A program made the position numbers and the translations under genes. A DNA stretch of 64,000 nucleotides, taken from the NCBI RefSeq assembly GCF_000226295.1, contig NC_016025.1:124001-188000 (forward strand), given 5' to 3'. The notes below the pieces were generated by a model that saw only the letters and a list, made by a program, of their open reading frames with translations, did not search any database and was not told the origin of the DNA. Origin of the DNA: Chloracidobacterium thermophilum B. GTDB lineage: Bacteria > Acidobacteriota > Blastocatellia > Chloracidobacteriales > Chloracidobacteriaceae. Each line of letters begins with the position of its first letter. Position 1 is the first letter of the stretch. Shown here in pieces: positions 1-64,000 of this stretch.

Positions 1-956
1 CGTTTGACGTTCCACGCATGGAAGAACTCATGCGCCGTCACTACCAGCCAGTTCTTCGTCTGGGGCTGGTCGAGCAGGTCTTCCGGCGCGTAGTTGATAA
101 GGGTTCCGTTGGCGTGTTCGAGGCCTTCCAGCCGCTCGTCGTCTTCGTCGGCGAAGGGCAGGTACTGGAACATGTACTGCTCGAAGGGCAGGCCGCCCAT
201 CAGGTCGGCGTAGGTTTCAATGATGGTTGTCACAGCCTTCTGCAACCCGGCCGGGTCTTTGGGCGGGCGCGTCGTGACAATGGCAATGGGTTTGTTCCGT
301 ACCGAAATGTCCAGGCGCGTCAACCTGCCAACCGCAATTGGGGCGTCAATGAGTGCGTCATAGCTTTCAGCCGTGTAACTCTGGTCAGCGCGGCGGGGTA
401 GCGGCAGAGCCGCCTGCCAGCCCTGGGGAAGGTGGAAGGTAAGCGTTGCGGGCCAGTGTCGTCCATCCGGGACGTAGAGCAACGTTGCCGCGCCGGCAAG
501 CTGCCCGTAATCCGGGCCAAGCCAGTTGGAATCCACGCTCTGGCGGTCGCACAGCAGTCCATACCGCAGGATGACCGTGGACTGTCCGGCACATCGGACG
601 CGCCAGGTCTGTTTGTCCCGTCGCCGCAGCAGCAGCGGTTGCCCATCAGGGCCCTGGGCCGTCAACTCGAAGAGATGTTTGGCGTGGTTGAGAATTTCGT
701 AGGAACCCGGCGTCCAGGCCGGAAGGGCGACATCCAGGGTTTCGCGCCCGTCAAGGTTGTGAATCGTCATTTCGATGCGCGCTTCGTCGTCGCCGGGCGC
801 GCTGATGGTGATGCGGTAGTCCACCGTCGGCTGCGCCACGGCCAGCAGCGGCGTCCAGCCGAGCAGAAAAAACCAGAGCAGAAGCTGCGACGGAAAACCT
901 GCCGGTCGAAGGGGTAATGACCGGACACGAAACGTACGAACGGAAAAAGGCATCAT
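1..956 (-). CDS. M61-family (glycyl aminopeptidase-like) peptidase, 5' part only
   Basis: The reading frame opens at about 956 (alternative ATG at 953) and runs off the left edge, giving about 318 residues. The N-terminus has a basic stretch and then a hydrophobic segment ending near LLAVAQ, which reads as a signal peptide, so export is likely. A beta-rich N-terminal region follows (WTPGSYEILNHAKHLFEL). The last visible residues contain TAHEFFHAWN, the HExxH zinc-protease motif in the form used by peptidase family M61. M61 enzymes normally continue with a helical catalytic domain and a C-terminal PDZ domain, which lie outside the window. Family assignment is good; the substrate is unknown. 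It is divergently oriented from the ATPase gene at 1138. Confidence 0.75.
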   Translation of the reverse strand, partial: MMPFSVRTFRVRSLPLRPAGFPSQLLLWFFLLGWTPLLAVAQPTVDYRITISAPGDDEARIEMTIHNLDGRETLDVALPAWTPGSYEILNHAKHLFELTAQGPDGQPLLLRRRDKQTWRVRCAGQSTVILRYGLLCDRQSVDSNWLGPDYGQLAGAATLLYVPDGRHWPATLTFHLPQGWQAALPLPRRADQSYTAESYDALIDAPIAVGRLTRLDISVRNKPIAIVTTRPPKDPAGLQKAVTTIIETYADLMGGLPFEQYMFQYLPFADEDDERLEGLEHANGTLINYAPEDLLDQPQTKNWLVVTAHEFFHAWNVK

Positions 957-1137
957 TGGCAGACCTGATGTGAACAGAATGACCGGCGCGACGGATGCCT
1001 GATGACACCGGGATTGTCAAGCTGCCAATGGCCTACAGTCGTTGGTGGACGTTGCCCAAGCGGCTGTGAAAAACTGCGTTTCCCCAGTCCTGCCGGGGTC
1101 ACTGCCCAGTGCCGCGAGAAAGTTCTTCGAGGAACGC

Positions 1138-1947
1138 ATGCTCACCGAACGCGCCATCGAGAAGTACATCCTTGAAAAAGAGCCTTACTACCTGCCGGTC
1201 GGCAACGAGATCGAACTGTTTACGGCTGCCTATCAGGCCAAGCTGCCCGTCATGCTGAAGGGCCCGACCGGGTGCGGCAAAACCCGGTTTGTCGAGCACA
1301 TGGCCTGGCGGTTCAAACGTCCGCTGGTGACGGTGGCCTGTCATGAAGACCTGTCCGCGACCGATCTGGTGGGCCGTTATCTGCTGGAGGGGGAAGAAAC
1401 CGTCTGGCACGACGGCCCCCTGACGCTGGCCGTCAAGCATGGTGCCATGTGCTACCTGGATGAAGTCGTCGAAGCCCGCAAGGACACGCTGGTGCTCATT
1501 CACCCGCTCACCGATGACCGGCGTATCCTTCCGGTTGAAAAACGCCGCGTCGTCCTTGAAGCCCCGGATGAGTTTCAGTTCGTCATTTCCTACAATCCGG
1601 GCTACCAGAGTGTGCTCAAGGACCTGAAACAATCCACCCGGCAGCGTTTCGTCGCCATCGAGTTTGACTACCCGCCGTTTGACATTGAAGTGGCGATTGT
1701 GGCGCACGAGGGGCAGGTGGATGAATCCACGGCGCGCGATCTGGTGACGATTGGGCAGAAAGTGCGCAACCTGCGCGGGCATGGCCTTGAAGAAGGCGTG
1801 TCCACACGCCTGCTCGTCTATGCCGCACAACTCATCCGGGGCGGTATTTCGCCCGTCAGTGCCTGCACCGTAGCCATCGTCAACCCCATTACGGATGACC
1901 GCGACCTTCAGCGGAGCATCCAGGAAATCGTCACCACCGTCATTTAG
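1138..1947 (+). CDS. MoxR/CbbQ-NorQ-type AAA+ ATPase
   Basis: The protein has 269 residues. The start at 1138 ([11 protein letters not shown]) is preferred over an upstream GTG-type start because GAGGAA lies just before it. Walker A is GPTGCGKT at residues 42-49, Walker B is AMCYLDEV, and the arginine-rich sensor region [14 protein letters not shown] follows. Length and motifs fit the CbbQ/NirQ/NorQ/GvpN branch of MoxR ATPases. These act with a VWA-domain partner (CbbO/NorD type) to remodel or activate metalloenzymes such as Rubisco or NO reductase. No VWA partner is visible next to it, so the client is unknown. About 190 bp without a gene follow before the aldehyde dehydrogenase start. Confidence 0.8.
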
Positions 1948-2140
1948 CCCTTGTTCCTGCACCATAAGGTAAGCCGGCTGACATGACGCGCTGCGTTCTT
2001 GCGACGCTGTGCGTCATGTTGCGTCAGCGGAATGCACTCAAAAGGTTTTGCATTTTTCCCCGGAAAGTGTAAGTTTACTCACCCTGTCGGGTCCCAGCCT
2101 TCAAACTTTCCCCCACGCTTACGATCAAGGAGTTTCGCGT

Positions 2141-3640
2141 ATGAGTGCACCGACTACCGCGACGTACGAAGTTGCGCCTGAAGTCAAATCCTTTGTCGAG
2201 AAAACGCATCACCTGCTGATTGACGGTCAGTGGGTTGAGGCCAAACGCGGTCAAGTGTTCAAAGTCTATAACCCGGCGAACGGAGAAGTGATTGCCCATG
2301 TCGCCGAAGGCAATGCCGAGGACATTGATCTGGCCGTCAAAGCAGCGCGGCGCGCCTTTGAGGAAGGCCCGTGGCGCAAAATGACACCCTCCGAGCGGGG
2401 ACGGCTCATCTGGAAGCTGGCCGACCTGGTTGAGCAGCATCTGGAAGAGTTTGCCCAGCTCGAAACGCTTGACAATGGAAAGCCCCTGACGGTGTCGCGG
2501 GCAGCGGATGTGCCGCTGGCCGTGGATTTGTTCCGCTACATGGCCGGTTGGGCCACCAAGATCGAAGGCGAGACGATTCCGCTCTCTGTGCCGGGCGGCA
2601 ACTATCTGGCCTACACGCTGCGGGAGCCGGTGGGGGTTGTCGGGCAGATCATTCCGTGGAACTTCCCGCTGCTGATGGCGGCCTGGAAACTTGGCCCGGC
2701 GCTGGCGGCGGGCTGTACAGTGGTGCTCAAGCCGGCCGAGGAAACGCCGCTTTCAGCGCTGCGGCTGGGTGAACTCATCCTGGAAGCCGGCTTCCCGCCG
2801 GGCGTGGTCAACATTGTGCCGGGGTACGGCGAAACGGCCGGGGCGGCGCTAGCCGCGCATCCCGACGTGGACAAGGTGGCTTTTACGGGTTCGACAGAAG
2901 TCGGCAAGCTCATCGTGCAGGCGGCAGCCGGCAACCTCAAGAAGGTCACGCTCGAACTCGGCGGCAAGTCACCCAACATCGTCTTCAAGGATGCCGACCT
3001 GTCGGTTGCCATTGAAGGCGCAGCCAACGCCATCTTCTTCAACCACGGTCAGTGCTGTGTGGCCGGTTCGCGGCTTTTCGTCGAGGAAGACATCTTTGAC
3101 GATGTCGTGTCCGGCGTCAGTGAAATTGCCAAGCGGATTCGCGTCGGCGAGGGCTTCGATCCGGCAACCCAGATGGGGCCGCTTGTGTCCGAGACGCAGC
3201 TCCGGCGGGTGACGGGCTATCTCGAATCCGGTGAAAAGGATGGCGCCAAAGCCGTCGCCGGCGGACATCGCATCGGCGACAAGGGGTACTTCGTCGCGCC
3301 TACCGTGCTCACCGACGTGCGGGACGATATGAAGGTCGTGCAGGAAGAAATCTTCGGTCCCGTTGTGGCGGCGATGAAGTTTTCGGACATTCGGGAAGTC
3401 AGTGCCCGCGCCAACAACACGGTCTATGGGCTTGGGGCCGGCATCTGGACGCGCGACATCAGCAAGGCCCACGCTCTGGCAGCCGAAATCAAGGCCGGCA
3501 CGGTGTGGATCAACTGCTACAACGTTTTTGATGCTGCGCTGCCCTTCGGCGGTTACAAGCAGTCGGGTTGGGGGCGTGAAATGGGCCACGCTGTGCTCAA
3601 CGCCTACACCGAAACGAAATCGGTCTGCATCAAGCTCTGA
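2141..3640 (+). CDS. NAD(P)-dependent aldehyde dehydrogenase
   Basis: The protein has 499 residues, the usual length for the ALDH superfamily. The start at 2141 is chosen for the AAGGAG site upstream; a longer in-frame extension to 2009 looks non-coding. Visible hallmarks are the coenzyme-binding [14 protein letters not shown], the general-base glutamate in [10 protein letters not shown], and the catalytic cysteine in [11 protein letters not shown]. The C-terminal [14 protein letters not shown] is also typical. It resembles the class 1/2 and betaine-aldehyde type branch, oxidising an aldehyde to the acid with NAD(P) in the cytosol, but the substrate cannot be read from sequence. A stem-loop follows the stop, suggesting a single-gene unit. 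Confidence 0.9.
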
Positions 3641-3673
3641 CCAGCGGCGGTCATCGGTTGGCAGATGACTGAC

Positions 3674-3700
3674 GGGGCAGGTGGGCTTACCGCCTGCCCC
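3674..3700 (+). terminator. Stem-loop, probable terminator after the aldehyde dehydrogenase gene
   Basis: An 11-bp stem (GGGGCAGGTGG with CCGCCTGCCCC, one G-T pair) closes a 5-base loop, 34 bp after the aldehyde dehydrogenase stop and 46 bp before the next start. There is no T-run after it, so intrinsic termination is plausible but not certain. Confidence 0.5.
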
Positions 3701-3745
3701 AATCTCCAGAGGCTGTTCCTTTCCTGTTCGTGAAAGTCACGGGTT

Positions 3746-4609
3746 ATGTTTGAAACCACATTGCTTGCTGGGAAAAACATTCTCATCACCGGCGGCGGCA
3801 CGGGGCTGGGGCGCGTCATGGCGCTGCGTTTTGCCGAACTGGGGGCCCGGGTTGCCGTGCTGGGAAGACGGCCTGAACCGCTGGCCGAAGTCGTGCAACA
3901 GATTGAAGCCCAAGGTCGAGAAGCTATGGCAGTTTGCGCTGATGTTCGGGATGCTGCCCGTGTCAGTAGCGCTGTGGATGAGATCGTTGCACGCTTTGGC
4001 ACGCTCGATGTGCTGGTCAACAATGCCGCCGGGAACTTTCTGGCGCTGACCGAGACCTTGTCGCCCAATGCCTTCAACGCCGTGGTGGGGATTGTGCTCA
4101 ACGGCACGTTTCACTGCACGTCGGCGGTAGGGAAGCACATGATTGCCCAGGGGAAGGGAGGCTGCATTCTCAACATCGTGGCCACCTACGCCTGGACCGG
4201 TGCGGCTTACGTTGTGCCCTCGGTGTGCGCCAAGGCCGGTGTCCTGGCAATGACGCGCTCACTGGCAGTGGAATGGGGGCGCTATCGGATTCGGCTCAAT
4301 GCCATTGCACCGGGGCCATTTCCGACCGAGGGGGCCTGGTCGCGGTTGATGCTGCCGGGGATGGAAGAGGAAGGGAAACGCCGCAACCCAACGGGTCGCT
4401 TCGGCGAGCCGCCCGAACTGGCCAACTTGGCAGCCTATCTCATCAGCGATGCCGCCAGCTACATCAACGGGGAATGTGTCACCATAGACGGCGGCGAATG
4501 GCTGATGGGGCAGTCGTTCAATACCCTGACGATGCTGCCACGCGACCAATTCCAGGCGCTGGCCGAGGCGCTTCGCCCCAGGAAATCTGATGCTTCTCCC
4601 GCCGGATGA
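3746..4609 (+). CDS. SDR oxidoreductase resembling 2,4-dienoyl-CoA reductase
   Basis: The protein has 287 residues and an N-terminal Rossmann motif ITGGGTGLGR, then LVNNAAGN and the conserved SLAVEWGRYRIRLNAIAPGPFPTEG. The position of the usual SDR catalytic Tyr reads PSVCAKAGV, so YxxxK is absent while the lysine is kept. This is expected for the peroxisomal/bacterial 2,4-dienoyl-CoA reductase branch, which replaces the canonical Tyr. The likely role is NADPH-dependent reduction of 2,4-dienoyl-CoA in unsaturated fatty-acid beta-oxidation, in keeping with the enoyl-CoA hydratase at 6095. Substrate assignment is by family resemblance only. Confidence 0.75.
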   Translation: MFETTLLAGKNILITGGGTGLGRVMALRFAELGARVAVLGRRPEPLAEVVQQIEAQGREAMAVCADVRDAARVSSAVDEIVARFGTLDVLVNNAAGNFLALTETLSPNAFNAVVGIVLNGTFHCTSAVGKHMIAQGKGGCILNIVATYAWTGAAYVVPSVCAKAGVLAMTRSLAVEWGRYRIRLNAIAPGPFPTEGAWSRLMLPGMEEEGKRRNPTGRFGEPPELANLAAYLISDAASYINGECVTIDGGEWLMGQSFNTLTMLPRDQFQALAEALRPRKSDASPAG

Positions 4610-4649
4610 CGACTGGCTGAATCCGTCGCCCTCTGGCCGAACCCTGACC

Positions 4650-5442
4650 TCAGCCGGGAATACACTTGACGGCGATTCGTCCCGTGAAATCAATCCGGTT
4701 GAGCAGCAGGTGGAAGCCATGTTCTGCCAGGTACTCATCTATGGCCTTTCTGTGGCCTTGCCAGTACCCGTAGTCATCAACAATCAGGAAACCGCCTGTG
4801 GACAGCCTGGGAAAAGGTGGGTCAGTTCGTGTCTGGTGGACTCGTACCAGTCGGTGTCGAGTCTCAGCAGCGAAATCCGGTCTGGCGCTGAACCGGGAAG
4901 TGTCTCTTCGACTTTGCCCTTGATGAATTTGACCCGGCTCATGTCATAGCCGGTGCTGGCCATGTTCTGGCGAACCTCTTCGAGTGGGGCATAGCACCAG
5001 GAAGAACTGTCGTCACCTCTTTTCGTGGCCTCAAACTCGACCAAGGCGGGTTGACCGGCATAGTCCACGTCGGTGGTATCCGGTTTCGTCATGCCCTCAT
5101 ACGTGTCGAAGAGATAGAGGTTCGTCTTGTCTTGGCTGAGACGCCGGAGCGTATGTGCAACGGCCATCATGCTGCCCCCCGCCAGACGCCACACTCGACA
5201 ATATCGCCGGGGATATTGGCTTGGACGATGTATCTGACCGCCTGAATCAACGCGAAGATGCGCTCGATGCTGGTCATGGTGTAAGGCTGGACGGTCTGGA
5301 TGATGTCAATCGCTTCGGGGTCAAAATCCGGTGGGAAAACAGGTTTGACTTCGGCCGGACCGGCGGCCTCGGGAGGGGCGCTTCGGTAGCGCACAATGTC
5401 AAACCCTGTTCGTCGGATAAGCTGGCGGACAATGCGTTTCAT
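4650..5442 (-). pseudogene. TylF/macrocin-O-methyltransferase-like gene with two frameshifts
   Basis: Read on the minus strand, the gene starts at 5442 (MKRIVRQLIRRTGFDIVRYR) and stays in frame to IPGDIVECGVWRG near 5180. One base is then missing in a G-run, and the frame continues as GGSMMAVAHTLRRL, LYLFDTYEGM and LLRLDTDWYESTRHEL. A second missing base (a C in a C-run near 4805) shifts the ending into LSTGGFLIVDDYGYWQG...GRIAVK, with the natural stop at 4650. Reassembled, it is a full-length TylF-family SAM-dependent methyltransferase of about 260 residues. Both lesions are homopolymer shortenings, so sequencing error is a serious alternative to true decay. Confidence 0.7.
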
Positions 5443-5485
5443 CCCGGATGTTGCTCCTGAAGTGGTGGTCTGCTGGATGCCCTGA

Positions 5486-5977
5486 TTATGGGTGAAGCGT
5501 CTGGCCGGTTGCCGTGTTGTCTCTGCCTGCCGCTTGAAACCGGTCAGCAGCCGGGTCGGCAAAGAGCCATCTGACGGCTGAAGCCCAGTCCTGCCCGTCC
5601 CAGTCCTGCCCGTCAACGTCAGTGCCATCGGTACGCAGTACCAGAAAGACCGTCCGCGTGCCATGCAGACGGACGGCGGTATGGGCACCCAGGGGAAAAA
5701 TGGATTCGGTCAGCGTTGCCTGCCGGCATTGACCGTCAAGCCAGACGACAGCCGGGTGGACGTACAACAGCGGTTCGCGGGCCGGATGCCAGTTGATCTG
5801 AAAGGCAAGCTGGGGAAAGTCCGGTTCGGTCACGAGGATGTCGCATTCCGAGGTTGTGCCGACCGAAATCCAAAGTCGGCTGTCCTCGAAGATGACAGTG
5901 GTACGCGACAGGAACTGTCCGGCGTCGAGCAGGACGACAGTCAGCCGGCGTGGCTGGCAAGGCAAGGTTGGTGACAT
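5486..5977 (-). CDS. Hypothetical protein, possible FHA-like beta-sandwich
   Basis: The protein has 163 residues and no confident family. The middle (about residues 30-115) has the alternating hydrophobic pattern of a forkhead-associated type fold: ISVGTTSECDILV, then LLYVHPAVVWLDG and a short loop FPLGAHTAVRLHG. The phosphopeptide-binding Arg/Ser/His set of true FHA domains is not clearly present, so binding function is doubtful. The C-terminal part contains DGQDWDGQDW, produced by a 15-bp tandem duplication at 5586-5615. It lies just upstream of, and co-directional with, the frameshifted methyltransferase. Confidence 0.5.
   Translation of the reverse strand: MSPTLPCQPRRLTVVLLDAGQFLSRTTVIFEDSRLWISVGTTSECDILVTEPDFPQLAFQINWHPAREPLLYVHPAVVWLDGQCRQATLTESIFPLGAHTAVRLHGTRTVFLVLRTDGTDVDGQDWDGQDWASAVRWLFADPAADRFQAAGRDNTATGQTLHP
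5586..5615. repeat. 15-bp tandem duplication inside the FHA-like gene
   Basis: Two adjacent copies of CAGTCCTGCCCGTCC, the second differing at its last base, give DGQDW twice in the minus-strand protein. The unit is a multiple of three and keeps the frame. Confidence 0.8.
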
Positions 5978-6094
5978 TTCCCTGAGAACCCACTGGGGTT
6001 GTAAGGCGCATGGGATGCGCCTTTGGTTGTGTTTTTATAGTCGGTTGGGCTATGTAGGCCAAACGCAACTTTCATAACCAAGGGAGACTCAGGC

Positions 6095-6886
6095 ATGGCC
6101 TACGAAACCATCCTCGTGGAGACGCAGAACGCCATTGCGCGGGTGACGCTCAACCGTCCGGACACACTCAACGCCATGAACCAGACCATGATCGGTGAGC
6201 TGACCGAGGTGTTTACCGGGCTTGCCGGGCAAACGGATGTCCGGGCTGTGGTGGTGACAGGCGCTGGCCGGGCCTTTTCATCGGGTGGCGACATCCGTGG
6301 CATGCTGGCGGCAGCCCCGGAAACGGCTGCGGAAGCTGTCACCGCCATGATTGAGCGCGTCAACGGCATGGTGCTGGCTTTGTACAACCTGCCGCAGCCG
6401 GTGATTGCCGCCATCAACGGCCCGGCGCATGGGTTGGGCATGAGCCTGACGCTGGCCGCCGACTACCGGATTGCCGCCATGAGCGCCAGCTTTTCCCAGG
6501 CGTTCATCAGGATTGGACTTGTTCCCGACGGTGGTGGGACGTTTCTCCTGCCGCGCATTGTCGGTTGGGCCTGCGCCACGGATTTGATGTTGACCGGGCG
6601 GACGGTTCCGGCCGGAGAGGCCAAAACCATCGGTTTGGTACATCAGACGGTCGCTGATGCCGAGTTTGCCAACACGGTTCAGTTATGCGCCCAACAGTTT
6701 GCTGCTGCTCCGACCCAGGCCATCGCCCGGACAAAAGCCCTCCTGCGTAGCAGCAAGAATGCTGACTTTGCCACGCAGTTGAACCATGAACGCGACCACC
6801 AGGCGGCCTGCGCGACAACACACGATTTCCGGGAAGGCGTCACCGCGTTTATCGAAAAACGACCGCCGGTGTTTACCGGGCGCTGA
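6095..6886 (+). CDS. Enoyl-CoA hydratase/isomerase (PaaG-like)
   Basis: The protein has 263 residues, a standard length for the crotonase superfamily. The start at 6095 follows a GGGAG site. Oxyanion-hole segments are visible as AGRAFSSGGDIRGM and GPAHGLGMSLTLAADYRIA. The acid/base region reads AFIRIGLVPDGGGTFLLPRIVG; the Asp in VPDGGG is characteristic of PaaG-type delta-isomerases rather than classical hydratases with two catalytic Glu residues. It probably acts on unsaturated acyl-CoA thioesters in beta-oxidation or aromatic-acid degradation. It stands apart from the next gene by only 14 bp and may be cotranscribed with it. Confidence 0.8.
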   Translation: MAYETILVETQNAIARVTLNRPDTLNAMNQTMIGELTEVFTGLAGQTDVRAVVVTGAGRAFSSGGDIRGMLAAAPETAAEAVTAMIERVNGMVLALYNLPQPVIAAINGPAHGLGMSLTLAADYRIAAMSASFSQAFIRIGLVPDGGGTFLLPRIVGWACATDLMLTGRTVPAGEAKTIGLVHQTVADAEFANTVQLCAQQFAAAPTQAIARTKALLRSSKNADFATQLNHERDHQAACATTHDFREGVTAFIEKRPPVFTGR

Positions 6887-6900
6887 AGCCTGGAACGCAT

Positions 6901-7515
6901 GTGAACATGGCTGCCACGCCGCTGCGAAACGGCAATCCGACCGTGACGCTCCATGAGCGTGCTGAAGCGAACCTGCGCTTCATCCGTGACACCATGGAGC
7001 GGGCTACGCTGTTTACGGCTGTGCCCGGCTGGGGCATGGTGGCCGTCGGGTTGACGGCTGGTGTGGCCGTAGTTCTGGCGGCGCTTCAACCGACGCTCTG
7101 GCGCTGGCTGCTGGTGTGGATTGGGGAAGCCGTCCTGGCGCTGACCATTGGCGCAACGACGATGTGGCGCAAGGCGCGTCGGCAGGATCACTCGCTGGCT
7201 TCGGCGGCGGCGCGCCGCTTTTTCTTTGCTTTTGTCCCGCCACTGGTGGTGGGCAGCCTGCTCTCAGTGGTGCTGGTCAGGCACGGCGCGTATGACCTGC
7301 TGCCCGGCACGTGGCTGCTGCTCTATGGCACCGGCGTCACGGCAGCCGGGGCTTTTTCTGTCCGTGTCGTGCCGTTGCTGGGCCTGGCGTTTTTGCTTCT
7401 GGGAAGCGTCACGCTGTTTCTCCCGTTGCCCCTGACGCACTGGGCGATGGCCTTTGGGTTTGGTGCACTCCACGTCGGCTTCGGACTTGTCATTGCGCGA
7501 AAGTATGGCGGCTAA
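6901..7515 (+). CDS. Multi-pass membrane protein of unknown function, paired with a winged-helix regulator
   Basis: About 204 residues from a GTG start at 6901 (ATG alternative at 6907). After a soluble N-terminus of about 40 residues (ERAEANLRFIRDTMERA), four or more hydrophobic segments can be seen: GWGMVAVGLTAGVAVVLAAL, WLLVWIGEAVLALTIGA, FFFAFVPPLVVGSLLSVVLV and the C-terminal leucine-rich stretches. It overlaps the following DNA-binding protein gene by 11 bp, so the two are translationally linked. I do not recognise a named family. The pairing suggests a membrane protein regulated by, or signalling to, the adjacent regulator. Confidence 0.6.
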   Translation: MNMAATPLRNGNPTVTLHERAEANLRFIRDTMERATLFTAVPGWGMVAVGLTAGVAVVLAALQPTLWRWLLVWIGEAVLALTIGATTMWRKARRQDHSLASAAARRFFFAFVPPLVVGSLLSVVLVRHGAYDLLPGTWLLLYGTGVTAAGAFSVRVVPLLGLAFLLLGSVTLFLPLPLTHWAMAFGFGALHVGFGLVIARKYGG

Positions 7516-7891
7516 ACGGAAAGCCAACAAACCAGAACCTCTGCCCGCCCCGCCAAAAGCCGTCGTCTCGGCGGCCAAGGTGGTTTGCGAGGGCGTGGAC
7601 AAGCTCATTCACGAACCCCTGCGGCTGGGTATCCTGTGCGCGCTGGCCGGAGTCGAATACCTGTCCTTTACGGAGCTGCGGCGACTGCTCTCCACGACGG
7701 ACGGCAATCTGAGCGTCCACCTGCGGCGGCTGGAAGAAGCTGGCTATCTGCACTGTGAAAAGGGCTTTCGGGGACGGATGCCCCACACGAGGTATCGGCT
7801 GACGGCCACTGGCCGCGCGGCGCTGGAAGACTACGTCAGCCACATGGAAGCCATCCTGCGGCATGCCCACCGGGTCGTTCGGCCCAGATAA
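7505..7891 (+). CDS. Winged-helix transcriptional regulator
   Basis: The protein has 128 residues and starts at 7505, inside the preceding membrane-protein gene. Residues 30-110 read as a winged helix of the MarR/ArsR/PadR-like kind: LIHEPLRLGILCALAGVEYLSFTELRRLL, then the recognition helix TDGNLSVHLRRLEEAGYLHCEKGF and the wing MPHTRYRLTATGRAALEDYV. The motif LSVHLRRLEEAGY matches DNA-binding domains that stack on a dimer. No sensor domain is present. It is most likely an autoregulator of the two-gene unit beginning at 6901. Its 3' end converges on galT, leaving 11 bp between stop codons. Confidence 0.75.
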   Translation: MAAKRKANKPEPLPAPPKAVVSAAKVVCEGVDKLIHEPLRLGILCALAGVEYLSFTELRRLLSTTDGNLSVHLRRLEEAGYLHCEKGFRGRMPHTRYRLTATGRAALEDYVSHMEAILRHAHRVVRPR

Positions 7892-7902
7892 ACGGTCTCC
7901 AC

Positions 7903-8880
7903 TTACCTCTCCAGACAGCAGGCGCGCAGCCGTGGCGCAGTTTCTTCGGGAATGGTGTCGTTGATGAAGGCCCCGGCACCACTTTCACTCCCGGCCAGAT
8001 ACTTGAGCTTGGCGGCCGTCCGGTGCGGCGGCAGAAACTCGATGTAAAAGCGGACGTAGGGATAGTCCTGCCCGTCGGTCGGCCGCTGGTGGAGCGCCAT
8101 GATGTACGGCAGGGAAAACCCAAAGAGCCGGTCATAGCCAACGAGCAGGGCCTTGAGGATTTCTGCCAGAAGCTGACGTTCGTGCGCATTGAAGTCCACA
8201 ATGGCTGTGACCTGCCGTTTGGGCACAACCAGCGTTTCATACGGATAGCGCGCAAAAAAGGGAACAAACACGACGAACGCTTCATTTTCGCAGACGATGC
8301 GCCGCCCATCGTCCTGCTCTGCCACCAGGATGTCGCCCAGCAGGTCGCGCCCGGTGCGCGCCCAGTGCTGCCGGGACTGCGCCAGTTGGCGGGCAACACG
8401 CGGCGGGATGAACGGATAGGCGTAAATCTGCCCGTGCGGATGGTGGAGCGTGACGCCGATGGCTTCGCCCTTGTTTTCAAAGATATAGACGTAAGCCACC
8501 TCTTCCCGCGCGCCGAGTTCGGCAAAGCGGTCACACCAGACGAGAATGAGCCGCCGGATGCGCTCGACGCTTTCTTCGGCCAGCGTCGTCGTGTGGCGGT
8601 CGGTATAGACCACAACCTCGCAGACGCCCTGCGCCGGCCGTACCGGATAGAGCGCGCTGCCTTCAACGGCTGGCAGTGGTGGTACAGCCTGCAGGCTCGG
8701 AAAGCGGTTCTCGAAAACCACGATGTCGAAGGCCGGAGCCGGAATTTCGGTTTCAAAAGCGCCCGGTTGGGTCGGGCACAGCGGACAGTAGTTTGCCGGC
8801 GGCAGAAACGTGCGCTCCTGCCGGTGCGTGGCGGTAATGGTCCACTCACCCAGCAGAGGGTTCCAGCGAAGCTCCGACAT
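7903..8880 (-). CDS. galT: Galactose-1-phosphate uridylyltransferase
   Basis: The protein has 325 residues. It begins MSELRWNPLLGEWTITATHRQERTF, typical of bacterial GalT. A zinc-binding CPLCP lies near residue 33, and the catalytic HPHGQIYAYPFIP motif carries the nucleophilic histidine. The C-terminal half contains LVVPKRQVTAIVDF and FSLPYIMALHQRP. The enzyme moves UMP between UDP-glucose and galactose-1-phosphate in the Leloir pathway. It is the last gene of a minus-strand unit beginning with a sodium:solute symporter at 11035, which suggests galactose or a related hexose is imported and processed together. No galK or galE is seen nearby. Confidence 0.9.
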   Translation of the reverse strand: MSELRWNPLLGEWTITATHRQERTFLPPANYCPLCPTQPGAFETEIPAPAFDIVVFENRFPSLQAVPPLPAVEGSALYPVRPAQGVCEVVVYTDRHTTTLAEESVERIRRLILVWCDRFAELGAREEVAYVYIFENKGEAIGVTLHHPHGQIYAYPFIPPRVARQLAQSRQHWARTGRDLLGDILVAEQDDGRRIVCENEAFVVFVPFFARYPYETLVVPKRQVTAIVDFNAHERQLLAEILKALLVGYDRLFGFSLPYIMALHQRPTDGQDYPYVRFYIEFLPPHRTAAKLKYLAGSESGAGAFINDTIPEETAPRLRACCLER

Positions 8881-9028
8881 TGGGTGTCATTTCGTCTGGC
8901 CGCCGCGCGGCATCCGCCGTTTCGGTCGGCTGCGCAAAGGTATAGAAGATGAGCCGCCGGCCATCAGGCTTGATGATGACCTGCCGCGTCATGGTGGGTT
9001 CCGGTGGTATGGTGGAAGTCTCGGTCAT
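8846..9028 (-). CDS. Small protein (60 aa) between the symporter and galT
   Basis: It starts with an ATGA overlap on the upstream gene at 9028 and ends 35 bp inside galT, so all three are translationally coupled. The sequence has a Pro/Thr-rich N-terminus, a short patterned core RQVIIKPDGRRLIFYTFAQP, and a low-complexity tail. I recognise no family. The core looks like a short beta hairpin. The evidence for a real gene is the tight packing on both sides rather than any motif. Confidence 0.5.
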   Translation of the reverse strand: MTETSTIPPEPTMTRQVIIKPDGRRLIFYTFAQPTETADAARRPDEMTPNVGASLEPSAG

Positions 9029-9237
9029 CGTCCCTTGAGCAGTGCCGGCGCAAGCATCGCGCCGCCAAAGATGGTCATCACCAGCCCCCACCAGAGGTTG
9101 ATGTTGATGCCCAGCGATTTGTCGTAGAAGCCGGGGACGCCATTGGTCATCCAGCCGTAGAGGACGAGTGTCAGACCCATCAGCACGAACATGACTCCAA
9201 TGGGCAGGCGCACGTCGAGTCCGATACCGCCGCTCAT
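9025..9237 (-). CDS. Small two-helix membrane protein downstream of the symporter
   Basis: The protein has 70 residues. The ATG at 9237 has AAGGAG 9 bp upstream. Two hydrophobic helices are visible: LPIGVMFVLMGLTLVLYGWM and, after a loop with PGFYDKSLGININ, WWGLVMTIFGGAMLAPALL. It lies 28 bp downstream of the symporter stop. Small membrane proteins in this position often accompany SSS transporters, so an accessory or stabilising role is a reasonable inference, but no function is established by the sequence. Confidence 0.65.
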   Translation of the reverse strand: MSGGIGLDVRLPIGVMFVLMGLTLVLYGWMTNGVPGFYDKSLGININLWWGLVMTIFGGAMLAPALLKGR

Positions 9238-9265
9238 ACACAAGGCTCCTTCCGGAAGAGGATGG

Positions 9266-11035
9266 CTAGAAGAAAATCAGGTTGAGCAAAAGCGTACCGC
9301 TGAGGACGACGACGGCCAACGTTCCGGGGCGCTGCCAGAAGGACGCCTCTTCCGTCGGCTTGGGCGTCAGGGCATAGACCAGTCCGGTAAGTTCTTCATC
9401 GGGACGCGGTTTCGTAGCCAGGCTCACGGCAATGGTGACGATGAAGCACACCGTCCACGCGATGATGGCCGTCCAGAAGGTCTGGGCCAGTTCGCTGCGG
9501 TAGGGCGACAGAAGGACGCCGAAAAAGCCCCCCTTGACGCCGACGGTAGCTCCTTCGGGCAGGGAAATCCCGTGATGAAACGCGGCTGCCAGCGTGCCCG
9601 CCACCAGACCCCAGAATGCGCCGTGTCCCGTGGCGCGTTTCCAGAACATCCCCAGCAGGAACGTCGCAAACAGCGGCGCATTGACAAAGGCAAACACAAG
9701 CTGGAGCACATCCATGATGTTGTTGAAGGCCGCAGCCACGTAGGCCGTCGCTACCGAGAGTGCAATTCCGCCGACGGTGGCGGCGCGGCCCATCCAGAGG
9801 TAATGCGCATCGCTGGCATCGCGTTTGAAATAGCTCTGATAGATGTCGTACGTCCACACCGTGTTGAACGCCGTGACATTGCCCGCCATGCCAGACATAA
9901 ACGACGCCAGCAACGCCGTCAGTCCCAGGCCGAGCAGTCCGGCCGGCAGGTAGTGCGCCAGCATGGCCGGCGTGGCCAGATCATAGTCAATGACCGGGCG
10001 CGCGTTGGTGTCGCGGAGCACTTCGCCAGCATCAGTTGTCTTGGCCGGGATGATGCCGACGCGGGCCACCGCCGCCGCTGACGTCGCTTCCCGGCGCGGC
10101 TCGACGGTCAGGGCAATCATCCCCGGCAGGATGACCAGAAAGGGAAACAGCATCTTGGGAATGGCGGCAATGAGCGGTGTCCGGCGGGCCGCCGTCATGG
10201 AGTCGGCCGCCATGGCGCGCTGCACGACGAGAAAATCCGTGCACCAGTAGCCAAACGACAGCACAAAGCCAAGCCCCATCGCCAGCCCGAACCACTCGAC
10301 GCCAACCGGATTGCGCGTGGCGTCTCCCATAAACGCCCAGGACTGCGTGTAGGCTGTCGGTGCATAGCCCTGCGTCACGGAGTGCGTCATAAGGCGCGCC
10401 TGAAGCCCCTCCCAGCCGCCAACGTCTTTCAGCCCGAGCAGCACCAGCGGCAGAAAACCAAAGACGATGAGGAAAAACTGCAGGACTTCGTTGTAGATGG
10501 CGCTCGTCAACCCACCCAGGAAGATGTAGGCCAGCACGATGCCAGCGGCGACGAGCATGCTGGCATCTTCATCCCAGCCGAGCAGCAGCCGGAACAGCTT
10601 GCCCATGGCATACAGTGACACGCCGGAAGAAAACACCGTCATCACGGCGAAGGAAATGGCATTCAGGGCGCGGGTTTTTTCATCGAAGCGCAGCTTGAGG
10701 TATTCCGGCACGGAGCGGGCCCGCGAGCCGTAGTAAAACGGCATCATGAAAACACCCACAAAGACCATCGCCGGAATAGCCCCGATCCAGTAGAAGTGGC
10801 TCGTGGCAATGCCGTACTTCGCGCCGGAAGCGCCCATGCCGATGACTTCCTGCGCACCCAGATTGGCGGAAATGAACGCCAGTCCGGCGACCCAGGCCGG
10901 AATGGCGCGGCCTGACAGAAAGTAGTCGGTACTCGAACGCATGAAACGCTTGAGCGCCACACCAATGCCAATGACGAAGGCGAAGTAAATCGCCATCAGG
11001 ACGTAATCAATCCAGGCCAGTCGAACGTCAGTCAT
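9266..11035 (-). CDS. Sodium:solute symporter (SSS family, probably sugar)
   Basis: The protein has 589 residues with about 14 hydrophobic segments. The N-terminus reads WIDYVLMAIYFAFVIGIGVALKRFM, followed by YFLSGRAIPAWVAGLAFISANLGAQEVIGMGA, the signature region of the SSS family in which the unwound first helix binds Na+ and substrate. GGLTSAIYNEVLQFFLIVFG in the fifth helix is another family hallmark. The protein resembles the SglT/glucose-galactose branch. The downstream small membrane protein and galT support hexose uptake. The 5' end of the gene and its leader appear to have been copied to 13594-13724 (see repeats). Confidence 0.85.
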   Translation of the reverse strand: MTDVRLAWIDYVLMAIYFAFVIGIGVALKRFMRSSTDYFLSGRAIPAWVAGLAFISANLGAQEVIGMGASGAKYGIATSHFYWIGAIPAMVFVGVFMMPFYYGSRARSVPEYLKLRFDEKTRALNAISFAVMTVFSSGVSLYAMGKLFRLLLGWDEDASMLVAAGIVLAYIFLGGLTSAIYNEVLQFFLIVFGFLPLVLLGLKDVGGWEGLQARLMTHSVTQGYAPTAYTQSWAFMGDATRNPVGVEWFGLAMGLGFVLSFGYWCTDFLVVQRAMAADSMTAARRTPLIAAIPKMLFPFLVILPGMIALTVEPRREATSAAAVARVGIIPAKTTDAGEVLRDTNARPVIDYDLATPAMLAHYLPAGLLGLGLTALLASFMSGMAGNVTAFNTVWTYDIYQSYFKRDASDAHYLWMGRAATVGGIALSVATAYVAAAFNNIMDVLQLVFAFVNAPLFATFLLGMFWKRATGHGAFWGLVAGTLAAAFHHGISLPEGATVGVKGGFFGVLLSPYRSELAQTFWTAIIAWTVCFIVTIAVSLATKPRPDEELTGLVYALTPKPTEEASFWQRPGTLAVVVLSGTLLLNLIFF

Positions 11036-11152
11036 GTCTTGTCAAGCCGGCGCGTCATGCCGAAGAAATGCACGCCGGCTGTGGTGAAGGGAGTTGTCAC
11101 TGTCTGTCAGGACACGTTAGCGAATTCGAATCCCCGTGGCCAACATCATTCT
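11023..11152. repeat. Direct repeat copy 1: symporter 5' end and leader, with a hairpin
   Basis: About 130 bp running from the first codons of the symporter outward is closely repeated, in the same orientation, at 13594-13724. Shared landmarks are GAACGTCAG, TGTCAAGCCGGCGCGTC, GCACGCCGGCTGTG and CACGTTAGCG. It contains an 8-bp stem AGCCGGCG/CGCCGGCT (11045-11052 with 11073-11080). The rest of 11153-11461 shows no gene I can support. Confidence 0.75.
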
Positions 11153-11825
11153 TCACTGAAGCGGCGCTGCCAATCCACGAGGTTGATCGGTATGCCGGGA
11201 AAGGGCTGAAGAAGCTGATGCGGAGGGCGGCCGATTGAGCGCAGCCCGGAAGGGCGGGGGATGCGGCTGCCGGGGTGGCACGTGCCTGCTGCACGGCAGT
11301 ACGAGGCGCGCTGACAGATGATGGGTGACCACCGCACTTCCGGCGCAACTCGGCTACTTTCCGGCCGGGCCTGAAAGAAGAAGCCTGAGCAACACTGGCC
11401 TTTCTTCACTTCGATTGTGGCTTGATCCCTCTCCGTGCCACTGGGTTGTTCGGATAAGCTCTCAGCCGCCATTTTGCATTGTTAATAACCACTTCGCTAT
11501 ACTCTGTCTTACACGCTCCAAACGCTCCCGTGAAATTTCACCAATTGCACCAAGAAGCAGGTCGCCCGACACAACAGCCAGGCGCCCTGCCCGGATGACA
11601 CTCGCTACCTTCAAGCCACTTTGTTCAAAATCTTCATCACCTTCCCGAACCACTTCATCAAATCCTGCAAGATAATGCCGCGTCTGGGATGAAATCATGC
11701 AAATCAGCCAGTCGTCATACTCGCCAGGAAGTTTACCGAAAAAACGCCGTAAAGCCCTGCACTTTAGGGCAGGGATATAAGGCGCACGCTGTTTTATCAA
11801 GCCAAACCTGTGATAAAATAGCAGT

Positions 11826-13193
11826 ATGAGAGTCATGGAAGCCAAGCTACTCAACGGGACAGCAGAGCAGTATCAGGCTCTGGATGAAGCCATCCGTACC
11901 GCACAGTTTGTCAGAAACAAATGTGTGCGGTACTGGATGGACAACAAGAGCGTCAACAAAGCTGTTCTCTATGCCCACTGCAAAGGCCTGGCCAAAGAGT
12001 TTGACTTTGTCAGGAAGTTAAACTCAGCGGCAAGGCAGGCAAGTGCAGAGCGGGCTTGGGCTTCCATTTCCCGGTTCTATACCAACTGCAGAAACAAGGC
12101 GGTCAGGAAAGGGTATCCCAAGTTCAAGAAGCATTGCCGTTCTGTGGAATACAAGGTATCTGGCTGGAAGCTGTCAGGAGATGGAATGTCTATCACCTTC
12201 ACGGATGGCTTCAATGCTGGTGCTTTTGCTCTGTACTGCAATGGTGAGGCAAAGACACCATATCCTAAACTCCAAAATCAATCGGGTGCGGGTGATACGC
12301 AGGGCAGATGGGTACTATGCTCAGTTCTGCCTGGATGTGGAGCGCAAAGAGCAGGGAGCATACACAGGCAATGTGATTGGCATTGACTTGGGCTTGAAGG
12401 CTTTCTACACCGACCAGAACGGCAACCCTGTAGAGTGTCCTAAGTTTTTGAGGCGTAGTGAAAGGAGGTTAAAGCAACACCAGCGCAGATTAAGTCGGAA
12501 GTTCAAGAAGGGGGCAAAATCCCAATCCAAGAACTACCACAAGCAAAGAAAGCGACTAGGCAAAGTGCATCTGAAAGTCCAACGCCAGCGTAAAGACTGG
12601 GCAATTAAGCAGGCACGGTGCGTGGTGACATCTCACGATGTCGTGACGTATGAAGACTTGCAGGTGAAGAACCTGGTCAAAAATCATCATCTTGCCAAAT
12701 CCATTCATGATGCTGGCTGGTCTCAATTCACTGCGTGGCTGGACGACTACGGCAAGGTGTGGGACAAGGCAGTCGTCAGCGTACCGCCGCAGTACACCAC
12801 ACAGGACTGTAGTCACTGTGGGCATAGGGTAGTAAAAACCCTATCCACTAGAACCCATAGTTGTCCTCAATAAGGAAGCGAGTGGCGAGTGGCGAGTGGT
12901 TCAGAGGCGAGTGGCGAGTGGCGAGTGGTTCAGAGGCGAGTGGCGAGTGGCGAATGGCGAGTGGCGAGTGGTTGATCGCTACTCGCTACTCGCTACTCGC
13001 TTCACTCGCTACTCGCTGCTCGCTGCTCGCTCCCTGTTCGCTATTCGCTACTTGCCACTACAGTACCTTTGGGCAAAAGGGAACTGCCTCGAAAGAGGGA
13101 ACGCTTGGGGAGAGATGCACCGCTGCTTTAGAGGGGCAACCTGATGAAGTAAGTGCGCTCGCAGAACCAGGAACAAGAATCCCCTGCCTTTAG
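11826..13193 (+). pseudogene. tnpB: tnpB, frameshifted and interrupted by a heptamer array
   Basis: The first frame begins MRVMEAKLLNGTAEQYQALD and stays TnpB-like to ALYCNGEAK near 12255. One extra A there shifts the reading frame, which continues as HHILNSKINRVRVIRRADGY. The RuvC motifs GIDLGLKAFYT and VVTYEDLQVKNLV are present, followed by the first half of the zinc ribbon, DCSHCGHRVVKTLS...HSCPQ, ending at about 12873. A 7-bp repeat array then replaces the coding sequence. Beyond it, FGQKGTASKEGTLGE...AEPGTRIPCL ends at 13193 and looks like the normal TnpB tail. The second zinc-ribbon half and the third RuvC aspartate are missing, so the nuclease would be inactive even if the frameshift were repaired. 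Confidence 0.85.
12877..13062. repeat. Heptanucleotide repeat array with two opposed arms, inserted in tnpB
   Basis: Units of seven bases, mostly GCGAGTG or GCGAGTA, run from 12877 to about 12971. The complementary units (CTCGCTA, CTCGCTG) run from about 12976 to 13062, so the array could fold into one long hairpin. TGGTTCAGA interrupts the first arm twice at regular spacing. It interrupts the zinc-ribbon coding part of tnpB. Confidence 0.9.
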
Positions 13194-13291
13194 GCAGGGG
13201 AGTATGTCAACCAACAGGAGTGCAGGTCGTAGCTTCCCTTCTGCCAGATCAGCTTGTGGAAAACGAAAGACAACAACCTGCCCCGCTTTTT

Positions 13292-13504
13292 TCATACAAA
13301 ACTTACCTTGATGTCTGCCGTGCTGTATAACGCAGGCTCATCCTCCATATCCCGCACGGCTGAAGATAACGACAAAGCTCCCCACTCCTGCTTTTCCTGC
13401 TGCTCTGCCTTGACAAGAAGATACTGGATAAAGCTAAGCAACTCTTCCTGGAGTGACCGGGGAAGTTTTTGCACGGATTGGAAAACTTTTTCATCGAATG
13501 CCAT
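13292..13504 (-). CDS. Antitoxin-like protein, DUF2281-type
   Basis: The protein has 70 residues: MAFDEKVFQSVQKLPRSLQE, then ELLSFIQYLLVKAEQQ and an acidic/hydrophobic tail. This is the pattern of small DUF2281-like proteins, a helical N-terminus followed by a short C-terminal extension, which commonly sit directly upstream of toxin genes. A strong AGGAG lies 8 bp before the ATG. Its TGA overlaps the ATG of the disrupted MazF/PemK-like toxin at 13295, the classical antitoxin-toxin arrangement. The antitoxin is intact while the toxin is split, so it no longer has a functional partner in cis. Confidence 0.7.
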   Translation of the reverse strand: MAFDEKVFQSVQKLPRSLQEELLSFIQYLLVKAEQQEKQEWGALSLSSAVRDMEDEPALYSTADIKVSFV

Positions 13505-13593
13505 GATCTGTTCTCCTGTAAATAAAGGGAATGTTTCCTTTGAACTGTTTTATACCAAAGCCTCTGGGTAGCGTAGGTGGGGATTAACTGGGT

Positions 13594-13724
13594 CAAACGT
13601 CAGACATGTCCTGTCAAACCGGCGCGTCAGGCCGAAAAAACGCACGCCGGCTGTGGGTGAATGGAGTTGCTACTGTTGGTCGGCACACGTTAGCGGATTC
13701 AGTCCCAGCGGCCAACAGCCATTT
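13594..13724. repeat. Direct repeat copy 2 of the symporter leader
   Basis: It matches 11023-11152 over about 130 bp with scattered differences (landmarks AACGTCAG, ACCGGCGCGTC, GCACGCCGGCTGTG, CACGTTAGCG). The two copies bracket the toxin-antitoxin/IS island. The remaining 13505-13593 and 13725-13801 contain no gene I can support. Confidence 0.75.
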
Positions 13725-13801
13725 TCGTTGTTGTTACGTGGAGGGACGCGGTAAGCTCAGCGGTCACATGACATTTTCCAACGACAGGGACGGTTCGAGA
13801 C

Positions 13802-14563
13802 GTGGTACTGGATTTGTTTCGTCTGGATGGGAAGGTCGCGCTGGTGACGGGTGCGCTTTCCGAGATTGGGACGGCCATTGCGCTGGCTCTGGCCGAAGCC
13901 GGCGCCGATGTTGCCTGTCATGGTTCAGCCCGTGCCCCGGAAGCCCTCTGTGAGCAGATTCGGGCGCTGGGCCGGCGGGCGCTGGCCGTGACGGGAGACC
14001 TCTACGACCGCGCCTTTCACCGTCATATCGTGGCCACGACCCTCGCCCATTTCGGGCGGATTGATATTCTGGTCAACAATGCCAGCACAATCCGGCGCGG
14101 CGCTGCCGTGGAACTGAGCGACGAAGACTGGGATTTCATCTTGGGCATCAACCTGACAACGGTGTTCCGGCTGTCGCAGATGGTGGCCAAGGACATGCTC
14201 GAACGGCGGTCAGGCAAGATTATCAACATTGCTTCCCTGCTGGCCTTTCAGGGCGGCTGGCAGGCTCCGGCATTTGCGGCCTCGAAGGGCGGCGTCGTGC
14301 AACTGACGAAATCCCTGGCCAACGAATGGGCTTCCCGGGGCGTCAACGTCAACGCCATTTCGCCGGGTTATCTGGAAGTCGAAAGCACCCGTCCGCTGCG
14401 GGAGGACCCCGTGCGTCACCGCCAGATCACGGAGCGCATTCCGGCCGAGCGATGGGGGCAGCCGTCCGATCTGGCCGGCGCAGCGGTGTTTCTGGCCTCA
14501 GCGGCCAGTGATTACGTCCACGGCCACGTGCTCGTCGTGGATGGCGGTTGGATGGGGCGCTAG
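13802..14563 (+). CDS. KduD/FabG-like SDR protein lacking the catalytic tyrosine
   Basis: The protein has 253 residues from a GTG start. Overall it follows 2-deoxy-D-gluconate 3-dehydrogenase/FabG: LFRLDGKVALVTGA, ILVNNASTIRRG, GKIINIASLLAFQGG, SLANEWASRGVNVNAISPGY and a C-terminal VDGGWMGR. Two key positions are altered. The glycine-rich loop reads TGALSEIG where TGxxxGxG is expected. The catalytic YxxxK reads FAASK, a Tyr-to-Phe change by one base (TTT). The Ser and Lys of the active site remain. It may be a non-catalytic homologue, or a gene losing function. The stop codon overlaps the proB stop by four bases on the other strand. Confidence 0.75.
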   Translation: MVLDLFRLDGKVALVTGALSEIGTAIALALAEAGADVACHGSARAPEALCEQIRALGRRALAVTGDLYDRAFHRHIVATTLAHFGRIDILVNNASTIRRGAAVELSDEDWDFILGINLTTVFRLSQMVAKDMLERRSGKIINIASLLAFQGGWQAPAFAASKGGVVQLTKSLANEWASRGVNVNAISPGYLEVESTRPLREDPVRHRQITERIPAERWGQPSDLAGAAVFLASAASDYVHGHVLVVDGGWMGR

Positions 14564-15726
14564 CGTTCGCCGGTAAGTACGAGGTCATCCCGGTGGATCA
14601 CCTCGTCGTGCGCGCGGAAGCCAAGCCGCTGCGCAATCTCGGAGGACTTCAGTCCACGGATGGTTTCAGTTTCATCGGCGCTGTAGCTGGTCAGTCCACG
14701 CGCGATTTCGCGCCCCTGCTCATCGCAGCACGCCACGACATCCCCGGCGGCGAACCGTCCAGTGACCCGGATGATACCCGACGGCAGGACGCTCTTGCCC
14801 TGCGTCACTACGGCGCGCACGGCGCCGGCGTCGAGCGTCAGGGTGCCTTTCGGGCGCAGGGCGGCAATCCAGCGCTTGCGGCCGCCGAGGGCTGCCGTTG
14901 CCGGTGGGAACAGCGTCCCAACGTCGTCCCCCGCTATGACGCGCTCCAGGATGTTTGACGCACGACCATTGACAATGACCGTCGTAACGCCAAACCGCGC
15001 CGCCGTCCGCGCTGCCGTGAGCTTGGACTGCATGCCGCCCGTGCCAAAGGCGCTTTTTCCGCTGGAAGCCAGTTCCAGCGTTGCGACCGTGACTTCCGGG
15101 ACGAAGCTCAACTGCCGGGCTTCCGGGTACTGTTTGGGATCGCGGTCAAACAGACCGTCCACGTCCGAAAGCAGCACGAGCAGGTCGGCATCCACGATGT
15201 TGGCCACGAGCGCGCTCAGGAAGTCATTGTCGCCGAACTTGATTTCAGCCGTGGCCACGGTGTCGTTTTCGTTGATGATGGGCACGACGCCGAGCGTCAG
15301 CAGCGTTCGCAACGTGTGCCGCGCATTGAGAAACCGCTCCCGGTCGCGGGCGTCGTCGTAGGTCAGCAGCACCTGTGCCACCGGGACGGGCGCAAAGGCC
15401 TGCTCGTAGTAGCGCATCAGAAAGGGCTGACCGATGGCTGCCGCCGCCTGCTTGAAGGACAGGTCCCGGCCCAGCGGCAGATGATGCGTCCGCAGATACG
15501 TCATGCCGCAGGCGACCGCGCCGGAGGAAACAATGACCACCGTGCGCCCACCCGCGCGCAGCGCCAGACATTGCCCGACGAGATGCCGCAGCACAGCTTC
15601 AACCAGACCAACCTCCGGCTCCACGAGCACATTGCTTCCGACTTTGACGACAATGCGCCGGGCCGCAGCCAGGGCGGCGCGGGCCGCAGCGGCATCCTGT
15701 CCCGGGTGACGACTAGGCTGCGCCAT
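14560..15726 (-). CDS. proB: Glutamate 5-kinase
   Basis: The protein has 388 residues from the ATG at 15726 ([10 protein letters not shown]). An N-terminal amino-acid kinase domain (about residues 15-270) shows [35 protein letters not shown] and [22 protein letters not shown], and is followed by [15 protein letters not shown]-terminal PUA domain (about 290-375) follows. It phosphorylates glutamate in the first step of proline synthesis. The length, with the PUA domain, matches the long bacterial form. It overlaps the upstream hydrolase gene by 14 bp. No proA is seen nearby. Confidence 0.93.
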
Positions 15727-16603
15727 GCTGCTTGAACCAGGCGAGCATTGCCTTCCAGGCCGCTTGGGCGTCCTCCCTGCGGTAGGACGCGCGATAGTCA
15801 GCGTGAAAGCCGTGGGGGGCGTCGGGATAGACGATGATCTTCGACCCGGACCTGCCCTTGGCCAACGCCGCCCGCATCTGTTCAACGGTTTCGAGCGGAA
15901 TGCCCTGGTCCTTGCCGCCGTACAGCCCAAGCACTGGTGTTCGCAGCGTCGGCGCAATGTCAATCGGGAATGTAGGACGCAACGGGTCAGGCTTGAAATC
16001 CGGGTTGTTGCGTGGGTTGGCAACCAGTGAGCCGTACCACGCCGCAGCGGCTTTGACCCGTGGTTCGTGGGCGGCAAACAGCCAGGTCATGCGCCCGCCC
16101 CAGCAGAAGCCCGTCACGGCCAGCCGTTTGATGTCGCCGTAGCCGGTTTTGGCGGCGTAGGCAACGCACGTCGTCAGGTCAGAAAGCACCTGCGCGTCCG
16201 GGACCTTCGACACCACCTTGGAGATGATGTCGCCGATGGTTTCCAGTTTGGAGACATCACCCTGACGGGCAAAGAGTTCTGGGGCCAGTGCGAGATAACC
16301 GACCTTGGCCAGTCGCCGGCAGATGTCCTTGATGTGCTCGTGAACGCCGAAAATCTCCTGAATGACAATGACCACCGGGAAACGGGTGCCTTTTTCAGGC
16401 CGCGCCAGATAGGCCGGAAAGGCAATGTCGGCCGCCGGGATGCTGACTTCAGCGGTGGTGAGGCCGGCGGTGTCGGTCACAATGGTCTGGGCGCTGATGG
16501 GTTGCGCGGCCAGTGCAAAGCCGGCAGCAAGTGAAGTCAGCACGAACTGCCGCCGCGAGAGTTCCGCATCGGGAAGCAGGCTTCTGGTGTGTTGGTCAAA
16601 CAT
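15713..16603 (-). CDS. Dienelactone hydrolase-family protein with Tat-type signal
   Basis: The protein has 296 residues. The N-terminus contains [17 protein letters not shown], a twin-arginine signal followed by a hydrophobic helix ending near PISAQ, so export in folded form is likely. The alpha/beta-hydrolase core shows [20 protein letters not shown], the cysteine nucleophile in [11 protein letters not shown], an Asp in [10 protein letters not shown] and the His in [10 protein letters not shown]. This is the Cys-Asp-His triad of dienelactone hydrolases. The true substrate of exported members is generally unknown. It is transcribed ahead of proB with a 14-bp overlap, although no functional link is obvious. 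Confidence 0.85.
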
Positions 16604-16733
16604 GACAGGCAGGGAAGTCGTGGGATGAGAGCACAGTCAACGCAGGGATTCAAACGCCCGAACATAGCGCAGAACCGGGCCATCATGCGATACTGAACGC
16701 TACCGGTACTTCAGCGAAAGGTTTTCTCCAGCC

Positions 16734-19190
16734 ATGTCGAACTCTGCTGCTTCTGGCGCGGCACCGGCCCCTTCGGCCGTGCCGGATACGTTGCTCGATG
16801 CCATCGAAATCATCGTTGGCGGGCGAAACCTTGATGCCCCGACGGCGCAAGCTCTGGGGCTGGTGGATGTCATTGCCACCGAGGCGCATTCAGCCGTCGA
16901 GGTCGCCGCACAGTTGGCCCGTGAGTACATCCTGACGGGAACCGGCCCGCTGGCCGAAGCGTTTGCCCGGCGGCAGGCGGCGCTCAGCCAGTGGGCCACA
17001 CCGCAGCCGGGGCTTTCCCGCGCCGAGGTCGAAGCCCATCCGCGCGTGGCACGCCTGCTGGCACAGGCGCGGGCCGTCGGGCGTGAAAAGGCCGTCCAGC
17101 GTGCTCTGGACTGTGTGTTTTTTGGTCTGGAGCATGGCTATGCGGCCGGACTCCGGCACGAGGCCAACGTGTTTGCCGAAGCCGTGGCCGACCCGGAAGG
17201 CGGACAGGCGGGTATTCAGGCATTTCTCGACAAAAAAAGCGCGCCCCTGCCGCCGCGCCCACTCATTATGGTTGGCTCGCCGGAAGAACAGGCGCTGCTG
17301 GAACGCGGCGAGCTGCTCCCCGTCGGGACACCGTTTTATCCTGGACTGACACCGCTGCCGAAGTATCAGTACGCCCAAGGCCTCATCAAGGACCCAAAGA
17401 CCGGTGCGGCCCTGCACGGTGAGCCGAAAGACGTGGAACAGCACTTCATCGTGCCCGTCCCGACGCCCAGCCCGGCCGAAGTTCTCGTGTATGTGCTCGC
17501 AAGTGAAGTCAACTTCAACGACATCTGGGCGCTGACCGGGATTCCCATCTCCGTCATGGATGACCATGACCAGGATTTTCACATCACCGGCTCCGGTGGC
17601 ATCGGTCTCATTGTGGCGATGGGCAGCGAGGTCAAGCGGGAGGGACGGCTGCAGGTGGGCGATCTGGTGTCCATTTACTCCGGCCAGAATGACCTGTTTT
17701 CACCGCTGGTCGGGCTGGACCCGATGTTTGCCGACTTTGGCATCCAGGGCTACCAGGAACCGAACGGCTCGCATGGGCAGTTTTTGCTGGTGCAGCCGCC
17801 GCAGCTTCACCACAAGCTCGAAGACCTGACCATCGAGGCGGCGGGAAGCTACATGCTCAACTTGGGCACGATTTACCGGGCGCTGTTTACGACCCTCAAG
17901 ATCGCGCCGGGCAAACGCCTGTTTGTGGAAGGCGCGGCCACGGGCACCGGCTTCGAGGCCCTCAAGGTTGGTGTGCGCAACAACGTAAAGGTGACGGGCA
18001 TGGTGTCGAGCGCTGAGCGGGCGGAGGTTGTCAAACAGCACGGGGCAACGGGTGTGATCAACCGGCGGGCGCCGGAACTGGAGCCCTGCTTTACGAAAGT
18101 GCCGGAAGACCCGGCGCAGTGGGCCGCCTGGGAGGCCGCCGGTGAACCCCTGCTGGCGATGTTCCGCGCACAAAATGAGGGGCATCTGGCCGACTACGCG
18201 GTTTCCCACGCCGGGGAGCGTTCCTTTCCACGGAGTTTTCAACTGCTGGCACCGGGCGGGACGTTGACCTTCTACGGCGCATCATCCGGCTATCACTTCA
18301 CGTTTATGGGCAAACCCGGCGCGGCTGCGCCGTCCGACATGCTCCAGCGGGTCGGGCTGCGGGCCGGGCAGTCGGTGCTGGTCTATTACGGCATTAGTGA
18401 AGATATCGTGGATGAGACCGGTATCGAGATTATCGAGGCCGTACGGGAAGCGCATGCGCGGATCGTCGTGGCGACGCAGACGGATGCCCAGAAAGAGTTT
18501 GTCGCCAGTCTGGGTTTTGGTGATGCCATTCGGGGACTGGTCAGCATCGAGGACCTGCGACGGCGCTATGGCGCGGACTTCGTCTGGCCGGCCACGATGC
18601 CGGCGTTTCCTGACCCCAAGGCTGACACGGAAGCCTTCAAGGAGGCCGTGCGTCTGTTCAACGAAATCAACTTCAAACCTTTCGCGGCGGCCGTGGGACG
18701 GTTGCTGGCCGCGCCGGACAATCCCCGTGGCTACCCGGACATGATTTTTGAACGCGCCGGACAGGACACGCTGGGCATCAGCACGACCCTGGTCAAGCCC
18801 TATACCGGGCGCGTCGTCTATGCCGAGGATATGTCCGGGCGGCGCTACAGTTTCTATGCGCCACAGGTCTGGATGCGGCAGCGCCGGATTGACATGCCGA
18901 CGGCCAACATCTGGGGAACGCACCTCAACAACGCCTACGAGATTGTGGCGATGAACGATGCCGTCGCGGCCGGGTTGCTGGAAGTGACTCCGCCGGTCGT
19001 CGTCGGGTGGGCCGATCTGCCGGAAGCCCATCAGGCGATGTGGGACAACCGCCACGCCGGGGCGACTTACGTTGTCAACCATGCACTGCCCCGGTTGGGG
19101 CTGAAAACCAAGGCTGAGTTGTTCGAGGCCTGGGCGGCGCAGTCGGCAGAAGCGACGACCGAGGATGATGCCGCCACCATTTTCCGGTAA
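16734..19190 (+). CDS. Acyl-CoA (acrylyl/crotonyl-type) reductase resembling the C-terminal part of propionyl-CoA synthase
   Basis: The protein has 818 residues. Residues 15-90 (DAIEIIVGGRNLDAPTAQAL then GLVDVIAT) look like the C-terminal end of a crotonase domain without its catalytic part. After a linker, a medium-chain dehydrogenase/reductase fold runs from about residue 210: ASEVNFNDIWALTG, the cofactor-binding LFVEGAATGTGFEALKVG and TLTFYGASSGYHF. A long C-terminal extension, not seen in ordinary MDR enzymes, includes RRYSFYAPQVWMRQRRIDMP. This order, a crotonase remnant then an extended reductase, recalls the hydratase-reductase half of propionyl-CoA synthase. The likely reaction is NADPH-dependent reduction of an enoyl-CoA; substrate not proven. 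Confidence 0.6.
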   Translation: MSNSAASGAAPAPSAVPDTLLDAIEIIVGGRNLDAPTAQALGLVDVIATEAHSAVEVAAQLAREYILTGTGPLAEAFARRQAALSQWATPQPGLSRAEVEAHPRVARLLAQARAVGREKAVQRALDCVFFGLEHGYAAGLRHEANVFAEAVADPEGGQAGIQAFLDKKSAPLPPRPLIMVGSPEEQALLERGELLPVGTPFYPGLTPLPKYQYAQGLIKDPKTGAALHGEPKDVEQHFIVPVPTPSPAEVLVYVLASEVNFNDIWALTGIPISVMDDHDQDFHITGSGGIGLIVAMGSEVKREGRLQVGDLVSIYSGQNDLFSPLVGLDPMFADFGIQGYQEPNGSHGQFLLVQPPQLHHKLEDLTIEAAGSYMLNLGTIYRALFTTLKIAPGKRLFVEGAATGTGFEALKVGVRNNVKVTGMVSSAERAEVVKQHGATGVINRRAPELEPCFTKVPEDPAQWAAWEAAGEPLLAMFRAQNEGHLADYAVSHAGERSFPRSFQLLAPGGTLTFYGASSGYHFTFMGKPGAAAPSDMLQRVGLRAGQSVLVYYGISEDIVDETGIEIIEAVREAHARIVVATQTDAQKEFVASLGFGDAIRGLVSIEDLRRRYGADFVWPATMPAFPDPKADTEAFKEAVRLFNEINFKPFAAAVGRLLAAPDNPRGYPDMIFERAGQDTLGISTTLVKPYTGRVVYAEDMSGRRYSFYAPQVWMRQRRIDMPTANIWGTHLNNAYEIVAMNDAVAAGLLEVTPPVVVGWADLPEAHQAMWDNRHAGATYVVNHALPRLGLKTKAELFEAWAAQSAEATTEDDAATIFR

Positions 19191-19445
19191 TGCCGAAGCC
19201 GTGCCGGGTTCACGACGGCACGGCAGCCTGTTCCTCGCCTGTGGTTTTTGGGTCAACGGCAGGCTTGGAAGTACCGGAGGCGGGTGGTAAAGTCAGCTTT
19301 GGTCAAATCCTGAATAGCTTCATCAGTAAGCCTTTTGGGTTTTGCTACCCAAGCGAAAGGGGAGACCGGTGCAGACGCGGCCGGGTGCCGGTCAGCGCTG
19401 CGTCACACCGTCTGCCGGGTGGAAAGTTTTTCAAGGATGCGGGCA

Positions 19446-19820
19446 ATGAACAACCTGGTGCTTGACGCGACGAAGGTAACACCAAGAGTGCATTTTGATG
19501 GAGCCAGTGGGGTACTTGAAATCGAGGGGGATTCCTACCCGGAGCACTCGCTTCAGTTTTACCAGCCGGTGTTCAAGTGGCTGGATGATTTCATCCAGCG
19601 GACGACGATCCCCATCGCCTTTCATTTCAAGCTGTCCTATTTCAACACGAGTTCTTCCAAGTGCATTCTCAACATCCTGGAAAAGCTGGAAGAAGCCAGT
19701 CGCAATGGACGGCAGGTGAGTCTGCACTGGCACTATCGGGAAGATGATGAGGACATTCGGGAAAGTGGAGAGGAATTTGCCGAGGATTTGAGCTTGACGT
19801 TCCAGTTTGTCAAGCACTGA
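19446..19820 (+). CDS. siaC: SiaC-type regulatory phosphoprotein
   Basis: The protein has 124 residues (MNNLVLDATKVTPRVHFDGA). The family hallmarks are visible: GVLEIEGDSYPEHSLQFYQP, the DDFIQRT helix, and FHFKLSYFNTSSSKCILNIL, which holds the phosphorylatable Ser/Thr cluster, followed by VSLHWHYREDDEDIRESGEE. In Pseudomonas SiaC is phosphorylated by SiaB, and in its unphosphorylated form binds and activates the diguanylate cyclase SiaD. The neighbours at 19890 and 20755 are SiaD- and SiaB-like, so the trio is complete. The preceding 19191-19445 contains no gene I can support. Confidence 0.85.
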   Translation: MNNLVLDATKVTPRVHFDGASGVLEIEGDSYPEHSLQFYQPVFKWLDDFIQRTTIPIAFHFKLSYFNTSSSKCILNILEKLEEASRNGRQVSLHWHYREDDEDIRESGEEFAEDLSLTFQFVKH

Positions 19821-19889
19821 CCCGGTTCGGGGAATACAGCGCCCAGCGCCGTCGGCTTTGGGCGTCCGTAGCAGGGACGGTAAAAGGGC

Positions 19890-20717
19890 GTGGGCACTGA
19901 AGCGCAGGCAAAGCGAAATGCAGAGGCGGTGTACGCCGAGGAAGAAGCCGTTGCCGCGGAAGCGGCCCGGGTGGCCGCTGATCCGACAGTGACCTTCGAT
20001 GCGCTGCACGAACACTACCGGTTTTTAGCCCGGAAATACCGCCACGCCATTCGCCAGCTCATCAAGCTCACGCACGTCAGCGACATGTTCCAGGGCAAGC
20101 TGCTGCGGATGCAGGCGGAGCTGGAGCGACGCAATGCCGAACTCGAACAAGCCCGCGTGGACCTGGAACAGGCCAATCAGGCGCTTCACCGGCTGTCCTA
20201 TCTGGATGCCCTGACGGGCGTGGCGAATCGGCGGCACTTCAACGAGTATCTCGATCAGGAATGGCGCCGGGCCATGCGCAAGCAGGCCTCGCTGTCGCTG
20301 ATACTTCTGGATGTGGATCACTTCAAGCGGCTCAACGACATAGCCGGCCATCCGTATGGCGATGACTGTCTCCGGCAGGTGGGGGCGGCGCTGGCGGCGA
20401 GCTTGCGGCGCGCCGGCGATCTGGCCGCCCGCTACGGCGGTGAGGAATTTGCCGTCATCCTGCCCGGTGCCCAACCGGACTGGGTGATGTCCTTTGCCGA
20501 GGAGGTCCGGCAGGCGATTGCGGCGCTGGAGATTCCGCATCCGGCGTCGCCGTATGGCGTCCTGACGGTCAGTGTCGGGGCGGCGACGGCTGTGGCCGTG
20601 GAACAACAAGGGGTGAGTTCGCTGATCGCGGCCGCTGACAAGGCGCTGTATGCCGCGAAAGAAGCCGGGCGCAATCGGGTTTCATGCGCGCCCATCCTGT
20701 CGGTAGGCAATGGATGA
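19890..20717 (+). CDS. siaD: SiaD-type diguanylate cyclase (GGDEF)
   Basis: The protein has 275 residues from a GTG start. It has no transmembrane segment. Residues 30-100 form a helical coiled-coil region (FLARKYRHAIRQLIKLTHVS and LERRNAELEQARVDLEQANQ). The GGDEF domain spans about 105-270 with LDALTGVANRRHF, LILLDVDHFKRLND and an intact active-site RYGGEEFAVILPG. There is no obvious RxxD inhibitory site upstream. It makes cyclic di-GMP from GTP and is presumably switched on by SiaC. The coiled-coil N-terminus is repeated in the histidine kinase at 21390. Confidence 0.88.
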   Translation: MGTEAQAKRNAEAVYAEEEAVAAEAARVAADPTVTFDALHEHYRFLARKYRHAIRQLIKLTHVSDMFQGKLLRMQAELERRNAELEQARVDLEQANQALHRLSYLDALTGVANRRHFNEYLDQEWRRAMRKQASLSLILLDVDHFKRLNDIAGHPYGDDCLRQVGAALAASLRRAGDLAARYGGEEFAVILPGAQPDWVMSFAEEVRQAIAALEIPHPASPYGVLTVSVGAATAVAVEQQGVSSLIAAADKALYAAKEAGRNRVSCAPILSVGNG

Positions 20718-20754
20718 CCGATGCAACCCGTCGGCCGGTTGATCTGGAGGCACA

Positions 20755-21324
20755 ATGATGGCGGAAGACCTGTTCCGGCTCTATCAGGACATGAGTCAGC
20801 GTAAGATTTGGCTGGCCTTCAAAGGGGCGATCTCGCAGGATGTCCTTGTGGAGCTGGGTACGCTGCTCAAAAACAAGTCGGTCCTTGACCGCAAGGTGAA
20901 AAAGGTTTTCGCCATTTTCATCGAGATGACCCAGAACATCCTGCATTATTCGGCCGAGACGGAAACCGTTCCCTTTGGGGGCAATGGGGCGGTGCATCCC
21001 GTCGGGGTCGGCGTGGTGGTCGTATCGGAATCGGCGGATGACTACTCGGTGTCGGCCGGCAATGTCATCACGGCCGAGCAAATGGATTACCTGCGCGAGC
21101 AGTGTGAGCGCATCCACAACTCGGATGCCAGCCAGCTCAAGCAGTATTACGACGAGCGGCTCAAGGCAGAACAGGTTCGGGCCGGAAGCAAGGGTGCCGG
21201 GTTGGGCCTGATTGACATTGCCCGCAAGGCCGATTTTCCGCTGGACTATGAAATGCGCCCGATTGCTGACGGGCGGGCTTTCTTCATCCTCACGGCGCGG
21301 ATTGCCAAGACACTGTCCGCCTGA
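20755..21324 (+). CDS. siaB: SiaB-type protein kinase
   Basis: The protein has 189 residues with GGAGGC-like spacing before the ATG (second in-frame ATG at 20758). It shows an N-box-like EMTQNILHYSAE and a G-box-like GAGLGLIDIARKAD, consistent with a minimal GHKL-type ATP-binding fold as in the SiaB family. In the known system SiaB phosphorylates SiaC and so lowers c-di-GMP synthesis. It lies 37 bp after siaD and 65 bp before the histidine kinase, so one transcript is likely. The phosphatase SiaA, which normally reverses the reaction, is not present in this cluster. Confidence 0.8.
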   Translation: MMAEDLFRLYQDMSQRKIWLAFKGAISQDVLVELGTLLKNKSVLDRKVKKVFAIFIEMTQNILHYSAETETVPFGGNGAVHPVGVGVVVVSESADDYSVSAGNVITAEQMDYLREQCERIHNSDASQLKQYYDERLKAEQVRAGSKGAGLGLIDIARKADFPLDYEMRPIADGRAFFILTARIAKTLSA

Positions 21325-21389
21325 TCGTCTGACGGCGACCGAGAACCCTTCACGGCCAACCCTTCGGATTCCCACCGGTCTGGACTGCC

Positions 21390-22433
21390 ATGGCGAAAGA
21401 TTCCAACCATGCCAATGCGTTTGAGCTGTTTGCCGAGGAACGCGCGCTTGTGGCAGCCGCCCACGAGCTGGTTCAGCAGGGTGAATTTTCACCCGCCGAG
21501 TGGCAGTCCCACTACGCGAAGCTGCTCAGGAAGTATGAAACCCTGCTGCGCCAGGCCATCAAGATCACGGGTTCGGGCGATGCCATTCAAAGCCGTCTCA
21601 TTCGGACCCAGGCCCAACTCGATGCGCGCAACACGGAACTGCGCCACGTCAACGACCGCCTGCGTGAACTGGACCGGGTCAAGGCGGCCTTTACGGCCAT
21701 GCTCGTCCATGACCTGAAATCGCCGCTGAGTGTTGTCAAAGCCACGCTCGAACTTCTCGCTGAAGAACCGGCCGTTTCGAACGGGCCTTATGCTCAACTG
21801 GTCACAACTGCCAGTAATAGCACGGAAGCCATGCTGACACTCATCAACGAGATGCTGGAAGTGGCGCGGTCGGAAAGCCAGGAAATCACGCTGGAGAGGC
21901 GGCGGCTGGACCTTGTGCCCTGCCTGAACGAACTCCTTGAGGAAGTGCGTGTGGCGGCGCGTCCAAAGCAGATTGATGTCCTGCTGATGTGCAGCCCCGT
22001 CCCGCCGGTTTTGGGCGACTGGTCGAAGCTCCGGCGGGTATTGACGAACCTCACCTCCAACGCCATCAAGTTTACGCCGGTCGGTGGGCAACTCCGGCTC
22101 AGTTGTCAGGTGGAAAGTCACCCCGAAAAACCACGCCAGAAGCTGGTCGTCATCCGCGTTGCCGATACCGGGGAAGGCATCCCCGAAGCCGACCTGCCTT
22201 ACATTTTTGACCCGTACCGCCAGGTGCAGGCTTCTGAGAAGAAAGGGCTTGGCGTCGGGTTGGGGTTGGCCATTGCCCGGCGCATTACCGAAGCCCACGG
22301 CGGAACCATTGCCGTAGAAAGCCAGGTCGGACAGGGAACCTGCTTTGCCATTACTCTGCCGGCGGCTGAAACGAGCATCCACCCGACACCGGCGGCCGGT
22401 CTCGCCGCCCCAGGTGCTGAGAACCCGGCCTGA
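21390..22433 (+). CDS. Soluble histidine kinase of the siaCDB cluster
   Basis: The protein has 347 residues and no membrane segment. Residues 35-95 (YAKLLRKYETLLRQAIKITG, then RNTELRHVNDRLRELDRVKA) mirror the coiled-coil N-terminus of the SiaD-like cyclase at 19890. The H-box is AMLVHDLKSPLSVVKATLEL, the N-box NLTSNAIKFTPVGG, and the G boxes are VADTGEGIPEADLPYIF and GLGVGLGLAIARRI. All catalytic boxes are intact. No response regulator is encoded next to it. The shared N-terminal module suggests that this kinase and the cyclase bind the same partner or heterodimerise; this is inference. Confidence 0.85.
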   Translation: MAKDSNHANAFELFAEERALVAAAHELVQQGEFSPAEWQSHYAKLLRKYETLLRQAIKITGSGDAIQSRLIRTQAQLDARNTELRHVNDRLRELDRVKAAFTAMLVHDLKSPLSVVKATLELLAEEPAVSNGPYAQLVTTASNSTEAMLTLINEMLEVARSESQEITLERRRLDLVPCLNELLEEVRVAARPKQIDVLLMCSPVPPVLGDWSKLRRVLTNLTSNAIKFTPVGGQLRLSCQVESHPEKPRQKLVVIRVADTGEGIPEADLPYIFDPYRQVQASEKKGLGVGLGLAIARRITEAHGGTIAVESQVGQGTCFAITLPAAETSIHPTPAAGLAAPGAENPA

Positions 22434-22629
22434 CGGTTGGCCGTCGGTCCGGGCCGCCCGTCTTGGGTTTTCGCGCTTCCACGACATTGGTATAGTCGCA
22501 GAACCGTCCTTTGCCCGCGCAAAGCCGGATGGGCAGGGGACTGGGTGCGTGGGAACGGCGGATGGCGATACCGGGTGATGTGACCGTTCCCCGCCCTGTC
22601 TTCAGACAGCTTTTGGGAGTAGGTTTTGG

Positions 22630-23244
22630 ATGTTTGGCGTACGTGTCGTTTTCTTTGCCAGCGTGCTGTTTTCCGTTGCAGCTTCCGGCACGGCAGAAGC
22701 CTCGGTGGCAGGGAGGGTCGTTCAGGTGGCCCCCTGGAAAAGCCAGTCGCCACAAAAACCGGCGCCGCCGCCCGGCGCGCCGGACCGCGAGCCGGAGGCA
22801 GAGCCGGATGAAGCGCAAGAGCAGGCTGCTGACTGGCGGGAAATGGGAACCCGTGACCCCCTGCTGGAAAAGCGGGCGCGCAAGAACATCGAAGTGGCGG
22901 AATTTTACGCCCGCCAGAAGAACTTCCGGGCCTCCATCAACCGGCTGACGGAAATCTACGAGGTGTATCCGCAGTTTACACGCTTTGACCGGATTCTCTT
23001 TCTGCTTGGCAAGTATCATCTGGGGCAGCGCCGTCTTCTGGAAGATGAGGCAAAGCGACTGCGGAAGCAGGGGCAGGGCGATGAAGGACAGCGCAAAGCC
23101 GCTGAGGCAAGCACCCATGATGCTGAAGCCCGCCGGTACTTTTCCGAGTTGCTCAAACGTTTCCCGGAAAGCGAGCTGGTCAAGGATGCCCGTAAGGAAC
23201 TGGAGCGCCTTTCACCGCTGGCGTCCCCTCTCCCGCCATTCTGA
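22630..23244 (+). CDS. Secreted TPR-like protein, possibly BamD-like
   Basis: The protein has 204 residues. The N-terminus MFGVRVVFFASVLFSVAASG is a signal peptide. It is followed by a Pro/Glu-rich linker (about residues 40-70) and helical repeats: NIEVAEFYARQKNFRASINR, EIYEVYPQFTRFDRILFLLG and YFSELLKRFPESELVKDARK. These resemble outer-membrane-lipoprotein (BamD/YbgF-like) TPRs, but no lipobox cysteine is seen, so BamD function is not claimed. It is followed 33 bp later by a beta-propeller protein. Confidence 0.6.
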   Translation: MFGVRVVFFASVLFSVAASGTAEASVAGRVVQVAPWKSQSPQKPAPPPGAPDREPEAEPDEAQEQAADWREMGTRDPLLEKRARKNIEVAEFYARQKNFRASINRLTEIYEVYPQFTRFDRILFLLGKYHLGQRRLLEDEAKRLRKQGQGDEGQRKAAEASTHDAEARRYFSELLKRFPESELVKDARKELERLSPLASPLPPF

Positions 23245-23277
23245 GACGGCTATGTTTTCACTTGTGACCTTGTAACC

Positions 23278-24312
23278 ATGCTTGAAGTGCTTCAGGTTCG
23301 GCCCCAGGCCGGCGTGCCGGGCGGCCTCATCATCATTGACTGTCGGGGCTTTGATGCCTCGGACTATGCGGACTGTGAGGTGTTGTTTGGTGAGACGCCG
23401 GGCCGTATCGTCAGCGCCTCGCCCGACCGGGTACTGGTCACGGTGCCTGACGATGTGACCAAAGCGGACCGTCTGACCGGCTTGCAGTTGATGTCCGCTG
23501 GAAGAACCAGTCCCCGTATTCCCTTTCTGGTCGCTGAGCTTCTGGCCGAAAACATGCATCCGGTGGCCAATCCGGTCTGTGACCCGGAAACCGGAGCGAT
23601 ATTCACCACGATTTCCGGCTCACGCGGCAAAAAAGTTGAAGTTTCGGTGTGGCGCATCAGCCAGGAGGGGCAGTCCACACCCTTTCTGGACAACGTCATG
23701 AACCCGACGGGGCTGGCCATTGACCGCGAGGGGACGCTCTACATCACAAGCCGGCACGATGGGACGCTCTATCGGGTGTCTCCTTTCCGGGAGGTTGTAC
23801 CCGTGGCCGAAAACCTGGGGATTGCCACCGGGCTGGCGATTGACCGGATGGGCAACCTGTTTGTCGGCGACCGGCAGGGGACGATTTACCGGGTGACGCC
23901 GTTTGGAGAGGTCAGCCCTCACGCCCGCCTCGAACCGAGCATGGCTGCCTATCATCTGGCTTTCTCGCCGGATGGTCATCTCTATGTGACAGCCCCAACG
24001 CTGGCCGGCACCCGCGAGAGCATCTATCGGGTGACACCGGGTGGTGAGGTCGAGCCGTGGTTCGTCGGGCTGGGACGGCCACAGGGGCTGGCCTTCGACC
24101 GGGCCGGCAATGCCTATGTCTGTGCCAGTCTCAATGGATTGCGGGGAGTCATCAAAATCACGCCCGATGGGCAGGAGGCCGAACCCTTCATCGCCGGCGC
24201 CCGGCTGGTCGGACTCACCTTCGACAATCGCGGCAATGCCATTCTGGCTTCCAACCATGAAATCTATCGGGTTCCGGTCGGGGTCATTGGCTACGATCCC
24301 GCCCGCGCCTGA
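23278..24312 (+). CDS. IPT/TIG plus NHL/SMP-30-like beta-propeller protein
   Basis: The protein has 344 residues. The first 90 residues (VRPQAGVPGGLIIIDCRGFD, then CEVLFGETPGRIVSASPDRV) have the look of an IPT/TIG immunoglobulin-like domain. From about residue 100 repeated blades follow, each with a core such as PTGLAIDREGTLYITSRHDG, ATGLAIDRMGNLFVGDRQG and PQGLAFDRAGNAYVCASLNG, typical of NHL/gluconolactonase-like six-bladed propellers. No signal peptide is obvious. The catalytic metal ligands of SMP-30 hydrolases cannot be assigned with confidence, so a scaffold role is as likely as enzyme activity. Confidence 0.65.
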   Translation: MLEVLQVRPQAGVPGGLIIIDCRGFDASDYADCEVLFGETPGRIVSASPDRVLVTVPDDVTKADRLTGLQLMSAGRTSPRIPFLVAELLAENMHPVANPVCDPETGAIFTTISGSRGKKVEVSVWRISQEGQSTPFLDNVMNPTGLAIDREGTLYITSRHDGTLYRVSPFREVVPVAENLGIATGLAIDRMGNLFVGDRQGTIYRVTPFGEVSPHARLEPSMAAYHLAFSPDGHLYVTAPTLAGTRESIYRVTPGGEVEPWFVGLGRPQGLAFDRAGNAYVCASLNGLRGVIKITPDGQEAEPFIAGARLVGLTFDNRGNAILASNHEIYRVPVGVIGYDPARA

Positions 24313-24336
24313 TGGCTCAGTTTTCCGAGAGGCACC

Positions 24337-25047
24337 ATGCAAGGTATTCATCTGGGGAACGTCGTCCTGGGCTTCGTCGCGTTTCTCTTTTCACTGTGTG
24401 TCCACGAATTTGCCCATGCCTGGACGACGGAGCGTTTCGGGGATGACACCGGGCGCTACCAGGGACGTATCACCCTTGACCCCCGGGCCCACATTGACCC
24501 CATCGGCTCGATCCTCTTTCCGCTGCTCGGTCTGATTGGGGGTGGTTTTATCTTTGGCTGGGCCAAACCGGTCGAGGTCAATCCCAATCGTTGGAAAAAC
24601 AAGGTTGTGGCCAACATCGTGGTGTCGGCGGCCGGCCCCATCAGCAACCTGCTGCTGGCCCTTGGTGCCGTGCTGCTGCTCAAGCTTCTGGTGGTCACGG
24701 GGGGCGTCGGGCGGGGCGATGTGTTGAGTATGTTCAGCGGCCACGAACTGGCCAATCCCCAGGCCCTGCTGGGGTTGGCTGAGCCGGTGCTGATTTTTCT
24801 GCGGATGATGATTGTCGTCAACCTGCTGCTGGCCGTCTTCAATATGTTGCCCATCCCCCCACTGGACGGCAGCCATATTCTGTCGAGCCTGCTCAGTGTG
24901 GTGAGTGTGCCGCTGATGGAAGCGTACGAGAGCCTGCGCCCGTATGGCTTTTTCATCATCATCCTGGCTTCTCTGACCGGCCTGCTGTCGCAAATCTATC
25001 TGCCGCTGATGAGATTTTTCCTGGTCCTGCTGTTCAGCCTGCTCTGA
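24337..25047 (+). CDS. Site-2-protease-type M50 metallopeptidase
   Basis: The protein has 236 residues and 5-6 membrane segments. The zinc motif HEFAH is at residues 23-27, inside the first helix. The second conserved motif is in NMLPIPPLDGSHIL, supplying the third ligand Asp. Intramembrane cleavage is expected. It lacks PDZ or CBS domains, so it belongs with the short rhomboid-sized M50 proteins widespread in bacteria, whose substrates are mostly unknown. It lies upstream of scpA with about 45 bp between. Confidence 0.85.
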   Translation: MQGIHLGNVVLGFVAFLFSLCVHEFAHAWTTERFGDDTGRYQGRITLDPRAHIDPIGSILFPLLGLIGGGFIFGWAKPVEVNPNRWKNKVVANIVVSAAGPISNLLLALGAVLLLKLLVVTGGVGRGDVLSMFSGHELANPQALLGLAEPVLIFLRMMIVVNLLLAVFNMLPIPPLDGSHILSSLLSVVSVPLMEAYESLRPYGFFIIILASLTGLLSQIYLPLMRFFLVLLFSLL

Positions 25048-25091
25048 ACGACCAGACTGCGCCGACCGCCCATTGTCCGTTGGTCAGACCG

Positions 25092-25907
25092 ATGTCTTCC
25101 ATGGCGATGCACGCTCAGCCACCTGCTGAAACCAGAACGGAGGAAGCCAAAACGGCGGACGTTCCCGACGACAGCCGCCCCGGAGACTACCGGGTGCGGC
25201 TGGAAGTCTTTGAAGGGCCGCTCGACCTGCTGCTCTATCTCATCAAGCGCCATGAACTCGACATTACCGACATTCCCATAGCGCGGATTACGGCGGAATA
25301 TCTTGCTTACATTCAGGCGCTGCGCGAACTGGACTTTGATGTTGCCGGTGAGTTTCTCGTCATGGCAGCCACGCTGATCCACATCAAGTCCCGGATGCTC
25401 CTGCCCCTGCCGGCTGAACCTTCCGCCGAAGCCGTCGCCGACGACCCACGGGCGGAACTGGTACGCCAGCTTCTGGAGCACCGGCGCTACCGGGCCGCCG
25501 CCGAAGACCTGTGGATGCGGTACGAGCTGGAGCAGGGCGTTTATACCCGTCGTACTTGTGAAACCGCCGCTTCGGAAGAAGTCAACGTCACGGTTTTTGA
25601 CCTGCTGGAAACGTTCAAACGCATTCTCGACCGCCGCCGCCAGCGGCTTGAACTGACGATTGCCCACGAAGCCATAACCCAGGCGCAAAAGCTGGCCGAG
25701 TTGCGGGCGCTGCTCGCTGAACAGCCGCGCCTTGATGTCACCCGGCTCTTTGAAGCGGCCCGGACGAAACGCGAAATGGTCTGCCTCTTTCTGGCCATTC
25801 TGGAGCTGCTGCGGGAAGGGGCCGTGCGCTTCATTCAGACAGAGACCTTCGGTAGCATCCATCTCGAACAGGTGACAGCGACAGCAGAAGTGACCCCAGC
25901 CCTATGA
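25092..25907 (+). CDS. scpA: Segregation and condensation protein A
   Basis: About 271 residues from the ATG at 25092 (other in-frame starts at 25080, 25101 and 25107). After a variable N-terminus the family core begins: YRVRLEVFEGPLDLLLYLIKR, followed by HELDITDIPIARITAEYLAY and FLVMAATLIHIKSRMLLPLP. This is the kleisin helical bundle that bridges the SMC heads. The C-terminal winged helix has VCLFLAILELLREGAVRFIQ. It acts with SMC and ScpB in chromosome condensation. Its stop overlaps scpB by ATGA. Confidence 0.93.
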   Translation: MSSMAMHAQPPAETRTEEAKTADVPDDSRPGDYRVRLEVFEGPLDLLLYLIKRHELDITDIPIARITAEYLAYIQALRELDFDVAGEFLVMAATLIHIKSRMLLPLPAEPSAEAVADDPRAELVRQLLEHRRYRAAAEDLWMRYELEQGVYTRRTCETAASEEVNVTVFDLLETFKRILDRRRQRLELTIAHEAITQAQKLAELRALLAEQPRLDVTRLFEAARTKREMVCLFLAILELLREGAVRFIQTETFGSIHLEQVTATAEVTPAL

Positions 25908-26437
25908 CTCCTGAAACGCTCAAACCGATTCTGGAAACCCTCATCTACGTGGCCGAGGAGCCGCTGACGCGCAAGCAGATGGCCGAGTTGCTGCCGGAAG
26001 CGGCTCCGGCGGACATTGACGCAGCACTGCACAGCCTGGTCAACGACTACGCCGGGCGCGGCCTGGTGCTGCGCGAGATTGCCGGCGGCTGGCAAATTGC
26101 CACGCGCCCGGAGTTGAGCGAGTACGTCCGGCGCTACCACCGTGCCCGCCCGGCAGCGCGGCTCTCCCTGGCGGCGCTGGAGACCCTGGCCGTGATTGCC
26201 TACAAGCAGCCGATTACCATTCCCGAAATCCTGGAAATTCGCGGAGTGAGTTCGTCTTCCGCTATCAAGACACTGCTTGACCGGAAGCTCATCGTGCCCA
26301 AGGGGCGCAAGGAGTGCGTCGGGCGTCCCATTTTGTACGGCACGTCAAAGGAATTTCTGGTGCAGTTTGGGTTAAAGGATTTGAGTGTCCTGCCCAGTCT
26401 GGAAGACCTGGCCGAACTCGACGCGCCAACGACCTGA
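25904..26437 (+). CDS. scpB: Segregation and condensation protein B
   Basis: The protein has 177 residues and starts within the scpA stop codon. Two winged-helix domains can be followed: LKPILETLIYVAEEPLTRKQ with LVLREIAGGWQIATRPEL, then LSLAALETLAVIAYKQPITI and EILEIRGVSSSSAIKTLLDR with RKECVGRPILYGTSKEFL. It dimerises and binds ScpA in the SMC complex. Length and order are typical. Confidence 0.93.
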   Translation: MTPETLKPILETLIYVAEEPLTRKQMAELLPEAAPADIDAALHSLVNDYAGRGLVLREIAGGWQIATRPELSEYVRRYHRARPAARLSLAALETLAVIAYKQPITIPEILEIRGVSSSSAIKTLLDRKLIVPKGRKECVGRPILYGTSKEFLVQFGLKDLSVLPSLEDLAELDAPTT

Positions 26438-26513
26438 GCAGCATTATCGTTGGGAGTCTGTAGTCATCCGGCCGGTTGGTCATCTGGGAAAAACGGTTAT
26501 GCAGGAGCCAGGC

Positions 26514-27116
26514 ATGTCTGAAAAGCGATTGTTGATGACGGTTCTGATGTCGCCTGACATGGCGAATTTTTCCGGCCACGTCCACGGCGGGGCCATGTTG
26601 CGGTTGCTCGACCAGGTGGCTTATGCCTGTGCGTCACGCTATTCAGGCAGCTATGTCGTGACCGTTTCGGTGGACCAGGTCGTGTTTCGGGAGCCGGTTC
26701 ACGTTGGTGAACTGGTGACGTTTCGCGCTTCGGTCAACTACACGGGCCGAACTTCCATGGAGATTGGCATTCGCGTCGAGGCCGAAAACATCCGCGAGCG
26801 CACGTCCCGCCACGTCATGACGTGCTATTTCACGATGGTGGCCGTGGATGAGCAGGGGCATCCGCGCCCTATCCCGCCGGTTCCAATTGAAACCGAAGAT
26901 GACCGGCGCCGGTGGGCTGCCGCCAAGCTCCGCCGGCAGTACCGCAAGGAGATCGAACGGCACAGCCTTGAAATCCGGCAGCATCCGCAGGAACTGATGC
27001 AGGAAATGCTGGAATCCCATGCCGTGGCCCGGCACGCTGCCGAACGGCTTGGGGCGTTGCCACCGGAGACGCCATCACTTGCCCCACCGGCAGCACCGGC
27101 CGAAACGGGTTCATAA
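26514..27116 (+). CDS. Hotdog-fold acyl-CoA thioesterase
   Basis: 200 residues from the ATG at 26514, preceded by AGGAG with 6-base spacing (ATG alternative at 26499). The hotdog domain covers residues 1-125: VLMSPDMANFSGHVHGGAML, RLLDQVAYACASRYSG, VSVDQVVFREPVHVGELVTF and VNYTGRTSMEIGIRVEAENI, typical of YciA/BFIT-like acyl-CoA hydrolases. A charged helical C-terminal extension (about 130-190) is longer than in YciA. It hydrolyses acyl-CoA to free acid and CoA; chain-length preference is unknown. Confidence 0.85.
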   Translation: MSEKRLLMTVLMSPDMANFSGHVHGGAMLRLLDQVAYACASRYSGSYVVTVSVDQVVFREPVHVGELVTFRASVNYTGRTSMEIGIRVEAENIRERTSRHVMTCYFTMVAVDEQGHPRPIPPVPIETEDDRRRWAAAKLRRQYRKEIERHSLEIRQHPQELMQEMLESHAVARHAAERLGALPPETPSLAPPAAPAETGS

Positions 27117-27123
27117 CACCGCC

Positions 27124-28101
27124 ATGCAGGAACGGTTACAGAAACTCATTGCCGCCGCCGGACTGGCCTCGCGGCGGGAAGCCGAAACGTGGATTCAGAA
27201 CGGGCTGGTGACGGTCAATGGCCAGGTTGTGGACACGCTGGGGGCCAAAGCCGACCCGGAACACGATGCCATCAAGGTCAAGGGCAAGCTCATCAACCCG
27301 AAGCTGGCGCAGCGGAAGCTGGTCTATTACCTGCTCAACAAGCCGAAGGGGTATTTGTCGAGCCTCTCCGATCCGGAGCAGCGCCCGCTCGTGACGGACC
27401 TGCTGCCCAAAGGCGCGCCGCGCGTACATCCCGTCGGCCGCCTCGATTTCAACACCGAAGGATTGCTCATCCTGACCAACGACGGGGCCCTGACCAACCT
27501 TGTGACCAAAGCCGGCGACCACTGCCCGAAGGTCTATCACGTCAAGGTCAAGGGAACACCCGGCCCTGCCCAGCTTGAACGGTTGCAACGTGGCATCACC
27601 ATTGACGGGGAAGTTCACCGGATTGCCAACCTGACCCCCCTGGAACACACGGATCACAACAACGCCTGGTATGAACTCGTGTTGCACGAGGGCAAAAACA
27701 ACCAGATTCGGCGCATGTTTGACGCCATCGGGCATTCCGTGCTCAAACTGCGGCGGGTGGCCATCGGGCATCTGACCGATGCCGGCCTGCCGGTCGGAGC
27801 CGTTCGGGAGTTGACTCCGGCTGAAGTGCAGCGGTTCTTCTCGAAGCGGAAAATTGCCCCACGGGTTGTCGCCAAAAAGGCAGCAGCGCAAAAAACCGGC
27901 AAGCCCCGTCCGGTCGGGGAAGCCAAAGCCCGCCAGCGTGAGGGGCTGGCAACGACCATCGGCCGCACTGCCCAGTCCCCCGCCGCACCGTCCCAGCGGC
28001 TGGTTCGTCCAGCCGCCAAGCCGGCAACTTCAGGGCCGGGAAGCCCCAAGTCACCAAGGGGTTCTGCCCCGGCCCGTCCCGCGTCACGGAGGAAGTCATG
28101 A
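27124..28101 (+). CDS. rluB: 23S rRNA pseudouridine synthase, RluB/RsuA type
   Basis: The protein has 325 residues. An S4 RNA-binding domain is at residues 1-60 (LQKLIAAAGLASRREAETWI then NGLVTVNGQVV). The catalytic domain has VYYLLNKPKGYL, the catalytic aspartate in VGRLDFNTEGLLILTNDGAL, and the C-terminal motif EGKNNQIRRMFDAIGHSVLK. Residues from about 240 onward form a basic, Ala/Pro-rich tail, as in many RluB proteins. It modifies a uridine in helix 89 or a similar site of 23S rRNA. RluB versus RsuA/RluE specificity is not certain. Its end overlaps the phosphofructokinase start (ATGA). Confidence 0.85.
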   Translation: MQERLQKLIAAAGLASRREAETWIQNGLVTVNGQVVDTLGAKADPEHDAIKVKGKLINPKLAQRKLVYYLLNKPKGYLSSLSDPEQRPLVTDLLPKGAPRVHPVGRLDFNTEGLLILTNDGALTNLVTKAGDHCPKVYHVKVKGTPGPAQLERLQRGITIDGEVHRIANLTPLEHTDHNNAWYELVLHEGKNNQIRRMFDAIGHSVLKLRRVAIGHLTDAGLPVGAVRELTPAEVQRFFSKRKIAPRVVAKKAAAQKTGKPRPVGEAKARQREGLATTIGRTAQSPAAPSQRLVRPAAKPATSGPGSPKSPRGSAPARPASRRKS

Positions 28102-29444
28102 CGTTGCCCAAACCCGAAGACCTCATCATCCACTCGCTGGGGGAGTGTCGGTTTCCGTCGCCGCTCCAGCTTGGCGCGGCTTCCGGTGAATACCACGGGG
28201 AGTTTATGTCCGACGCCGCCAAAGTCCGCTTCCACGTCGAACTGGAACGTCTGGAAGGGCGTCCCGATGACCTGTTCTTCGAGCGGGCCGGCCCACGGGA
28301 GCGGCTTTTTTTTGATCCCTCCAAGGTCAAAGCCGCCATTGTCACCTGCGGCGGGCTGTGTCCGGGCATCAACAACGTCATCCGGTCGGTTTTTCTGTCC
28401 CTCAAGTACAACTACGGCGTCCCGGAAGTCTATGGCATCCGCTATGGCTACCGGGGCCTCAATCCGGCCTATGGCGACGGATTCATCCGCCTGACGCACG
28501 AGATGGTGGAAAACATCCACCTGCACGGGGGCACATTTCTGGGGTCATCCCGTGGGCCGCAGCCGGTGGAAGTCATGCTCGACACCCTGGCCGACCGTGG
28601 CATTGACATGCTGTTTTGTGTCGGCGGCGATGGAACGCAGCGCGGCGCTGACGCTCTGGCCCAGGCGGCCCGCCGACGCAACCTGCCGCTGGCCGTGGTC
28701 GGGATTCCCAAAACCATTGACAACGACATCCCCTACGTCTTTCGCTCCTTCGGCTACGGTACGGCCGTCGAAAAGGCGCGCGAAGTCATTGCCGGGGCGC
28801 ATGCCGAAGCCAAGGGCGCGCCCAATGGCATCGTCATCGTCAAGCTGATGGGCCGCAATGCCGGTTTTATCGCGGCCGGCGCGACGACGGCCAGCCAGGA
28901 AGTCAACTTCGCCTTCATCCCCGAACTGCCCTTTGATCTCGACCCGCCCAACGGCTTTCTGGCGCACCTGGAAAAGCGGGTCCTCCAGCGTGGGCACGCC
29001 GTCATCGTCGTGGCCGAAGGAGCCGGGCAACACCTGTTTGGCGATCTGCCGGTTGAACGCGATGCCTCCGGCAACATCAAACACCACGACATCGGGACGT
29101 ACCTGCGCGATCGCATCATTGCCCACTTCCGCGAGCGTCGCATCGAGGCGAATGTCAAATACATCGATCCGAGCTATCTCATTCGGAGCGTCCCGGCCAA
29201 CTGTGACGACGCCCAGTTGAGCGACCGCTTTGCGCGGTACGCCGTGCATGCCGCCATGGCCGGAAAGACGGATTTGCTCATCGGATACTGGCATGGGCTG
29301 TTCGTCCACGTGCCGATGCACCTGGTGACCAGCCAGAAGAAACACCTCTCGCCCAAAAGCAGTATGTGGCTTTCGGTGCTGGCGGCAACCGGGCAGCCGG
29401 TGCTCATGGTCAACGAACCAGTCCCGGAAACAACGGCGTCATGA
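28098..29444 (+). CDS. 6-phosphofructokinase, long (ATP-dependent, group-II-like) form
   Basis: The protein has 448 residues, longer than E. coli PfkA (320) because of an N-terminal extension of about 75 residues. The core begins AAIVTCGGLCPGINNVIRSV, with YGYRGLNP, phosphate-binding GGDGTQRGADAL and catalytic IPKTIDNDIPY. Gly in GGDGT favours ATP as donor, while Lys in PKTIDND is shared with PPi-type enzymes; this combination is typical of ATP-using members of the PPi-PFK-like clade. It commits fructose-6-phosphate to glycolysis. It overlaps both rluB and pyrD by four bases. Confidence 0.88.
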   Translation: MTLPKPEDLIIHSLGECRFPSPLQLGAASGEYHGEFMSDAAKVRFHVELERLEGRPDDLFFERAGPRERLFFDPSKVKAAIVTCGGLCPGINNVIRSVFLSLKYNYGVPEVYGIRYGYRGLNPAYGDGFIRLTHEMVENIHLHGGTFLGSSRGPQPVEVMLDTLADRGIDMLFCVGGDGTQRGADALAQAARRRNLPLAVVGIPKTIDNDIPYVFRSFGYGTAVEKAREVIAGAHAEAKGAPNGIVIVKLMGRNAGFIAAGATTASQEVNFAFIPELPFDLDPPNGFLAHLEKRVLQRGHAVIVVAEGAGQHLFGDLPVERDASGNIKHHDIGTYLRDRIIAHFRERRIEANVKYIDPSYLIRSVPANCDDAQLSDRFARYAVHAAMAGKTDLLIGYWHGLFVHVPMHLVTSQKKHLSPKSSMWLSVLAATGQPVLMVNEPVPETTAS

Positions 29445-30442
29445 GCAGCGAATCCACCAGCCACACGCCGAACGCCTCCCGATTGGACAACCCGCTGGCT
29501 GTGACCATTGCCGGCCTGACGTTCAAAAATCCGGTCATCCCGGCCAGCGGGACGTTTGGCTACGGGCTGGAATTTCTGCCCTTTTTCGACCTGTCCCGGC
29601 TGGGCGGTTTTTGTACGAAGGGCCTGTCGCCGCAGCCGCTCAAAGGCAACCCTCCGCCGCGCATCGTGGAGACACCCGCCGGCATGCTCAACGCCATCGG
29701 GCTGCAAAACATCGGAGTACGGGCTTTCGTCACGGAAAAACTGCCACTGCTGCGCGCTTATGATACGCACGTCATTGCCAACGTCTTTGGCTTTTCCATC
29801 GAGGATTTTCTGGAAGTCGTCGCCGTGCTCGATGATGCCGAAGGCGTGTCGGCTTACGAGCTGAACATTTCCTGCCCGAACGTCAAGGAAGGCGGGACGC
29901 AGTTTGGCAACAATCCCCGGCTGGCGGCCCGCGTCACGGAAGCCGTCAAAAACCGTACGCGGCGGCCGGTCATCGTCAAGCTGTCGCCCAATGCGCCGAG
30001 CATCGTGGATGTGGCCCACGCCGTCGAGCAGGCCGGAGCCGATGCCCTGTCGCTGGTCAATACCTTTGTCGGTCTGTCCATTGATGTCTATACCCACCGG
30101 CCGCGGTTGGGTTTTACGACGGGCGGACTGTCGGGCCCGGCCATCCGTCCGCTGGCCGTGAGGATGGTGTACGAAGTTTCGCAGGCCGTCAGCATCCCCC
30201 GGCTGGGCATGGGCGGCATCACCAACTGGATGGACGCGCTGGAGTTCATCCTGGCCGGGGCGACGGCCGTGCAGCTCGGCACAATCAACTACACCGAACC
30301 GTGTGCCGCCCTGCACGTCATCGAAGGGCTGGAAGCCTACTGCCGCGAGCAGGGGACAACCATACCGGCGCTGGTTGGTGCGTTCCGCCCCCATGCGGTC
30401 AGCCCGGTGACGGAACCGGCGTCGCATCAGGCCGGATCGTAG
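29441..30442 (+). CDS. pyrD: Dihydroorotate dehydrogenase, class 1
   Basis: The protein has 333 residues from the ATG inside the phosphofructokinase stop. It begins its core with [20 protein letters not shown] and [20 protein letters not shown]. The active-site cysteine region is [14 protein letters not shown], and Cys as general base marks class 1. FMN/phosphate segments include [13 protein letters not shown] and [20 protein letters not shown]. The form resembles class 1B, which uses NAD+ through PyrK, but no pyrK is visible here. Its 3' end overlaps convergent metH by 16 bp. Confidence 0.9.
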
Positions 30443-33400
30443 CCCAGGTTCGGACGCAGCCACCGCTCGGCCTCGGCAACCGTCCACCCTTTGCGCGCGG
30501 CGTAATCCTCGATCTGATCGCGTCCCAGCAGGCCGACGGCGAAGTAATGCGCGTCGGGATGGGCGAAGTAGAGACCGCTGACCGAACTGGCCGGCCACAT
30601 GGCGCAGCTTTCCGTCAGGCGGACGCCGGCATTTTCCTCTGCGCCCAGCAGGGCAAACAGCGTGCGTTTTTCCGTGTGGTCCGGCGAAGCCGGATAGCCC
30701 GGCGCCGGGCGGATGCCCCGGTAGCGTTCCCGGATGAGGTCCTCGCGGGTCAGGGTTTCGTGCCGTCCGTAGCCCCAGAGGTCACGGACGCGCTTGTGGG
30801 CGAGTTCGGCAAAGGCTTCCGCCAGGCGGTCAGCCAGCGCCTTGGCCATAATCGAGTGGTAGTCGTCGTGGTCAGCGTCGAATGCGGCGCAGAGTTCGTC
30901 CAGTCCCAGCCCGGCTGTCACCACGAAGCCGCCGATGTAATCCAGCCGGCCGGTATCCTTCGGGGCGATGAAGTCTGCCAGGGCGATGTTGGGCTTCCCG
31001 TCTGTACGCTCGACCTGCTGCCGCAGGGTGTGGAAGCGGGTGAGCACTTCGGTTCGGGTTTCGTCGGTGTACAGCTCGATGTCATCGCCGACGGCATTGG
31101 CCGGAAACAGCCCAAAAACGCCGCGTGGATGCAGACGGCGTTCCGTGATGATGCGTTCGAGCAGGCGCTGGGCGTCGTCGAACAGTTCGCGGGCGCGTTC
31201 ACCAATGGTCGGGTCGTCAAAGATTTTCGGATAGCGCCCCCGCAGTTCCCAGGTATGAAAGAAAGGCGACCAGTCAATGTAGGGCACAAGGGCGTCGAGC
31301 GTGACATCGTCGAACGTCATGACGCCAAGCTGTTCAGGAACGGCGACAGTTTCGGCGTCAAACCGCAACTGCGGACGGCGCGCACGGGCTTCCGCCAGCG
31401 GCAGCAGGTGCTTGCGGTCGAGGCGGGACTGGTGTTCTTCCCGTAAGGCAGCCTGTTCGGCCGCGTTCTGGGCAATGAAATCCTGGCGCTGCTCGTGGCT
31501 GGTCAGCGCCCCGACGACGCCAACGGCGCGCGACGCATCGAGAACGTGAACCGTCGTCCCGCTGTAGGCTGGCGCAATTTTGACGGCCGTGTGCAGCTTT
31601 GAGGTCGTCGCCCCGCCAATGAGCAACGGCACGGTGAAGCCGGCCTCGGTCATCGTTTTGGCCACGTGAACCATTTCGTCCAGCGACGGCGTGATCAGCC
31701 CGCTGAGACCGATGACATCCACATTGTGTTCGCGGGCCTTGGCCAGAATGACATCACAGGGCTGCATCACGCCCAGGTCAATGACCTCGTAGTTATTGCA
31801 GCCCAAAACGACGCCGACGATGTTTTTGCCAATGTCGTGAACGTCGCCTTTGACCGTTGCCAGCAGCACCTTCCTGCGGCCGGAGCCATTGGCCGTCTGT
31901 CCGTTGGCGGCTGCCTTTTTCTCGGCTTCGAGGTAGGGCAGCAGCACGGCCACGGCTTTTTTCATGACGCGCGCCGATTTGACAACCTGCGGCAGGAACA
32001 TCTTGCCGGCTCCGAACAGGTCGCCGACGACGTTCATGCCGTCCATGAGCGGCCCTTCGATGACCGCCAGCGGTGCGCCGTACTTCTGGAGGGCTTCCTC
32101 GACATCGGTCTCGATGTAATCGGCATTGCCTTTGATGAGGGCATGCTTGAGCCGTTCCTCGACGCTGGTCTGCCGCCAGGCTTCGTCCTTGACCGCGGCC
32201 TTACCGGCCCCCTTGACCGATTCGGCGAAGGCAATCAGCCGCTCCGTGGCATCCGGGTGCCGGTTGAGTACCACATCTTCGACGAGTTCGAGCAAATCCG
32301 GCGGAATTTCGTCATAGACGGCAAGCTGTCCGGCATTGACGATGCCCATGTCCATGCCGGCCCGGATGGCGTGGTACAGGAAGACCGAATGCATGGCTTC
32401 CCGGACGACGTTGTTCCCACGAAAGGAAAACGACAGGTTGCTGACGCCGCCGGAAACCTTGCAGCCGGGCAGGGTTTGCTTGATGACGCGCGTGGCCTCG
32501 ATGAAATCCACGGCGTAGTTGGCGTGTTCTTCAATGCCGGTGGCAATGGCCAGAATGTTCGGGTCAAAGATGATGTCTTCCGGCGGGAAGCCAACCTGTT
32601 CGGTGAGAATCCGGTAGGCGCGGGTACAGATTTCGATCTTGCGCGCTGCCGTGTCGGCCTGTCCGATTTCGTCAAAGGCCATGACGACGACGGCCGCGCC
32701 GTAGCGGCGGATACGTCGCGCCTGCTCGATGAACACGGCTTCGCCTTCCTTGAGGCTGATGGAGTTGACGACGCACTTGCCCTGAACACATTTCAGCCCG
32801 GCTTCGATGACGTGAAACTTCGAGCTGTCAATGACAATCGGGACGCGCGCGATGTCCGGGTCGGCGACGACAAGGTTGAGAAAGCACGTCATGGCGCGCA
32901 CGCTGTCAAGCATGGCTTCGTCCATGTTGACATCAATCATCTGCGCACCATTGGCTACCTGCTGGCGGGCAATGGTCAGGGCGTCTTCGTAACGTTCGGC
33001 GCGGATGAGTTCGGCGAATTTGGCCGAGCCGGTGACGTTGGTACGTTCGCCGATGTTGACGAAGTTTGTCTCCGGGCGGATGACCAGGGCTTCCAGGCCG
33101 CTCAGGCGGGTGTAGCGCGACGGTTTGGGAGGAATGCGCGGGGGCATGCCGGCAACGGCTGCGGCAATGGCAGCAATGTGTTTAGGGGTTGTCCCGCAGC
33201 AGCCGCCCACGATGTTGAGCCAGCCGTGGCGGGCGAAGTCGCGCAGCAGTTCGCCCATGATGTCGGGCGTCTGGTCAAATCCGCCAAAGACGTTCGGCAG
33301 GCCGGCGTTGGGGTAGCAGATCAGGTAAAACGGCGACTTTTCGGCCAGTTCTTCGACGTGCGGACGCATTTCGGCCGCTCCGAAGCCGCAGTTCATTCCG

Positions 33401-34131
33401 AGCGCCAGCAGCGGCGCGTGTTCGACGGAAATGAGAAACGCCTCGACGGTTTGCCCGGAAAGCGTCCGCCCGCTGGCGTCGGCGACCGTCACCGAGGCCA
33501 TGACCGGCACCCGCTGCCCACGCCGTTCAAAGACTTCCTCGATGGCAAAGAGCGCTGCCTTGAGGTTGAGCGTGTCGAAGGTTGTTTCGGGCAGGAGCAG
33601 GTCCACGCCGCCGTCGAGCAGTCCTTCGGCCTGCTCGGCGTAGGCGGCAACGAGTTCGTCGAAGGTCGTGCCGCGTGCGCCGGGATCGTTGACATCGGGC
33701 GAGATCGAGGCGGTTTTGTTGGTCGGCCCCAGCGCCCCGGCGACGAAGCGCGGGCGCGAGCTGTCTTCCCTGAGAAACGCCTCGACGGCCCGCCGGGCGC
33801 ACTGGGCCGCAGCCAGGTTCATTTCGTAGGACAGGTCTTCCAGTCCGTAATCGGCCTGCGAAATCCGCTGGGCATTGAAGCTGTTGGTTTCGATGATGTC
33901 CGCGCCGGCTTCGAGATAGGCGCGGTGGATGGCTTCGACGATGTCCGGGCGGGTCAGACACAGGAGGTCGTTGTTGCCTTTGAGGTCGTGGGTATGGCTG
34001 GCAAAACGCTCTCCACGGTAATCGGCTTCCTGGAGTTTGTGGGATTGGATCATCGTCCCCATGGCGCCGTCGAGGACGAGAATGCGTTCACGAAGGGCTT
34101 GTTCGAGCAGGGCTGTGGTTGGAGAAGACAT
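30427..34131 (-). CDS. metH: Cobalamin-dependent methionine synthase
   Basis: The protein has 1234 residues, full length. Module order is canonical. A homocysteine domain (about 1-330) has the zinc cysteines in [11 protein letters not shown] and [11 protein letters not shown] methyltetrahydrofolate domain (about 350-620) begins [17 protein letters not shown]. The cobalamin cap and binding domain has [11 protein letters not shown], carrying the axial His of base-off/His-on B12. The C-terminal AdoMet reactivation domain has [18 protein letters not shown]. It methylates homocysteine using 5-methyl-THF. No B12 riboswitch was recognised upstream. It converges on pyrD with overlapping 3' ends. Confidence 0.95.
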
Positions 34132-34258
34132 CGGATAGGGAAGTAGCTGTCTGTGAGAAGCAACTTGGGGCTGAGAAGGCGGAAGTCTAATCGGTTGCTC
34201 TCACGTCGGCTAGTCCGACTGGCCGTAAGTCCCTTGGGAGCGCGGGCAGCTCTGGGGG

Positions 34259-34277
34259 CGCGGGCGTCCCGCCCGCG
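34259..34277. repeat. GC-rich palindrome between metH and the TPR cluster
   Basis: CGCGGGC - GTCCC - GCCCGCG forms a 7-bp perfect stem with a 5-base loop. It resembles REP-type intergenic palindromes. The rest of 34132-34366 contains no gene I can support. Confidence 0.6.
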
Positions 34278-34366
34278 TGGGCTTCAGGGTTGCGCGCTCT
34301 CTCAAGCATCCCGGCAGTTCAGTTGGTACGCACAATGCTGCTGCCGCCGGATACCAGTCGTCTCTC

Positions 34367-35695
34367 TCACCTGTCGTTGGCTTTGATTTTTGCTGCTCGC
34401 GCTTCAAGTTCTTCGGCTTCGGTAGTCCGCTGCGTCGCACGATAAAGCAGAGCCAGGTTTTTGAGGACCGTCGCTACATCGGGATGGTTGGGACCCAGGG
34501 CCTTCTCCCGGATAGCCAGCGCACGCTTGATGAGCGGCTCGGCCTGGGCGTACTGACCTTGGGCCCGATAGATGCAAGCCAGGTTGTTCAGGCTTTGCGC
34601 CACAGCGGGATGGTCGGAACCCAAGGCCTTTTCCCGGATAGCCAGCGCACGCTTGATGAGCGGCTCGGCTTGGGCGTACTGCTCTTGGGCCAGATAGACA
34701 ACAGCCAGGTTGTTCAGGCTCTGGGCCACAGCGGGATGGTCGGGACCCAAGGCCTTCTCCTCGATAGCCAGCGCGCGCTTGAGGAGCGACTCGGCCTGAG
34801 CGTGGTGATCCTGGGCCTGGTAAAGCAAGGCCAGGTTGTTCAGGCTCTGGGCCACAGCGGGATGGTCAGGACCCAAGACCTTCTCCCGGATGGCCAGCGC
34901 ACGCTTGAAGAGCGGTTCTGCCTGGGCGTACTGACCTTGGTTGGTGTAGAGCATGGCCAGCTTGTCCAAGCTCGCCGCCACATCGGGATGATTGGGTCCC
35001 AAGGTCTGCTCCCCGATAGCCAGCGCGCGCTTGAGGAGCGGCTCGGCCTGGGCATATCGTCCTTGATTGGTGTAGAGCATGGCCAGCTTGTCCAAGCTCG
35101 CCGCCACATCGGGATGGTTGGGTCCCAAGGTCTGCTCCTCGATAGCCAGCGCGCGCTTGAGGAGCGGCTCGGACTGGGCATACTGCCCTTGATTGGTGTA
35201 GAGCAGGGCTAGGTTGTACAGGCTCGCCGCCACATCGGGATGGTCGGGACCCAGGGCCTTCTCCCAGATAGCCAGCGCGCGCTTGAAGAGCGGCTCGGCC
35301 TGAGTGTACTGCCCTTGGGCTAGATAGATACCAGCCAGGGTGTTCAGGTTCTGCGCCACAGCGGGATGGTCGGGGCCGACAGACTTCTTCAGGATGACCA
35401 GCGCACGCTTGGAGAGCGGTTCCGCTTGGGCGTACTGACCTTGGTTAGCATAGAACAGAACCAGGATGTTCAGGCTTGCCGCCACAGCGGGATGGTTTGG
35501 TCCGAAGCTCTGCTTGGCAAACTCCAGCGCCTGTTTCGCAACCACAACGGCATGGTCATGTTTGCCAGCCTGAAAAAGCTCCGTGGCCTCCTGGTGGAGC
35601 TCCCTCAACTTTCTGCCTGCGCACTGGGCATAGGCTATTGTGCCCGTCAGGCACAGCACGGCAGCCAGAGCTATCACCTGTATCCGTTTGAGCAT
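34367..35695 (-). CDS. Secreted kinesin-light-chain-type TPR protein, copy 1
   Basis: The protein has 442 residues. The start at 35695 has GAGGAG upstream. The signal peptide is MLKRIQVIALAAVLCLTGTI ending at AYAQ, so the protein is exported. About nine 42-residue TPR units follow, with the consensus QYAQAEPLFKRALAIREKAL then GPDHPDVAQSLNNLA, the class found in kinesin light chains. A short conserved C-terminal cap reads TEAEELEARAAKIKAND. Function is unknown; such arrays bind peptides or proteins. The 126-bp DNA units are strongly alike, as in its paralogues at 37009, 37899, 40284 and 43201. A repeat module with a hemN fragment precedes it. Confidence 0.8.
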   Translation of the reverse strand: MLKRIQVIALAAVLCLTGTIAYAQCAGRKLRELHQEATELFQAGKHDHAVVVAKQALEFAKQSFGPNHPAVAASLNILVLFYANQGQYAQAEPLSKRALVILKKSVGPDHPAVAQNLNTLAGIYLAQGQYTQAEPLFKRALAIWEKALGPDHPDVAASLYNLALLYTNQGQYAQSEPLLKRALAIEEQTLGPNHPDVAASLDKLAMLYTNQGRYAQAEPLLKRALAIGEQTLGPNHPDVAASLDKLAMLYTNQGQYAQAEPLFKRALAIREKVLGPDHPAVAQSLNNLALLYQAQDHHAQAESLLKRALAIEEKALGPDHPAVAQSLNNLAVVYLAQEQYAQAEPLIKRALAIREKALGSDHPAVAQSLNNLACIYRAQGQYAQAEPLIKRALAIREKALGPNHPDVATVLKNLALLYRATQRTTEAEELEARAAKIKANDR

Positions 35696-35831
35696 AGGTG
35701 CTCCTCACAGACACCCAACCACTTTATCGCTGGCCGGTTGCCTTATCATGGTTTAGGGTTTTGTGACATTTAGAACTATTTTTTTCGGGTTGTAAACAGA
35801 TTTCTGGTGCAGGCTGTCCGGGGGAATGGGG

Positions 35832-36000
35832 GATAGTGAGTAGTGAATGGTGAGTGGCGAGTGGGGAATAGCGAGTAGCGAGTAGGTGAAGTGGAGGATG
35901 TTTTGTGAGAGTTGCTCCGAAGCAGGCAAGGCACTTGGCGTTGGTGTGTGAAGTCGGGCGAATCGCCTCCTGCTAGCTGACTGTCCGCACTCAGCCGGTG
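35832..36000. repeat. Spacer module: heptamer array, tail and hemN fragment 1
   Basis: 35832-35888 carries 7-bp units (GCGAGTA, GTGAGTG, GGGAATA and similar). A tail of about 70 bp follows (landmarks GATGTTTTG, TTGCTCCGAAGCAGG). 35960-36000 matches the part of hemN at 47740-47782 that encodes RLSADDQRRREAIR in the intact gene; here it would read RKHRLSADSQ on the minus strand. Confidence 0.75.
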
Positions 36001-36100
36001 TTTGCGGATAGTCGTGTTGCCGGCGAAAATGACACCCGAATAACAATCCGGGTAGCTTTGGCGGCTACGACAGAACAAGCCCACCAACAAGGAGAACGAC
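36001..36100 (+). promoter_or_regulatory. Conserved leader of the toxin-antitoxin cassettes, copy 1
   Basis: About 100 bp are nearly identical to 42160-42264 and 46795-46904 (landmarks GTGTTTGCGGATA, CGAAAATGACACC, CAAGCCCACCAAC) and end in AAGGAGAACGAC before the ATG. It presumably carries the promoter and operator. It is shared although the antitoxin behind it differs from the other two. Confidence 0.65.
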
Positions 36101-36331
36101 ATGAACCCCCTCAGTATTCAGGAAGCTCAAGCATGCCTGGCAGACCTCATTCACCGCCTGTCCCCTGGTGAGGAAGTGATTCTCACAGAAAACGGTCAGC
36201 CTGTCGCCAGACTGGTTGCTACCTGCACACCACCACCGCGCCCGGTCCCGAAGCTTGGCACGCAACGCGGTTCGGTATTGTCAATGGAGCACTTTGACGA
36301 TCCGCTGGAAGAGTTTGAGGAATACCAGTGA
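36101..36331 (+). CDS. Phd/YefM-like antitoxin, copy 1
   Basis: The protein has 76 residues. The N-terminal DNA-binding region reads MNPLSIQEAQACLADLIHRL with PGEEVILTENGQPVARLVA, the beta strand motif of the Phd/YefM fold. The C-terminal acidic tail MEHFDDPLEEFEEYQ would wrap the toxin. Its stop overlaps the PIN toxin start (ATGA). It differs clearly from the two nearly identical antitoxins at 42265 and 46905 although the leader is shared. Autoregulation through the leader is expected. Confidence 0.85.
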   Translation: MNPLSIQEAQACLADLIHRLSPGEEVILTENGQPVARLVATCTPPPRPVPKLGTQRGSVLSMEHFDDPLEEFEEYQ

Positions 36332-36720
36332 TGCGGTTACTGCTTGACTCCCACGCTCTGATCTGGAGCCAGGACGACATCAGTCAGTTGTCGCCAGTTG
36401 CACTTGCCGCCCTTTCAGACCCAGCCAATGACCGCCTCATCAGTGTAGCAACCGTCTGGGAAATCGCCATCAAGGTTGGCAAGAAGCGGCTTCCCTTATC
36501 GAAGCCGTTCCGGCAATGGATGGAGATCGCCATTGCTGATCTCTACCTGACGCTGCTGCCAATCACCCTGGACCATACTGACCGGCAGTTGGCATTGCCG
36601 CCCCATCATGGTGATCCTTTCGACCGCTTGCTGATTTCACAGTCCCTTGTTGAGGGCATACCGATTGTCGGGAGCGATACGCAATTTGACGCCTATGGTG
36701 TAACCCGTATCTGGGACTGA
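36328..36720 (+). CDS. PIN-domain toxin (VapC-like), copy 1
   Basis: The protein has 130 residues. Acidic active-site residues are visible in MRLLLDSHALIW, VATVWEIAIKVG and HGDPFDRLLISQSL, matching the PIN-domain RNase pattern. It starts inside the antitoxin stop. The C-terminal VGSDTQFDAYGVTRIWD is shared with the other PIN copies at 42507 and 47147. It presumably cleaves RNA (often tRNA) when released from the antitoxin. All key acids are present, so it appears intact. Confidence 0.87.
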   Translation: MMRLLLDSHALIWSQDDISQLSPVALAALSDPANDRLISVATVWEIAIKVGKKRLPLSKPFRQWMEIAIADLYLTLLPITLDHTDRQLALPPHHGDPFDRLLISQSLVEGIPIVGSDTQFDAYGVTRIWD

Positions 36721-36723
36721 GGA

Positions 36724-36995
36724 ATGGGGGTGAGTGGCGAGTAGCGAGTGGTGAGTAGCGAGTGGGAGATGTTTTGAGGGTTGCTCTGAAGCAGGTGTGG
36801 GGAAGTGGTGTTCTGGTGCGTGAAGCTGAATGAATCGTCTCCGGCTGCGCAGATCGTTTGCACTCAGCCGGTGTTTGCGGATAGTGGCGCAGGTTTGCCG
36901 GGCAGGTCCGTACACCAGTCCCGTAACCAGTCGAGGTTGATGCTTTCTAAGCTGCCCCTCCCGACAAGCGGCACACACCGCCTTTGCGACGGAAC
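36724..36995. repeat. Spacer module: heptamers, tail, hemN fragments 1 and 2
   Basis: 36730-36765 is a heptamer array. A tail follows, then fragment 1 at about 36831-36875. Fragment 2, at about 36880-36995, corresponds to hemN 48205-48292 (minus-strand reading with YAACR, LPRQTRAT counterparts: CAACREG, ARQTCAT). In hemN these two pieces are about 420 bp apart; here they are joined. Confidence 0.8.
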
Positions 36996-37008
36996 TCAGC
37001 CGTTTCTC

Positions 37009-37707
37009 TCACTTGTTGTTGGCCTTGATTTTTGCAGCCCGCTCTTCAAGTTTCTCCGCTTCAGCAATCCGCCTGGTCAGGCGACAGAGTAAGGCCAAGT
37101 TTTCAAGGCTCGTTGCCACATCGGGATGGTTGGGACCCAGAACCTTCTCCCTGATAGCCAGTGAGCGCCTGAAGAGTGGCTCCGCCTGGGCGTACTGACC
37201 CTGGATATCGTAGAGCCTGCCCAGGTTATTCAGGATCATCGCCACAACGGAATAATCGGGGTCTGTAGCCTTTTCCGTGATGGTCAGCGCGCGTTTGTAG
37301 AGCGGCTCAGCTTGGGCGTACTGCCCTTGAGCTTGATAGAGACCCGCCAGGTTGTTCAGGCCCGTCGCCACATCGGGATGGTCGGGACCCAGGGTTTTTT
37401 CCAGGATGTCCAGCGCGCGCTTGAAGAGTGGCTCCGCCTGGGTGTACTGCCCTTGGGCCTGATGGGACTTGGCCAGGTGGTTCAGGCTTGTCGCCACATC
37501 GGGATGGTTCAGCCCGACGCGCTTCTCGGCCACCTCCAGCGCCTTTTTCGCCACGGTAGCAGCGCGGTCATATCTGCCAGCCCGATAAAGCGTCCGCACT
37601 TCCTCGATGAGTGTTTCCCACTCGATGCCCGCACCTTGGGCATAAGCCGGCCCGCCGGTCAGGCACAGCACGGCCGCCAGAGCCATCACCTGCACCAGAT
37701 TGATCAT
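37009..37707 (-). CDS. Secreted kinesin-light-chain-type TPR protein, copy 2 (short)
   Basis: 232 residues from the ATG at 37707, chosen because MINLVQVMALAAVLCLTGGP with AYAQ is the signal peptide shared by the family; the longer frame upstream is non-coding. Only four 42-residue units are present (for example QYTQAEPLFKRALDILEKTL), followed by the usual cap IAEAEKLEERAAKIKANNK. The low unit number next to a 14-unit paralogue suggests gain and loss of whole 126-bp units. This gene lacks a heptamer array directly upstream, unlike the others. Confidence 0.8.
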   Translation of the reverse strand: MINLVQVMALAAVLCLTGGPAYAQGAGIEWETLIEEVRTLYRAGRYDRAATVAKKALEVAEKRVGLNHPDVATSLNHLAKSHQAQGQYTQAEPLFKRALDILEKTLGPDHPDVATGLNNLAGLYQAQGQYAQAEPLYKRALTITEKATDPDYSVVAMILNNLGRLYDIQGQYAQAEPLFRRSLAIREKVLGPNHPDVATSLENLALLCRLTRRIAEAEKLEERAAKIKANNK

Positions 37708-37796
37708 TGGTATTCCGCGCAGACACCTAACCATTTGTCGGTGGAAAATGGAGAATGAAAAATGAGCGAAAGTGAGGGATATCCTGCGGGTTGCTT

Positions 37797-37890
37797 CACT
37801 TGGCCGTTGACGTGACACCATTCGGGGTTGACGCCTTCAAAGCTGGACGCCTAGCAAGCCACACAAACTGTCTTGGCGACAGGATTCAAC
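37797..37890. repeat. Decayed hemN fragment 2
   Basis: Partial similarity to hemN 48230-48290 (GGGTTGACGCCTTCAAAGC, then GCAAGCCACACAAACTGTCTT) between TPR copies 2 and 3. Fragment 1 and the heptamers are missing here, so this is the most eroded copy. Confidence 0.55.
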
Positions 37891-37898
37891 TGTTTCTC

Positions 37899-39857
37899 TC
37901 ACTTGTCGCCAGCCTTGATTTTTGCCGCCCGCTCCTCAAGCTGCTCCGCTTCGGCAATCCGTTTGGTCGCACGATAGAGTTGAGCCAGGTTTCTGAGGGC
38001 TGTCGCCACGTCGGGATGGTTTGGACCCAGGGACTTTTCCCGGATGGCCAGCACCCGCCTGAAGAACGGCTCGGCTTGGGCGTACTGCCCTTGGGCTTTA
38101 TAGATGATGGCCAGGTTGTTCAGGCTTGTCGCCACATCGGGATGGTCAGGTCCTAAGACCTTCTCCCTGATAGCCAGCGTGCGTTTGTGGAGTGACTCTG
38201 CTTGTGCGTACTGCCCTTGAGCTTGATAGAGACCTGCCAGGTTGTTCAGACCCGCCGCCACATCGGGATGGTTTGGACCCAAGGACTTCTCCCGGATGAC
38301 CAGCGCGCGCCTGAAGAGCGGCTCGGCCTGGGCGTACTGCCCTTGGGTTTGATAGAGACCAGCCAGGTTGTTCAGGCTCGTCGCCACATCGGGATGGTTG
38401 GGGCCCAGGGCCTTCTCCCGGATGTCCAGCGCACGCCTGAAGAGCGGCTCGGCCTCGGCATACTGCCCTTGGGCTTGATAGAGACCAGCCAGGTTGTTCA
38501 GGCTCGTCGCCACATCGGGATGGTTGGAGCCCAAGGCCTTCTCCCGGATAGCCAGCGCACGCCTGAAGAGCGGCTCGGCCTGGGCGTACTGCCCTTGGGC
38601 TTGATAGAGACCAGCCAGGTTGTTCAGGCTCGTCGCCACATCGGGATGGTTGGGGCCCAAGGCCTTCTCCCGGATAGCCAGCGCACGCTTGAAGAGCGGC
38701 TCGGCCTGGGCGTACTGACCCTGGGCCTCGTAGAGCAGGGCCAGGTTGTTCAGGTTTGTCGCCACGTCGGGATGGTCGGAGCCCAAAGCCTTCTCCCGAA
38801 TGGTCAGTGCACGCTTGAAGAGCGGCTCGGCCTGGGCGTACTGACCCTGTGCCTGGTAGAGCGCCGCCAAGTTGTTCAGGCTCTGCGCCACGTCGGGATG
38901 GTCGGGACCCAAGACATTTTCCTGGATAGCCAGCGCACGCTTGAAGAGCGGCTCGGCCTGGGCGTACTGCCCTTGGGCTTTATAGATGATAGCCAGGTTG
39001 TTGAGGCTCGTTGCTACATCAGGATGGTCGGCGCCCAGGAACCTCTCCAGGATGCCCAGCGAGTGCTTGAGGAATGGCTCAGCTAGGTCGTACCGACCCT
39101 GTTCACGATAGATTTCAGCCAGGTTGTTCAGGGTCGTGGCCATATCGGGATGGTCAAGACCCAAGACATTTTGCTGGATGCCCATCGCGCGTTTGTAGAG
39201 CGGCTCAGCTTGGGCATACTGCCCTTGGGCTTTATAGATTTCAGCCAGGTTGTTCAGGATCGCCACCACATCGAGATGGTATGAGCCCAGGGCCTTCTCC
39301 CGGATGTCCAGCGCACGCTTGTAAAGCGGCTCGGCCTGGGCGTACTGCCCTTGGGCTTGATGGAGACCAGCCAGGTTGTTCAGGCTTGTCGCCACATCGG
39401 GATGGTCAGAACCCAAGGCCTTTTCCCGGATAGCCAGCGCGCGCCTGAAGAGCGGCTCGGCCTGGGCGTACTGCCCTTGGGCTTGATAGAGACCAGCCAG
39501 GTTGTTCAGGCTCGTCGCCACATCGGGATGGTCGGGGCCCAAGGCCTTCTCCTGTATAGCCAGCGCGCGCCTGAAGAGCGGCTCGGCCTGAGCGTACTGC
39601 CCTTGGGCATTATAGAGATAGGCCAGGTTGGTCAGGCTTTTCGCCACATTGGGATGCTCTGTCCCGACGCGCTTCTCAGCCACCTCCAGCGCCTTTTTGG
39701 CAACCACGATGGCGCGGTCATATTTACCGGCCTGATAAAGCTTTATGACTTCCTGGTTGAGTGTCTCCCACTCGCGGCCTGCACCTTGGGCGTAAGCCAT
39801 AGCGCCAGTCAGGTACAGCATAACAACCAGAGCTATCACTTGTCTCCATTTGACCAT
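37899..39857 (-). CDS. Secreted kinesin-light-chain-type TPR protein, copy 3 (14 units)
   Basis: The protein has 652 residues. The signal peptide is MVKWRQVIALVVMLYLTGAM, ending AYAQ. Fourteen 42-residue units follow; most carry QYAQAEPLFRRALAIREKAL and GPNHPDVATSLNNLAGLYQA almost unchanged, and units 8-12 are nearly identical at DNA level. Units 4-6 are more divergent (LGSYHLDVVA, LGLDHPDMAT). The cap is RIAEAEQLEERAAKIKAGDK. AAGGAGCACCT precedes the ATG. The periplasmic or secreted location is inferred from the signal; partners are unknown. Confidence 0.82.
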   Translation of the reverse strand: MVKWRQVIALVVMLYLTGAMAYAQGAGREWETLNQEVIKLYQAGKYDRAIVVAKKALEVAEKRVGTEHPNVAKSLTNLAYLYNAQGQYAQAEPLFRRALAIQEKALGPDHPDVATSLNNLAGLYQAQGQYAQAEPLFRRALAIREKALGSDHPDVATSLNNLAGLHQAQGQYAQAEPLYKRALDIREKALGSYHLDVVAILNNLAEIYKAQGQYAQAEPLYKRAMGIQQNVLGLDHPDMATTLNNLAEIYREQGRYDLAEPFLKHSLGILERFLGADHPDVATSLNNLAIIYKAQGQYAQAEPLFKRALAIQENVLGPDHPDVAQSLNNLAALYQAQGQYAQAEPLFKRALTIREKALGSDHPDVATNLNNLALLYEAQGQYAQAEPLFKRALAIREKALGPNHPDVATSLNNLAGLYQAQGQYAQAEPLFRRALAIREKALGSNHPDVATSLNNLAGLYQAQGQYAEAEPLFRRALDIREKALGPNHPDVATSLNNLAGLYQTQGQYAQAEPLFRRALVIREKSLGPNHPDVAAGLNNLAGLYQAQGQYAQAESLHKRTLAIREKVLGPDHPDVATSLNNLAIIYKAQGQYAQAEPFFRRVLAIREKSLGPNHPDVATALRNLAQLYRATKRIAEAEQLEERAAKIKAGDK

Positions 39858-39963
39858 AGGTGCTCCTTGCAGACACCCAACCGCTTATCGCCGGCTTGGT
39901 TGCCTTATCACAGTTATGGTTTGTGACGTTTAGAATCGTTTTTTCGGATTGTAAACAGGTTTA

Positions 39964-40283
39964 TGGCGAGTGGTGAGCAGCAAATAGCAAATAGCGAATA
40001 GCGAATAGCGAGTAGCGAGTGGTGAATGGCGAGTGGTGAGTAGCGAGTGGCGAGTAGGTGGAAGTGGGGGATGTTTTGGGGGGTGCTCTGAGGCAGGCAA
40101 AGCCGTTGTTGTGAAGCCGAACGGATTGTCTCCCGCCGTCGCTGGTCGTCCGCACTCAGCCGGTGTTTGCGGATAGTGGTACGGGTTTGCCGGGGTAGTC
40201 CCGTACGCCAGTCCCGTAGCCAGTCGGGGCTGATGCTTCCAAACGCTGCCTCCCGGCAAGCGGCATAACCTGCCTTTGTCACT
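39964..40283. repeat. Spacer module: heptamers, tail, hemN fragments 1 and 2 (best preserved)
   Basis: Heptamers occupy 39964-40059, with GCGAATA and GCAAATA variants in the first half. The tail is 40060-40120. Fragments 1 and 2 follow at about 40122-40283, reading on the minus strand MTKAGYAACREAAFGSI, LPRQTRTTIRKHRLSADDQ and RRRETIR, against LTKAVYAACRDVGFESI, LPRQTRAT and HRLSADDQRRREAIR in the intact HemN. The module begins one base after the TPR copy 4 stop codon. Confidence 0.85.
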
Positions 40284-41858
40284 TCATCTATATGTGGACC
40301 TGATTCTCACAGCCCGCTCTTCGAGCTTCTCCACTTCGATAATCTGCCCCTTCGCAGGGACAAGATAGAATCTGACCGGCAATCTAAGGCTATTCCCTAT
40401 GAAAATGGAGTCCCAAGTTTTCCTCTCAATGTCCATCCAGCGGTGGAAGAGGGAATCCGACTGGTTGAACTGAAACTGCAAAAGGTAAACTTGGGACAAA
40501 TTGTATGCCGTCGCTCCCACATCGGGATGGTTGGGTCCAAGGGTCTTTTCCCTGATGGTCAACGCGCGCCTGTAAAGCGGTTTCGCTTGGGCATACTTCC
40601 TCTGAGCATGATAAAGCGTGGCCAGGTTGTGCATGGTCGCTGCTACATCGGGATGTTCAGGCCCTAGGGCCTTTTCCCGGATAGCCAGCGCACGTTTGAA
40701 AAGCAGCTCCGCCTGGGCATACTGACGCTGTTCATAGTAGAGCAGAGCCAAGCTGTTGAGGCTCTTCGCCACATCGGGATGGCCGGGGTCCAGGGTCTTC
40801 TCCCTGATGTCCAGCGCGTGCTGGTAAAGCGGCTCCGCTTGGGCGTACGCATGCTGGTCATAGAAAAACACAGCCATGTTGTTCAGGATCACTGCCACAT
40901 CAGGATGGGCAAGTCCCAGGGACTTCTCCATGATGGCCAGCGAGCGATTGTAGAGTGGCACCGCCTGGGTATACATTGCAGCTTCGTGATAAAAGACAGC
41001 CAGGTTGTTCACGATTATTGCCACATCGGGATGGTCGGAACCCAGGGACTTCTCCATGATGGCCAGCGCGCGCTCGCAGAGCGGTGCTCCCTGGGAGTAC
41101 TGACACTGGCCATAGTGGAGCAAGGCCAGGTTATTCAGGCTTTTCGCCACATCGGGATGGTTGGAACCTAGGGCCTTCTCCAAAATGGCCTGCGTACGTT
41201 TGAGGAGCGGCTCGGCCTGGGCGTACTGACCTTGGGCATAGTAGAGCAGGGCCAGGTTGTTCAGGCTCGTTGCCACGTCAGGATGGTCGGGACCCAAGAC
41301 TTTCTCCCGGATGGTTAGCGCACGCCCACAGAGCAGTTCCGCTTGGGCGTACTGCCCTTTGTCTTGATAGAGTTCAGCCAGGTTATGCAGGCTCGTTGCC
41401 ACATCAGGATGGTTAGGGCCTAAGGACTTCTCCCCGATAGCCAGCGCGCGTTTGAGGAGCGGCTCCGCTTGAGCGTATTGACCCTGGTTTTTGTAGAGCA
41501 CGGCCAGGTTGTTCACGCTTTGCGCCACACTGGGATGGTCGGGACCCAAGGCATTCTCCCGAATGGTCAGTGCGCGTCTGTGGAGCGGCTCCGCTTGAGC
41601 GTATTGTCTCTGTTCGCGATAGATTTCAGCCAGGATGTTCAGGGTTGTCGCCACATTGGGATGGTCCGGCCCGACGCTCTTCTCAGCAACCTCCAGCGCC
41701 TTTTTGGCAACCGTGATGGCACGTTCATATTTGCCAGCCCGATAAAGCTCCGTTGCATCTCGGTTGAGTGTCTCCCAATTGTTGCTTTGGGTGCAGGCTG
41801 TGGCGCCAGCCAGGCACAACACGGCAGCCAGAACCATTACCTGTATCCGTTTGGTCAT
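40284..41858 (-). CDS. Secreted kinesin-light-chain-type TPR protein, copy 4 (divergent)
   Basis: 524 residues from the ATG at 41858 (MTKRIQVMVLAAVLCLAGAT), with a GAGGAGCACCT site. Ten 42-residue units can be counted, less uniform than in the paralogues, with variants such as MYTQAVPLYNRSLAIMEKSL. The C-terminus departs from the family: a degenerate eleventh unit with FNQSDSLFHRWMDIERKTW and about 35 residues with no repeat, then VEKLEERAVRIRSTYR. The signal region ends TACTQ, so a lipoprotein is conceivable although the lipobox is poor. Confidence 0.8.
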   Translation of the reverse strand: MTKRIQVMVLAAVLCLAGATACTQSNNWETLNRDATELYRAGKYERAITVAKKALEVAEKSVGPDHPNVATTLNILAEIYREQRQYAQAEPLHRRALTIRENALGPDHPSVAQSVNNLAVLYKNQGQYAQAEPLLKRALAIGEKSLGPNHPDVATSLHNLAELYQDKGQYAQAELLCGRALTIREKVLGPDHPDVATSLNNLALLYYAQGQYAQAEPLLKRTQAILEKALGSNHPDVAKSLNNLALLHYGQCQYSQGAPLCERALAIMEKSLGSDHPDVAIIVNNLAVFYHEAAMYTQAVPLYNRSLAIMEKSLGLAHPDVAVILNNMAVFFYDQHAYAQAEPLYQHALDIREKTLDPGHPDVAKSLNSLALLYYEQRQYAQAELLFKRALAIREKALGPEHPDVAATMHNLATLYHAQRKYAQAKPLYRRALTIREKTLGPNHPDVGATAYNLSQVYLLQFQFNQSDSLFHRWMDIERKTWDSIFIGNSLRLPVRFYLVPAKGQIIEVEKLEERAVRIRSTYR

Positions 41859-41968
41859 AGGTGCTCCTCGCAGACACCCAACCACTTTGTTGCGGGGTGG
41901 TTGCCTTGTTGCTGTTTAGTGTTTTTTTGATATTTAGAAGCATTTTTTTCAGGTTGTAAACAGGTTTG

Positions 41969-42160
41969 TAGCGAGTGGCGAGCAGCAAATAGCAAATAGC
42001 GAATAGCGAATAGCGAATAGCGAGTAGCGAGTGGTGAGTAGCGAGTGGCGAGTAGGTGGAAGTGGGGGATGTTTTGGGGGGTGCTCTGAGGCAGGCAAAG
42101 CCGTTGTTGTGAAGCCGAACGGATTGTCTCCCGCCGTCGCTGGTCGTCCGCACTCAGCCG
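41969..42160. repeat. Spacer module: heptamers, tail and hemN fragment 1
   Basis: Heptamers at 41969-42058 start with GCGAGTG and contain four GCGAATA-type units, closely matching 39964-40059. The tail and fragment 1 (to about 42160) are almost identical to 40060-40165. Fragment 2 is absent; the toxin-antitoxin leader follows instead. Confidence 0.82.
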
Positions 42161-42264
42161 GTGTTTGCGGATAATCGTGTAGCCAGCGAAAATGACACCC
42201 GAAAACAATCCGGGTAGCTCTGGCGGCTACACGACGGAACAAGCCCACCAACGAGGAGAACGAC
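42160..42264 (+). promoter_or_regulatory. Conserved leader of the toxin-antitoxin cassettes, copy 2
   Basis: It matches 36001-36100 and 46795-46904 closely, ending GAGGAGAACGAC before the antitoxin ATG. An imperfect inverted pair, CCGGGTAGC with GGCGGCTACACG, may be part of an operator. It holds no coding sequence. Confidence 0.6.
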
Positions 42265-42510
42265 ATGACCGAAACGATTGCCCGCACGTTTCCGGTGACG
42301 GCCGTCCAGTCCAAATTGCCTGAACTTCTGGCTGGAATGGCTGGCGGCGAGGAGTTGATCCTGACGGCTGATGGTGTACCTGTCGCCGTCATCAAGCGCT
42401 TGGAGCGCACGAGTTGGCCAAGTGTTCCTGGCACAGCCAAGGACCGCTCGTTCTGGATGTCCCCCGATTTCGACGCCCCACTTGAAGACTTCGCGGAATA
42501 TATGGAATGA
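42265..42510 (+). CDS. Phd/YefM-like antitoxin, copy 2
   Basis: The protein has 81 residues: MTETIARTFPVTAVQSKLPE, then LLAGMAGGEELILTADGVPV and AVIKRLERT, the Phd/YefM DNA-binding fold. The acidic C-terminal toxin-binding tail is PDFDAPLEDFAEYME. It is identical to the copy at 46905 except for one Ser/Pro difference near residue 68. Its stop overlaps the PIN toxin ATG. Confidence 0.87.
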   Translation: MTETIARTFPVTAVQSKLPELLAGMAGGEELILTADGVPVAVIKRLERTSWPSVPGTAKDRSFWMSPDFDAPLEDFAEYME

Positions 42511-42896
42511 AGTTGTTACTTGATACGCATACGGTGCTGTGGTTCTGGTGGGATGACCCGCAACTGGGGGCAACGGCCAAAGCTGCAATCTGCAATCCGG
42601 CGAACCAGAAGTTCGTCAGCCTTGTCTCGCCGTGGGAAGTCGCTATCAAGGTCAGCCTGAAAAAGCTCGACATCGGCGGATCGTACGCCGGATTCTTCCG
42701 CCAGCACATGCTGCGCACGTACTTTGAGTGGTTGCCATTCCGCGATGACCACTTCAACTGCCTGACCACGCTGCCATTCCACCACCGCGATCCATTTGAC
42801 CGGATGTTGGTTGCTCAGTCGCTGATCGAGGGCATGCCGCTCCTCAGCGCCGACACGATTTTCGACACTTACGGCGTAAACCGCATCTGGGACTGA
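42507..42896 (+). CDS. PIN-domain toxin (VapC-like), copy 2
   Basis: The protein has 129 residues. The active-site acids are in MKLLLDTHTVLWFW, VSPWEVAIKVSL and HHRDPFDRMLVAQSL. It ends SADTIFDTYGVNRIWD. It appears complete. Bases 42511-42750 of this gene are exactly what is missing from the otherwise similar copy at 47147. A heptamer array starts 9 bp after its stop. Confidence 0.88.
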   Translation: MKLLLDTHTVLWFWWDDPQLGATAKAAICNPANQKFVSLVSPWEVAIKVSLKKLDIGGSYAGFFRQHMLRTYFEWLPFRDDHFNCLTTLPFHHRDPFDRMLVAQSLIEGMPLLSADTIFDTYGVNRIWD

Positions 42897-42904
42897 GGAA
42901 TGGG

Positions 42905-43192
42905 TGTGAGTAGCGAGTGGCGAGTAGCGAGTGGTGGGTAGCGAATGGCGAGTGGCGAGTGGGAGATGTTTTGGGAGTTGCTCCGAGCAGGCGTGGGGAG
43001 TGGTTGTTCTGACGTGTGAAGCTGAATGAATCGCCTCCTGCCGTCGCTGCTTGTCCACACTTAGTCAGTGTTTGCGGATGGTGGCGCAGGTTTGCCGGGG
43101 TAAGCCCGTAACCGGTTCTGTAACCAGTCGTGATGCTTTCAAAGCTGGCTTCCCGGCAAACCGCATAAACTGCCTTTGCGATGGAATTCAAC
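42905..43192. repeat. Spacer module: heptamers, tail, hemN fragments 1 and 2
   Basis: Heptamers 42905-42963, tail to about 43025, then hemN fragments 1 and 2 to 43192 (minus-strand AKAVYAVCREASFESI against TKAVYAACRDVGFESI in HemN). It ends a few bases from the TPR copy 5 stop. Confidence 0.8.
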
Positions 43193-43200
43193 CGTTTCTC

Positions 43201-46200
43201 TCACTTGTCGTTGGCCTTGATTTTTGCTGCCCGCTCCTCAAGCTGCTCCGCCTCGGTAATCCGCTGCGTCGCACGATAGAGTAGCGCCAGGTTTCTGAGG
43301 CTCGTCGCCACATCAGGATGGTTGGGTCCCAATGCCTTCTCCCGGATAACCAGTGAACGCCTGTAGAGCGGCTCGGCTTGGGCATACTGCCCTTGGGCAT
43401 AGTAGAGCCGGGCCAGATTGTGCAGGCTCTGCGCAACAGCGGGATGGTCGGAACCCAGGGCCTTCTCCCGGATGGCCAGCGCCCGCCTGAAGAGCGGCTC
43501 CGCCGTGGCATACTGCTCCTGGTCTTGATAGATACCAGCCAGGTTGTGCAGGCTCGCCGCCACATCGGGATGGTCAGGGCCTAGAGCCTTCTCTCTGATA
43601 GTCAGTGAACGCCTGAAGAGGGACTCCGCTTGGGCGTACTGACCCTGTTTGGCATAGAGCATGGCCAGGTTGTTCAGGCTCGTCGCCACATTGGGATGGT
43701 CGGAGCCCAAAGACTTCTCCTTGACGGTCAGCGCACGCCTGTAGAGCGTCTCCGCTTGGGCATACTGACCTTGGTCCTGATAGATACCAGCCAGGTTGTG
43801 CAGGACTGTCGCCACCGCAGGATGGTCGGGTCCCAAGGCCTTCTCCCAGATGGCCAGAGTGCGCTTGTAGAGAGGTTCTGCTTGGGTGTACTGACCTTGG
43901 TCGGCGTAGAGCAGGGCCAGGTTGTTCAGGCTCAGCGCTACATCGGGATGGTCAGTCCCCAAGGTCTTCTCTTGTATGGCCAACGCGCGCTTGAAGAGCG
44001 GCTCCGCTTGGGCGTACTGACCCTGTTCTCGATAGAGGTCAGCCAAGTTGTTCAGGCTTGCCGCCACATTGGGATGGTCGGGTCCCAGGGCCTTTTCCCA
44101 GATGGCTAGAGCACGCCTGTAAAGCGGCTCCGCCTGGGCGTACCGACTCTGTCCTCGATAGATTTCAGCCAGGTTGCTCAGGTTCGTCGCTACGTCGGGA
44201 TGGTCGGGTCCCAGGGTTTTCTCCCTGATGGCCAATGTGCGCCTGTAAAGTGGCTCGGCCTGGGCGTACTGCCCTTGGGCTTGGTAGAATCCAGCCAGGT
44301 TGTGCAGACTCGCCGCCACATCGGGATGGTCAGGTCCTAAGGCCTTCTCCAAGATAGCCAGCGCGCGCCTGTGGAGCGGCTCCGCCTGGGTGTACTGACC
44401 CTGCTTGGTGTAGAACAGAGCCAGGTTGTTCAGGCTCTCCGCCACATCGGGATGGTCGGATCCCAAGGCTTTCTCCCGAATAGCCAGCGCGCGCTTGTAG
44501 ATCGGCTCTGCTTGGGCGTACTGCCCTTGGGCACGGTAGAGTCCAGCCAGGCTGCTCAGGCTCGCTGCCACATCGGGATGGTCGGGACCCAGGGCCTTCT
44601 CCAAGATAGCCAGCGCGCGCCTGTGGAGCGGCTCCGCTTGGGCGTACTGACCTTGGTCTCGATAGACGGCAGCCAGGTTGTTCAGGCTCGCCGCCACATC
44701 GGGATGGTCAGGACCCAGGGCCTGCTCCCTGATGACCAATGAGCGTTTGTAGAGCAGCTCGGCCTGGGCGTACTGCCCTTGGGCACGGTAGAGTCCAGCC
44801 AGGTTGTTCAGGCTCATCGCCACAACCGGATGGTCGGGACCCAGGGCCTTCTCCATGATGGCTAGCGCACGCCTGTAGAGTGGTTCTGCCTGGGTGTACT
44901 GACCTTGCTTGGCGTAGAGCAGAGCCAGGCAGCTCAGGCTCGTTGCCACATCGGGATGGTCGGGGCCCAGGGCTTTCTCTCTGATGGCTAGCGTGCGCCT
45001 GTAGAGTGGCTCCGCCCGGGCATGCTGACCTTGGTCTATGTAGATACCAGCCAGGTTGCTCAAGATCGTTGCCACATCGGGATGGTCGGAGCCCAGAGTC
45101 TTCTCCATAGTAGCCAGCGTGCGCTTGAAGAGTGGCTCTGCCTGGGTGTACTGGCCCTGAACATAGTAGAGCGCGGCCAGGTTGTTCAGGCTCGTTGCCA
45201 CATCGGGATGGTCAGGGCCCAGAGCCTTTTCCATAATGGCTAGTGAGCGCTTGAGGAGCGGCTCCGCCTGGGCGTACTGACCTTGGGCATGGTAGAGCGC
45301 GGCCAGGTTGCTCAGGCTCGTTGCCACATCGGGATGGTCAGGGCCCAGCACCTTCTCCTGAATGGACAGCGCGCGTTTGTGGAGTGGCTCTGCTTGATCG
45401 TACCGCCCCTGGTTGGCATAAATCATGGCCAGATTGTTCAGGCTCTGCGCCACATCAGGATGGTCTGCCCCCAAGGCCTTTTCCGTGATGACCAGCGCGC
45501 GCTTGAAGAGTGGCTCCGCTTGGGCATACAGACCTTGGTCACAGTAGAGTGTGGCCAGGTTGTTCAGGCTGGTCGCCACATCAGGATGGTCGGTACCAAG
45601 TACCTTCTCCCTAATAAACAGTGCGCGCCTGTGGAGTGGCTCAGCCTGGGCGTGCTGGCCTTGGTTTTGATAGATACCAGCCAAGTTGTTCAGGCTGGTC
45701 GCCACATCAGGATGGTCGGTGCCCAAGGCCTTTTCCCGAATAGTCAGCGCGCGCTTGTAAAGTGGCTCGGCCTGGGCGTACTGACCTTGGGCATCGTAGA
45801 GCAGGGCCAGGTTGTTCAGGTTTGTCGCCACATCGGAATGGTCGGGGCCGAGGGCCTTCTCCCGGATGGTCAGCGCGCGCCTGTAGAGCGGCTCGGCCTG
45901 GGCATACTGCCCTTGGGCTTGATAGAGATCAGCCAGGTTGTTCAGGCTCTGCGCCACATCGGGATGGTTCGGGGCCCAAGGCCTTCTCCTGTATAGCCAG
46001 CGCACGCATGAGGAGCGGCTCGGCCTAGGCGTACTGGCCTTGGTTTTTGTAGAGCACGGCCAAGTTGTTCAGGTTTGTCGCCACGTCGGGATGGTCGGGG
46101 CCCAAGGCCTTCTCCTGTATAGCCAGCGCGCGCCTGAAGAGCGGCTCGGCCTGAGCGTACTGCCCTTGGGCATTATAGAGATAAGCCAGGTTGTTCAGAC

Positions 46201-46420
46201 TTTTCGCCACATTGGGATGCTCCGGCCCGACGCTTTTCTCAGCTACCTCCAGCGCCTTTTTGGCAACCACGAGGGCCTGGTCATATTTACCGGCCCGATA
46301 AAGCTCCATTACCTCTCGGCTGAGTGTCTCCCACTCGCCACCTGCGCCTTGGGCGTAGGCCATCGCGCCGGTCAGGCACAATACGGCAGCCAGAGCCATC
46401 ACCTGTATCCGTTTGATCAT
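43201..46420 (-). pseudogene. Secreted kinesin-light-chain-type TPR gene, copy 5, broken by a stop codon and a frameshift
   Basis: The gene starts at 46420 (MIKRIQVMALAAVLCLTGAM, ending AYAQ) with GAGGAG upstream and encodes a signal peptide plus three TPR units. It then meets TAG at 46025-46027, where every other unit has CAG (QYAQAEP). About 45 bp further on, one extra base in GGGCCCCGAACC shifts the frame. From there 22 further 42-residue units are intact down to 43201 with the family cap. The reconstructed protein would have about 1070 residues and some 25 units, the longest of the five. Only the first 131 residues could be made from the normal start. Confidence 0.8.
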
Positions 46421-46530
46421 TATGTTCTCCTCGCCGCATCCAACCACTTCAGCACCGACTGGTTGCCTTATCACGTTTCAGGTTTTGTGACATTTAGATA
46501 GAAGCAATTTTTTTCGGGTTGTGCAGGTTT

Positions 46531-46794
46531 ATAGTGAATGGCGAATGGCGAGTGGCGAGTAGCGAGTGGTAGGGGCGGGTTCCGAACCCGCCCCGGAACC
46601 ACCCGGCATCCAGCGTTTCGCACCCTCGGGAGTAGCGAGTGGTAGTACGGGCGGGTTCCGAACCCGCCCGTACGGGCGAGTGGCGAGTAGGTGGAAGTGG
46701 GGGATGTTTTGAGGGGTGCTCTGAAGCAGGCAAGGCACTTGGCGTTAGTGTGTGAAGCCGAGCGAATCACCTCCCGCTCACTGACTGTCCGCAC
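46531..46794. repeat. Spacer module: interrupted heptamers, two palindromes, tail, hemN fragment 1
   Basis: Heptamer units at 46531-46571, 46630-46645 and 46676-46690 are separated by two insertions carrying GC-rich palindromes: 46572-46594 (GGGGCGGGTTC/GAACCCGCCCC) and 46645-46673 (14-bp arms, one central base). Tail and hemN fragment 1 follow to about 46794. Confidence 0.8.
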
Positions 46795-46904
46795 TCAGCC
46801 GGTGTTTGCGGATAGTCGTGTTGCCGGCGAAAATGACACCTGAATAACAATCCAGGTAGCTTTGGCGGCTACGACAGAACAAGCCCACCAACAAGGAGAA
46901 CAAC
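46795..46904 (+). promoter_or_regulatory. Conserved leader of the toxin-antitoxin cassettes, copy 3
   Basis: It matches 36001-36100 almost base for base (CGAAAATGACACCTGAATAA, TTTGGCGGCTACGACAGAAC) although the antitoxin downstream is of the copy-2 type. It ends AAGGAGAACAAC before the ATG. Confidence 0.62.
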
Positions 46905-47150
46905 ATGACCGAAACGATTGCCCGCACGTTTCCGGTGACGGCCGTCCAGTCCAAATTGCCTGAACTTCTGGCTGGAATGGCTGGCGGCGAGGAGTTGATC
47001 CTGACGGCTGATGGTGTACCTGTCGCCGTCATCAAGCGCTTGGAGCGCACGAGTTGGCCAAGTGTTCCCGGCACAGCCAAGGACCGCCCGTTCTGGATGT
47101 CCCCCGATTTCGATGCCCCACTCGAAGACTTCGCGGAATATATGGAATGA
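46905..47150 (+). CDS. Phd/YefM-like antitoxin, copy 3
   Basis: 81 residues, identical to the antitoxin at 42265 apart from Pro for Ser in DRPFWMSPDFD. It keeps the DNA-binding N-terminus and the acidic tail DAPLEDFAEYME, so it should still bind both operator and toxin. The toxin gene it overlaps is internally deleted, so this copy may act as an extra antitoxin for the toxin at 42507. Confidence 0.87.
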   Translation: MTETIARTFPVTAVQSKLPELLAGMAGGEELILTADGVPVAVIKRLERTSWPSVPGTAKDRPFWMSPDFDAPLEDFAEYME

Positions 47151-47296
47151 ACTTCGACTGCCTGACCGCGCTGCCATTTCACCACCGCGATCCATTTGAC
47201 CGGATGTTGGTTGCTCAGTCGCTGATCGAGGGCATGCCGCTCCTCAGCGCCGACACGATTTTCGACGCTTACGGCGTAAACCGCATCTGGGATTAG
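47147..47296 (+). pseudogene. PIN toxin with in-frame 240-bp deletion (C-terminal stub)
   Basis: It starts inside the antitoxin stop (ATGA) and reads MNFDCLTALPFHHRDPFDRM, ending SADTIFDAYGVNRIWD, 49 residues. Compared with 42507-42896, the segment equivalent to 42511-42750 (80 codons) is missing. That removes the N-terminal active-site Asp and the central Glu. The frame and the last acidic motif are preserved, so a stable peptide is possible but RNase activity is not. Confidence 0.82.
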
Positions 47297-47310
47297 TGGG
47301 GAATGAGGAA

Positions 47311-47519
47311 TGGCGGAATAGCGAGTGGCGAGTAGCGAGTGGTGAGTGGTGAGTGGCAATGAGCTTCTCTGTGCCGCCGATGGCCAGGACCTTCTCCGGG
47401 TTCCGGCTGCCGTCGTCAAATCGTCACGGAAACTCCAGTGGCGCAAACTGATGCTCCATTCGCCACTCGCCACTCGCTACCCACCACTCGCCACTCGCCA
47501 CTCACCACTCGCCACTCAC
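47311..47519. repeat. Two opposed heptamer arrays around about 100 bp, running into the hemN stop
   Basis: Forward units (GCGAGTG type) lie at 47311-47357 and complementary units (CCACTCG type) at about 47455-47519. The intervening 47358-47454 has no recognisable gene. The hemN stop codon (47516-47518) lies in the last repeat unit. Confidence 0.85.
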
Positions 47520-48862
47520 AGGGTCTTTGAGAAAACGGGGCGTGGCGCGTCGGTTTCCAGATAGGCGTCGAGCGTCATGCAGATGTTGCGCACGAAGGGG
47601 CGTCCCAGCGGTGTGACAACCAGGCGTCCGGCGTCAAAGCAGATAAGGCCGTCGGCTTCCATTTCACGGAAAGCCGCGCGCTGCCGCTCGAAGTCGTCCC
47701 GAAGAACGGCCACCGGAAGCTCCATGTGGCACATCAGGTAACGAATCGCCTCCCGCCGTCGCTGGTCGTCCGCACTCAGCCGATGGCCGCGCACGACAGG
47801 CAGCTCCCCGTGGTCAAGGGCCGTCTGGTAACGTCCCAGCCGGGCATCATTCTGGGCATAGAATCCTTCCAGTTCGCTGATGCCGCTCATCCCAAAGGCA
47901 ATGAGATTGGCCGCCGGACGCAGGGTGTAGCCCATGAAGTTGCGGTGGAGACGGCGCTCGTGGGACGCCACGGCCAGCTCATCGTCCTGGCGTGCAAAGT
48001 GATCCATGCCAATCCATACGTACTCGTGCGCCGTCAGCCGCTGGCGCGCATCGTCAAACATGGCAAAGCGAGTGATGACATCCGGCAGGTCTTCCACACG
48101 GATGTGCCGCTGGCGGGGACGAAGTTTCGGCATGTGGGCATAGTTGAACAGCGCCAGGCGGTCAGGGTGCAGCTCCAGAACGGACGCCACCGTATGCTCA
48201 AACGTGGCGCGGGTCTGCCGGGGTAGTCCGTACACCAGATCAAGGTTGATGCTTTCAAAGCCCACGTCCCGACAGGCGGCATAGACTGCCTTCGTGAGAG
48301 CTTCCGGCTGATGCCGGCCGATGGCCGCCTGTACCTCCGGGTGGAAATCCTGGACGCCCAGACTGATGCGCCGGAAACCCAGCGAGCGGATGTGCTTCAG
48401 TTGCGCCGGCGACGCAATACGCGGGTCAATCTCGATGGACATTTCCCCGTTCCAGTCCAGAACGAAGGCTTCTTCCAGCAGGCGTACGAGGCGCTCCATC
48501 TGCCGCGCCGTCAGCGTGTTGGGCGTACCGCCGCCCCAGTGCATCTGGACGACGCGCCGGCCGCGTCCGAGCTGTTCAACCACCAGCGCCACTTCCCGCG
48601 CCACCCGGTCGAGATAGGCATCCACAACTTCCGTTTTGCTGGTGACGGCGTTGTTGCAGCCACAGTAGTGGCACGCCATGGCACAAAACGGCAGGTGAAC
48701 GTAAAGACAAAGGTTTTGGGCGTCTGGCGTTTCCGAAAGCGCCTGAAGGGCCGCACGGTAATCCATCGCTCCAACCTGTTCACTCCACACCGGGACGGTC
48801 GGATAGCTCGTGTAGCGCGGCCCGGGACGGCTATATTTTTGCAACAGTTGGTCGATCCTCAT
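47516..48862 (-). CDS. hemN: Oxygen-independent coproporphyrinogen III oxidase
   Basis: 448 residues from the ATG at 48862 (MRIDQLLQKYSRPGPRYTSY), which overlaps bchE by 32 bp. The radical-SAM cluster is C60-xxx-C64-xx-C67 in YVHLPFCAMACHYCGCNN. HemN-specific features include HWGGGTPNTLT, VYGLPRQTRATFEH and YVWIGMDHFARQDDELA; these distinguish it from HemW. It converts coproporphyrinogen III to protoporphyrinogen IX without oxygen, upstream of both haem and bacteriochlorophyll. The C-terminus ends in a heptamer array (APRPVFSKTL then stop). This gene appears to be the parent of the fragments scattered through 35960-46794. Confidence 0.93.
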   Translation of the reverse strand: MRIDQLLQKYSRPGPRYTSYPTVPVWSEQVGAMDYRAALQALSETPDAQNLCLYVHLPFCAMACHYCGCNNAVTSKTEVVDAYLDRVAREVALVVEQLGRGRRVVQMHWGGGTPNTLTARQMERLVRLLEEAFVLDWNGEMSIEIDPRIASPAQLKHIRSLGFRRISLGVQDFHPEVQAAIGRHQPEALTKAVYAACRDVGFESINLDLVYGLPRQTRATFEHTVASVLELHPDRLALFNYAHMPKLRPRQRHIRVEDLPDVITRFAMFDDARQRLTAHEYVWIGMDHFARQDDELAVASHERRLHRNFMGYTLRPAANLIAFGMSGISELEGFYAQNDARLGRYQTALDHGELPVVRGHRLSADDQRRREAIRYLMCHMELPVAVLRDDFERQRAAFREMEADGLICFDAGRLVVTPLGRPFVRNICMTLDAYLETDAPRPVFSKTL

Positions 48863-50486
48863 CGTCAGCCTGCTCCCTTTTGCCCAATGACACCAGCGGA
48901 GTCGGGGGTACGGTCTGCTCACGCGGCCCGCCACAGGCGGAGATGGAACCCAGGTAGTCCACGTCGGCACGCACCGCGCCCGGACCCTCGTTGAGCGCTG
49001 TGAGCTGTTCCCGGGTGAAGACCTTGGACGAATCAAAACCAAGGTCCACCTCAACCCCAAGCCCCTTGCGCTTGACGCGCCCCAGGTCATAGAAGCGTTT
49101 GGTGGCCGTCATCTTGAGAAACGCCTTGAGGCAGCCCAGCATGTATTTGCGCTTGAACGAGTCCCGGATGAAGGGATATTCCAGGAACGCTTTGCGGCTG
49201 TAGAACCTGCCGTACATCTTGAGCACCCCTTTGAGCACGTCCTCGCGTTCCATTTCATCGGGCTGCATGATGGGCGTGACGAAGTTGTAGCGCGAATAGT
49301 CGCGGACCTCGACGCGGTCTTTGAGTTCCTCGAACAGTTCCGAGAACGGCCACGGCGTGTACATGTTCCAGTTCGCCATGTCGGGATTCCAGTCGAGCGC
49401 CAGCCGATAGGTTTCCTGCAGGGTTTCGGGCGTTTCGTTCTCCAGCCCCATGATGAACTGCGCTTCCGCCACCATGCCGTTGTCCTTGAGAAGCTGAATG
49501 GCGCGCCGGTTTTCCTGGATGGTCGTTTCCTTGCGGAAGCGGTTGAGGTTCATCTGCGTGGCCGCCTCGGTGCCGAGCGAGACGTGAACCAGCCCCGCCC
49601 GGCGGTAGAGCGGCAACAGATCGGCATCGCGCAGGATGTCCGTCACGCGCGTGTTGATGCCCCAGTGCACGTCGAGCTTGCGGGCAATCATCTCCTCGCA
49701 CAGCGCCACAAACTTCTTCTGGTTGATGGTGGGTTCTTCGTCCGCCAGGATGAAAAACCCGACCTGGTGCTCTTTGACGAGCGTTTCGATTTCATCCACG
49801 AACTTGCGCGGCGAGCGTGTCCGGTACTTGCGCCAGAACTTCCACTGCGAGCAGAACCGGCAGGTGAACGGGCAGCCCCGCGCAAAGTTCGGGACAGCCA
49901 CCCGGACGTTGAGCGGAATGTAGATGTACTGGCTCCAGTCGAGCACGCTCCAGTCCGGCGTCAGCGAGTCCAGATCGGCAATCGGCGGATGGGCCGGCGT
50001 GGCCACGACGTTGCCCTCGTCACTGCAAAAGGCCAGTCCGCGAATCTCATGGCGGCGCTGGCGGTCATCCCCGGCCTCGATGGCGCGCAGCAGGTTGACG
50101 ATGATTTCCTCGCCTTCGCCGCGTACGATGTAGTCAATCCACGGCGCTTCAGCCAGCACCTGCCCATACATAAAGCTCGGATGAATGCCGCCCAGGATGG
50201 TCACGGTGGACGGGTTGATGTCCTTGGCCAGTTTCAGGGTGTCCTGGGCCTTGTAAATCATCGGCGTAATGGCGGTGGCCATGACGACATCCGGCTGGTT
50301 GGTACGGATGATGTTGGCGACGGCTTCATCCGACAGGTCGAGCGCCATGGCATCCACGAAGCGGTAGTTGGTGTAACCGGCCGCCCGGATGGCCCCGCCA
50401 ATGTAAGGGGCCCAGCTTGGCGGCCAGTTTCCAGCGATTTCTGCGCCGCCGCAGTGGTAGTTGGGTTGAAGCATCAGAATTTTCAT
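48831..50486 (-). CDS. bchE: Anaerobic Mg-protoporphyrin IX monomethyl ester cyclase
   Basis: The protein has 551 residues. A B12-binding-type Rossmann domain (1-140) opens MKILMLQPNYHCGGAEIAGN. The radical-SAM motif is C205-xxx-C209-xx-C212 in RGCPFTCRFCSQWKFW, followed by FILADEEPTINQKKF and GLVHVSLGTEAATQMNLNRF. The WPPSWAPYIGGAIRAAGYT opening and the NVRVAVPNFARGCPF region are as in BchE. It forms the isocyclic ring E of (bacterio)chlorophyll using SAM and cobalamin. It is first in a two-gene unit with hemN. This gene is the main evidence for a phototroph. Confidence 0.85.
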   Translation of the reverse strand: MKILMLQPNYHCGGAEIAGNWPPSWAPYIGGAIRAAGYTNYRFVDAMALDLSDEAVANIIRTNQPDVVMATAITPMIYKAQDTLKLAKDINPSTVTILGGIHPSFMYGQVLAEAPWIDYIVRGEGEEIIVNLLRAIEAGDDRQRRHEIRGLAFCSDEGNVVATPAHPPIADLDSLTPDWSVLDWSQYIYIPLNVRVAVPNFARGCPFTCRFCSQWKFWRKYRTRSPRKFVDEIETLVKEHQVGFFILADEEPTINQKKFVALCEEMIARKLDVHWGINTRVTDILRDADLLPLYRRAGLVHVSLGTEAATQMNLNRFRKETTIQENRRAIQLLKDNGMVAEAQFIMGLENETPETLQETYRLALDWNPDMANWNMYTPWPFSELFEELKDRVEVRDYSRYNFVTPIMQPDEMEREDVLKGVLKMYGRFYSRKAFLEYPFIRDSFKRKYMLGCLKAFLKMTATKRFYDLGRVKRKGLGVEVDLGFDSSKVFTREQLTALNEGPGAVRADVDYLGSISACGGPREQTVPPTPLVSLGKREQADDEDRPTVAKI

Positions 50487-50995
50487 GACGGTGCGTCCTC
50501 ACAGCTTGGAACTGCCGACAGAAGATGAAGGAAAAGGTCGGGGTGGGGACGCGCAAAAACACAGGCTTGAACGAAGCCTTCTTTTTCCAACGTACAGCGG
50601 CGGAAAGGCAGGTGTACAATCTTTTCAGGCCTGCAAAGGTTTTATGTCAAAGGTCAAGTCAGCCGGACCCGGCAGAGGTTTCCGGCTGGAAAACCGCTGC
50701 CGTCGCCTTACCGTCTGGTGCATTGCCGTGGTTCGCGCTACTTTTTGAAGGCGTAACAACTGTTTGAAGGCGTAACAACTGTTTTGAAAGCCAAAAAACG
50801 GCCGATGCCAGGCATGTGTTGAACCGTCACCTTGGGCGTTGGCCGGCAGGTCGGCATCCCGCGTGACTGGCTAGTCTTGAGCATTTAGAGAAAGATTGCA
50901 CTGTTTGCCGGTTTTACTTATAGTGCTGCGCCGTGTGAACAAGCCCAACGCAAACAAGCTCATCAGTACTTTCCTGCGAGCCGATCTGCCATGTT
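50487..50995. other. Intergenic region between bchE and the cas operon
   Basis: 509 bp with no gene I can support. It must hold divergent promoters for bchE-hemN and cas3. A 19-bp tandem duplication lies at 50744-50781. No CRISPR repeats are visible. Confidence 0.6.
50744..50781. repeat. 19-bp tandem duplication upstream of cas3
   Basis: Two adjacent perfect copies of TTTGAAGGCGTAACAACTG. The unit is not a multiple of three, unlike those inside the cas genes. Confidence 0.9.
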
Positions 50996-53788
50996 ATGAC
51001 TCAGGGGCGAGCGAACTACTTCGACAATTGGTTCAAGAAGGCGACAGGCAGGAAGCCCTTCCCCTACCAGCGTGCTCTCGCCCAATGCGGGCGACTGCCC
51101 GAGTTGCTCGAGGTGCCGACGGGCACGGGGAAGACGGCTGCTGCGATCCTCGGCTGGTTGTGGCGTCGGCGATGCCATCCGAAGGAGACCGTACGCAACG
51201 CGACGCCGCGCCGTCTCGTGTACTGCCTCCCCATGCGCGTGCTTGTGGAGCAGACGCGCGCGTGTGCTGTCCGCTGGCTGAACAACCTCAACCTGCTCGC
51301 CGGCACGGCGATCTTCAAAGGCAACCGGCTTAAAAGCTACGAAGTCGACTGGAAGCAGCAGAACAAGATCGCTGTCGTCAGGCTTATGGGTGGCGAGTCC
51401 CAGCGCGACTGGCGCGAGTACCCGGAGCGCGAGGCCATCATCATTGGAACACAGGACATGCTGCTCTCGCGGGCGCTGAATCGCGGCTTCGCGATGCCGC
51501 CGCAGGAGTGGCCGATCGACTTCGGATTTCTTAACGTGGACGCGCTCTGGGTGATGGACGAAGTCCAGCTCATGGGGCCGGGGCGCACGACGAGCGTACA
51601 GCTCCAAGCGTTCTGGGACGCTGCACCTCCGTCCCATGGGCTGCGCCAGACGCTCTGGATGAGCGCCACACTCGGCAGCCAGGCCGGCTCGCTCCAGCTT
51701 CCGAATTGGATGCAAACGCCTGAAAAGAGCCAGTTGCTTGCATGTCAGCACACAAACGCCGACCTTCAAAACCCGGCGTTCGCCCTGCGGTGGAACGCTC
51801 CTAAGCGCCTGGAACTGCACCTGGACTCCGCTGCAAACAACACTGGCGTTACGAAGCCGAAAGTCAAGCCAGCGCGTGGCAAGCGCAAGCCAGGGTCCAA
51901 AGATGACGCACAGGCAGGCAAGCCAGGCGAGCAGGGCTGGACCGTCGAGAGTCCCGATCTGCATACGGCGATTCTCGATGAAGCGAATGGCGGACGCCTC
52001 GTGCTCGTCTTCGTGAATCAGGTCAAGCGTGCGCGCGAACTCCACGACCGCCTTCGCGCAAGCGCCGGAGCCGGGGCGGAGGTTCTCCTCGTCCACGCCC
52101 GCATGCGCCCGCGCGATCGGCACGCAGTCGTGAGCAAGCTCGGGACCGCCACACCTGCTTCCGGACGCATCGTCGTCACGACACAGGTCCTCGAAGCCGG
52201 CGTGGACCTCGACGCCGATGCGCTCTTCACGGAACTCTGTCCGTGGCCGTCGCTTGTGCAGCGGCTTGGACGGCTGAATCGCAGCGGCACGCGGCCACGA
52301 TCCAGTGACGTTAACAAGGGCAAGGCAAAGCCGGCGCGGGCTGTGGTCTTCGAGCCTGTGATCTTCGAGCCGCCGTCTCCGGCACGTAAGGAGCAGGAGT
52401 CCGACGGTGACTACGAGGAGCGACGCAAGCGCGAGCTGAGCTGGCCGTACGAGCCCGAGGCCATCGACGAAGCCCGAAAGCTCCTTGCTCAGGTGGCGGA
52501 GGCTCACGACGGCTCCCTCTCGCCCAAGACGCTGTCGACTCTTTCGATCTCGCTTCCGCTCGAAGGGCCCGTCCTTCGGCGCTTCGACCTGGACGATCTC
52601 TTTGACACCGATCCGGATCTGTCTGGTGGCTACACGGATGTAACGCCGTATCTGCGCGCCGCCGATCGCGACGTCGATGCGTACCTGCTCTGGCGGCGGA
52701 TCACAGGTGAGCGCGACGCGGACGAGACAGGTGAGCGCGACGCGGACGAGACAGGTGAGCGCGACGCGGACGAGCAGGTGCCGTTCCATCGCGGCGAGCT
52801 GTGCCCCGTGCCGTTCTACGAAGCGCAGGAGGCGTTCGCAGAACGCGAGGTCTGGATCCTGACGCTCTCTACGGGGCGCAAAGGTCGCGCCGCCTGGCGC
52901 AAAGCGACAGGGCGCGAGATCCGCGCCGGCGACACCGTCATGGTCGATCGTGAGGCCGGGTGCTATCGCGAAGACGTCGGGTGGACCGCCAGGGACGCAG
53001 ACAAACCGAACGTGATCATTGACCGCTGTAAGAGGGACGACGGCAAGCGCGTACGCGCCTGGGTCCGCCTCGACGGTGGAACGGCGTCGCTCGTTTGCGA
53101 GATCGACGAGCACATCGTGGGCCCACGCGCGCGGCTCGAAGATCGGCGGTGCTTCACCAAGGAGTGGATGGAGCTCGAACCTCACCTGCTCCTCGCGGAG
53201 CAGAAGGCAATGGACCTCGTGGGAAGGCTCGCGTTGAATGGCACCGTCGGCGAATCTGTCATCCGAGCCGCGCGTTGGCACGACGTCGGGAAGGCGCTCG
53301 AGCGGAAGAGAAACGGTACATTCACCCGGCCGTTTCAGGAGTACTTGCGGCGCGGCGGCACGGCCGTCGAGCCACATCCGCGCAACAACGCTCTCTATGC
53401 GAAGTCCAACGGACGGAAGCCGGGCGGTACCTCAGGCTTCCGACACGAGATGGCCTCGCTCCTCGCGTTCCTTGAGTCGAAGCACGTGGACGACGACCTC
53501 GCGGCGTTCCTGATCCTCGCTCACCACGGCAAGGTACGGCTGCTTCCCGAGGCGTGGGATGATGATGACCCCGTGGATCTGTGTGGCGTGCGGGACGGCG
53601 ACAGGATCCCCGCGGCCGCCTTACCCGTCGGAAATAACCCGATCGTGCTCAACACGAAAATCGTGCTTCCATCCCGCCAGCACCGGGGATGGCAAGGGCG
53701 CGTGCACAAACTGCTCAAAAAACACGGGCCGTTTCTCCTTGCCTACCTGGAAGGCCTCGTGCGCGTCGCGGACTGGAGGGCGAGCTGA
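50996..53788 (+). CDS. cas3: CRISPR-associated helicase-nuclease Cas3, type I-G
   Basis: The protein has 930 residues. The helicase comes first: Walker A PTGTGKT at 41-47, DEVQ box in LWVMDEVQLMG near 187, the SAT-like LWMSATLGS, and VTTQVLEAGVDLDADAL with VQRLGRLNRSG in the second RecA domain. The HD nuclease is C-terminal (ARWHDVGKALE near 762, later LAHHGKVRLL). Helicase-first, HD-last order is characteristic of type I-G (formerly I-U). It unwinds and degrades target DNA recruited by Cascade. A threefold 24-bp duplication (TGERDADE) sits at 52703-52774 and a smaller one (VVFEPVIFEP) at 52343-52372. It ends in overlap with csx17. Confidence 0.9.
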   Translation: MTQGRANYFDNWFKKATGRKPFPYQRALAQCGRLPELLEVPTGTGKTAAAILGWLWRRRCHPKETVRNATPRRLVYCLPMRVLVEQTRACAVRWLNNLNLLAGTAIFKGNRLKSYEVDWKQQNKIAVVRLMGGESQRDWREYPEREAIIIGTQDMLLSRALNRGFAMPPQEWPIDFGFLNVDALWVMDEVQLMGPGRTTSVQLQAFWDAAPPSHGLRQTLWMSATLGSQAGSLQLPNWMQTPEKSQLLACQHTNADLQNPAFALRWNAPKRLELHLDSAANNTGVTKPKVKPARGKRKPGSKDDAQAGKPGEQGWTVESPDLHTAILDEANGGRLVLVFVNQVKRARELHDRLRASAGAGAEVLLVHARMRPRDRHAVVSKLGTATPASGRIVVTTQVLEAGVDLDADALFTELCPWPSLVQRLGRLNRSGTRPRSSDVNKGKAKPARAVVFEPVIFEPPSPARKEQESDGDYEERRKRELSWPYEPEAIDEARKLLAQVAEAHDGSLSPKTLSTLSISLPLEGPVLRRFDLDDLFDTDPDLSGGYTDVTPYLRAADRDVDAYLLWRRITGERDADETGERDADETGERDADEQVPFHRGELCPVPFYEAQEAFAEREVWILTLSTGRKGRAAWRKATGREIRAGDTVMVDREAGCYREDVGWTARDADKPNVIIDRCKRDDGKRVRAWVRLDGGTASLVCEIDEHIVGPRARLEDRRCFTKEWMELEPHLLLAEQKAMDLVGRLALNGTVGESVIRAARWHDVGKALERKRNGTFTRPFQEYLRRGGTAVEPHPRNNALYAKSNGRKPGGTSGFRHEMASLLAFLESKHVDDDLAAFLILAHHGKVRLLPEAWDDDDPVDLCGVRDGDRIPAAALPVGNNPIVLNTKIVLPSRQHRGWQGRVHKLLKKHGPFLLAYLEGLVRVADWRAS
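52703..52774. repeat. 24-bp unit in three perfect tandem copies in cas3
   Basis: Units at 52703-52726, 52727-52750 and 52751-52774 encode TGERDADE three times between the helicase and HD domains. The frame is kept. Confidence 0.92.
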
Positions 53789-55923
53789 TGGCAGCGGTCG
53801 TTCTCGGCGGGGTCTCGCCGCGTTCGCTCGGCGATCTCCTCAAAGGCTTCGGCATCATGGCCATCGTCGGGGAGAACTGTCCGGACGCACTGTTCTGGTG
53901 GGACGACGCCTTTCACCTGGCGGTCGAGCGGCCCTGCGACGATGGCGCGGATCAGACGAAGGCGAGGCAGGCGATCGAGGATGTGGTGCGCGGCCACCTG
54001 CTCGGGTGGGGGAGTGTCGTTGCGGAGGCGTTCAAGCCCGTTCGCGGCAGCAAGGAGAAAAAAATCAAACGGCAAGGTTCGAAGCTCAAGAAGCGCGATA
54101 ACCATGATCGGTTCGAGCCCCAGATTGCGGCATGGGCACGGGCGATCGCTCTTCCCGACCCGGACAAGGAGAAGACCGAACCGCACCCGCTGTTCCCTGC
54201 CCATGGGCAGGAGGGCAGCGGCGACTACTTCTCCCAGGTCGAGAAGGCAGTCGAGGCGGCCAGAGGTGCTCCGTTGGACATCGCGTGGTCGCTCTTCGCG
54301 GAAGGGAACCCCAAACTCAAGAAGGGGCTCGACAGCGGCTATCTCTTCTTTCCCGAGCCAATGAAACGCTACGCGACGGGCATCGCGAAGTGGGCGCAGG
54401 ATCGCGCTGCGCTCAGCCCATGGTGCTTCCTGCTGGCAGTGCGTGGGGCTGTGCTTTTGCGTGGCAGCCTTCGTCGCCTCCGCTGGGGTCGCCGCGCGTA
54501 CCCCGCGTTCCCGTTCGTGTTCGAGGGCTCGGTGGTCGAGCTCGGGAAGGGCAAGTTCTTCCGGAACGTCGAGATCCACCTCCCCACGTGGAACGCCGAC
54601 TGCCCTCGGACGCTCGCGGAGTTCGAAGTCCAGATGCGTCAGTTCCAGGCACGTCTGTCAGGCCGGGGCTTCGCCGCCACCGCAGCAGAGTTCCGGGCGG
54701 CGGTCGTCGGGCGTGGCCCCGGTGCCGCCTTCGACACCTTCCATCGCTTCGTCCTCGAAGGGCGCCGCCGAGGGCAGGACCAGCGGATGCGTCAAGGCAT
54801 CCCACGCGGTTCGACGCGCGTTGGGGTCAAGGGCAAGGAACACGCAACGCTACGGCTGATGCTGGCACCGCTCGCGGAAACGGGATGGTTCGACCAGTTC
54901 AGCACGGATCGTTTGCGCGCGGAACGTGCGCGCGCGGAGGAGGCCATCCATCGCGCAGTCGATGAGCCCGGGCCCGATACGTATCGTGGCATCCTCGAGT
55001 CGCTCTGGGATCTCAACCAGGCGCTTGTTGTGTCCGGTGCCCTGCGCCGGGACCTCGAGGACACACGCCGGAAGCCGCGCCCACTGCCACCGCTCCCGGC
55101 GCTCCTATGGGAGCGTGCACTCGGGAACGGGCCAGACCCGGCCCATCGACTGGGACGTGCCATCGGTTCGATCCTCGGGGTTCGAGCCGACCTCGGGGTT
55201 CGAGCCGAGGGTGCGGTTGTCGGGCCCATCCTTGAGCACATGCTCCCGGTTCGATACCGCTGGGACGACCGCGCCTGGACGGTTCCGGAATCGCCTCCGT
55301 CGCGTTCTCTCCGGTGGTCCGGCCTGAACCCCCTCGGTGACTTCGGGGACCTCTTCTGGTACCGCTGGCTCGACAGTGCCGAGTTGCCGAGGCTGCCGTT
55401 TGCCGCCGCGCGCTTCGCGCGCCTCGCCGACATCGCCGCCCTGCTTCGTGGTGACGTGAACATTCGGGAGGTCCATTGCCTCGCTGCTCTCTACGCCCTT
55501 CTCGACTGGCAAAACCACAACCAACCGTTGGAAACTGAGCAGGCTACAGCGTCGGGCGCAGGCGTTTTCCTGCCGCCGTCGTACGTGGCACTCCGGCTAT
55601 GGCTCGATCTGGGCATCGATCCGCCGCCGGAGTCGCGGCCCCCGCGCGACGGCACTGTTGCGCGGCTTCTCTCATTAGGCAGCGCCAGCGGGGTCGAGAG
55701 GGCTGTTGAATTGGCGCTCCGGCGACTGCGAGTCAACGGACTCCCTTGGAGCACGAATCCGAGACCGACCGGAAAGGCTGTTGCGCGCTTCGCCGCGACG
55801 ATCCCGGGTGACGAGGCAGCGCGAATGCTGCTCGCAGTTCTCGTCCCCATCTTGAAAGACGACACGCTCGCCCTATCGCGGCGTCTCTGGGTGCCGATTG
55901 ACGAACAGGAGGCTATCGCATGA
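53788..55923 (+). CDS. csx17: Csx17 (Cas8u2), large subunit of the type I-G effector
   Basis: 711 residues from the ATG that overlaps the cas3 stop (TGATG). The N-terminus VLGGVSPRSLGDLLKGFGIM with ALFWWDDAFHL is typical of Csx17. The middle has WSLFAEGNPKLKKGLDSGYL and LLAVRGAVLLRGSLRRLRWG, also family-like. It is the Cas8-like large subunit that contacts the PAM and holds the complex together. Identification rests on these motifs, length and position between cas3 and csb1. An 18-bp tandem duplication (LGVRAD/LGVRAE) is at 55174-55209. It overlaps csb1 by four bases. Confidence 0.85.
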   Translation: MAAVVLGGVSPRSLGDLLKGFGIMAIVGENCPDALFWWDDAFHLAVERPCDDGADQTKARQAIEDVVRGHLLGWGSVVAEAFKPVRGSKEKKIKRQGSKLKKRDNHDRFEPQIAAWARAIALPDPDKEKTEPHPLFPAHGQEGSGDYFSQVEKAVEAARGAPLDIAWSLFAEGNPKLKKGLDSGYLFFPEPMKRYATGIAKWAQDRAALSPWCFLLAVRGAVLLRGSLRRLRWGRRAYPAFPFVFEGSVVELGKGKFFRNVEIHLPTWNADCPRTLAEFEVQMRQFQARLSGRGFAATAAEFRAAVVGRGPGAAFDTFHRFVLEGRRRGQDQRMRQGIPRGSTRVGVKGKEHATLRLMLAPLAETGWFDQFSTDRLRAERARAEEAIHRAVDEPGPDTYRGILESLWDLNQALVVSGALRRDLEDTRRKPRPLPPLPALLWERALGNGPDPAHRLGRAIGSILGVRADLGVRAEGAVVGPILEHMLPVRYRWDDRAWTVPESPPSRSLRWSGLNPLGDFGDLFWYRWLDSAELPRLPFAAARFARLADIAALLRGDVNIREVHCLAALYALLDWQNHNQPLETEQATASGAGVFLPPSYVALRLWLDLGIDPPPESRPPRDGTVARLLSLGSASGVERAVELALRRLRVNGLPWSTNPRPTGKAVARFAATIPGDEAARMLLAVLVPILKDDTLALSRRLWVPIDEQEAIA
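55174..55209. repeat. 18-bp tandem duplication in csx17
   Basis: CTCGGGGTTCGAGCCGAC is followed directly by the same sequence with the last base G, encoding LGVRAD then LGVRAE. The frame is kept. Confidence 0.9.
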
Positions 55924-57284
55924 CAACGACACCGGCCCAGTCACAGGCTCAATCGCTGCTCGATCAACTCTACGCGCAGTACCACATCGTGATCACCGCG
56001 TCGCTCAAGCTCACGAACGGCAACTTTCTCCAGCCCACCGGCTTTCCCGACATCGGTGCCTGCATCTACCGCGACAAGGAAGGCCGCCGCTGGTGCCTCG
56101 TCGAGAGCGAGCAGAGCATGGCGAACCGACTCGAAGCGGTCTGCATGAAGGCGCCAGGGGTCTGGGTGGACGACCTCAGGGGCCTGCCGGTCATTGCGGT
56201 GAAGGACAAGGGCGGCAAACTCCTGGCGACGAACCTCACCGAGCCGCACCGGATTGCATCGTCCTACATTCTCGAAAGCGAGCTTGCGGGCGGTAACAAA
56301 AACCTGCGCAAGCTGTTCGAGGAAAAGATCGGGCTGGAGAACAGGCCGGAGAACAACGGCGACTTCTGGCCCATGGACAGGCGCGCGGACCTCGAGCGGC
56401 TTGTCTTTGCACTGGATCCGTCGGCGCTCCTGCACGGCTTCCAGTTCGTGCAGTGGAAGTTCGTCGGACTGCGCCAGACTCGCCTCGTCCACGCGAGGCT
56501 CGAGGCCGAGCTCGCGGACGACCCCGAGGTCCACTACGTCATGGTGAAGTGGGACGGGATCGAGCCGGAGTCGACACGCAAGGAGCGCGCCAACAAGGGG
56601 CAGAGCATTGCCGCGAAGAGCCGCATTGTGCCGAAGAACATCACGGCAACGTTCGAGATCGATCTTCTTGCGCTGAGGAGCTTGTCGCTCGCAGATGACC
56701 GGAAGAAGTTCCTCCTCGGCCTTGCCCTCTGGAAGATCGGTGCCTTTCTCAACAACAATCAATCGTTCGATCCTCGCAGCCGATCGACCGGGCCGAGTCT
56801 CCGCCTCCGCGCCGATTGCTACCTGACCTGCGAGTCGATCTCGTGGAGCGGCAACTCATCAAAGGGGCAGACCACCCCCACCGAGTTGATGGAAGCGAAG
56901 CCCACCGGCCTCGGCCAAGCTGAGGGTCCGTCCTTCTTGCCAGATACCCACGGAAACTTGCCAGATACCCACGGAAATGACGACGGCAAGCAGGCCGGGA
57001 TGTCCGGGGTGACCTTCAGCGCGCTCATCAAGGAACTGCTCTCGGACAAAAAGGACGAGGCGACCTCCGGGGAACCGAAAGAAGGCAAGTCGAGCGCGGA
57101 GAAGGGCACCGCGAGCGGGAAGGAGTCGTCGCCCGGCAATCTCTACGACGGCCCCATGGTGGAGGTCACGTACGATCCCAAGCAGAATCAGGAGAACAAG
57201 CCGAAGCAGGAGAAGAAGGGTGGCAGCAAGGCCGCCCAACAAACAGAGGCGAATGTCGAGCAGGCGGGCGAAGCACAGGAATGA
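55920..57284 (+). CDS. csb1: Csb1 (Cas7-type backbone subunit, GSU0053 family)
   Basis: The protein has 454 residues and starts at ATGA overlapping csx17. The N-terminus holds the RAMP-like LTNGNFLQPTGFPDIGACIY and LVESEQSMANRLEAV, then LTEPHRIASSYILES and FVQWKFVGLRQTRLVHAR. These are recognisable Csb1 signatures. It forms the crRNA-binding backbone of the I-G Cascade. The C-terminal 100 residues are low-complexity, rich in Lys, Glu and Ser (EPKEGKSSAEKGTASGKESS), an unusual tail for a Cas7. A 21-bp duplication (LPDTHGN twice) is at 56937-56978. Confidence 0.88.
   Translation: MTTTPAQSQAQSLLDQLYAQYHIVITASLKLTNGNFLQPTGFPDIGACIYRDKEGRRWCLVESEQSMANRLEAVCMKAPGVWVDDLRGLPVIAVKDKGGKLLATNLTEPHRIASSYILESELAGGNKNLRKLFEEKIGLENRPENNGDFWPMDRRADLERLVFALDPSALLHGFQFVQWKFVGLRQTRLVHARLEAELADDPEVHYVMVKWDGIEPESTRKERANKGQSIAAKSRIVPKNITATFEIDLLALRSLSLADDRKKFLLGLALWKIGAFLNNNQSFDPRSRSTGPSLRLRADCYLTCESISWSGNSSKGQTTPTELMEAKPTGLGQAEGPSFLPDTHGNLPDTHGNDDGKQAGMSGVTFSALIKELLSDKKDEATSGEPKEGKSSAEKGTASGKESSPGNLYDGPMVEVTYDPKQNQENKPKQEKKGGSKAAQQTEANVEQAGEAQE
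56937..56978. repeat. 21-bp tandem duplication in csb1
   Basis: Two adjacent 21-base copies, differing only at the final base, encode LPDTHGN twice. The frame is kept. Confidence 0.92.
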
Positions 57285-58837
57285 CCAACACAACCGTCAT
57301 CGAGGTGAAACTTCTCTCGGGTCGCTACCATGCACACGTGTGGGGCGAGTCCCAGTTTGGAATGGCGGGGCCAGAGTGGCCTCCCTCGCCTTGGCGACTC
57401 CTCCGTGCTCTCGCTTCCGCATGGTTCTGCGCACAGCCGGGTTTATCCTCGGAGATTGATCGCGATGGCCTGCTCCGCGATGGCCTGCTCCGCGATCGCC
57501 TGATCGAGACCCTGGGCCAATCCGACGCGCCCGAGATCTGGCTTCCGCGCACGTCGGTCCACGAGATCCGCTACTACCAGCCCGTGCGGCTGGGCGCGTC
57601 CGATCGCGTCCCCCACCACGACCACTTCGCCGTTCCCGAAGGCGGTCGCTTCTGGTTCCGCTTCGCGAAGTCACTTCCGCCGGATCAGCGGGCGTTGCTC
57701 GCCAAACTCCTTGAACGGCTGCGCTATTTCGGCCGCAGCGAGTCCCGGGCGCGCCTCTGTCTGGTGGACCGTAACGAGCCGCCAAGGTCGGATAACATCT
57801 TCGTCGTCACTCACCATAACTCCGGCCAGCAAGTCTCACCCACGACGCACTACCACTACCGGCGGGTGCTCTGCACTGTACCCGATAAGTTCAAGGCGTC
57901 GGACCTGTGGTCGGTTCAAGGCGGCTGTAATGCAGGCAAACACCCTAACGCGCGCAGTGGCGGATACCCGATCCACCTGGTGGACAAGCTCATTGAGGAG
58001 AAGATGCCGCTGCCCTGTGGGGCCAGGTGGGTCGAGTACGCGGTGCCGGCTGAAGCACTCGTCCACGAGATCCGGCCGCGCGTGCCAGCGCCACCTGCCA
58101 AGCCAAGCGTCAACGTGGCTGAGATTCGTTTCCGCCTGAATCGCCGCATCCCCATTCCGCTTCGGTACGTGGTTGCCGTCGCCCGTGCGTTTCGCGACGC
58201 GGCTGTGGAGGCGCATCGGGACCGCACGGGGCAGATGTCGTTGATACTGAGTGGTCGTGAACTCGATGGCACTGTGGCTCGAGGTCATCAGCACGCATAC
58301 TACCTGCCCCGCCCGCGCGCAGGAGCCGTGACCCTCGATGAGCTTTTGGTCCGCGTGCCCGGCGGGAAGCTTACCCAGGAGGAACTCGACGCGTTGCTTG
58401 GCGTCGGGCGCATTCGCGTAGGCGGGCGCAGTTACCCGATCACCGTGGTGCCTGAGGCCGTCGTGGCGTCGGCTAAGCCTGCGCCGGAGGCGCGTCAATG
58501 GCAAAGCGTCACTCCGTTCCTGCCGCCGCTACGCCATCGTCAGGGAAGGGAGGAGACCCGTGTGGATCGACAAGCCATCGCATGCGCCGAGAAAGTCTGC
58601 GGTCGGCGCCCTGCACATGTCGAGAGTCTGTCCGGTCCTGGTGGCCTCGGCTGTGTCTCGCCTGTCCTGGCACATGAATACGGAACAGGCGGACGGGGCT
58701 GGACGCTGACGACACGGCTTGGCTTCTGGCTTCAGCTTACGTTTGACGAACCTGTGAGCCTCGACCGGCCACTCGGTGCCGACGCACACTTCGGTGCCGG
58801 GCAGTTCGCACCTGTGGACCAATCCGAAGAAACGTGA
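57281..58837 (+). CDS. csb2: Csb2 (Cas5-Cas6-type subunit, GSU0054 family)
   Basis: The protein has 518 residues and overlaps csb1 by ATGA. The N-terminal Cas5-like part reads TVIEVKLLSGRYHAHVWGES, with EWPPSPWRLLRALASAWFC, a strong Csb2 signature. The C-terminal half resembles Cas6 (HQHAYYLPRPRAGAVTLDEL, then VSPVLAHEYGTGGRGWTLTT). In type I-G this fused protein caps the crRNA 5' end and processes pre-crRNA. A 15-bp duplication (DGLLR twice) is at 57464-57493. It is the last cas gene here; no cas1, cas2 or cas4 follows. Confidence 0.88.
   Translation: MTNTTVIEVKLLSGRYHAHVWGESQFGMAGPEWPPSPWRLLRALASAWFCAQPGLSSEIDRDGLLRDGLLRDRLIETLGQSDAPEIWLPRTSVHEIRYYQPVRLGASDRVPHHDHFAVPEGGRFWFRFAKSLPPDQRALLAKLLERLRYFGRSESRARLCLVDRNEPPRSDNIFVVTHHNSGQQVSPTTHYHYRRVLCTVPDKFKASDLWSVQGGCNAGKHPNARSGGYPIHLVDKLIEEKMPLPCGARWVEYAVPAEALVHEIRPRVPAPPAKPSVNVAEIRFRLNRRIPIPLRYVVAVARAFRDAAVEAHRDRTGQMSLILSGRELDGTVARGHQHAYYLPRPRAGAVTLDELLVRVPGGKLTQEELDALLGVGRIRVGGRSYPITVVPEAVVASAKPAPEARQWQSVTPFLPPLRHRQGREETRVDRQAIACAEKVCGRRPAHVESLSGPGGLGCVSPVLAHEYGTGGRGWTLTTRLGFWLQLTFDEPVSLDRPLGADAHFGAGQFAPVDQSEET
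57464..57493. repeat. 15-bp tandem duplication in csb2
   Basis: Two perfect adjacent copies of GATGGCCTGCTCCGC encode DGLLR twice; a third, diverged copy (GATCGCCTGATCGAG) follows. The frame is kept. Confidence 0.9.
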
Positions 58838-59254
58838 TCAACGCCTTCGGTAGCACGCCGGCTAACAGCAGCATGCAGCGGACACTGCCGCGCGCCGCTG
58901 AACTCTGGCGTCAGACCCTGTCCGTGAGCACCGAGGCACACCGCTTGTTGCGCTTGTCGAGGATTGTGCAAACCGTGGCAGTTGGTGCGGAATGCAGCGC
59001 ACCGGCTGGGGCACGTCACCATTAGCGTGGTGAAGAGTGTCACAGTTGCGAAGCAGCCTGCCGGGCAACGAGTGGCGACCTCGTATCGAAGCACCGCACG
59101 ACCCGTCAACCATTGAGGTGGCTACAGTCCGAGCTTCCGAGGCTTGCCAATCGTGTGCCGCATGGCAGAGTTCAGACTTGGCTTCGTCCGCTCCGGCGTG
59201 TCGCTTACAATTTGTGCAGGATGTTTTTCCAGCAGTGGAAAGAGAGGTGCAACC
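58838..59254. other. Region after csb2 without a supported gene
   Basis: 417 bp. No frame has both a plausible start and a convincing protein, and no CRISPR repeat-spacer pattern is present. It may contain eroded coding sequence. Confidence 0.5.
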
Positions 59255-59488
59255 ATGTCATCTACGGCAGCCATTATGACAGTAACAAAAATGCTGGAAT
59301 CTTTGCCCGAATCGGTACAGGAGCGGGTAGTCGAGCATTTGCGCGAGTATCTTGCTGACCTGCAGGATGAATTGAAATGGGATAGCCTGTTTGAGCAGAC
59401 ACAGTCCCAATTGGTGACCGCTGCCCGTCGTGCGAAACAGGATATTGTGCAGGGACGCGCACAACCAATGGACGATGAGCAATTATGA
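59255..59488 (+). CDS. Small antitoxin-like protein
   Basis: 77 residues from the ATG at 59255, preceded by AGAGAGGTG. It reads MSSTAAIMTVTKMLESLPES, then VQERVVEHLREYLADLQDEL, a helical domain, and an extended tail ending QGRAQPMDDEQL. I do not recognise the exact family. The pattern and the ATGA overlap with a RelE/ParE-like toxin frame at 59485 make it the probable antitoxin of a type II pair. Confidence 0.65.
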   Translation: MSSTAAIMTVTKMLESLPESVQERVVEHLREYLADLQDELKWDSLFEQTQSQLVTAARRAKQDIVQGRAQPMDDEQL

Positions 59489-59747
59489 AGTCCGCCGTGT
59501 TGCCGTCTTTCTGGGCGGCGTATGACATTCTCAATGCCGACGTCAAGCATAGTGCCAGAAAAGCCTATCGCTTGTGGGTGGAAAATCCCTTTCATCCATC
59601 CTTGTATTTCAAGTGCGTCAATCGCGAAGAGAATGTGTGGTCGGTAAGGATCACACGCGGCTATCATGCTTTGGTGTTCTTGAAGGTGACACGGTAACGT
59701 GGTTCTGGATTGGCAGCCATGATGAGTACGAATGTTTCGTCTCATGA
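59485..59747 (+). pseudogene. RelE/ParE-type toxin gene with a C-terminal frameshift
   Basis: The frame starts ATGAAGTCCGCC and reads LPSFWAAYDILNADVKHSAR, then KAYRLWVENPFHPSLYFKCV and VWSVRITRGYHAL, typical of small RelE/HigB-like toxins. After HAL the frame ends early at 59697. Restoring one G in CTTTGGTGTT gives the expected ending GVLEGDTVTWFWIGSHDEYE with a stop at 59745. So the toxin lost its last strands by a single-base loss. The lesion is in a G-run; a sequencing error is possible. Confidence 0.72.
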
Positions 59748-60104
59748 TGGAAAACCATGGCGGACCAACCTGCCGCATTTCTGAAACTTTGTGCAGACAA
59801 AGAACGCTTCCGATGGCTGGAGCCCCCTGTGACGACACACAAGATCAATGTCCTGCACCCTCTGGCAGCCAGGACTGCCGCAGACCACGCCGTTGCCATC
59901 CTTGAATGGGCGCAAGCCGCCCGGCAAGCCTGGTCGCTGCACCACGAGCAGGTGCAAGTGGGCGGCACAGCTTCGCCGATGAGTCCTAACCCCTCGTCTA
60001 AGCTGACCCGCTGCGGCAGGCTTACAGTGACTGCCTACGCGGGCAGCCTGGCTCAAACGTCAGGCACCACCCGCACTGGGGCTGGATTGGGAAGGGAAAG
60101 TGTC
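59748..60104. other. Region between the toxin remnant and the large gene at 60105
   Basis: 357 bp. The first 210 bp are open in the frame of the next gene, from an ATG at 59757 (MADQPAAFLKLCADKERFRW), and look protein-like. The stretch from about 59990 does not. It could be a fragment of a lost gene or an N-terminal extension; the ATG at 60105 is preferred for the main gene. Confidence 0.4.
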
Positions 60105-61859
60105 ATGACAGAAGGCACTTACAAAACCCGGCTTCAAACTGCCTTTGGCAAGCCGTGGTGTGACCGGGTCCTCACCGGCGACTACCGGCCAGCCGTACCG
60201 TTTTCGATTCAGGACGTGGACATTACGGCGACGTTGCCAGCCATCTTCTATCTTTCCCGCTATGTGCAACGGCGCGGCAAGGGGCGGCTGGCCGAGGTCT
60301 TCGGTGGCGGGGACAAAGAGCCTTCAGTGGCTTCCGTCGCCAGTCAGCTTGCCCAGACTCACCATTTCAGGGGCTTTGAAGACGAAACCACCCGGCACAT
60401 CCTGGGCGATCTGCTCATGGGGTTCTGTCTGGAAAACCGCAGCCGCTCGGAAGACAAGCAGGAACCGCTCCGGCGGGCCCTGCCAACCCACTACTTTGCC
60501 GGCTGGCTCGATCTGCCGGAACGCAGCGTCAACCTGCGTTACGTGCCGGAGACGATTGTGGCCATGCTGGCCGGTCAAAACGGCCCGGTCGTCACCGACT
60601 CGCCAGCCGATGATCCCACACCGTTTCCTGTCGGGCGGCGGTTTCGGGAAAACCTGCTGCTCAAGCCCTTCCTGCATGGGGTGAAACCACCGGAGCCGTT
60701 CAGAGACCTTTCCAGCGACCAGTTTGATGAAGTCACACGGGTGACGCTCCCGGAATGGTTGACAATCCGGCTGGCGGAAGCCCTGGAGCAGCCGCCGCGA
60801 CCGCTCAGCGCCAGCGCCGGGGGGGCGGCTATCCCCAACCAGCAGCCGCTGGCCTGCATTGCCGCGCCGCTGCGGGAAGACCTGGAGGTGTTCATGGTGG
60901 CTTACGGCGAAACCATGCCGCGTGGCGTCCTCATCAACCTGCTCGACGCGGCCCTGGCCGTGGGTCTGTCAACCATCCTGACGAGCACGGCTGTCGCCCT
61001 GACGGCATGGGCGCAGGACGGGCGTCTGCCCGCCCAACCGCCACGGCTGCCATTGCTTGTGGATGCTTCCAGCGGGCTGGACAGGGAACTCAAACGCGCC
61101 TCGAAAAAGGTTTTTGAAGCGCAGAGCCGGTTGTTGGCGGAAGTGCCGGTGATCCTGATGGCCTTGCGCCTGCTCGACGCGGAAGTTTCTGCCCTGACAA
61201 CGCTTTCAGTGTCATTGCCCGCCCGGACCCCGCACGGCGACGCCTATCTCAACCTGCTGGGTGAGGTGCTCTGCGGACGCCATCCCGCTTCCGGGGCTGT
61301 CCTGAAGGCGCTGGCTGAAAAAGCGGCCCGGATAGCTGAACTGTGGGCAGAAGATGACCCCCAGATCGTGCGCGACCTCCAGGCGGCGCAGCGGCCTTCC
61401 CACGAGTCGGTATGGCGGCTGGCCCGTGTTCTGACAGCCCTGCGCGGCAGGAAACAGACCAGGAAGTGGTTTGAGCTGCTCGATGCCTGCTTTCTGTGCA
61501 ATCACCCCTGTGGTCTGGTGACGAAACCGGCGGCTGCCGGTAGTCGCGCGCGCCAGGAAACGCGGCATCCGACCCTGACCGATACCATGCTCGATTATCT
61601 GGTGCACCTGTGGGTGGCCTATCAACAGCGGAAAAAGCAGCCGCCCACAGTGAAAGGCTTTTTCCTGTGGTTGTGCGACCGCTACGGCCTGTATGTTCAC
61701 AAACCACCCCCATTCCAAATGCCGGTGCCAGCAAACCTGCTGAGAAGAAACGAGCGGTGGACGGAAGACCGTCTGCGCGATCTGGGCCTGTTCGTGAGCG
61801 TCAGCGATGCTGAGCCCGACAAGCGCCTGCTGGCGCGCTTTCCCACGGCCCACGAGTGA
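60105..61859 (+). CDS. Unidentified large protein, probable defence-island component
   Basis: 584 residues from the ATG at 60105 after a GGGAAAG site. I do not recognise a named family. The N-terminus MTEGTYKTRLQTAFGKPWCD is followed by helical segments. A four-residue metal-like cluster CFLCNHPCG is near residue 464. The helical stretch LPARTPHGDAYLNLLGEVLC and a C-terminal winged-helix-like WTEDRLRDLGLFVSVSDAEP are visible. No signal peptide or membrane helix is clear. It ends 36 bp before the next large gene, across a 15-bp tandem duplication of the region containing its stop codon. Position after a CRISPR operon and toxin-antitoxin remnants suggests defence; this is inference. Confidence 0.45.
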   Translation: MTEGTYKTRLQTAFGKPWCDRVLTGDYRPAVPFSIQDVDITATLPAIFYLSRYVQRRGKGRLAEVFGGGDKEPSVASVASQLAQTHHFRGFEDETTRHILGDLLMGFCLENRSRSEDKQEPLRRALPTHYFAGWLDLPERSVNLRYVPETIVAMLAGQNGPVVTDSPADDPTPFPVGRRFRENLLLKPFLHGVKPPEPFRDLSSDQFDEVTRVTLPEWLTIRLAEALEQPPRPLSASAGGAAIPNQQPLACIAAPLREDLEVFMVAYGETMPRGVLINLLDAALAVGLSTILTSTAVALTAWAQDGRLPAQPPRLPLLVDASSGLDRELKRASKKVFEAQSRLLAEVPVILMALRLLDAEVSALTTLSVSLPARTPHGDAYLNLLGEVLCGRHPASGAVLKALAEKAARIAELWAEDDPQIVRDLQAAQRPSHESVWRLARVLTALRGRKQTRKWFELLDACFLCNHPCGLVTKPAAAGSRARQETRHPTLTDTMLDYLVHLWVAYQQRKKQPPTVKGFFLWLCDRYGLYVHKPPPFQMPVPANLLRRNERWTEDRLRDLGLFVSVSDAEPDKRLLARFPTAHE

Positions 61860-61875
61860 ACGGCCCACGAGTGAG
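61846..61875. repeat. 15-bp tandem duplication across the stop codon at 61857
   Basis: CGGCCCACGAGTGAA is followed directly by the same sequence with the last base G, so the stop codon context is duplicated in the intergenic gap. Confidence 0.85.
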
Positions 61876-61895
61876 AAGCCCGGAGGAGATCAGGG

Positions 61896-64000
61896 ATGAC
61901 GCGGTTCCTGACCAGCATTGAACACTGGGACAAGCAAGCTGATGTGCTGGCCAGAGCTTTTTTGCGGCTGATTGGCAAGGCGCGTCCCGGCAAGGTGGCC
62001 TTTGTACGGGATGCCCCACCGGATGTCATCCGCCGGCTGGCTTGCGACCTCCGCTTTCAGCAAATTCTGAAAGCACAGCACTGGCAGGTTTACGGGGTTG
62101 CTGACCGGGAAGACAAGTACGACAACACCATTACTTCTGACCAGGCTGTAGCACTGCGGGAAAAGAAAGGTCCGGCACTGTTGCTGCTTGTTGACCGTCA
62201 GAAAGCCGGCCCTGGTATGGACGGGGTCTATAGTGCATGCCTAGAAATCAAGGAAGAAAAACTCTTTGAGCGGGCCTGTGATGAGGCTGTACAGAGTGTC
62301 GAATCAACCACCTACCGAAAATGGCTGCGCCGTCTGCTCAAAGAGACAAGCCAGCGGCAGCAACATCGCTCACCTTGGTTTCGGTTTGACTTTCTGGCGC
62401 GAAGCGCCGAGGACCCTCATGCCTGGGGCAAGTCCTTATGGTTGCTTGGGCTATGGCCCGTGGTTGGCTTTCCTATCCACAGCAAAACAGACGAGCAGAG
62501 AGCACTAGCGTGCCTAGAGGAGTCAGCCCGGCTAGTTGCTGAGGTGCTTGATGTAAGAGACCCGCTTCTGTCGATTGCAGAACGTTTGGCGCGGGCCCAG
62601 GTGCGGACAAAAACCGAAGCCGACGCTCTGGCGCTCCAACAATTCCTGGAAACCAAACGGCACGAAACGACGGAAGAGCTGCTCAGGGCGTTGTCCGAAC
62701 ATCCACACTTCTGGTTGGGCGCAATCGAACTTGCCTCAGCTGCGACCAGCCTGAGTGCAATTGAACTTAGTCCCTGGCGCACCAAGCACGGCACTGCTCC
62801 CTTCAAATGGTCGGGACTCGTTGCGGACGAACAGGAAAAAGACCCCGTGTGGGTCATCAGCCCGGATGATGATGACGGACAGCTTCAGGTCAAATGGAAA
62901 ACCATGCCGCCAGACCTGCCGGAAGGCAGCGTGCAGTATCAACTGTCCATCGTGGCCGAAGACGGCCAGGTGCTGGCCGAAAAACATGTTTCGCATCGCG
63001 GCAAAAAGGAAGAAGCTGCTACCTTTACCCCAGATGAGTTGACAGACGATACCGGGCAGCTCTACGTCCGGGCGCGGGTACGCCTCACGGCTGAAGACGG
63101 TCAGGTACGGATTGAACAGGAAACCGAGCCGTTCATCATCCGTTATGGCGATCTTCCGCCCGATGCGACAAGTGCACGGTCATTTCCCCGGGTGCGGACG
63201 CTCAGTGAGGGCCTGGTGCAACTGGATGAACTAGAACAGGCCACCGCCGCCTGTACCTCCCCGGAAATGGCATTTGTGGGTGGGTATGTGACTTTGTCTG
63301 TCCGCCAGGGACGTGGGTTTCGTCTTGACCATCCAAGGTTGTTTGCCGAAATCGCCCCACGCTGGAAGGGAGACATCGTACGGTGGCGGCTCAAAGTCCG
63401 CACTTCAGGGCGCTGGCAGGCTGCCGACCTGTGTCCTGTACCCGTGCTGCCCGGTGAGGAAATATCGGTTGGTCTCTGGCAGCGCACGCAGGCAGCCACC
63501 GAAGCCCTGTCCGAGCTATGCCGCCGGGTCAGCATGAGTGGCCTGTGTTATGTCGTCGGCACGCCCCAGGCAAAGCTGATCGAAGATTACCTTGACGCCT
63601 GGTGCGAACTGATGGCGGTTGGCCGCCCGGAGTTGGCGCTGGTAGGGACGGTTGAAGTCCGTGACGGACAGGACAACGTCCGTGGGCTGATCGTGTTGCC
63701 CACCCATCCGCTGCGGCTGGCCTGGCAGGCCGCCTACGATGACCTGCTGTTTGAGCTGCGTTTCAGGCAGGGTGCAACGCTCAAAGGACGTAAGCACGAC
63801 CTGAGTTATCTGAGTGGCGCCTGGTTTCCGGGTTGGTTGCCGGGTGTGGACGGCGTGCGCGCCTTCGTCTTTGCCGATACCCTGGGTTTTCAGGCCGTGG
63901 CCATGACGCCCGAAGCCGACCCCGAACCGAAGGCAACGGTGGCGCTGCTGGCGCAGGTGCTGGACAACGGTGAAAAAGAAGGCCTGGAATCCCTGTATGA
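61896..64000 (+). CDS. Unidentified large protein, N-terminal part, possibly an ATPase of a defence system
   Basis: It opens at 61896 with a strong GGAGGAGAT site and stays open for 701 codons to the window edge. The N-terminal 250 residues are helical (LTSIEHWDKQADVLARAFLR, EKKGPALLLLVDRQKAGPGM). A beta-sandwich-like middle region follows (VQYQLSIVAEDGQVLAEKHV, LYVRARVRLTAEDGQVRIEQ). Then comes VRGLIVLPTHPLRLAWQAAY, a motif I associate, with low confidence, with very large restriction/defence proteins of the DptH/HerA kind whose ATPase domain is C-terminal and would lie outside the window. No Walker motif is visible yet. Confidence 0.4.
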   Translation, partial: MTRFLTSIEHWDKQADVLARAFLRLIGKARPGKVAFVRDAPPDVIRRLACDLRFQQILKAQHWQVYGVADREDKYDNTITSDQAVALREKKGPALLLLVDRQKAGPGMDGVYSACLEIKEEKLFERACDEAVQSVESTTYRKWLRRLLKETSQRQQHRSPWFRFDFLARSAEDPHAWGKSLWLLGLWPVVGFPIHSKTDEQRALACLEESARLVAEVLDVRDPLLSIAERLARAQVRTKTEADALALQQFLETKRHETTEELLRALSEHPHFWLGAIELASAATSLSAIELSPWRTKHGTAPFKWSGLVADEQEKDPVWVISPDDDDGQLQVKWKTMPPDLPEGSVQYQLSIVAEDGQVLAEKHVSHRGKKEEAATFTPDELTDDTGQLYVRARVRLTAEDGQVRIEQETEPFIIRYGDLPPDATSARSFPRVRTLSEGLVQLDELEQATAACTSPEMAFVGGYVTLSVRQGRGFRLDHPRLFAEIAPRWKGDIVRWRLKVRTSGRWQAADLCPVPVLPGEEISVGLWQRTQAATEALSELCRRVSMSGLCYVVGTPQAKLIEDYLDAWCELMAVGRPELALVGTVEVRDGQDNVRGLIVLPTHPLRLAWQAAYDDLLFELRFRQGATLKGRKHDLSYLSGAWFPGWLPGVDGVRAFVFADTLGFQAVAMTPEADPEPKATVALLAQVLDNGEKEGLESLY

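Follow-up and report, generated by a model that had tools for sequence, protein, structure and literature searches.

The metH-hemN interval

Chloracidobacterium thermophilum B is a hot-spring bacterium, and hemN is a haem-synthesis gene. In the window (the whole 64,000-nucleotide stretch of DNA that was analysed), an intact hemN of the radical SAM HemN type occupies 47516–48862 on the minus strand as an open reading frame with a Pfam Radical_SAM match (E 9.5e-21) and a C-terminal HemN_C match (E 1.2e-4) whose 22.5 bits are under the Pfam cut-off of 24. Between metH and hemN lies a block of ~13 kb composed of TPR genes, heptamer arrays, toxin-antitoxin modules and scraps of hemN. The TPR genes are all minus-strand open reading frames: T35, adjoining metH (34367–35695; Pfam TPR_12), T37 (37009–37821; with 126-bp repeats), T39 (37899–39857; 97% identical to its orthologue in the sister genome G001), T41 (40284–41885; Pfam TPR_12) and T46 (43201–46474), which is divided into two frames (43201–46005 and 46025–46474).

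The toxin-antitoxin modules are on the plus strand. Module 1 comprises a Phd/YefM-like antitoxin gene (36101–36331; PhdYeFM_antitox E 1.3e-5, 25.3 bits, under the cut-off of 29.8) and a PIN-domain toxin gene (36328–36720; Pfam PIN E 7.1e-9), and module 2 a putative antitoxin gene (42266–42511; 40% identity to the module 1 antitoxin by tblastn) and a PIN-domain toxin gene (42507–42896; Pfam PIN E 5.8e-9). In a further copy of module 2 (46906–47293), the toxin gene is truncated, with only residues 82–129 matched by tblastn, and the same truncation recurs in G001. These modules resemble known Phd/YefM–PIN (VapC-like) modules in having a PIN toxin above the Pfam cut-off with an antitoxin-like gene ahead of it, but differ in that the antitoxin match is under the cut-off and the toxin gene of one of the three modules is truncated.

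Two opposed heptamer arrays (47316–47515) form inverted repeats around ~100 nt and extend up to the hemN stop codon. Overlapping matches to the heptamer pattern number 145 in the genome of the window (G000) and 132 in G001, and the arrays are dispersed in both. Cyanobacteria have short tandemly repeated (STRR) heptamers, which the arrays resemble in layout as 7-bp unit arrays, here dispersed in some relatives' genomes only. The ~100 nt between the inverted heptamers (47358–47462) occurs once in each of G000 and G001 and in no other genome compared, and short parts of a G+C-rich stretch at 46565–46680 are matched at other places in G001. An Rfam search (E up to 1) returned three microRNA-family matches over the inverted heptamers, which were rejected as far under their gathering scores. 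Our literature search found nothing on heptamers in Chloracidobacterium, nor on short tandemly repeated heptanucleotides; the available part of PMC8245765 does not mention hemN, tetratricopeptide, toxin, duplication or pseudogene and uses 'repeat' in unrelated passages only, and that of PMC12816986 does not mention repeats, hemN or TPR. PMC8245765 reports on nine axenic Chloracidobacterium isolates.

Pieces of hemN between the TPR genes

By querying the region 34300–47515 with hemN (47516–48862) using blastn, we found ten matches between metH and hemN, all oriented as hemN and 69–91% identical to it, while the best match of a reversed hemN to the same target had an E value of 0.39. The matches derive from two parts of the gene. 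Part 2 (hemN 47740–47785) is matched at 35959–36000, 36829–36873, 40120–40165, 42118–42163, 43025–43064 and 46763–46804, and part 1 (hemN 48204–48297) at 36884–36989, 37815–37882, 40176–40279 and 43081–43181. Together they make up seven minus-strand pieces. Three are fusions of part 2 and part 1, namely F36 (36829–36989; 36.8 and 65.4 bits), F40 (40120–40279; 56.8 bits each) and F43 (43025–43181; 42.5 and 59.7 bits). Three consist of part 2: B36 (35959–36000; 39.7 bits), adjoining module 1, B42 (42118–42163; 56.8 bits), adjoining module 2, and B46 (46763–46804; 39.7 bits), the closest to intact hemN. The last, F38 (37815–37882; 31.1 bits), is a remnant with part 1 only; over a 183-nt stretch it is identical in G001. 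The sequence-only reading had placed hemN sequence in seven spacers; its presence is upheld, with the count of seven applying to pieces, which occupy five intergenic regions, two of them holding two pieces each on either side of a toxin-antitoxin module.

The hemN pieces are real. With the TPR genes masked, nine of the ten matches (36.8–65.4 bits) scored above all 500 dinucleotide shuffles of hemN, the highest of which reached 34.0 bits; for the lowest-scoring of the nine the margin is narrow. The tenth match, F38, was equalled by 8 of the 500 and is weak alone, while its similarity to F43 or to hemN part 1 was equalled by none of 1000 mononucleotide shuffles; the same result (0/1000) was obtained for the pieces at ~35.98, 42.14 and 46.78 kb against part 2. 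Weaker hemN matches within the TPR genes (best 34.0 bits, at ~40778) were taken as chance. In the spacers, neither the hemN stretch between the two parts (46 of 200 shuffles score equally) nor the 3' 225 nt of hemN (70 of 200) was detectable. Part 1 follows the 3' ends of T37, T39, T41 and T46 and not that of the outermost gene T35, in whose 3' flank no piece of hemN was detected (59 of 200 shuffles score equally). When pieces of other genes of the window were sought in the spacers, the sole matches were at ~12877–13059, a heptamer array.

A common joint in the fused copies

The two parts are 418 nt apart in hemN, as against 10, 10 and 16 nt in the three fused copies (net 408 nt fewer in F40), which bears out the claim that segments ~420 bp apart in hemN had been joined at the same place in three pieces. 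A search of other genus genomes, which the same reading had proposed, recovered one more fused copy in G001 (G1_F). In multiple alignments the joint is common to all four fused copies, which also have in common an insert of 11–12 nt in part 1 and a tail that is not from hemN; in pairwise alignments of F43 and G1_F to hemN the gaps are placed otherwise, so the insert length is uncertain there. The filler ATCCGCAAA is present in all nine part-2 pieces of the two genomes, B36 included. Because the joint, insert and tail are common to the fused copies and these form one clade, the truncated piece most likely has a single origin, followed by multiplication, as had been suggested.

The spacers also share longer repeats, including one of 483 bp at 92% identity and two exact ones, of 147 and 166 nt; B42 sits inside the 147-nt exact repeat, common with F40.

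Distribution in the genus and ancestry of the fragments

We compared seven genus genomes (G000–G006). Orthologues of hemN were found in five of the six other genomes, with 77–95% protein identity; none was obtained from G002. The block was found only in G000 and G001. Among the five genomes without it, metH and hemN are direct neighbours in three (G004, G005 and G006), and G003 has a CRISPR-like array between them. A DNA search of all seven genomes likewise placed hemN pieces in two of them and solely in the block (eight sites in G000, four in G001), and the fused piece with its tail had zero matches beyond the block in G000 and G001. The two blocks contain the same elements in different order, and the last TPR gene of G001 is chimeric, with one end matching T35 (96%) and the other T37 (99%).

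An unrooted tree built from 10 sequences groups the four fused copies as a single clade (ultrafast bootstrap 95; FastTree 0.997), which stands beside the hemN of G000 and G001 and apart from that of G003–G006 (100; 1.000). This placement supports derivation of the fragments from hemN of the G000/G001 lineage. The proposed comparison of fragments with their neighbouring TPR genes was made with identity tables, and these are only partly concordant. The 3' ends of T37 and of its counterpart in G001 share 92% identity, versus 81% for the fragments behind them (F36 and G1_F), which is lower than the 83% between G1_F and F40. This partial discordance counts against the explanation that we prefer below, as does the comparison of the 3' flank of T35 with that of T46, a non-significant similarity (equalled by 317 of 1000 shuffles) that does not establish a duplication breakpoint.

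Probable local duplication and its alternatives

Tandem gene duplication may leave truncated, decaying gene copies at unit borders. Given the common joint, the closest kinship to the local hemN, the occurrence in both genomes, the degradation of copies and the differing orders, the block is probably the product of local duplication, beside hemN, of a unit of 3' hemN piece, heptamers and TPR gene, in which the hemN pieces were passengers that later decayed. A TPR gene would have arrived between metH and hemN in an ancestor of the two genomes, and a single tandem duplication would have put the 3' part of hemN (from ~codon 186) after the 3' end of the TPR gene. As no copy keeps more than a piece from ~codon 186, duplication of an intact hemN is inferred rather than seen. 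The displaced piece would then have undergone an internal loss of ~408 nt and truncation at the 3' end, acquired a short insert, and multiplied together with the adjoining heptamer array and TPR gene. The toxin-antitoxin modules, abutting the same joint, would have multiplied as well; they belong to the repeated unit, which had been described as hemN, heptamer and TPR alone. Unequal recombination between the repeated spacers and between the 126-bp TPR repeats may have produced the new order and the chimeric gene. As the orders differ between G000 and G001 and a TPR gene is chimeric, recombination beyond serial duplication shaped the block; repeated duplication with decay, as originally read, is essentially right but does not by itself account for the present order. 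The local, co-oriented copies, common junction, degraded passenger and differing order in a relative are as in tandem duplication with a decayed passenger, while the passenger here is a small piece with an internal deletion, repeated among large TPR genes and next to toxin-antitoxin modules. An intermediate of hemN, heptamers and one TPR gene was found in no genome compared, which counts against this explanation.

An unlikely alternative to the local hemN as direct source is a second, diverged hemN, either a paralogue or an allele acquired from elsewhere, which would have remained coding for a time before its truncation. Changes common to the fragments number 3, 1 and 8 at codon positions 1, 2 and 3 (Fisher p 0.019), against 11, 21 and 25 for copy-specific changes, and such a third-position bias would be unexpected for a piece that was non-coding from the outset, unless hemN itself changed; it thus also counts against local duplication. 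However, the patterns of stem and tips show no significant difference (p 0.21), some of the common differences may be changes within hemN, the fragments are nearest to hemN of G000/G001, and no second close hemN occurs in the seven genomes, where other matches are 28–35% identical, the fragment itself aside. It is quite improbable that the fragments were retained for a function as RNA structure, terminator or recombination substrate. They lie alike after four TPR genes, repeated spacers do appear to recombine, and one fragment out of three surpasses its shuffles in folding (z −2.89), again a point against our explanation; but the other two do not (z 0.72 and 0.46), terminator-like sites in the region number 13 versus a shuffle mean of 13.0, and the fragments diverge by 17–22% plus indels.

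Spread by a mobile element, to which the dispersal of the adjoining heptamer arrays might point, is very improbable, as the fragments are in this block only and in a single orientation, and 12 regions around other heptamer loci contained no recognised hemN-like fragment duplication among the matches listed, at most 14 per region (repeats being unannotated). Two findings that the sequence-only reading had named as fatal to it, similarity no better than chance and acquisition of the segments by hemN from an unrelated repeat, have a practically negligible probability; the weak match of F38 is the one point for chance, against the nine matches that exceed all shuffles, and both parts are present in hemN of G003–G006, genomes in which the search detected no copy of the repeat.

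Local duplication with passenger scraps is an ordinary kind of genome evolution, and the scraps look like passengers, presumably functionless, that imply no new biochemical function. The metH–hemN junction seems to tolerate insertions, having received the TPR block in two genomes and a CRISPR-like array in a third. A rather doubtful further possibility is that exported-looking TPR proteins are diversified at this block as at a cassette-like locus, in which the repeated spacers (with hemN scraps, heptamers and toxin-antitoxin modules) and in-register 126-bp repeats would keep recombining the TPR genes into species-specific sets and the toxin-antitoxin modules would stabilise it. The hemN scraps serve as a natural barcode, whose common joint, with the changes that followed it, aids in ordering the duplications of a repeat-rich locus otherwise difficult to reconstruct.

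hemN pieces in the spacers between the TPR genes

We compared the spacers with the intact hemN (47516-48862) by blastn and found ten matches, every one in hemN orientation, of which six cover part 2 (hemN 47740-47785) and four cover part 1 (hemN 48204-48297). Nine of them outscored all 500 dinucleotide-shuffled versions of hemN (the lowest-scoring by a narrow margin), which bears out the sequence-only reading that pieces of hemN lie in these spacers. The match at 37815-37882 was equalled by 8 of the 500 shuffles, but when it was compared with the fragment at 43.1 kb and with hemN part 1, 0 of 1000 mononucleotide shuffles scored as high in either case. The ten matches make up seven pieces across five intergenic regions rather than the seven spacers of that reading; in two of these regions (35.7-37.0 kb and 41.9-43.2 kb) a toxin-antitoxin module is flanked by a piece on either side. 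By shuffle comparison, neither the hemN stretch between parts 1 and 2 nor the last 225 nt of hemN left a detectable trace in the spacers.

A shared joint and the source of the fused piece

In multiple alignments, one joint, with the filler ATCCGCAAA, recurs in the three fused copies of the window (F36, F40 and F43, part 2 joined to part 1) and in one fused copy of a second Chloracidobacterium genome, G001, confirming the recurrence first proposed. All four further carry about 11-12 inserted nt within part 1; for two of them, pairwise alignments place the gaps otherwise. Behind part 2 they have in common a tail of about 55-60 nt, where hemN similarity was sought and none was found. A DNA search recovered the tail at seven of nine part-2 pieces (four in the window's genome, G000, and three in G001), and it is recognisable in multiple alignment at the remaining two. 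The filler is present in 9/9 part-2 pieces of both genomes, so the pieces beside the toxin-antitoxin modules (B36, B42 and B46 in the window) most likely share their ancestry with the fused copies.

An unrooted tree was built from hemN parts 1 and 2, and in it the four fused copies group together as a single clade (ultrafast bootstrap 95; FastTree 0.997). This clade adjoins the hemN genes of G000 and G001, and those of G003-G006 lie beyond them (100; 1.000); the branching of the G000 and G001 hemN near the fragments is weakly supported (72; 0.490). This position indicates that the source was the hemN of this lineage. The direction first proposed, from hemN to fragments, stands. Judged by the tree position, the fused piece probably predates the G000/G001 split. 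Its sharing could instead reflect later exchange between the two genomes: G001 locus L027 (2395-4494) and window 37500-39599 have 98-100% of their bases in common, whereas hemN is 93% identical between the genomes, and recent exchange has perhaps occurred there.

Fragments of hemN were found in two of seven genus genomes, G000 and G001. metH adjoins hemN across a gap of about 200-240 bp in G004, G005 and G006, while in G003 a CRISPR-like array (L030, about 8900-14080; the call rests on the repeat seen in sequence) occupies the same metH-hemN junction as the window's TPR block; in G002 nothing nearer than a distant hemN relative turned up. G006 contains, at a different place, a DNA relative of module 2 (putative antitoxin and PIN-domain toxin), at 81% over most of the module, and that match begins downstream of the hemN piece. 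Both G001 and G006 probably represent species of the genus other than that of the window. Upstream of metH, the minus-strand segment 34155-34240 is conserved in 6/6 genus genomes aligned and drew no hit from Rfam, searched up to E 1; it is possibly an undescribed metH leader element. The window is 124001-188000 of contig C2 (1,012,010 bp) in a two-contig genome of 3,695,372 bp, and genomes of the genus consist of two chromosomes, one of about 2.7 Mbp and the other of about 1.0 Mbp (PMC8245765).

Proposed construction and rearrangement of the block

Read along the coding strand, the arrangement runs hemN, module 2 in truncated form (with a shortened toxin gene), B46, T46, F43, module 2, B42, T41, F40, T39, F38 (a part 1 remnant), T37, F36, module 1, B36, T35 and metH, where T denotes TPR genes. 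T46, T41, T39 and T37 each have a copy of part 1 behind the 3' end, whereas none was detected behind T35, the gene next to metH (equalled by 59 of 200 shuffles). Duplication of a unit of hemN piece, heptamers and TPR gene would place part 1 behind the TPR genes except T35. To the unit first proposed, the toxin-antitoxin modules are to be added; the duplication breakpoint is not proven because the T35 flank lacks a significant match to the T46 flank (317/1000 shuffles).

Repeated duplication had been offered as the origin of the block, and recombination also shaped its present order. In G001 the order is truncated module 2, TPR genes of 2,056 and 244 aa without a spacer, a fused fragment, module 1, a part-2 piece, counterparts of T39 and F38, and a chimeric last TPR gene that matches T35 at the end towards metH (96%) and T37 at the opposite end (99%). 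The differing order and this two-source gene indicate that unequal recombination altered the block in G000, in G001 or in both. Exact repeats of 147 nt (40029-40175 and 42027-42173) and 166 nt (42263-42428 and 46903-47068) suggest recent exchange inside G000. T46 lies in two frames, with a break at 46005-46025; in G001 the TPR gene beside hemN is open and encodes 2,056 aa.

Heptamer arrays of GCGAGTR units, counted with up to one mismatch, are dispersed in both genomes (145 overlapping matches in G000 and 132 in G001), with 0 matches in the five other genus genomes searched. Clusters of seven arrays, several of them opposed, lie at L047 of G000 (7500-12250) and L053 of G001 (6480-11330).

Probable decay of the fragments

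The fused copies differ from one another by 17-22%. Copy-specific changes number 11, 21 and 25 at codon positions 1, 2 and 3 (p 0.09 against even) and common changes 3, 1 and 8 (Fisher p 0.019), with no significant difference between the two patterns (p 0.21); the third-position excess among common changes, in few sites, may reflect a diverged coding source or change in hemN. RNA folding of three fragments was no better than shuffles in two (z 0.72 and 0.46) and better in one (z -2.89). A strong hairpin at 42175-42235, between a part-2 piece and the antitoxin gene, has counterparts near 36010-36075 and 46815-46880; the one copy folded, at 42.2 kb, folds better than shuffles (z -4.30). We read the hemN fragments as passengers, left by an event of an ordinary kind that is unusually legible in its traces here.
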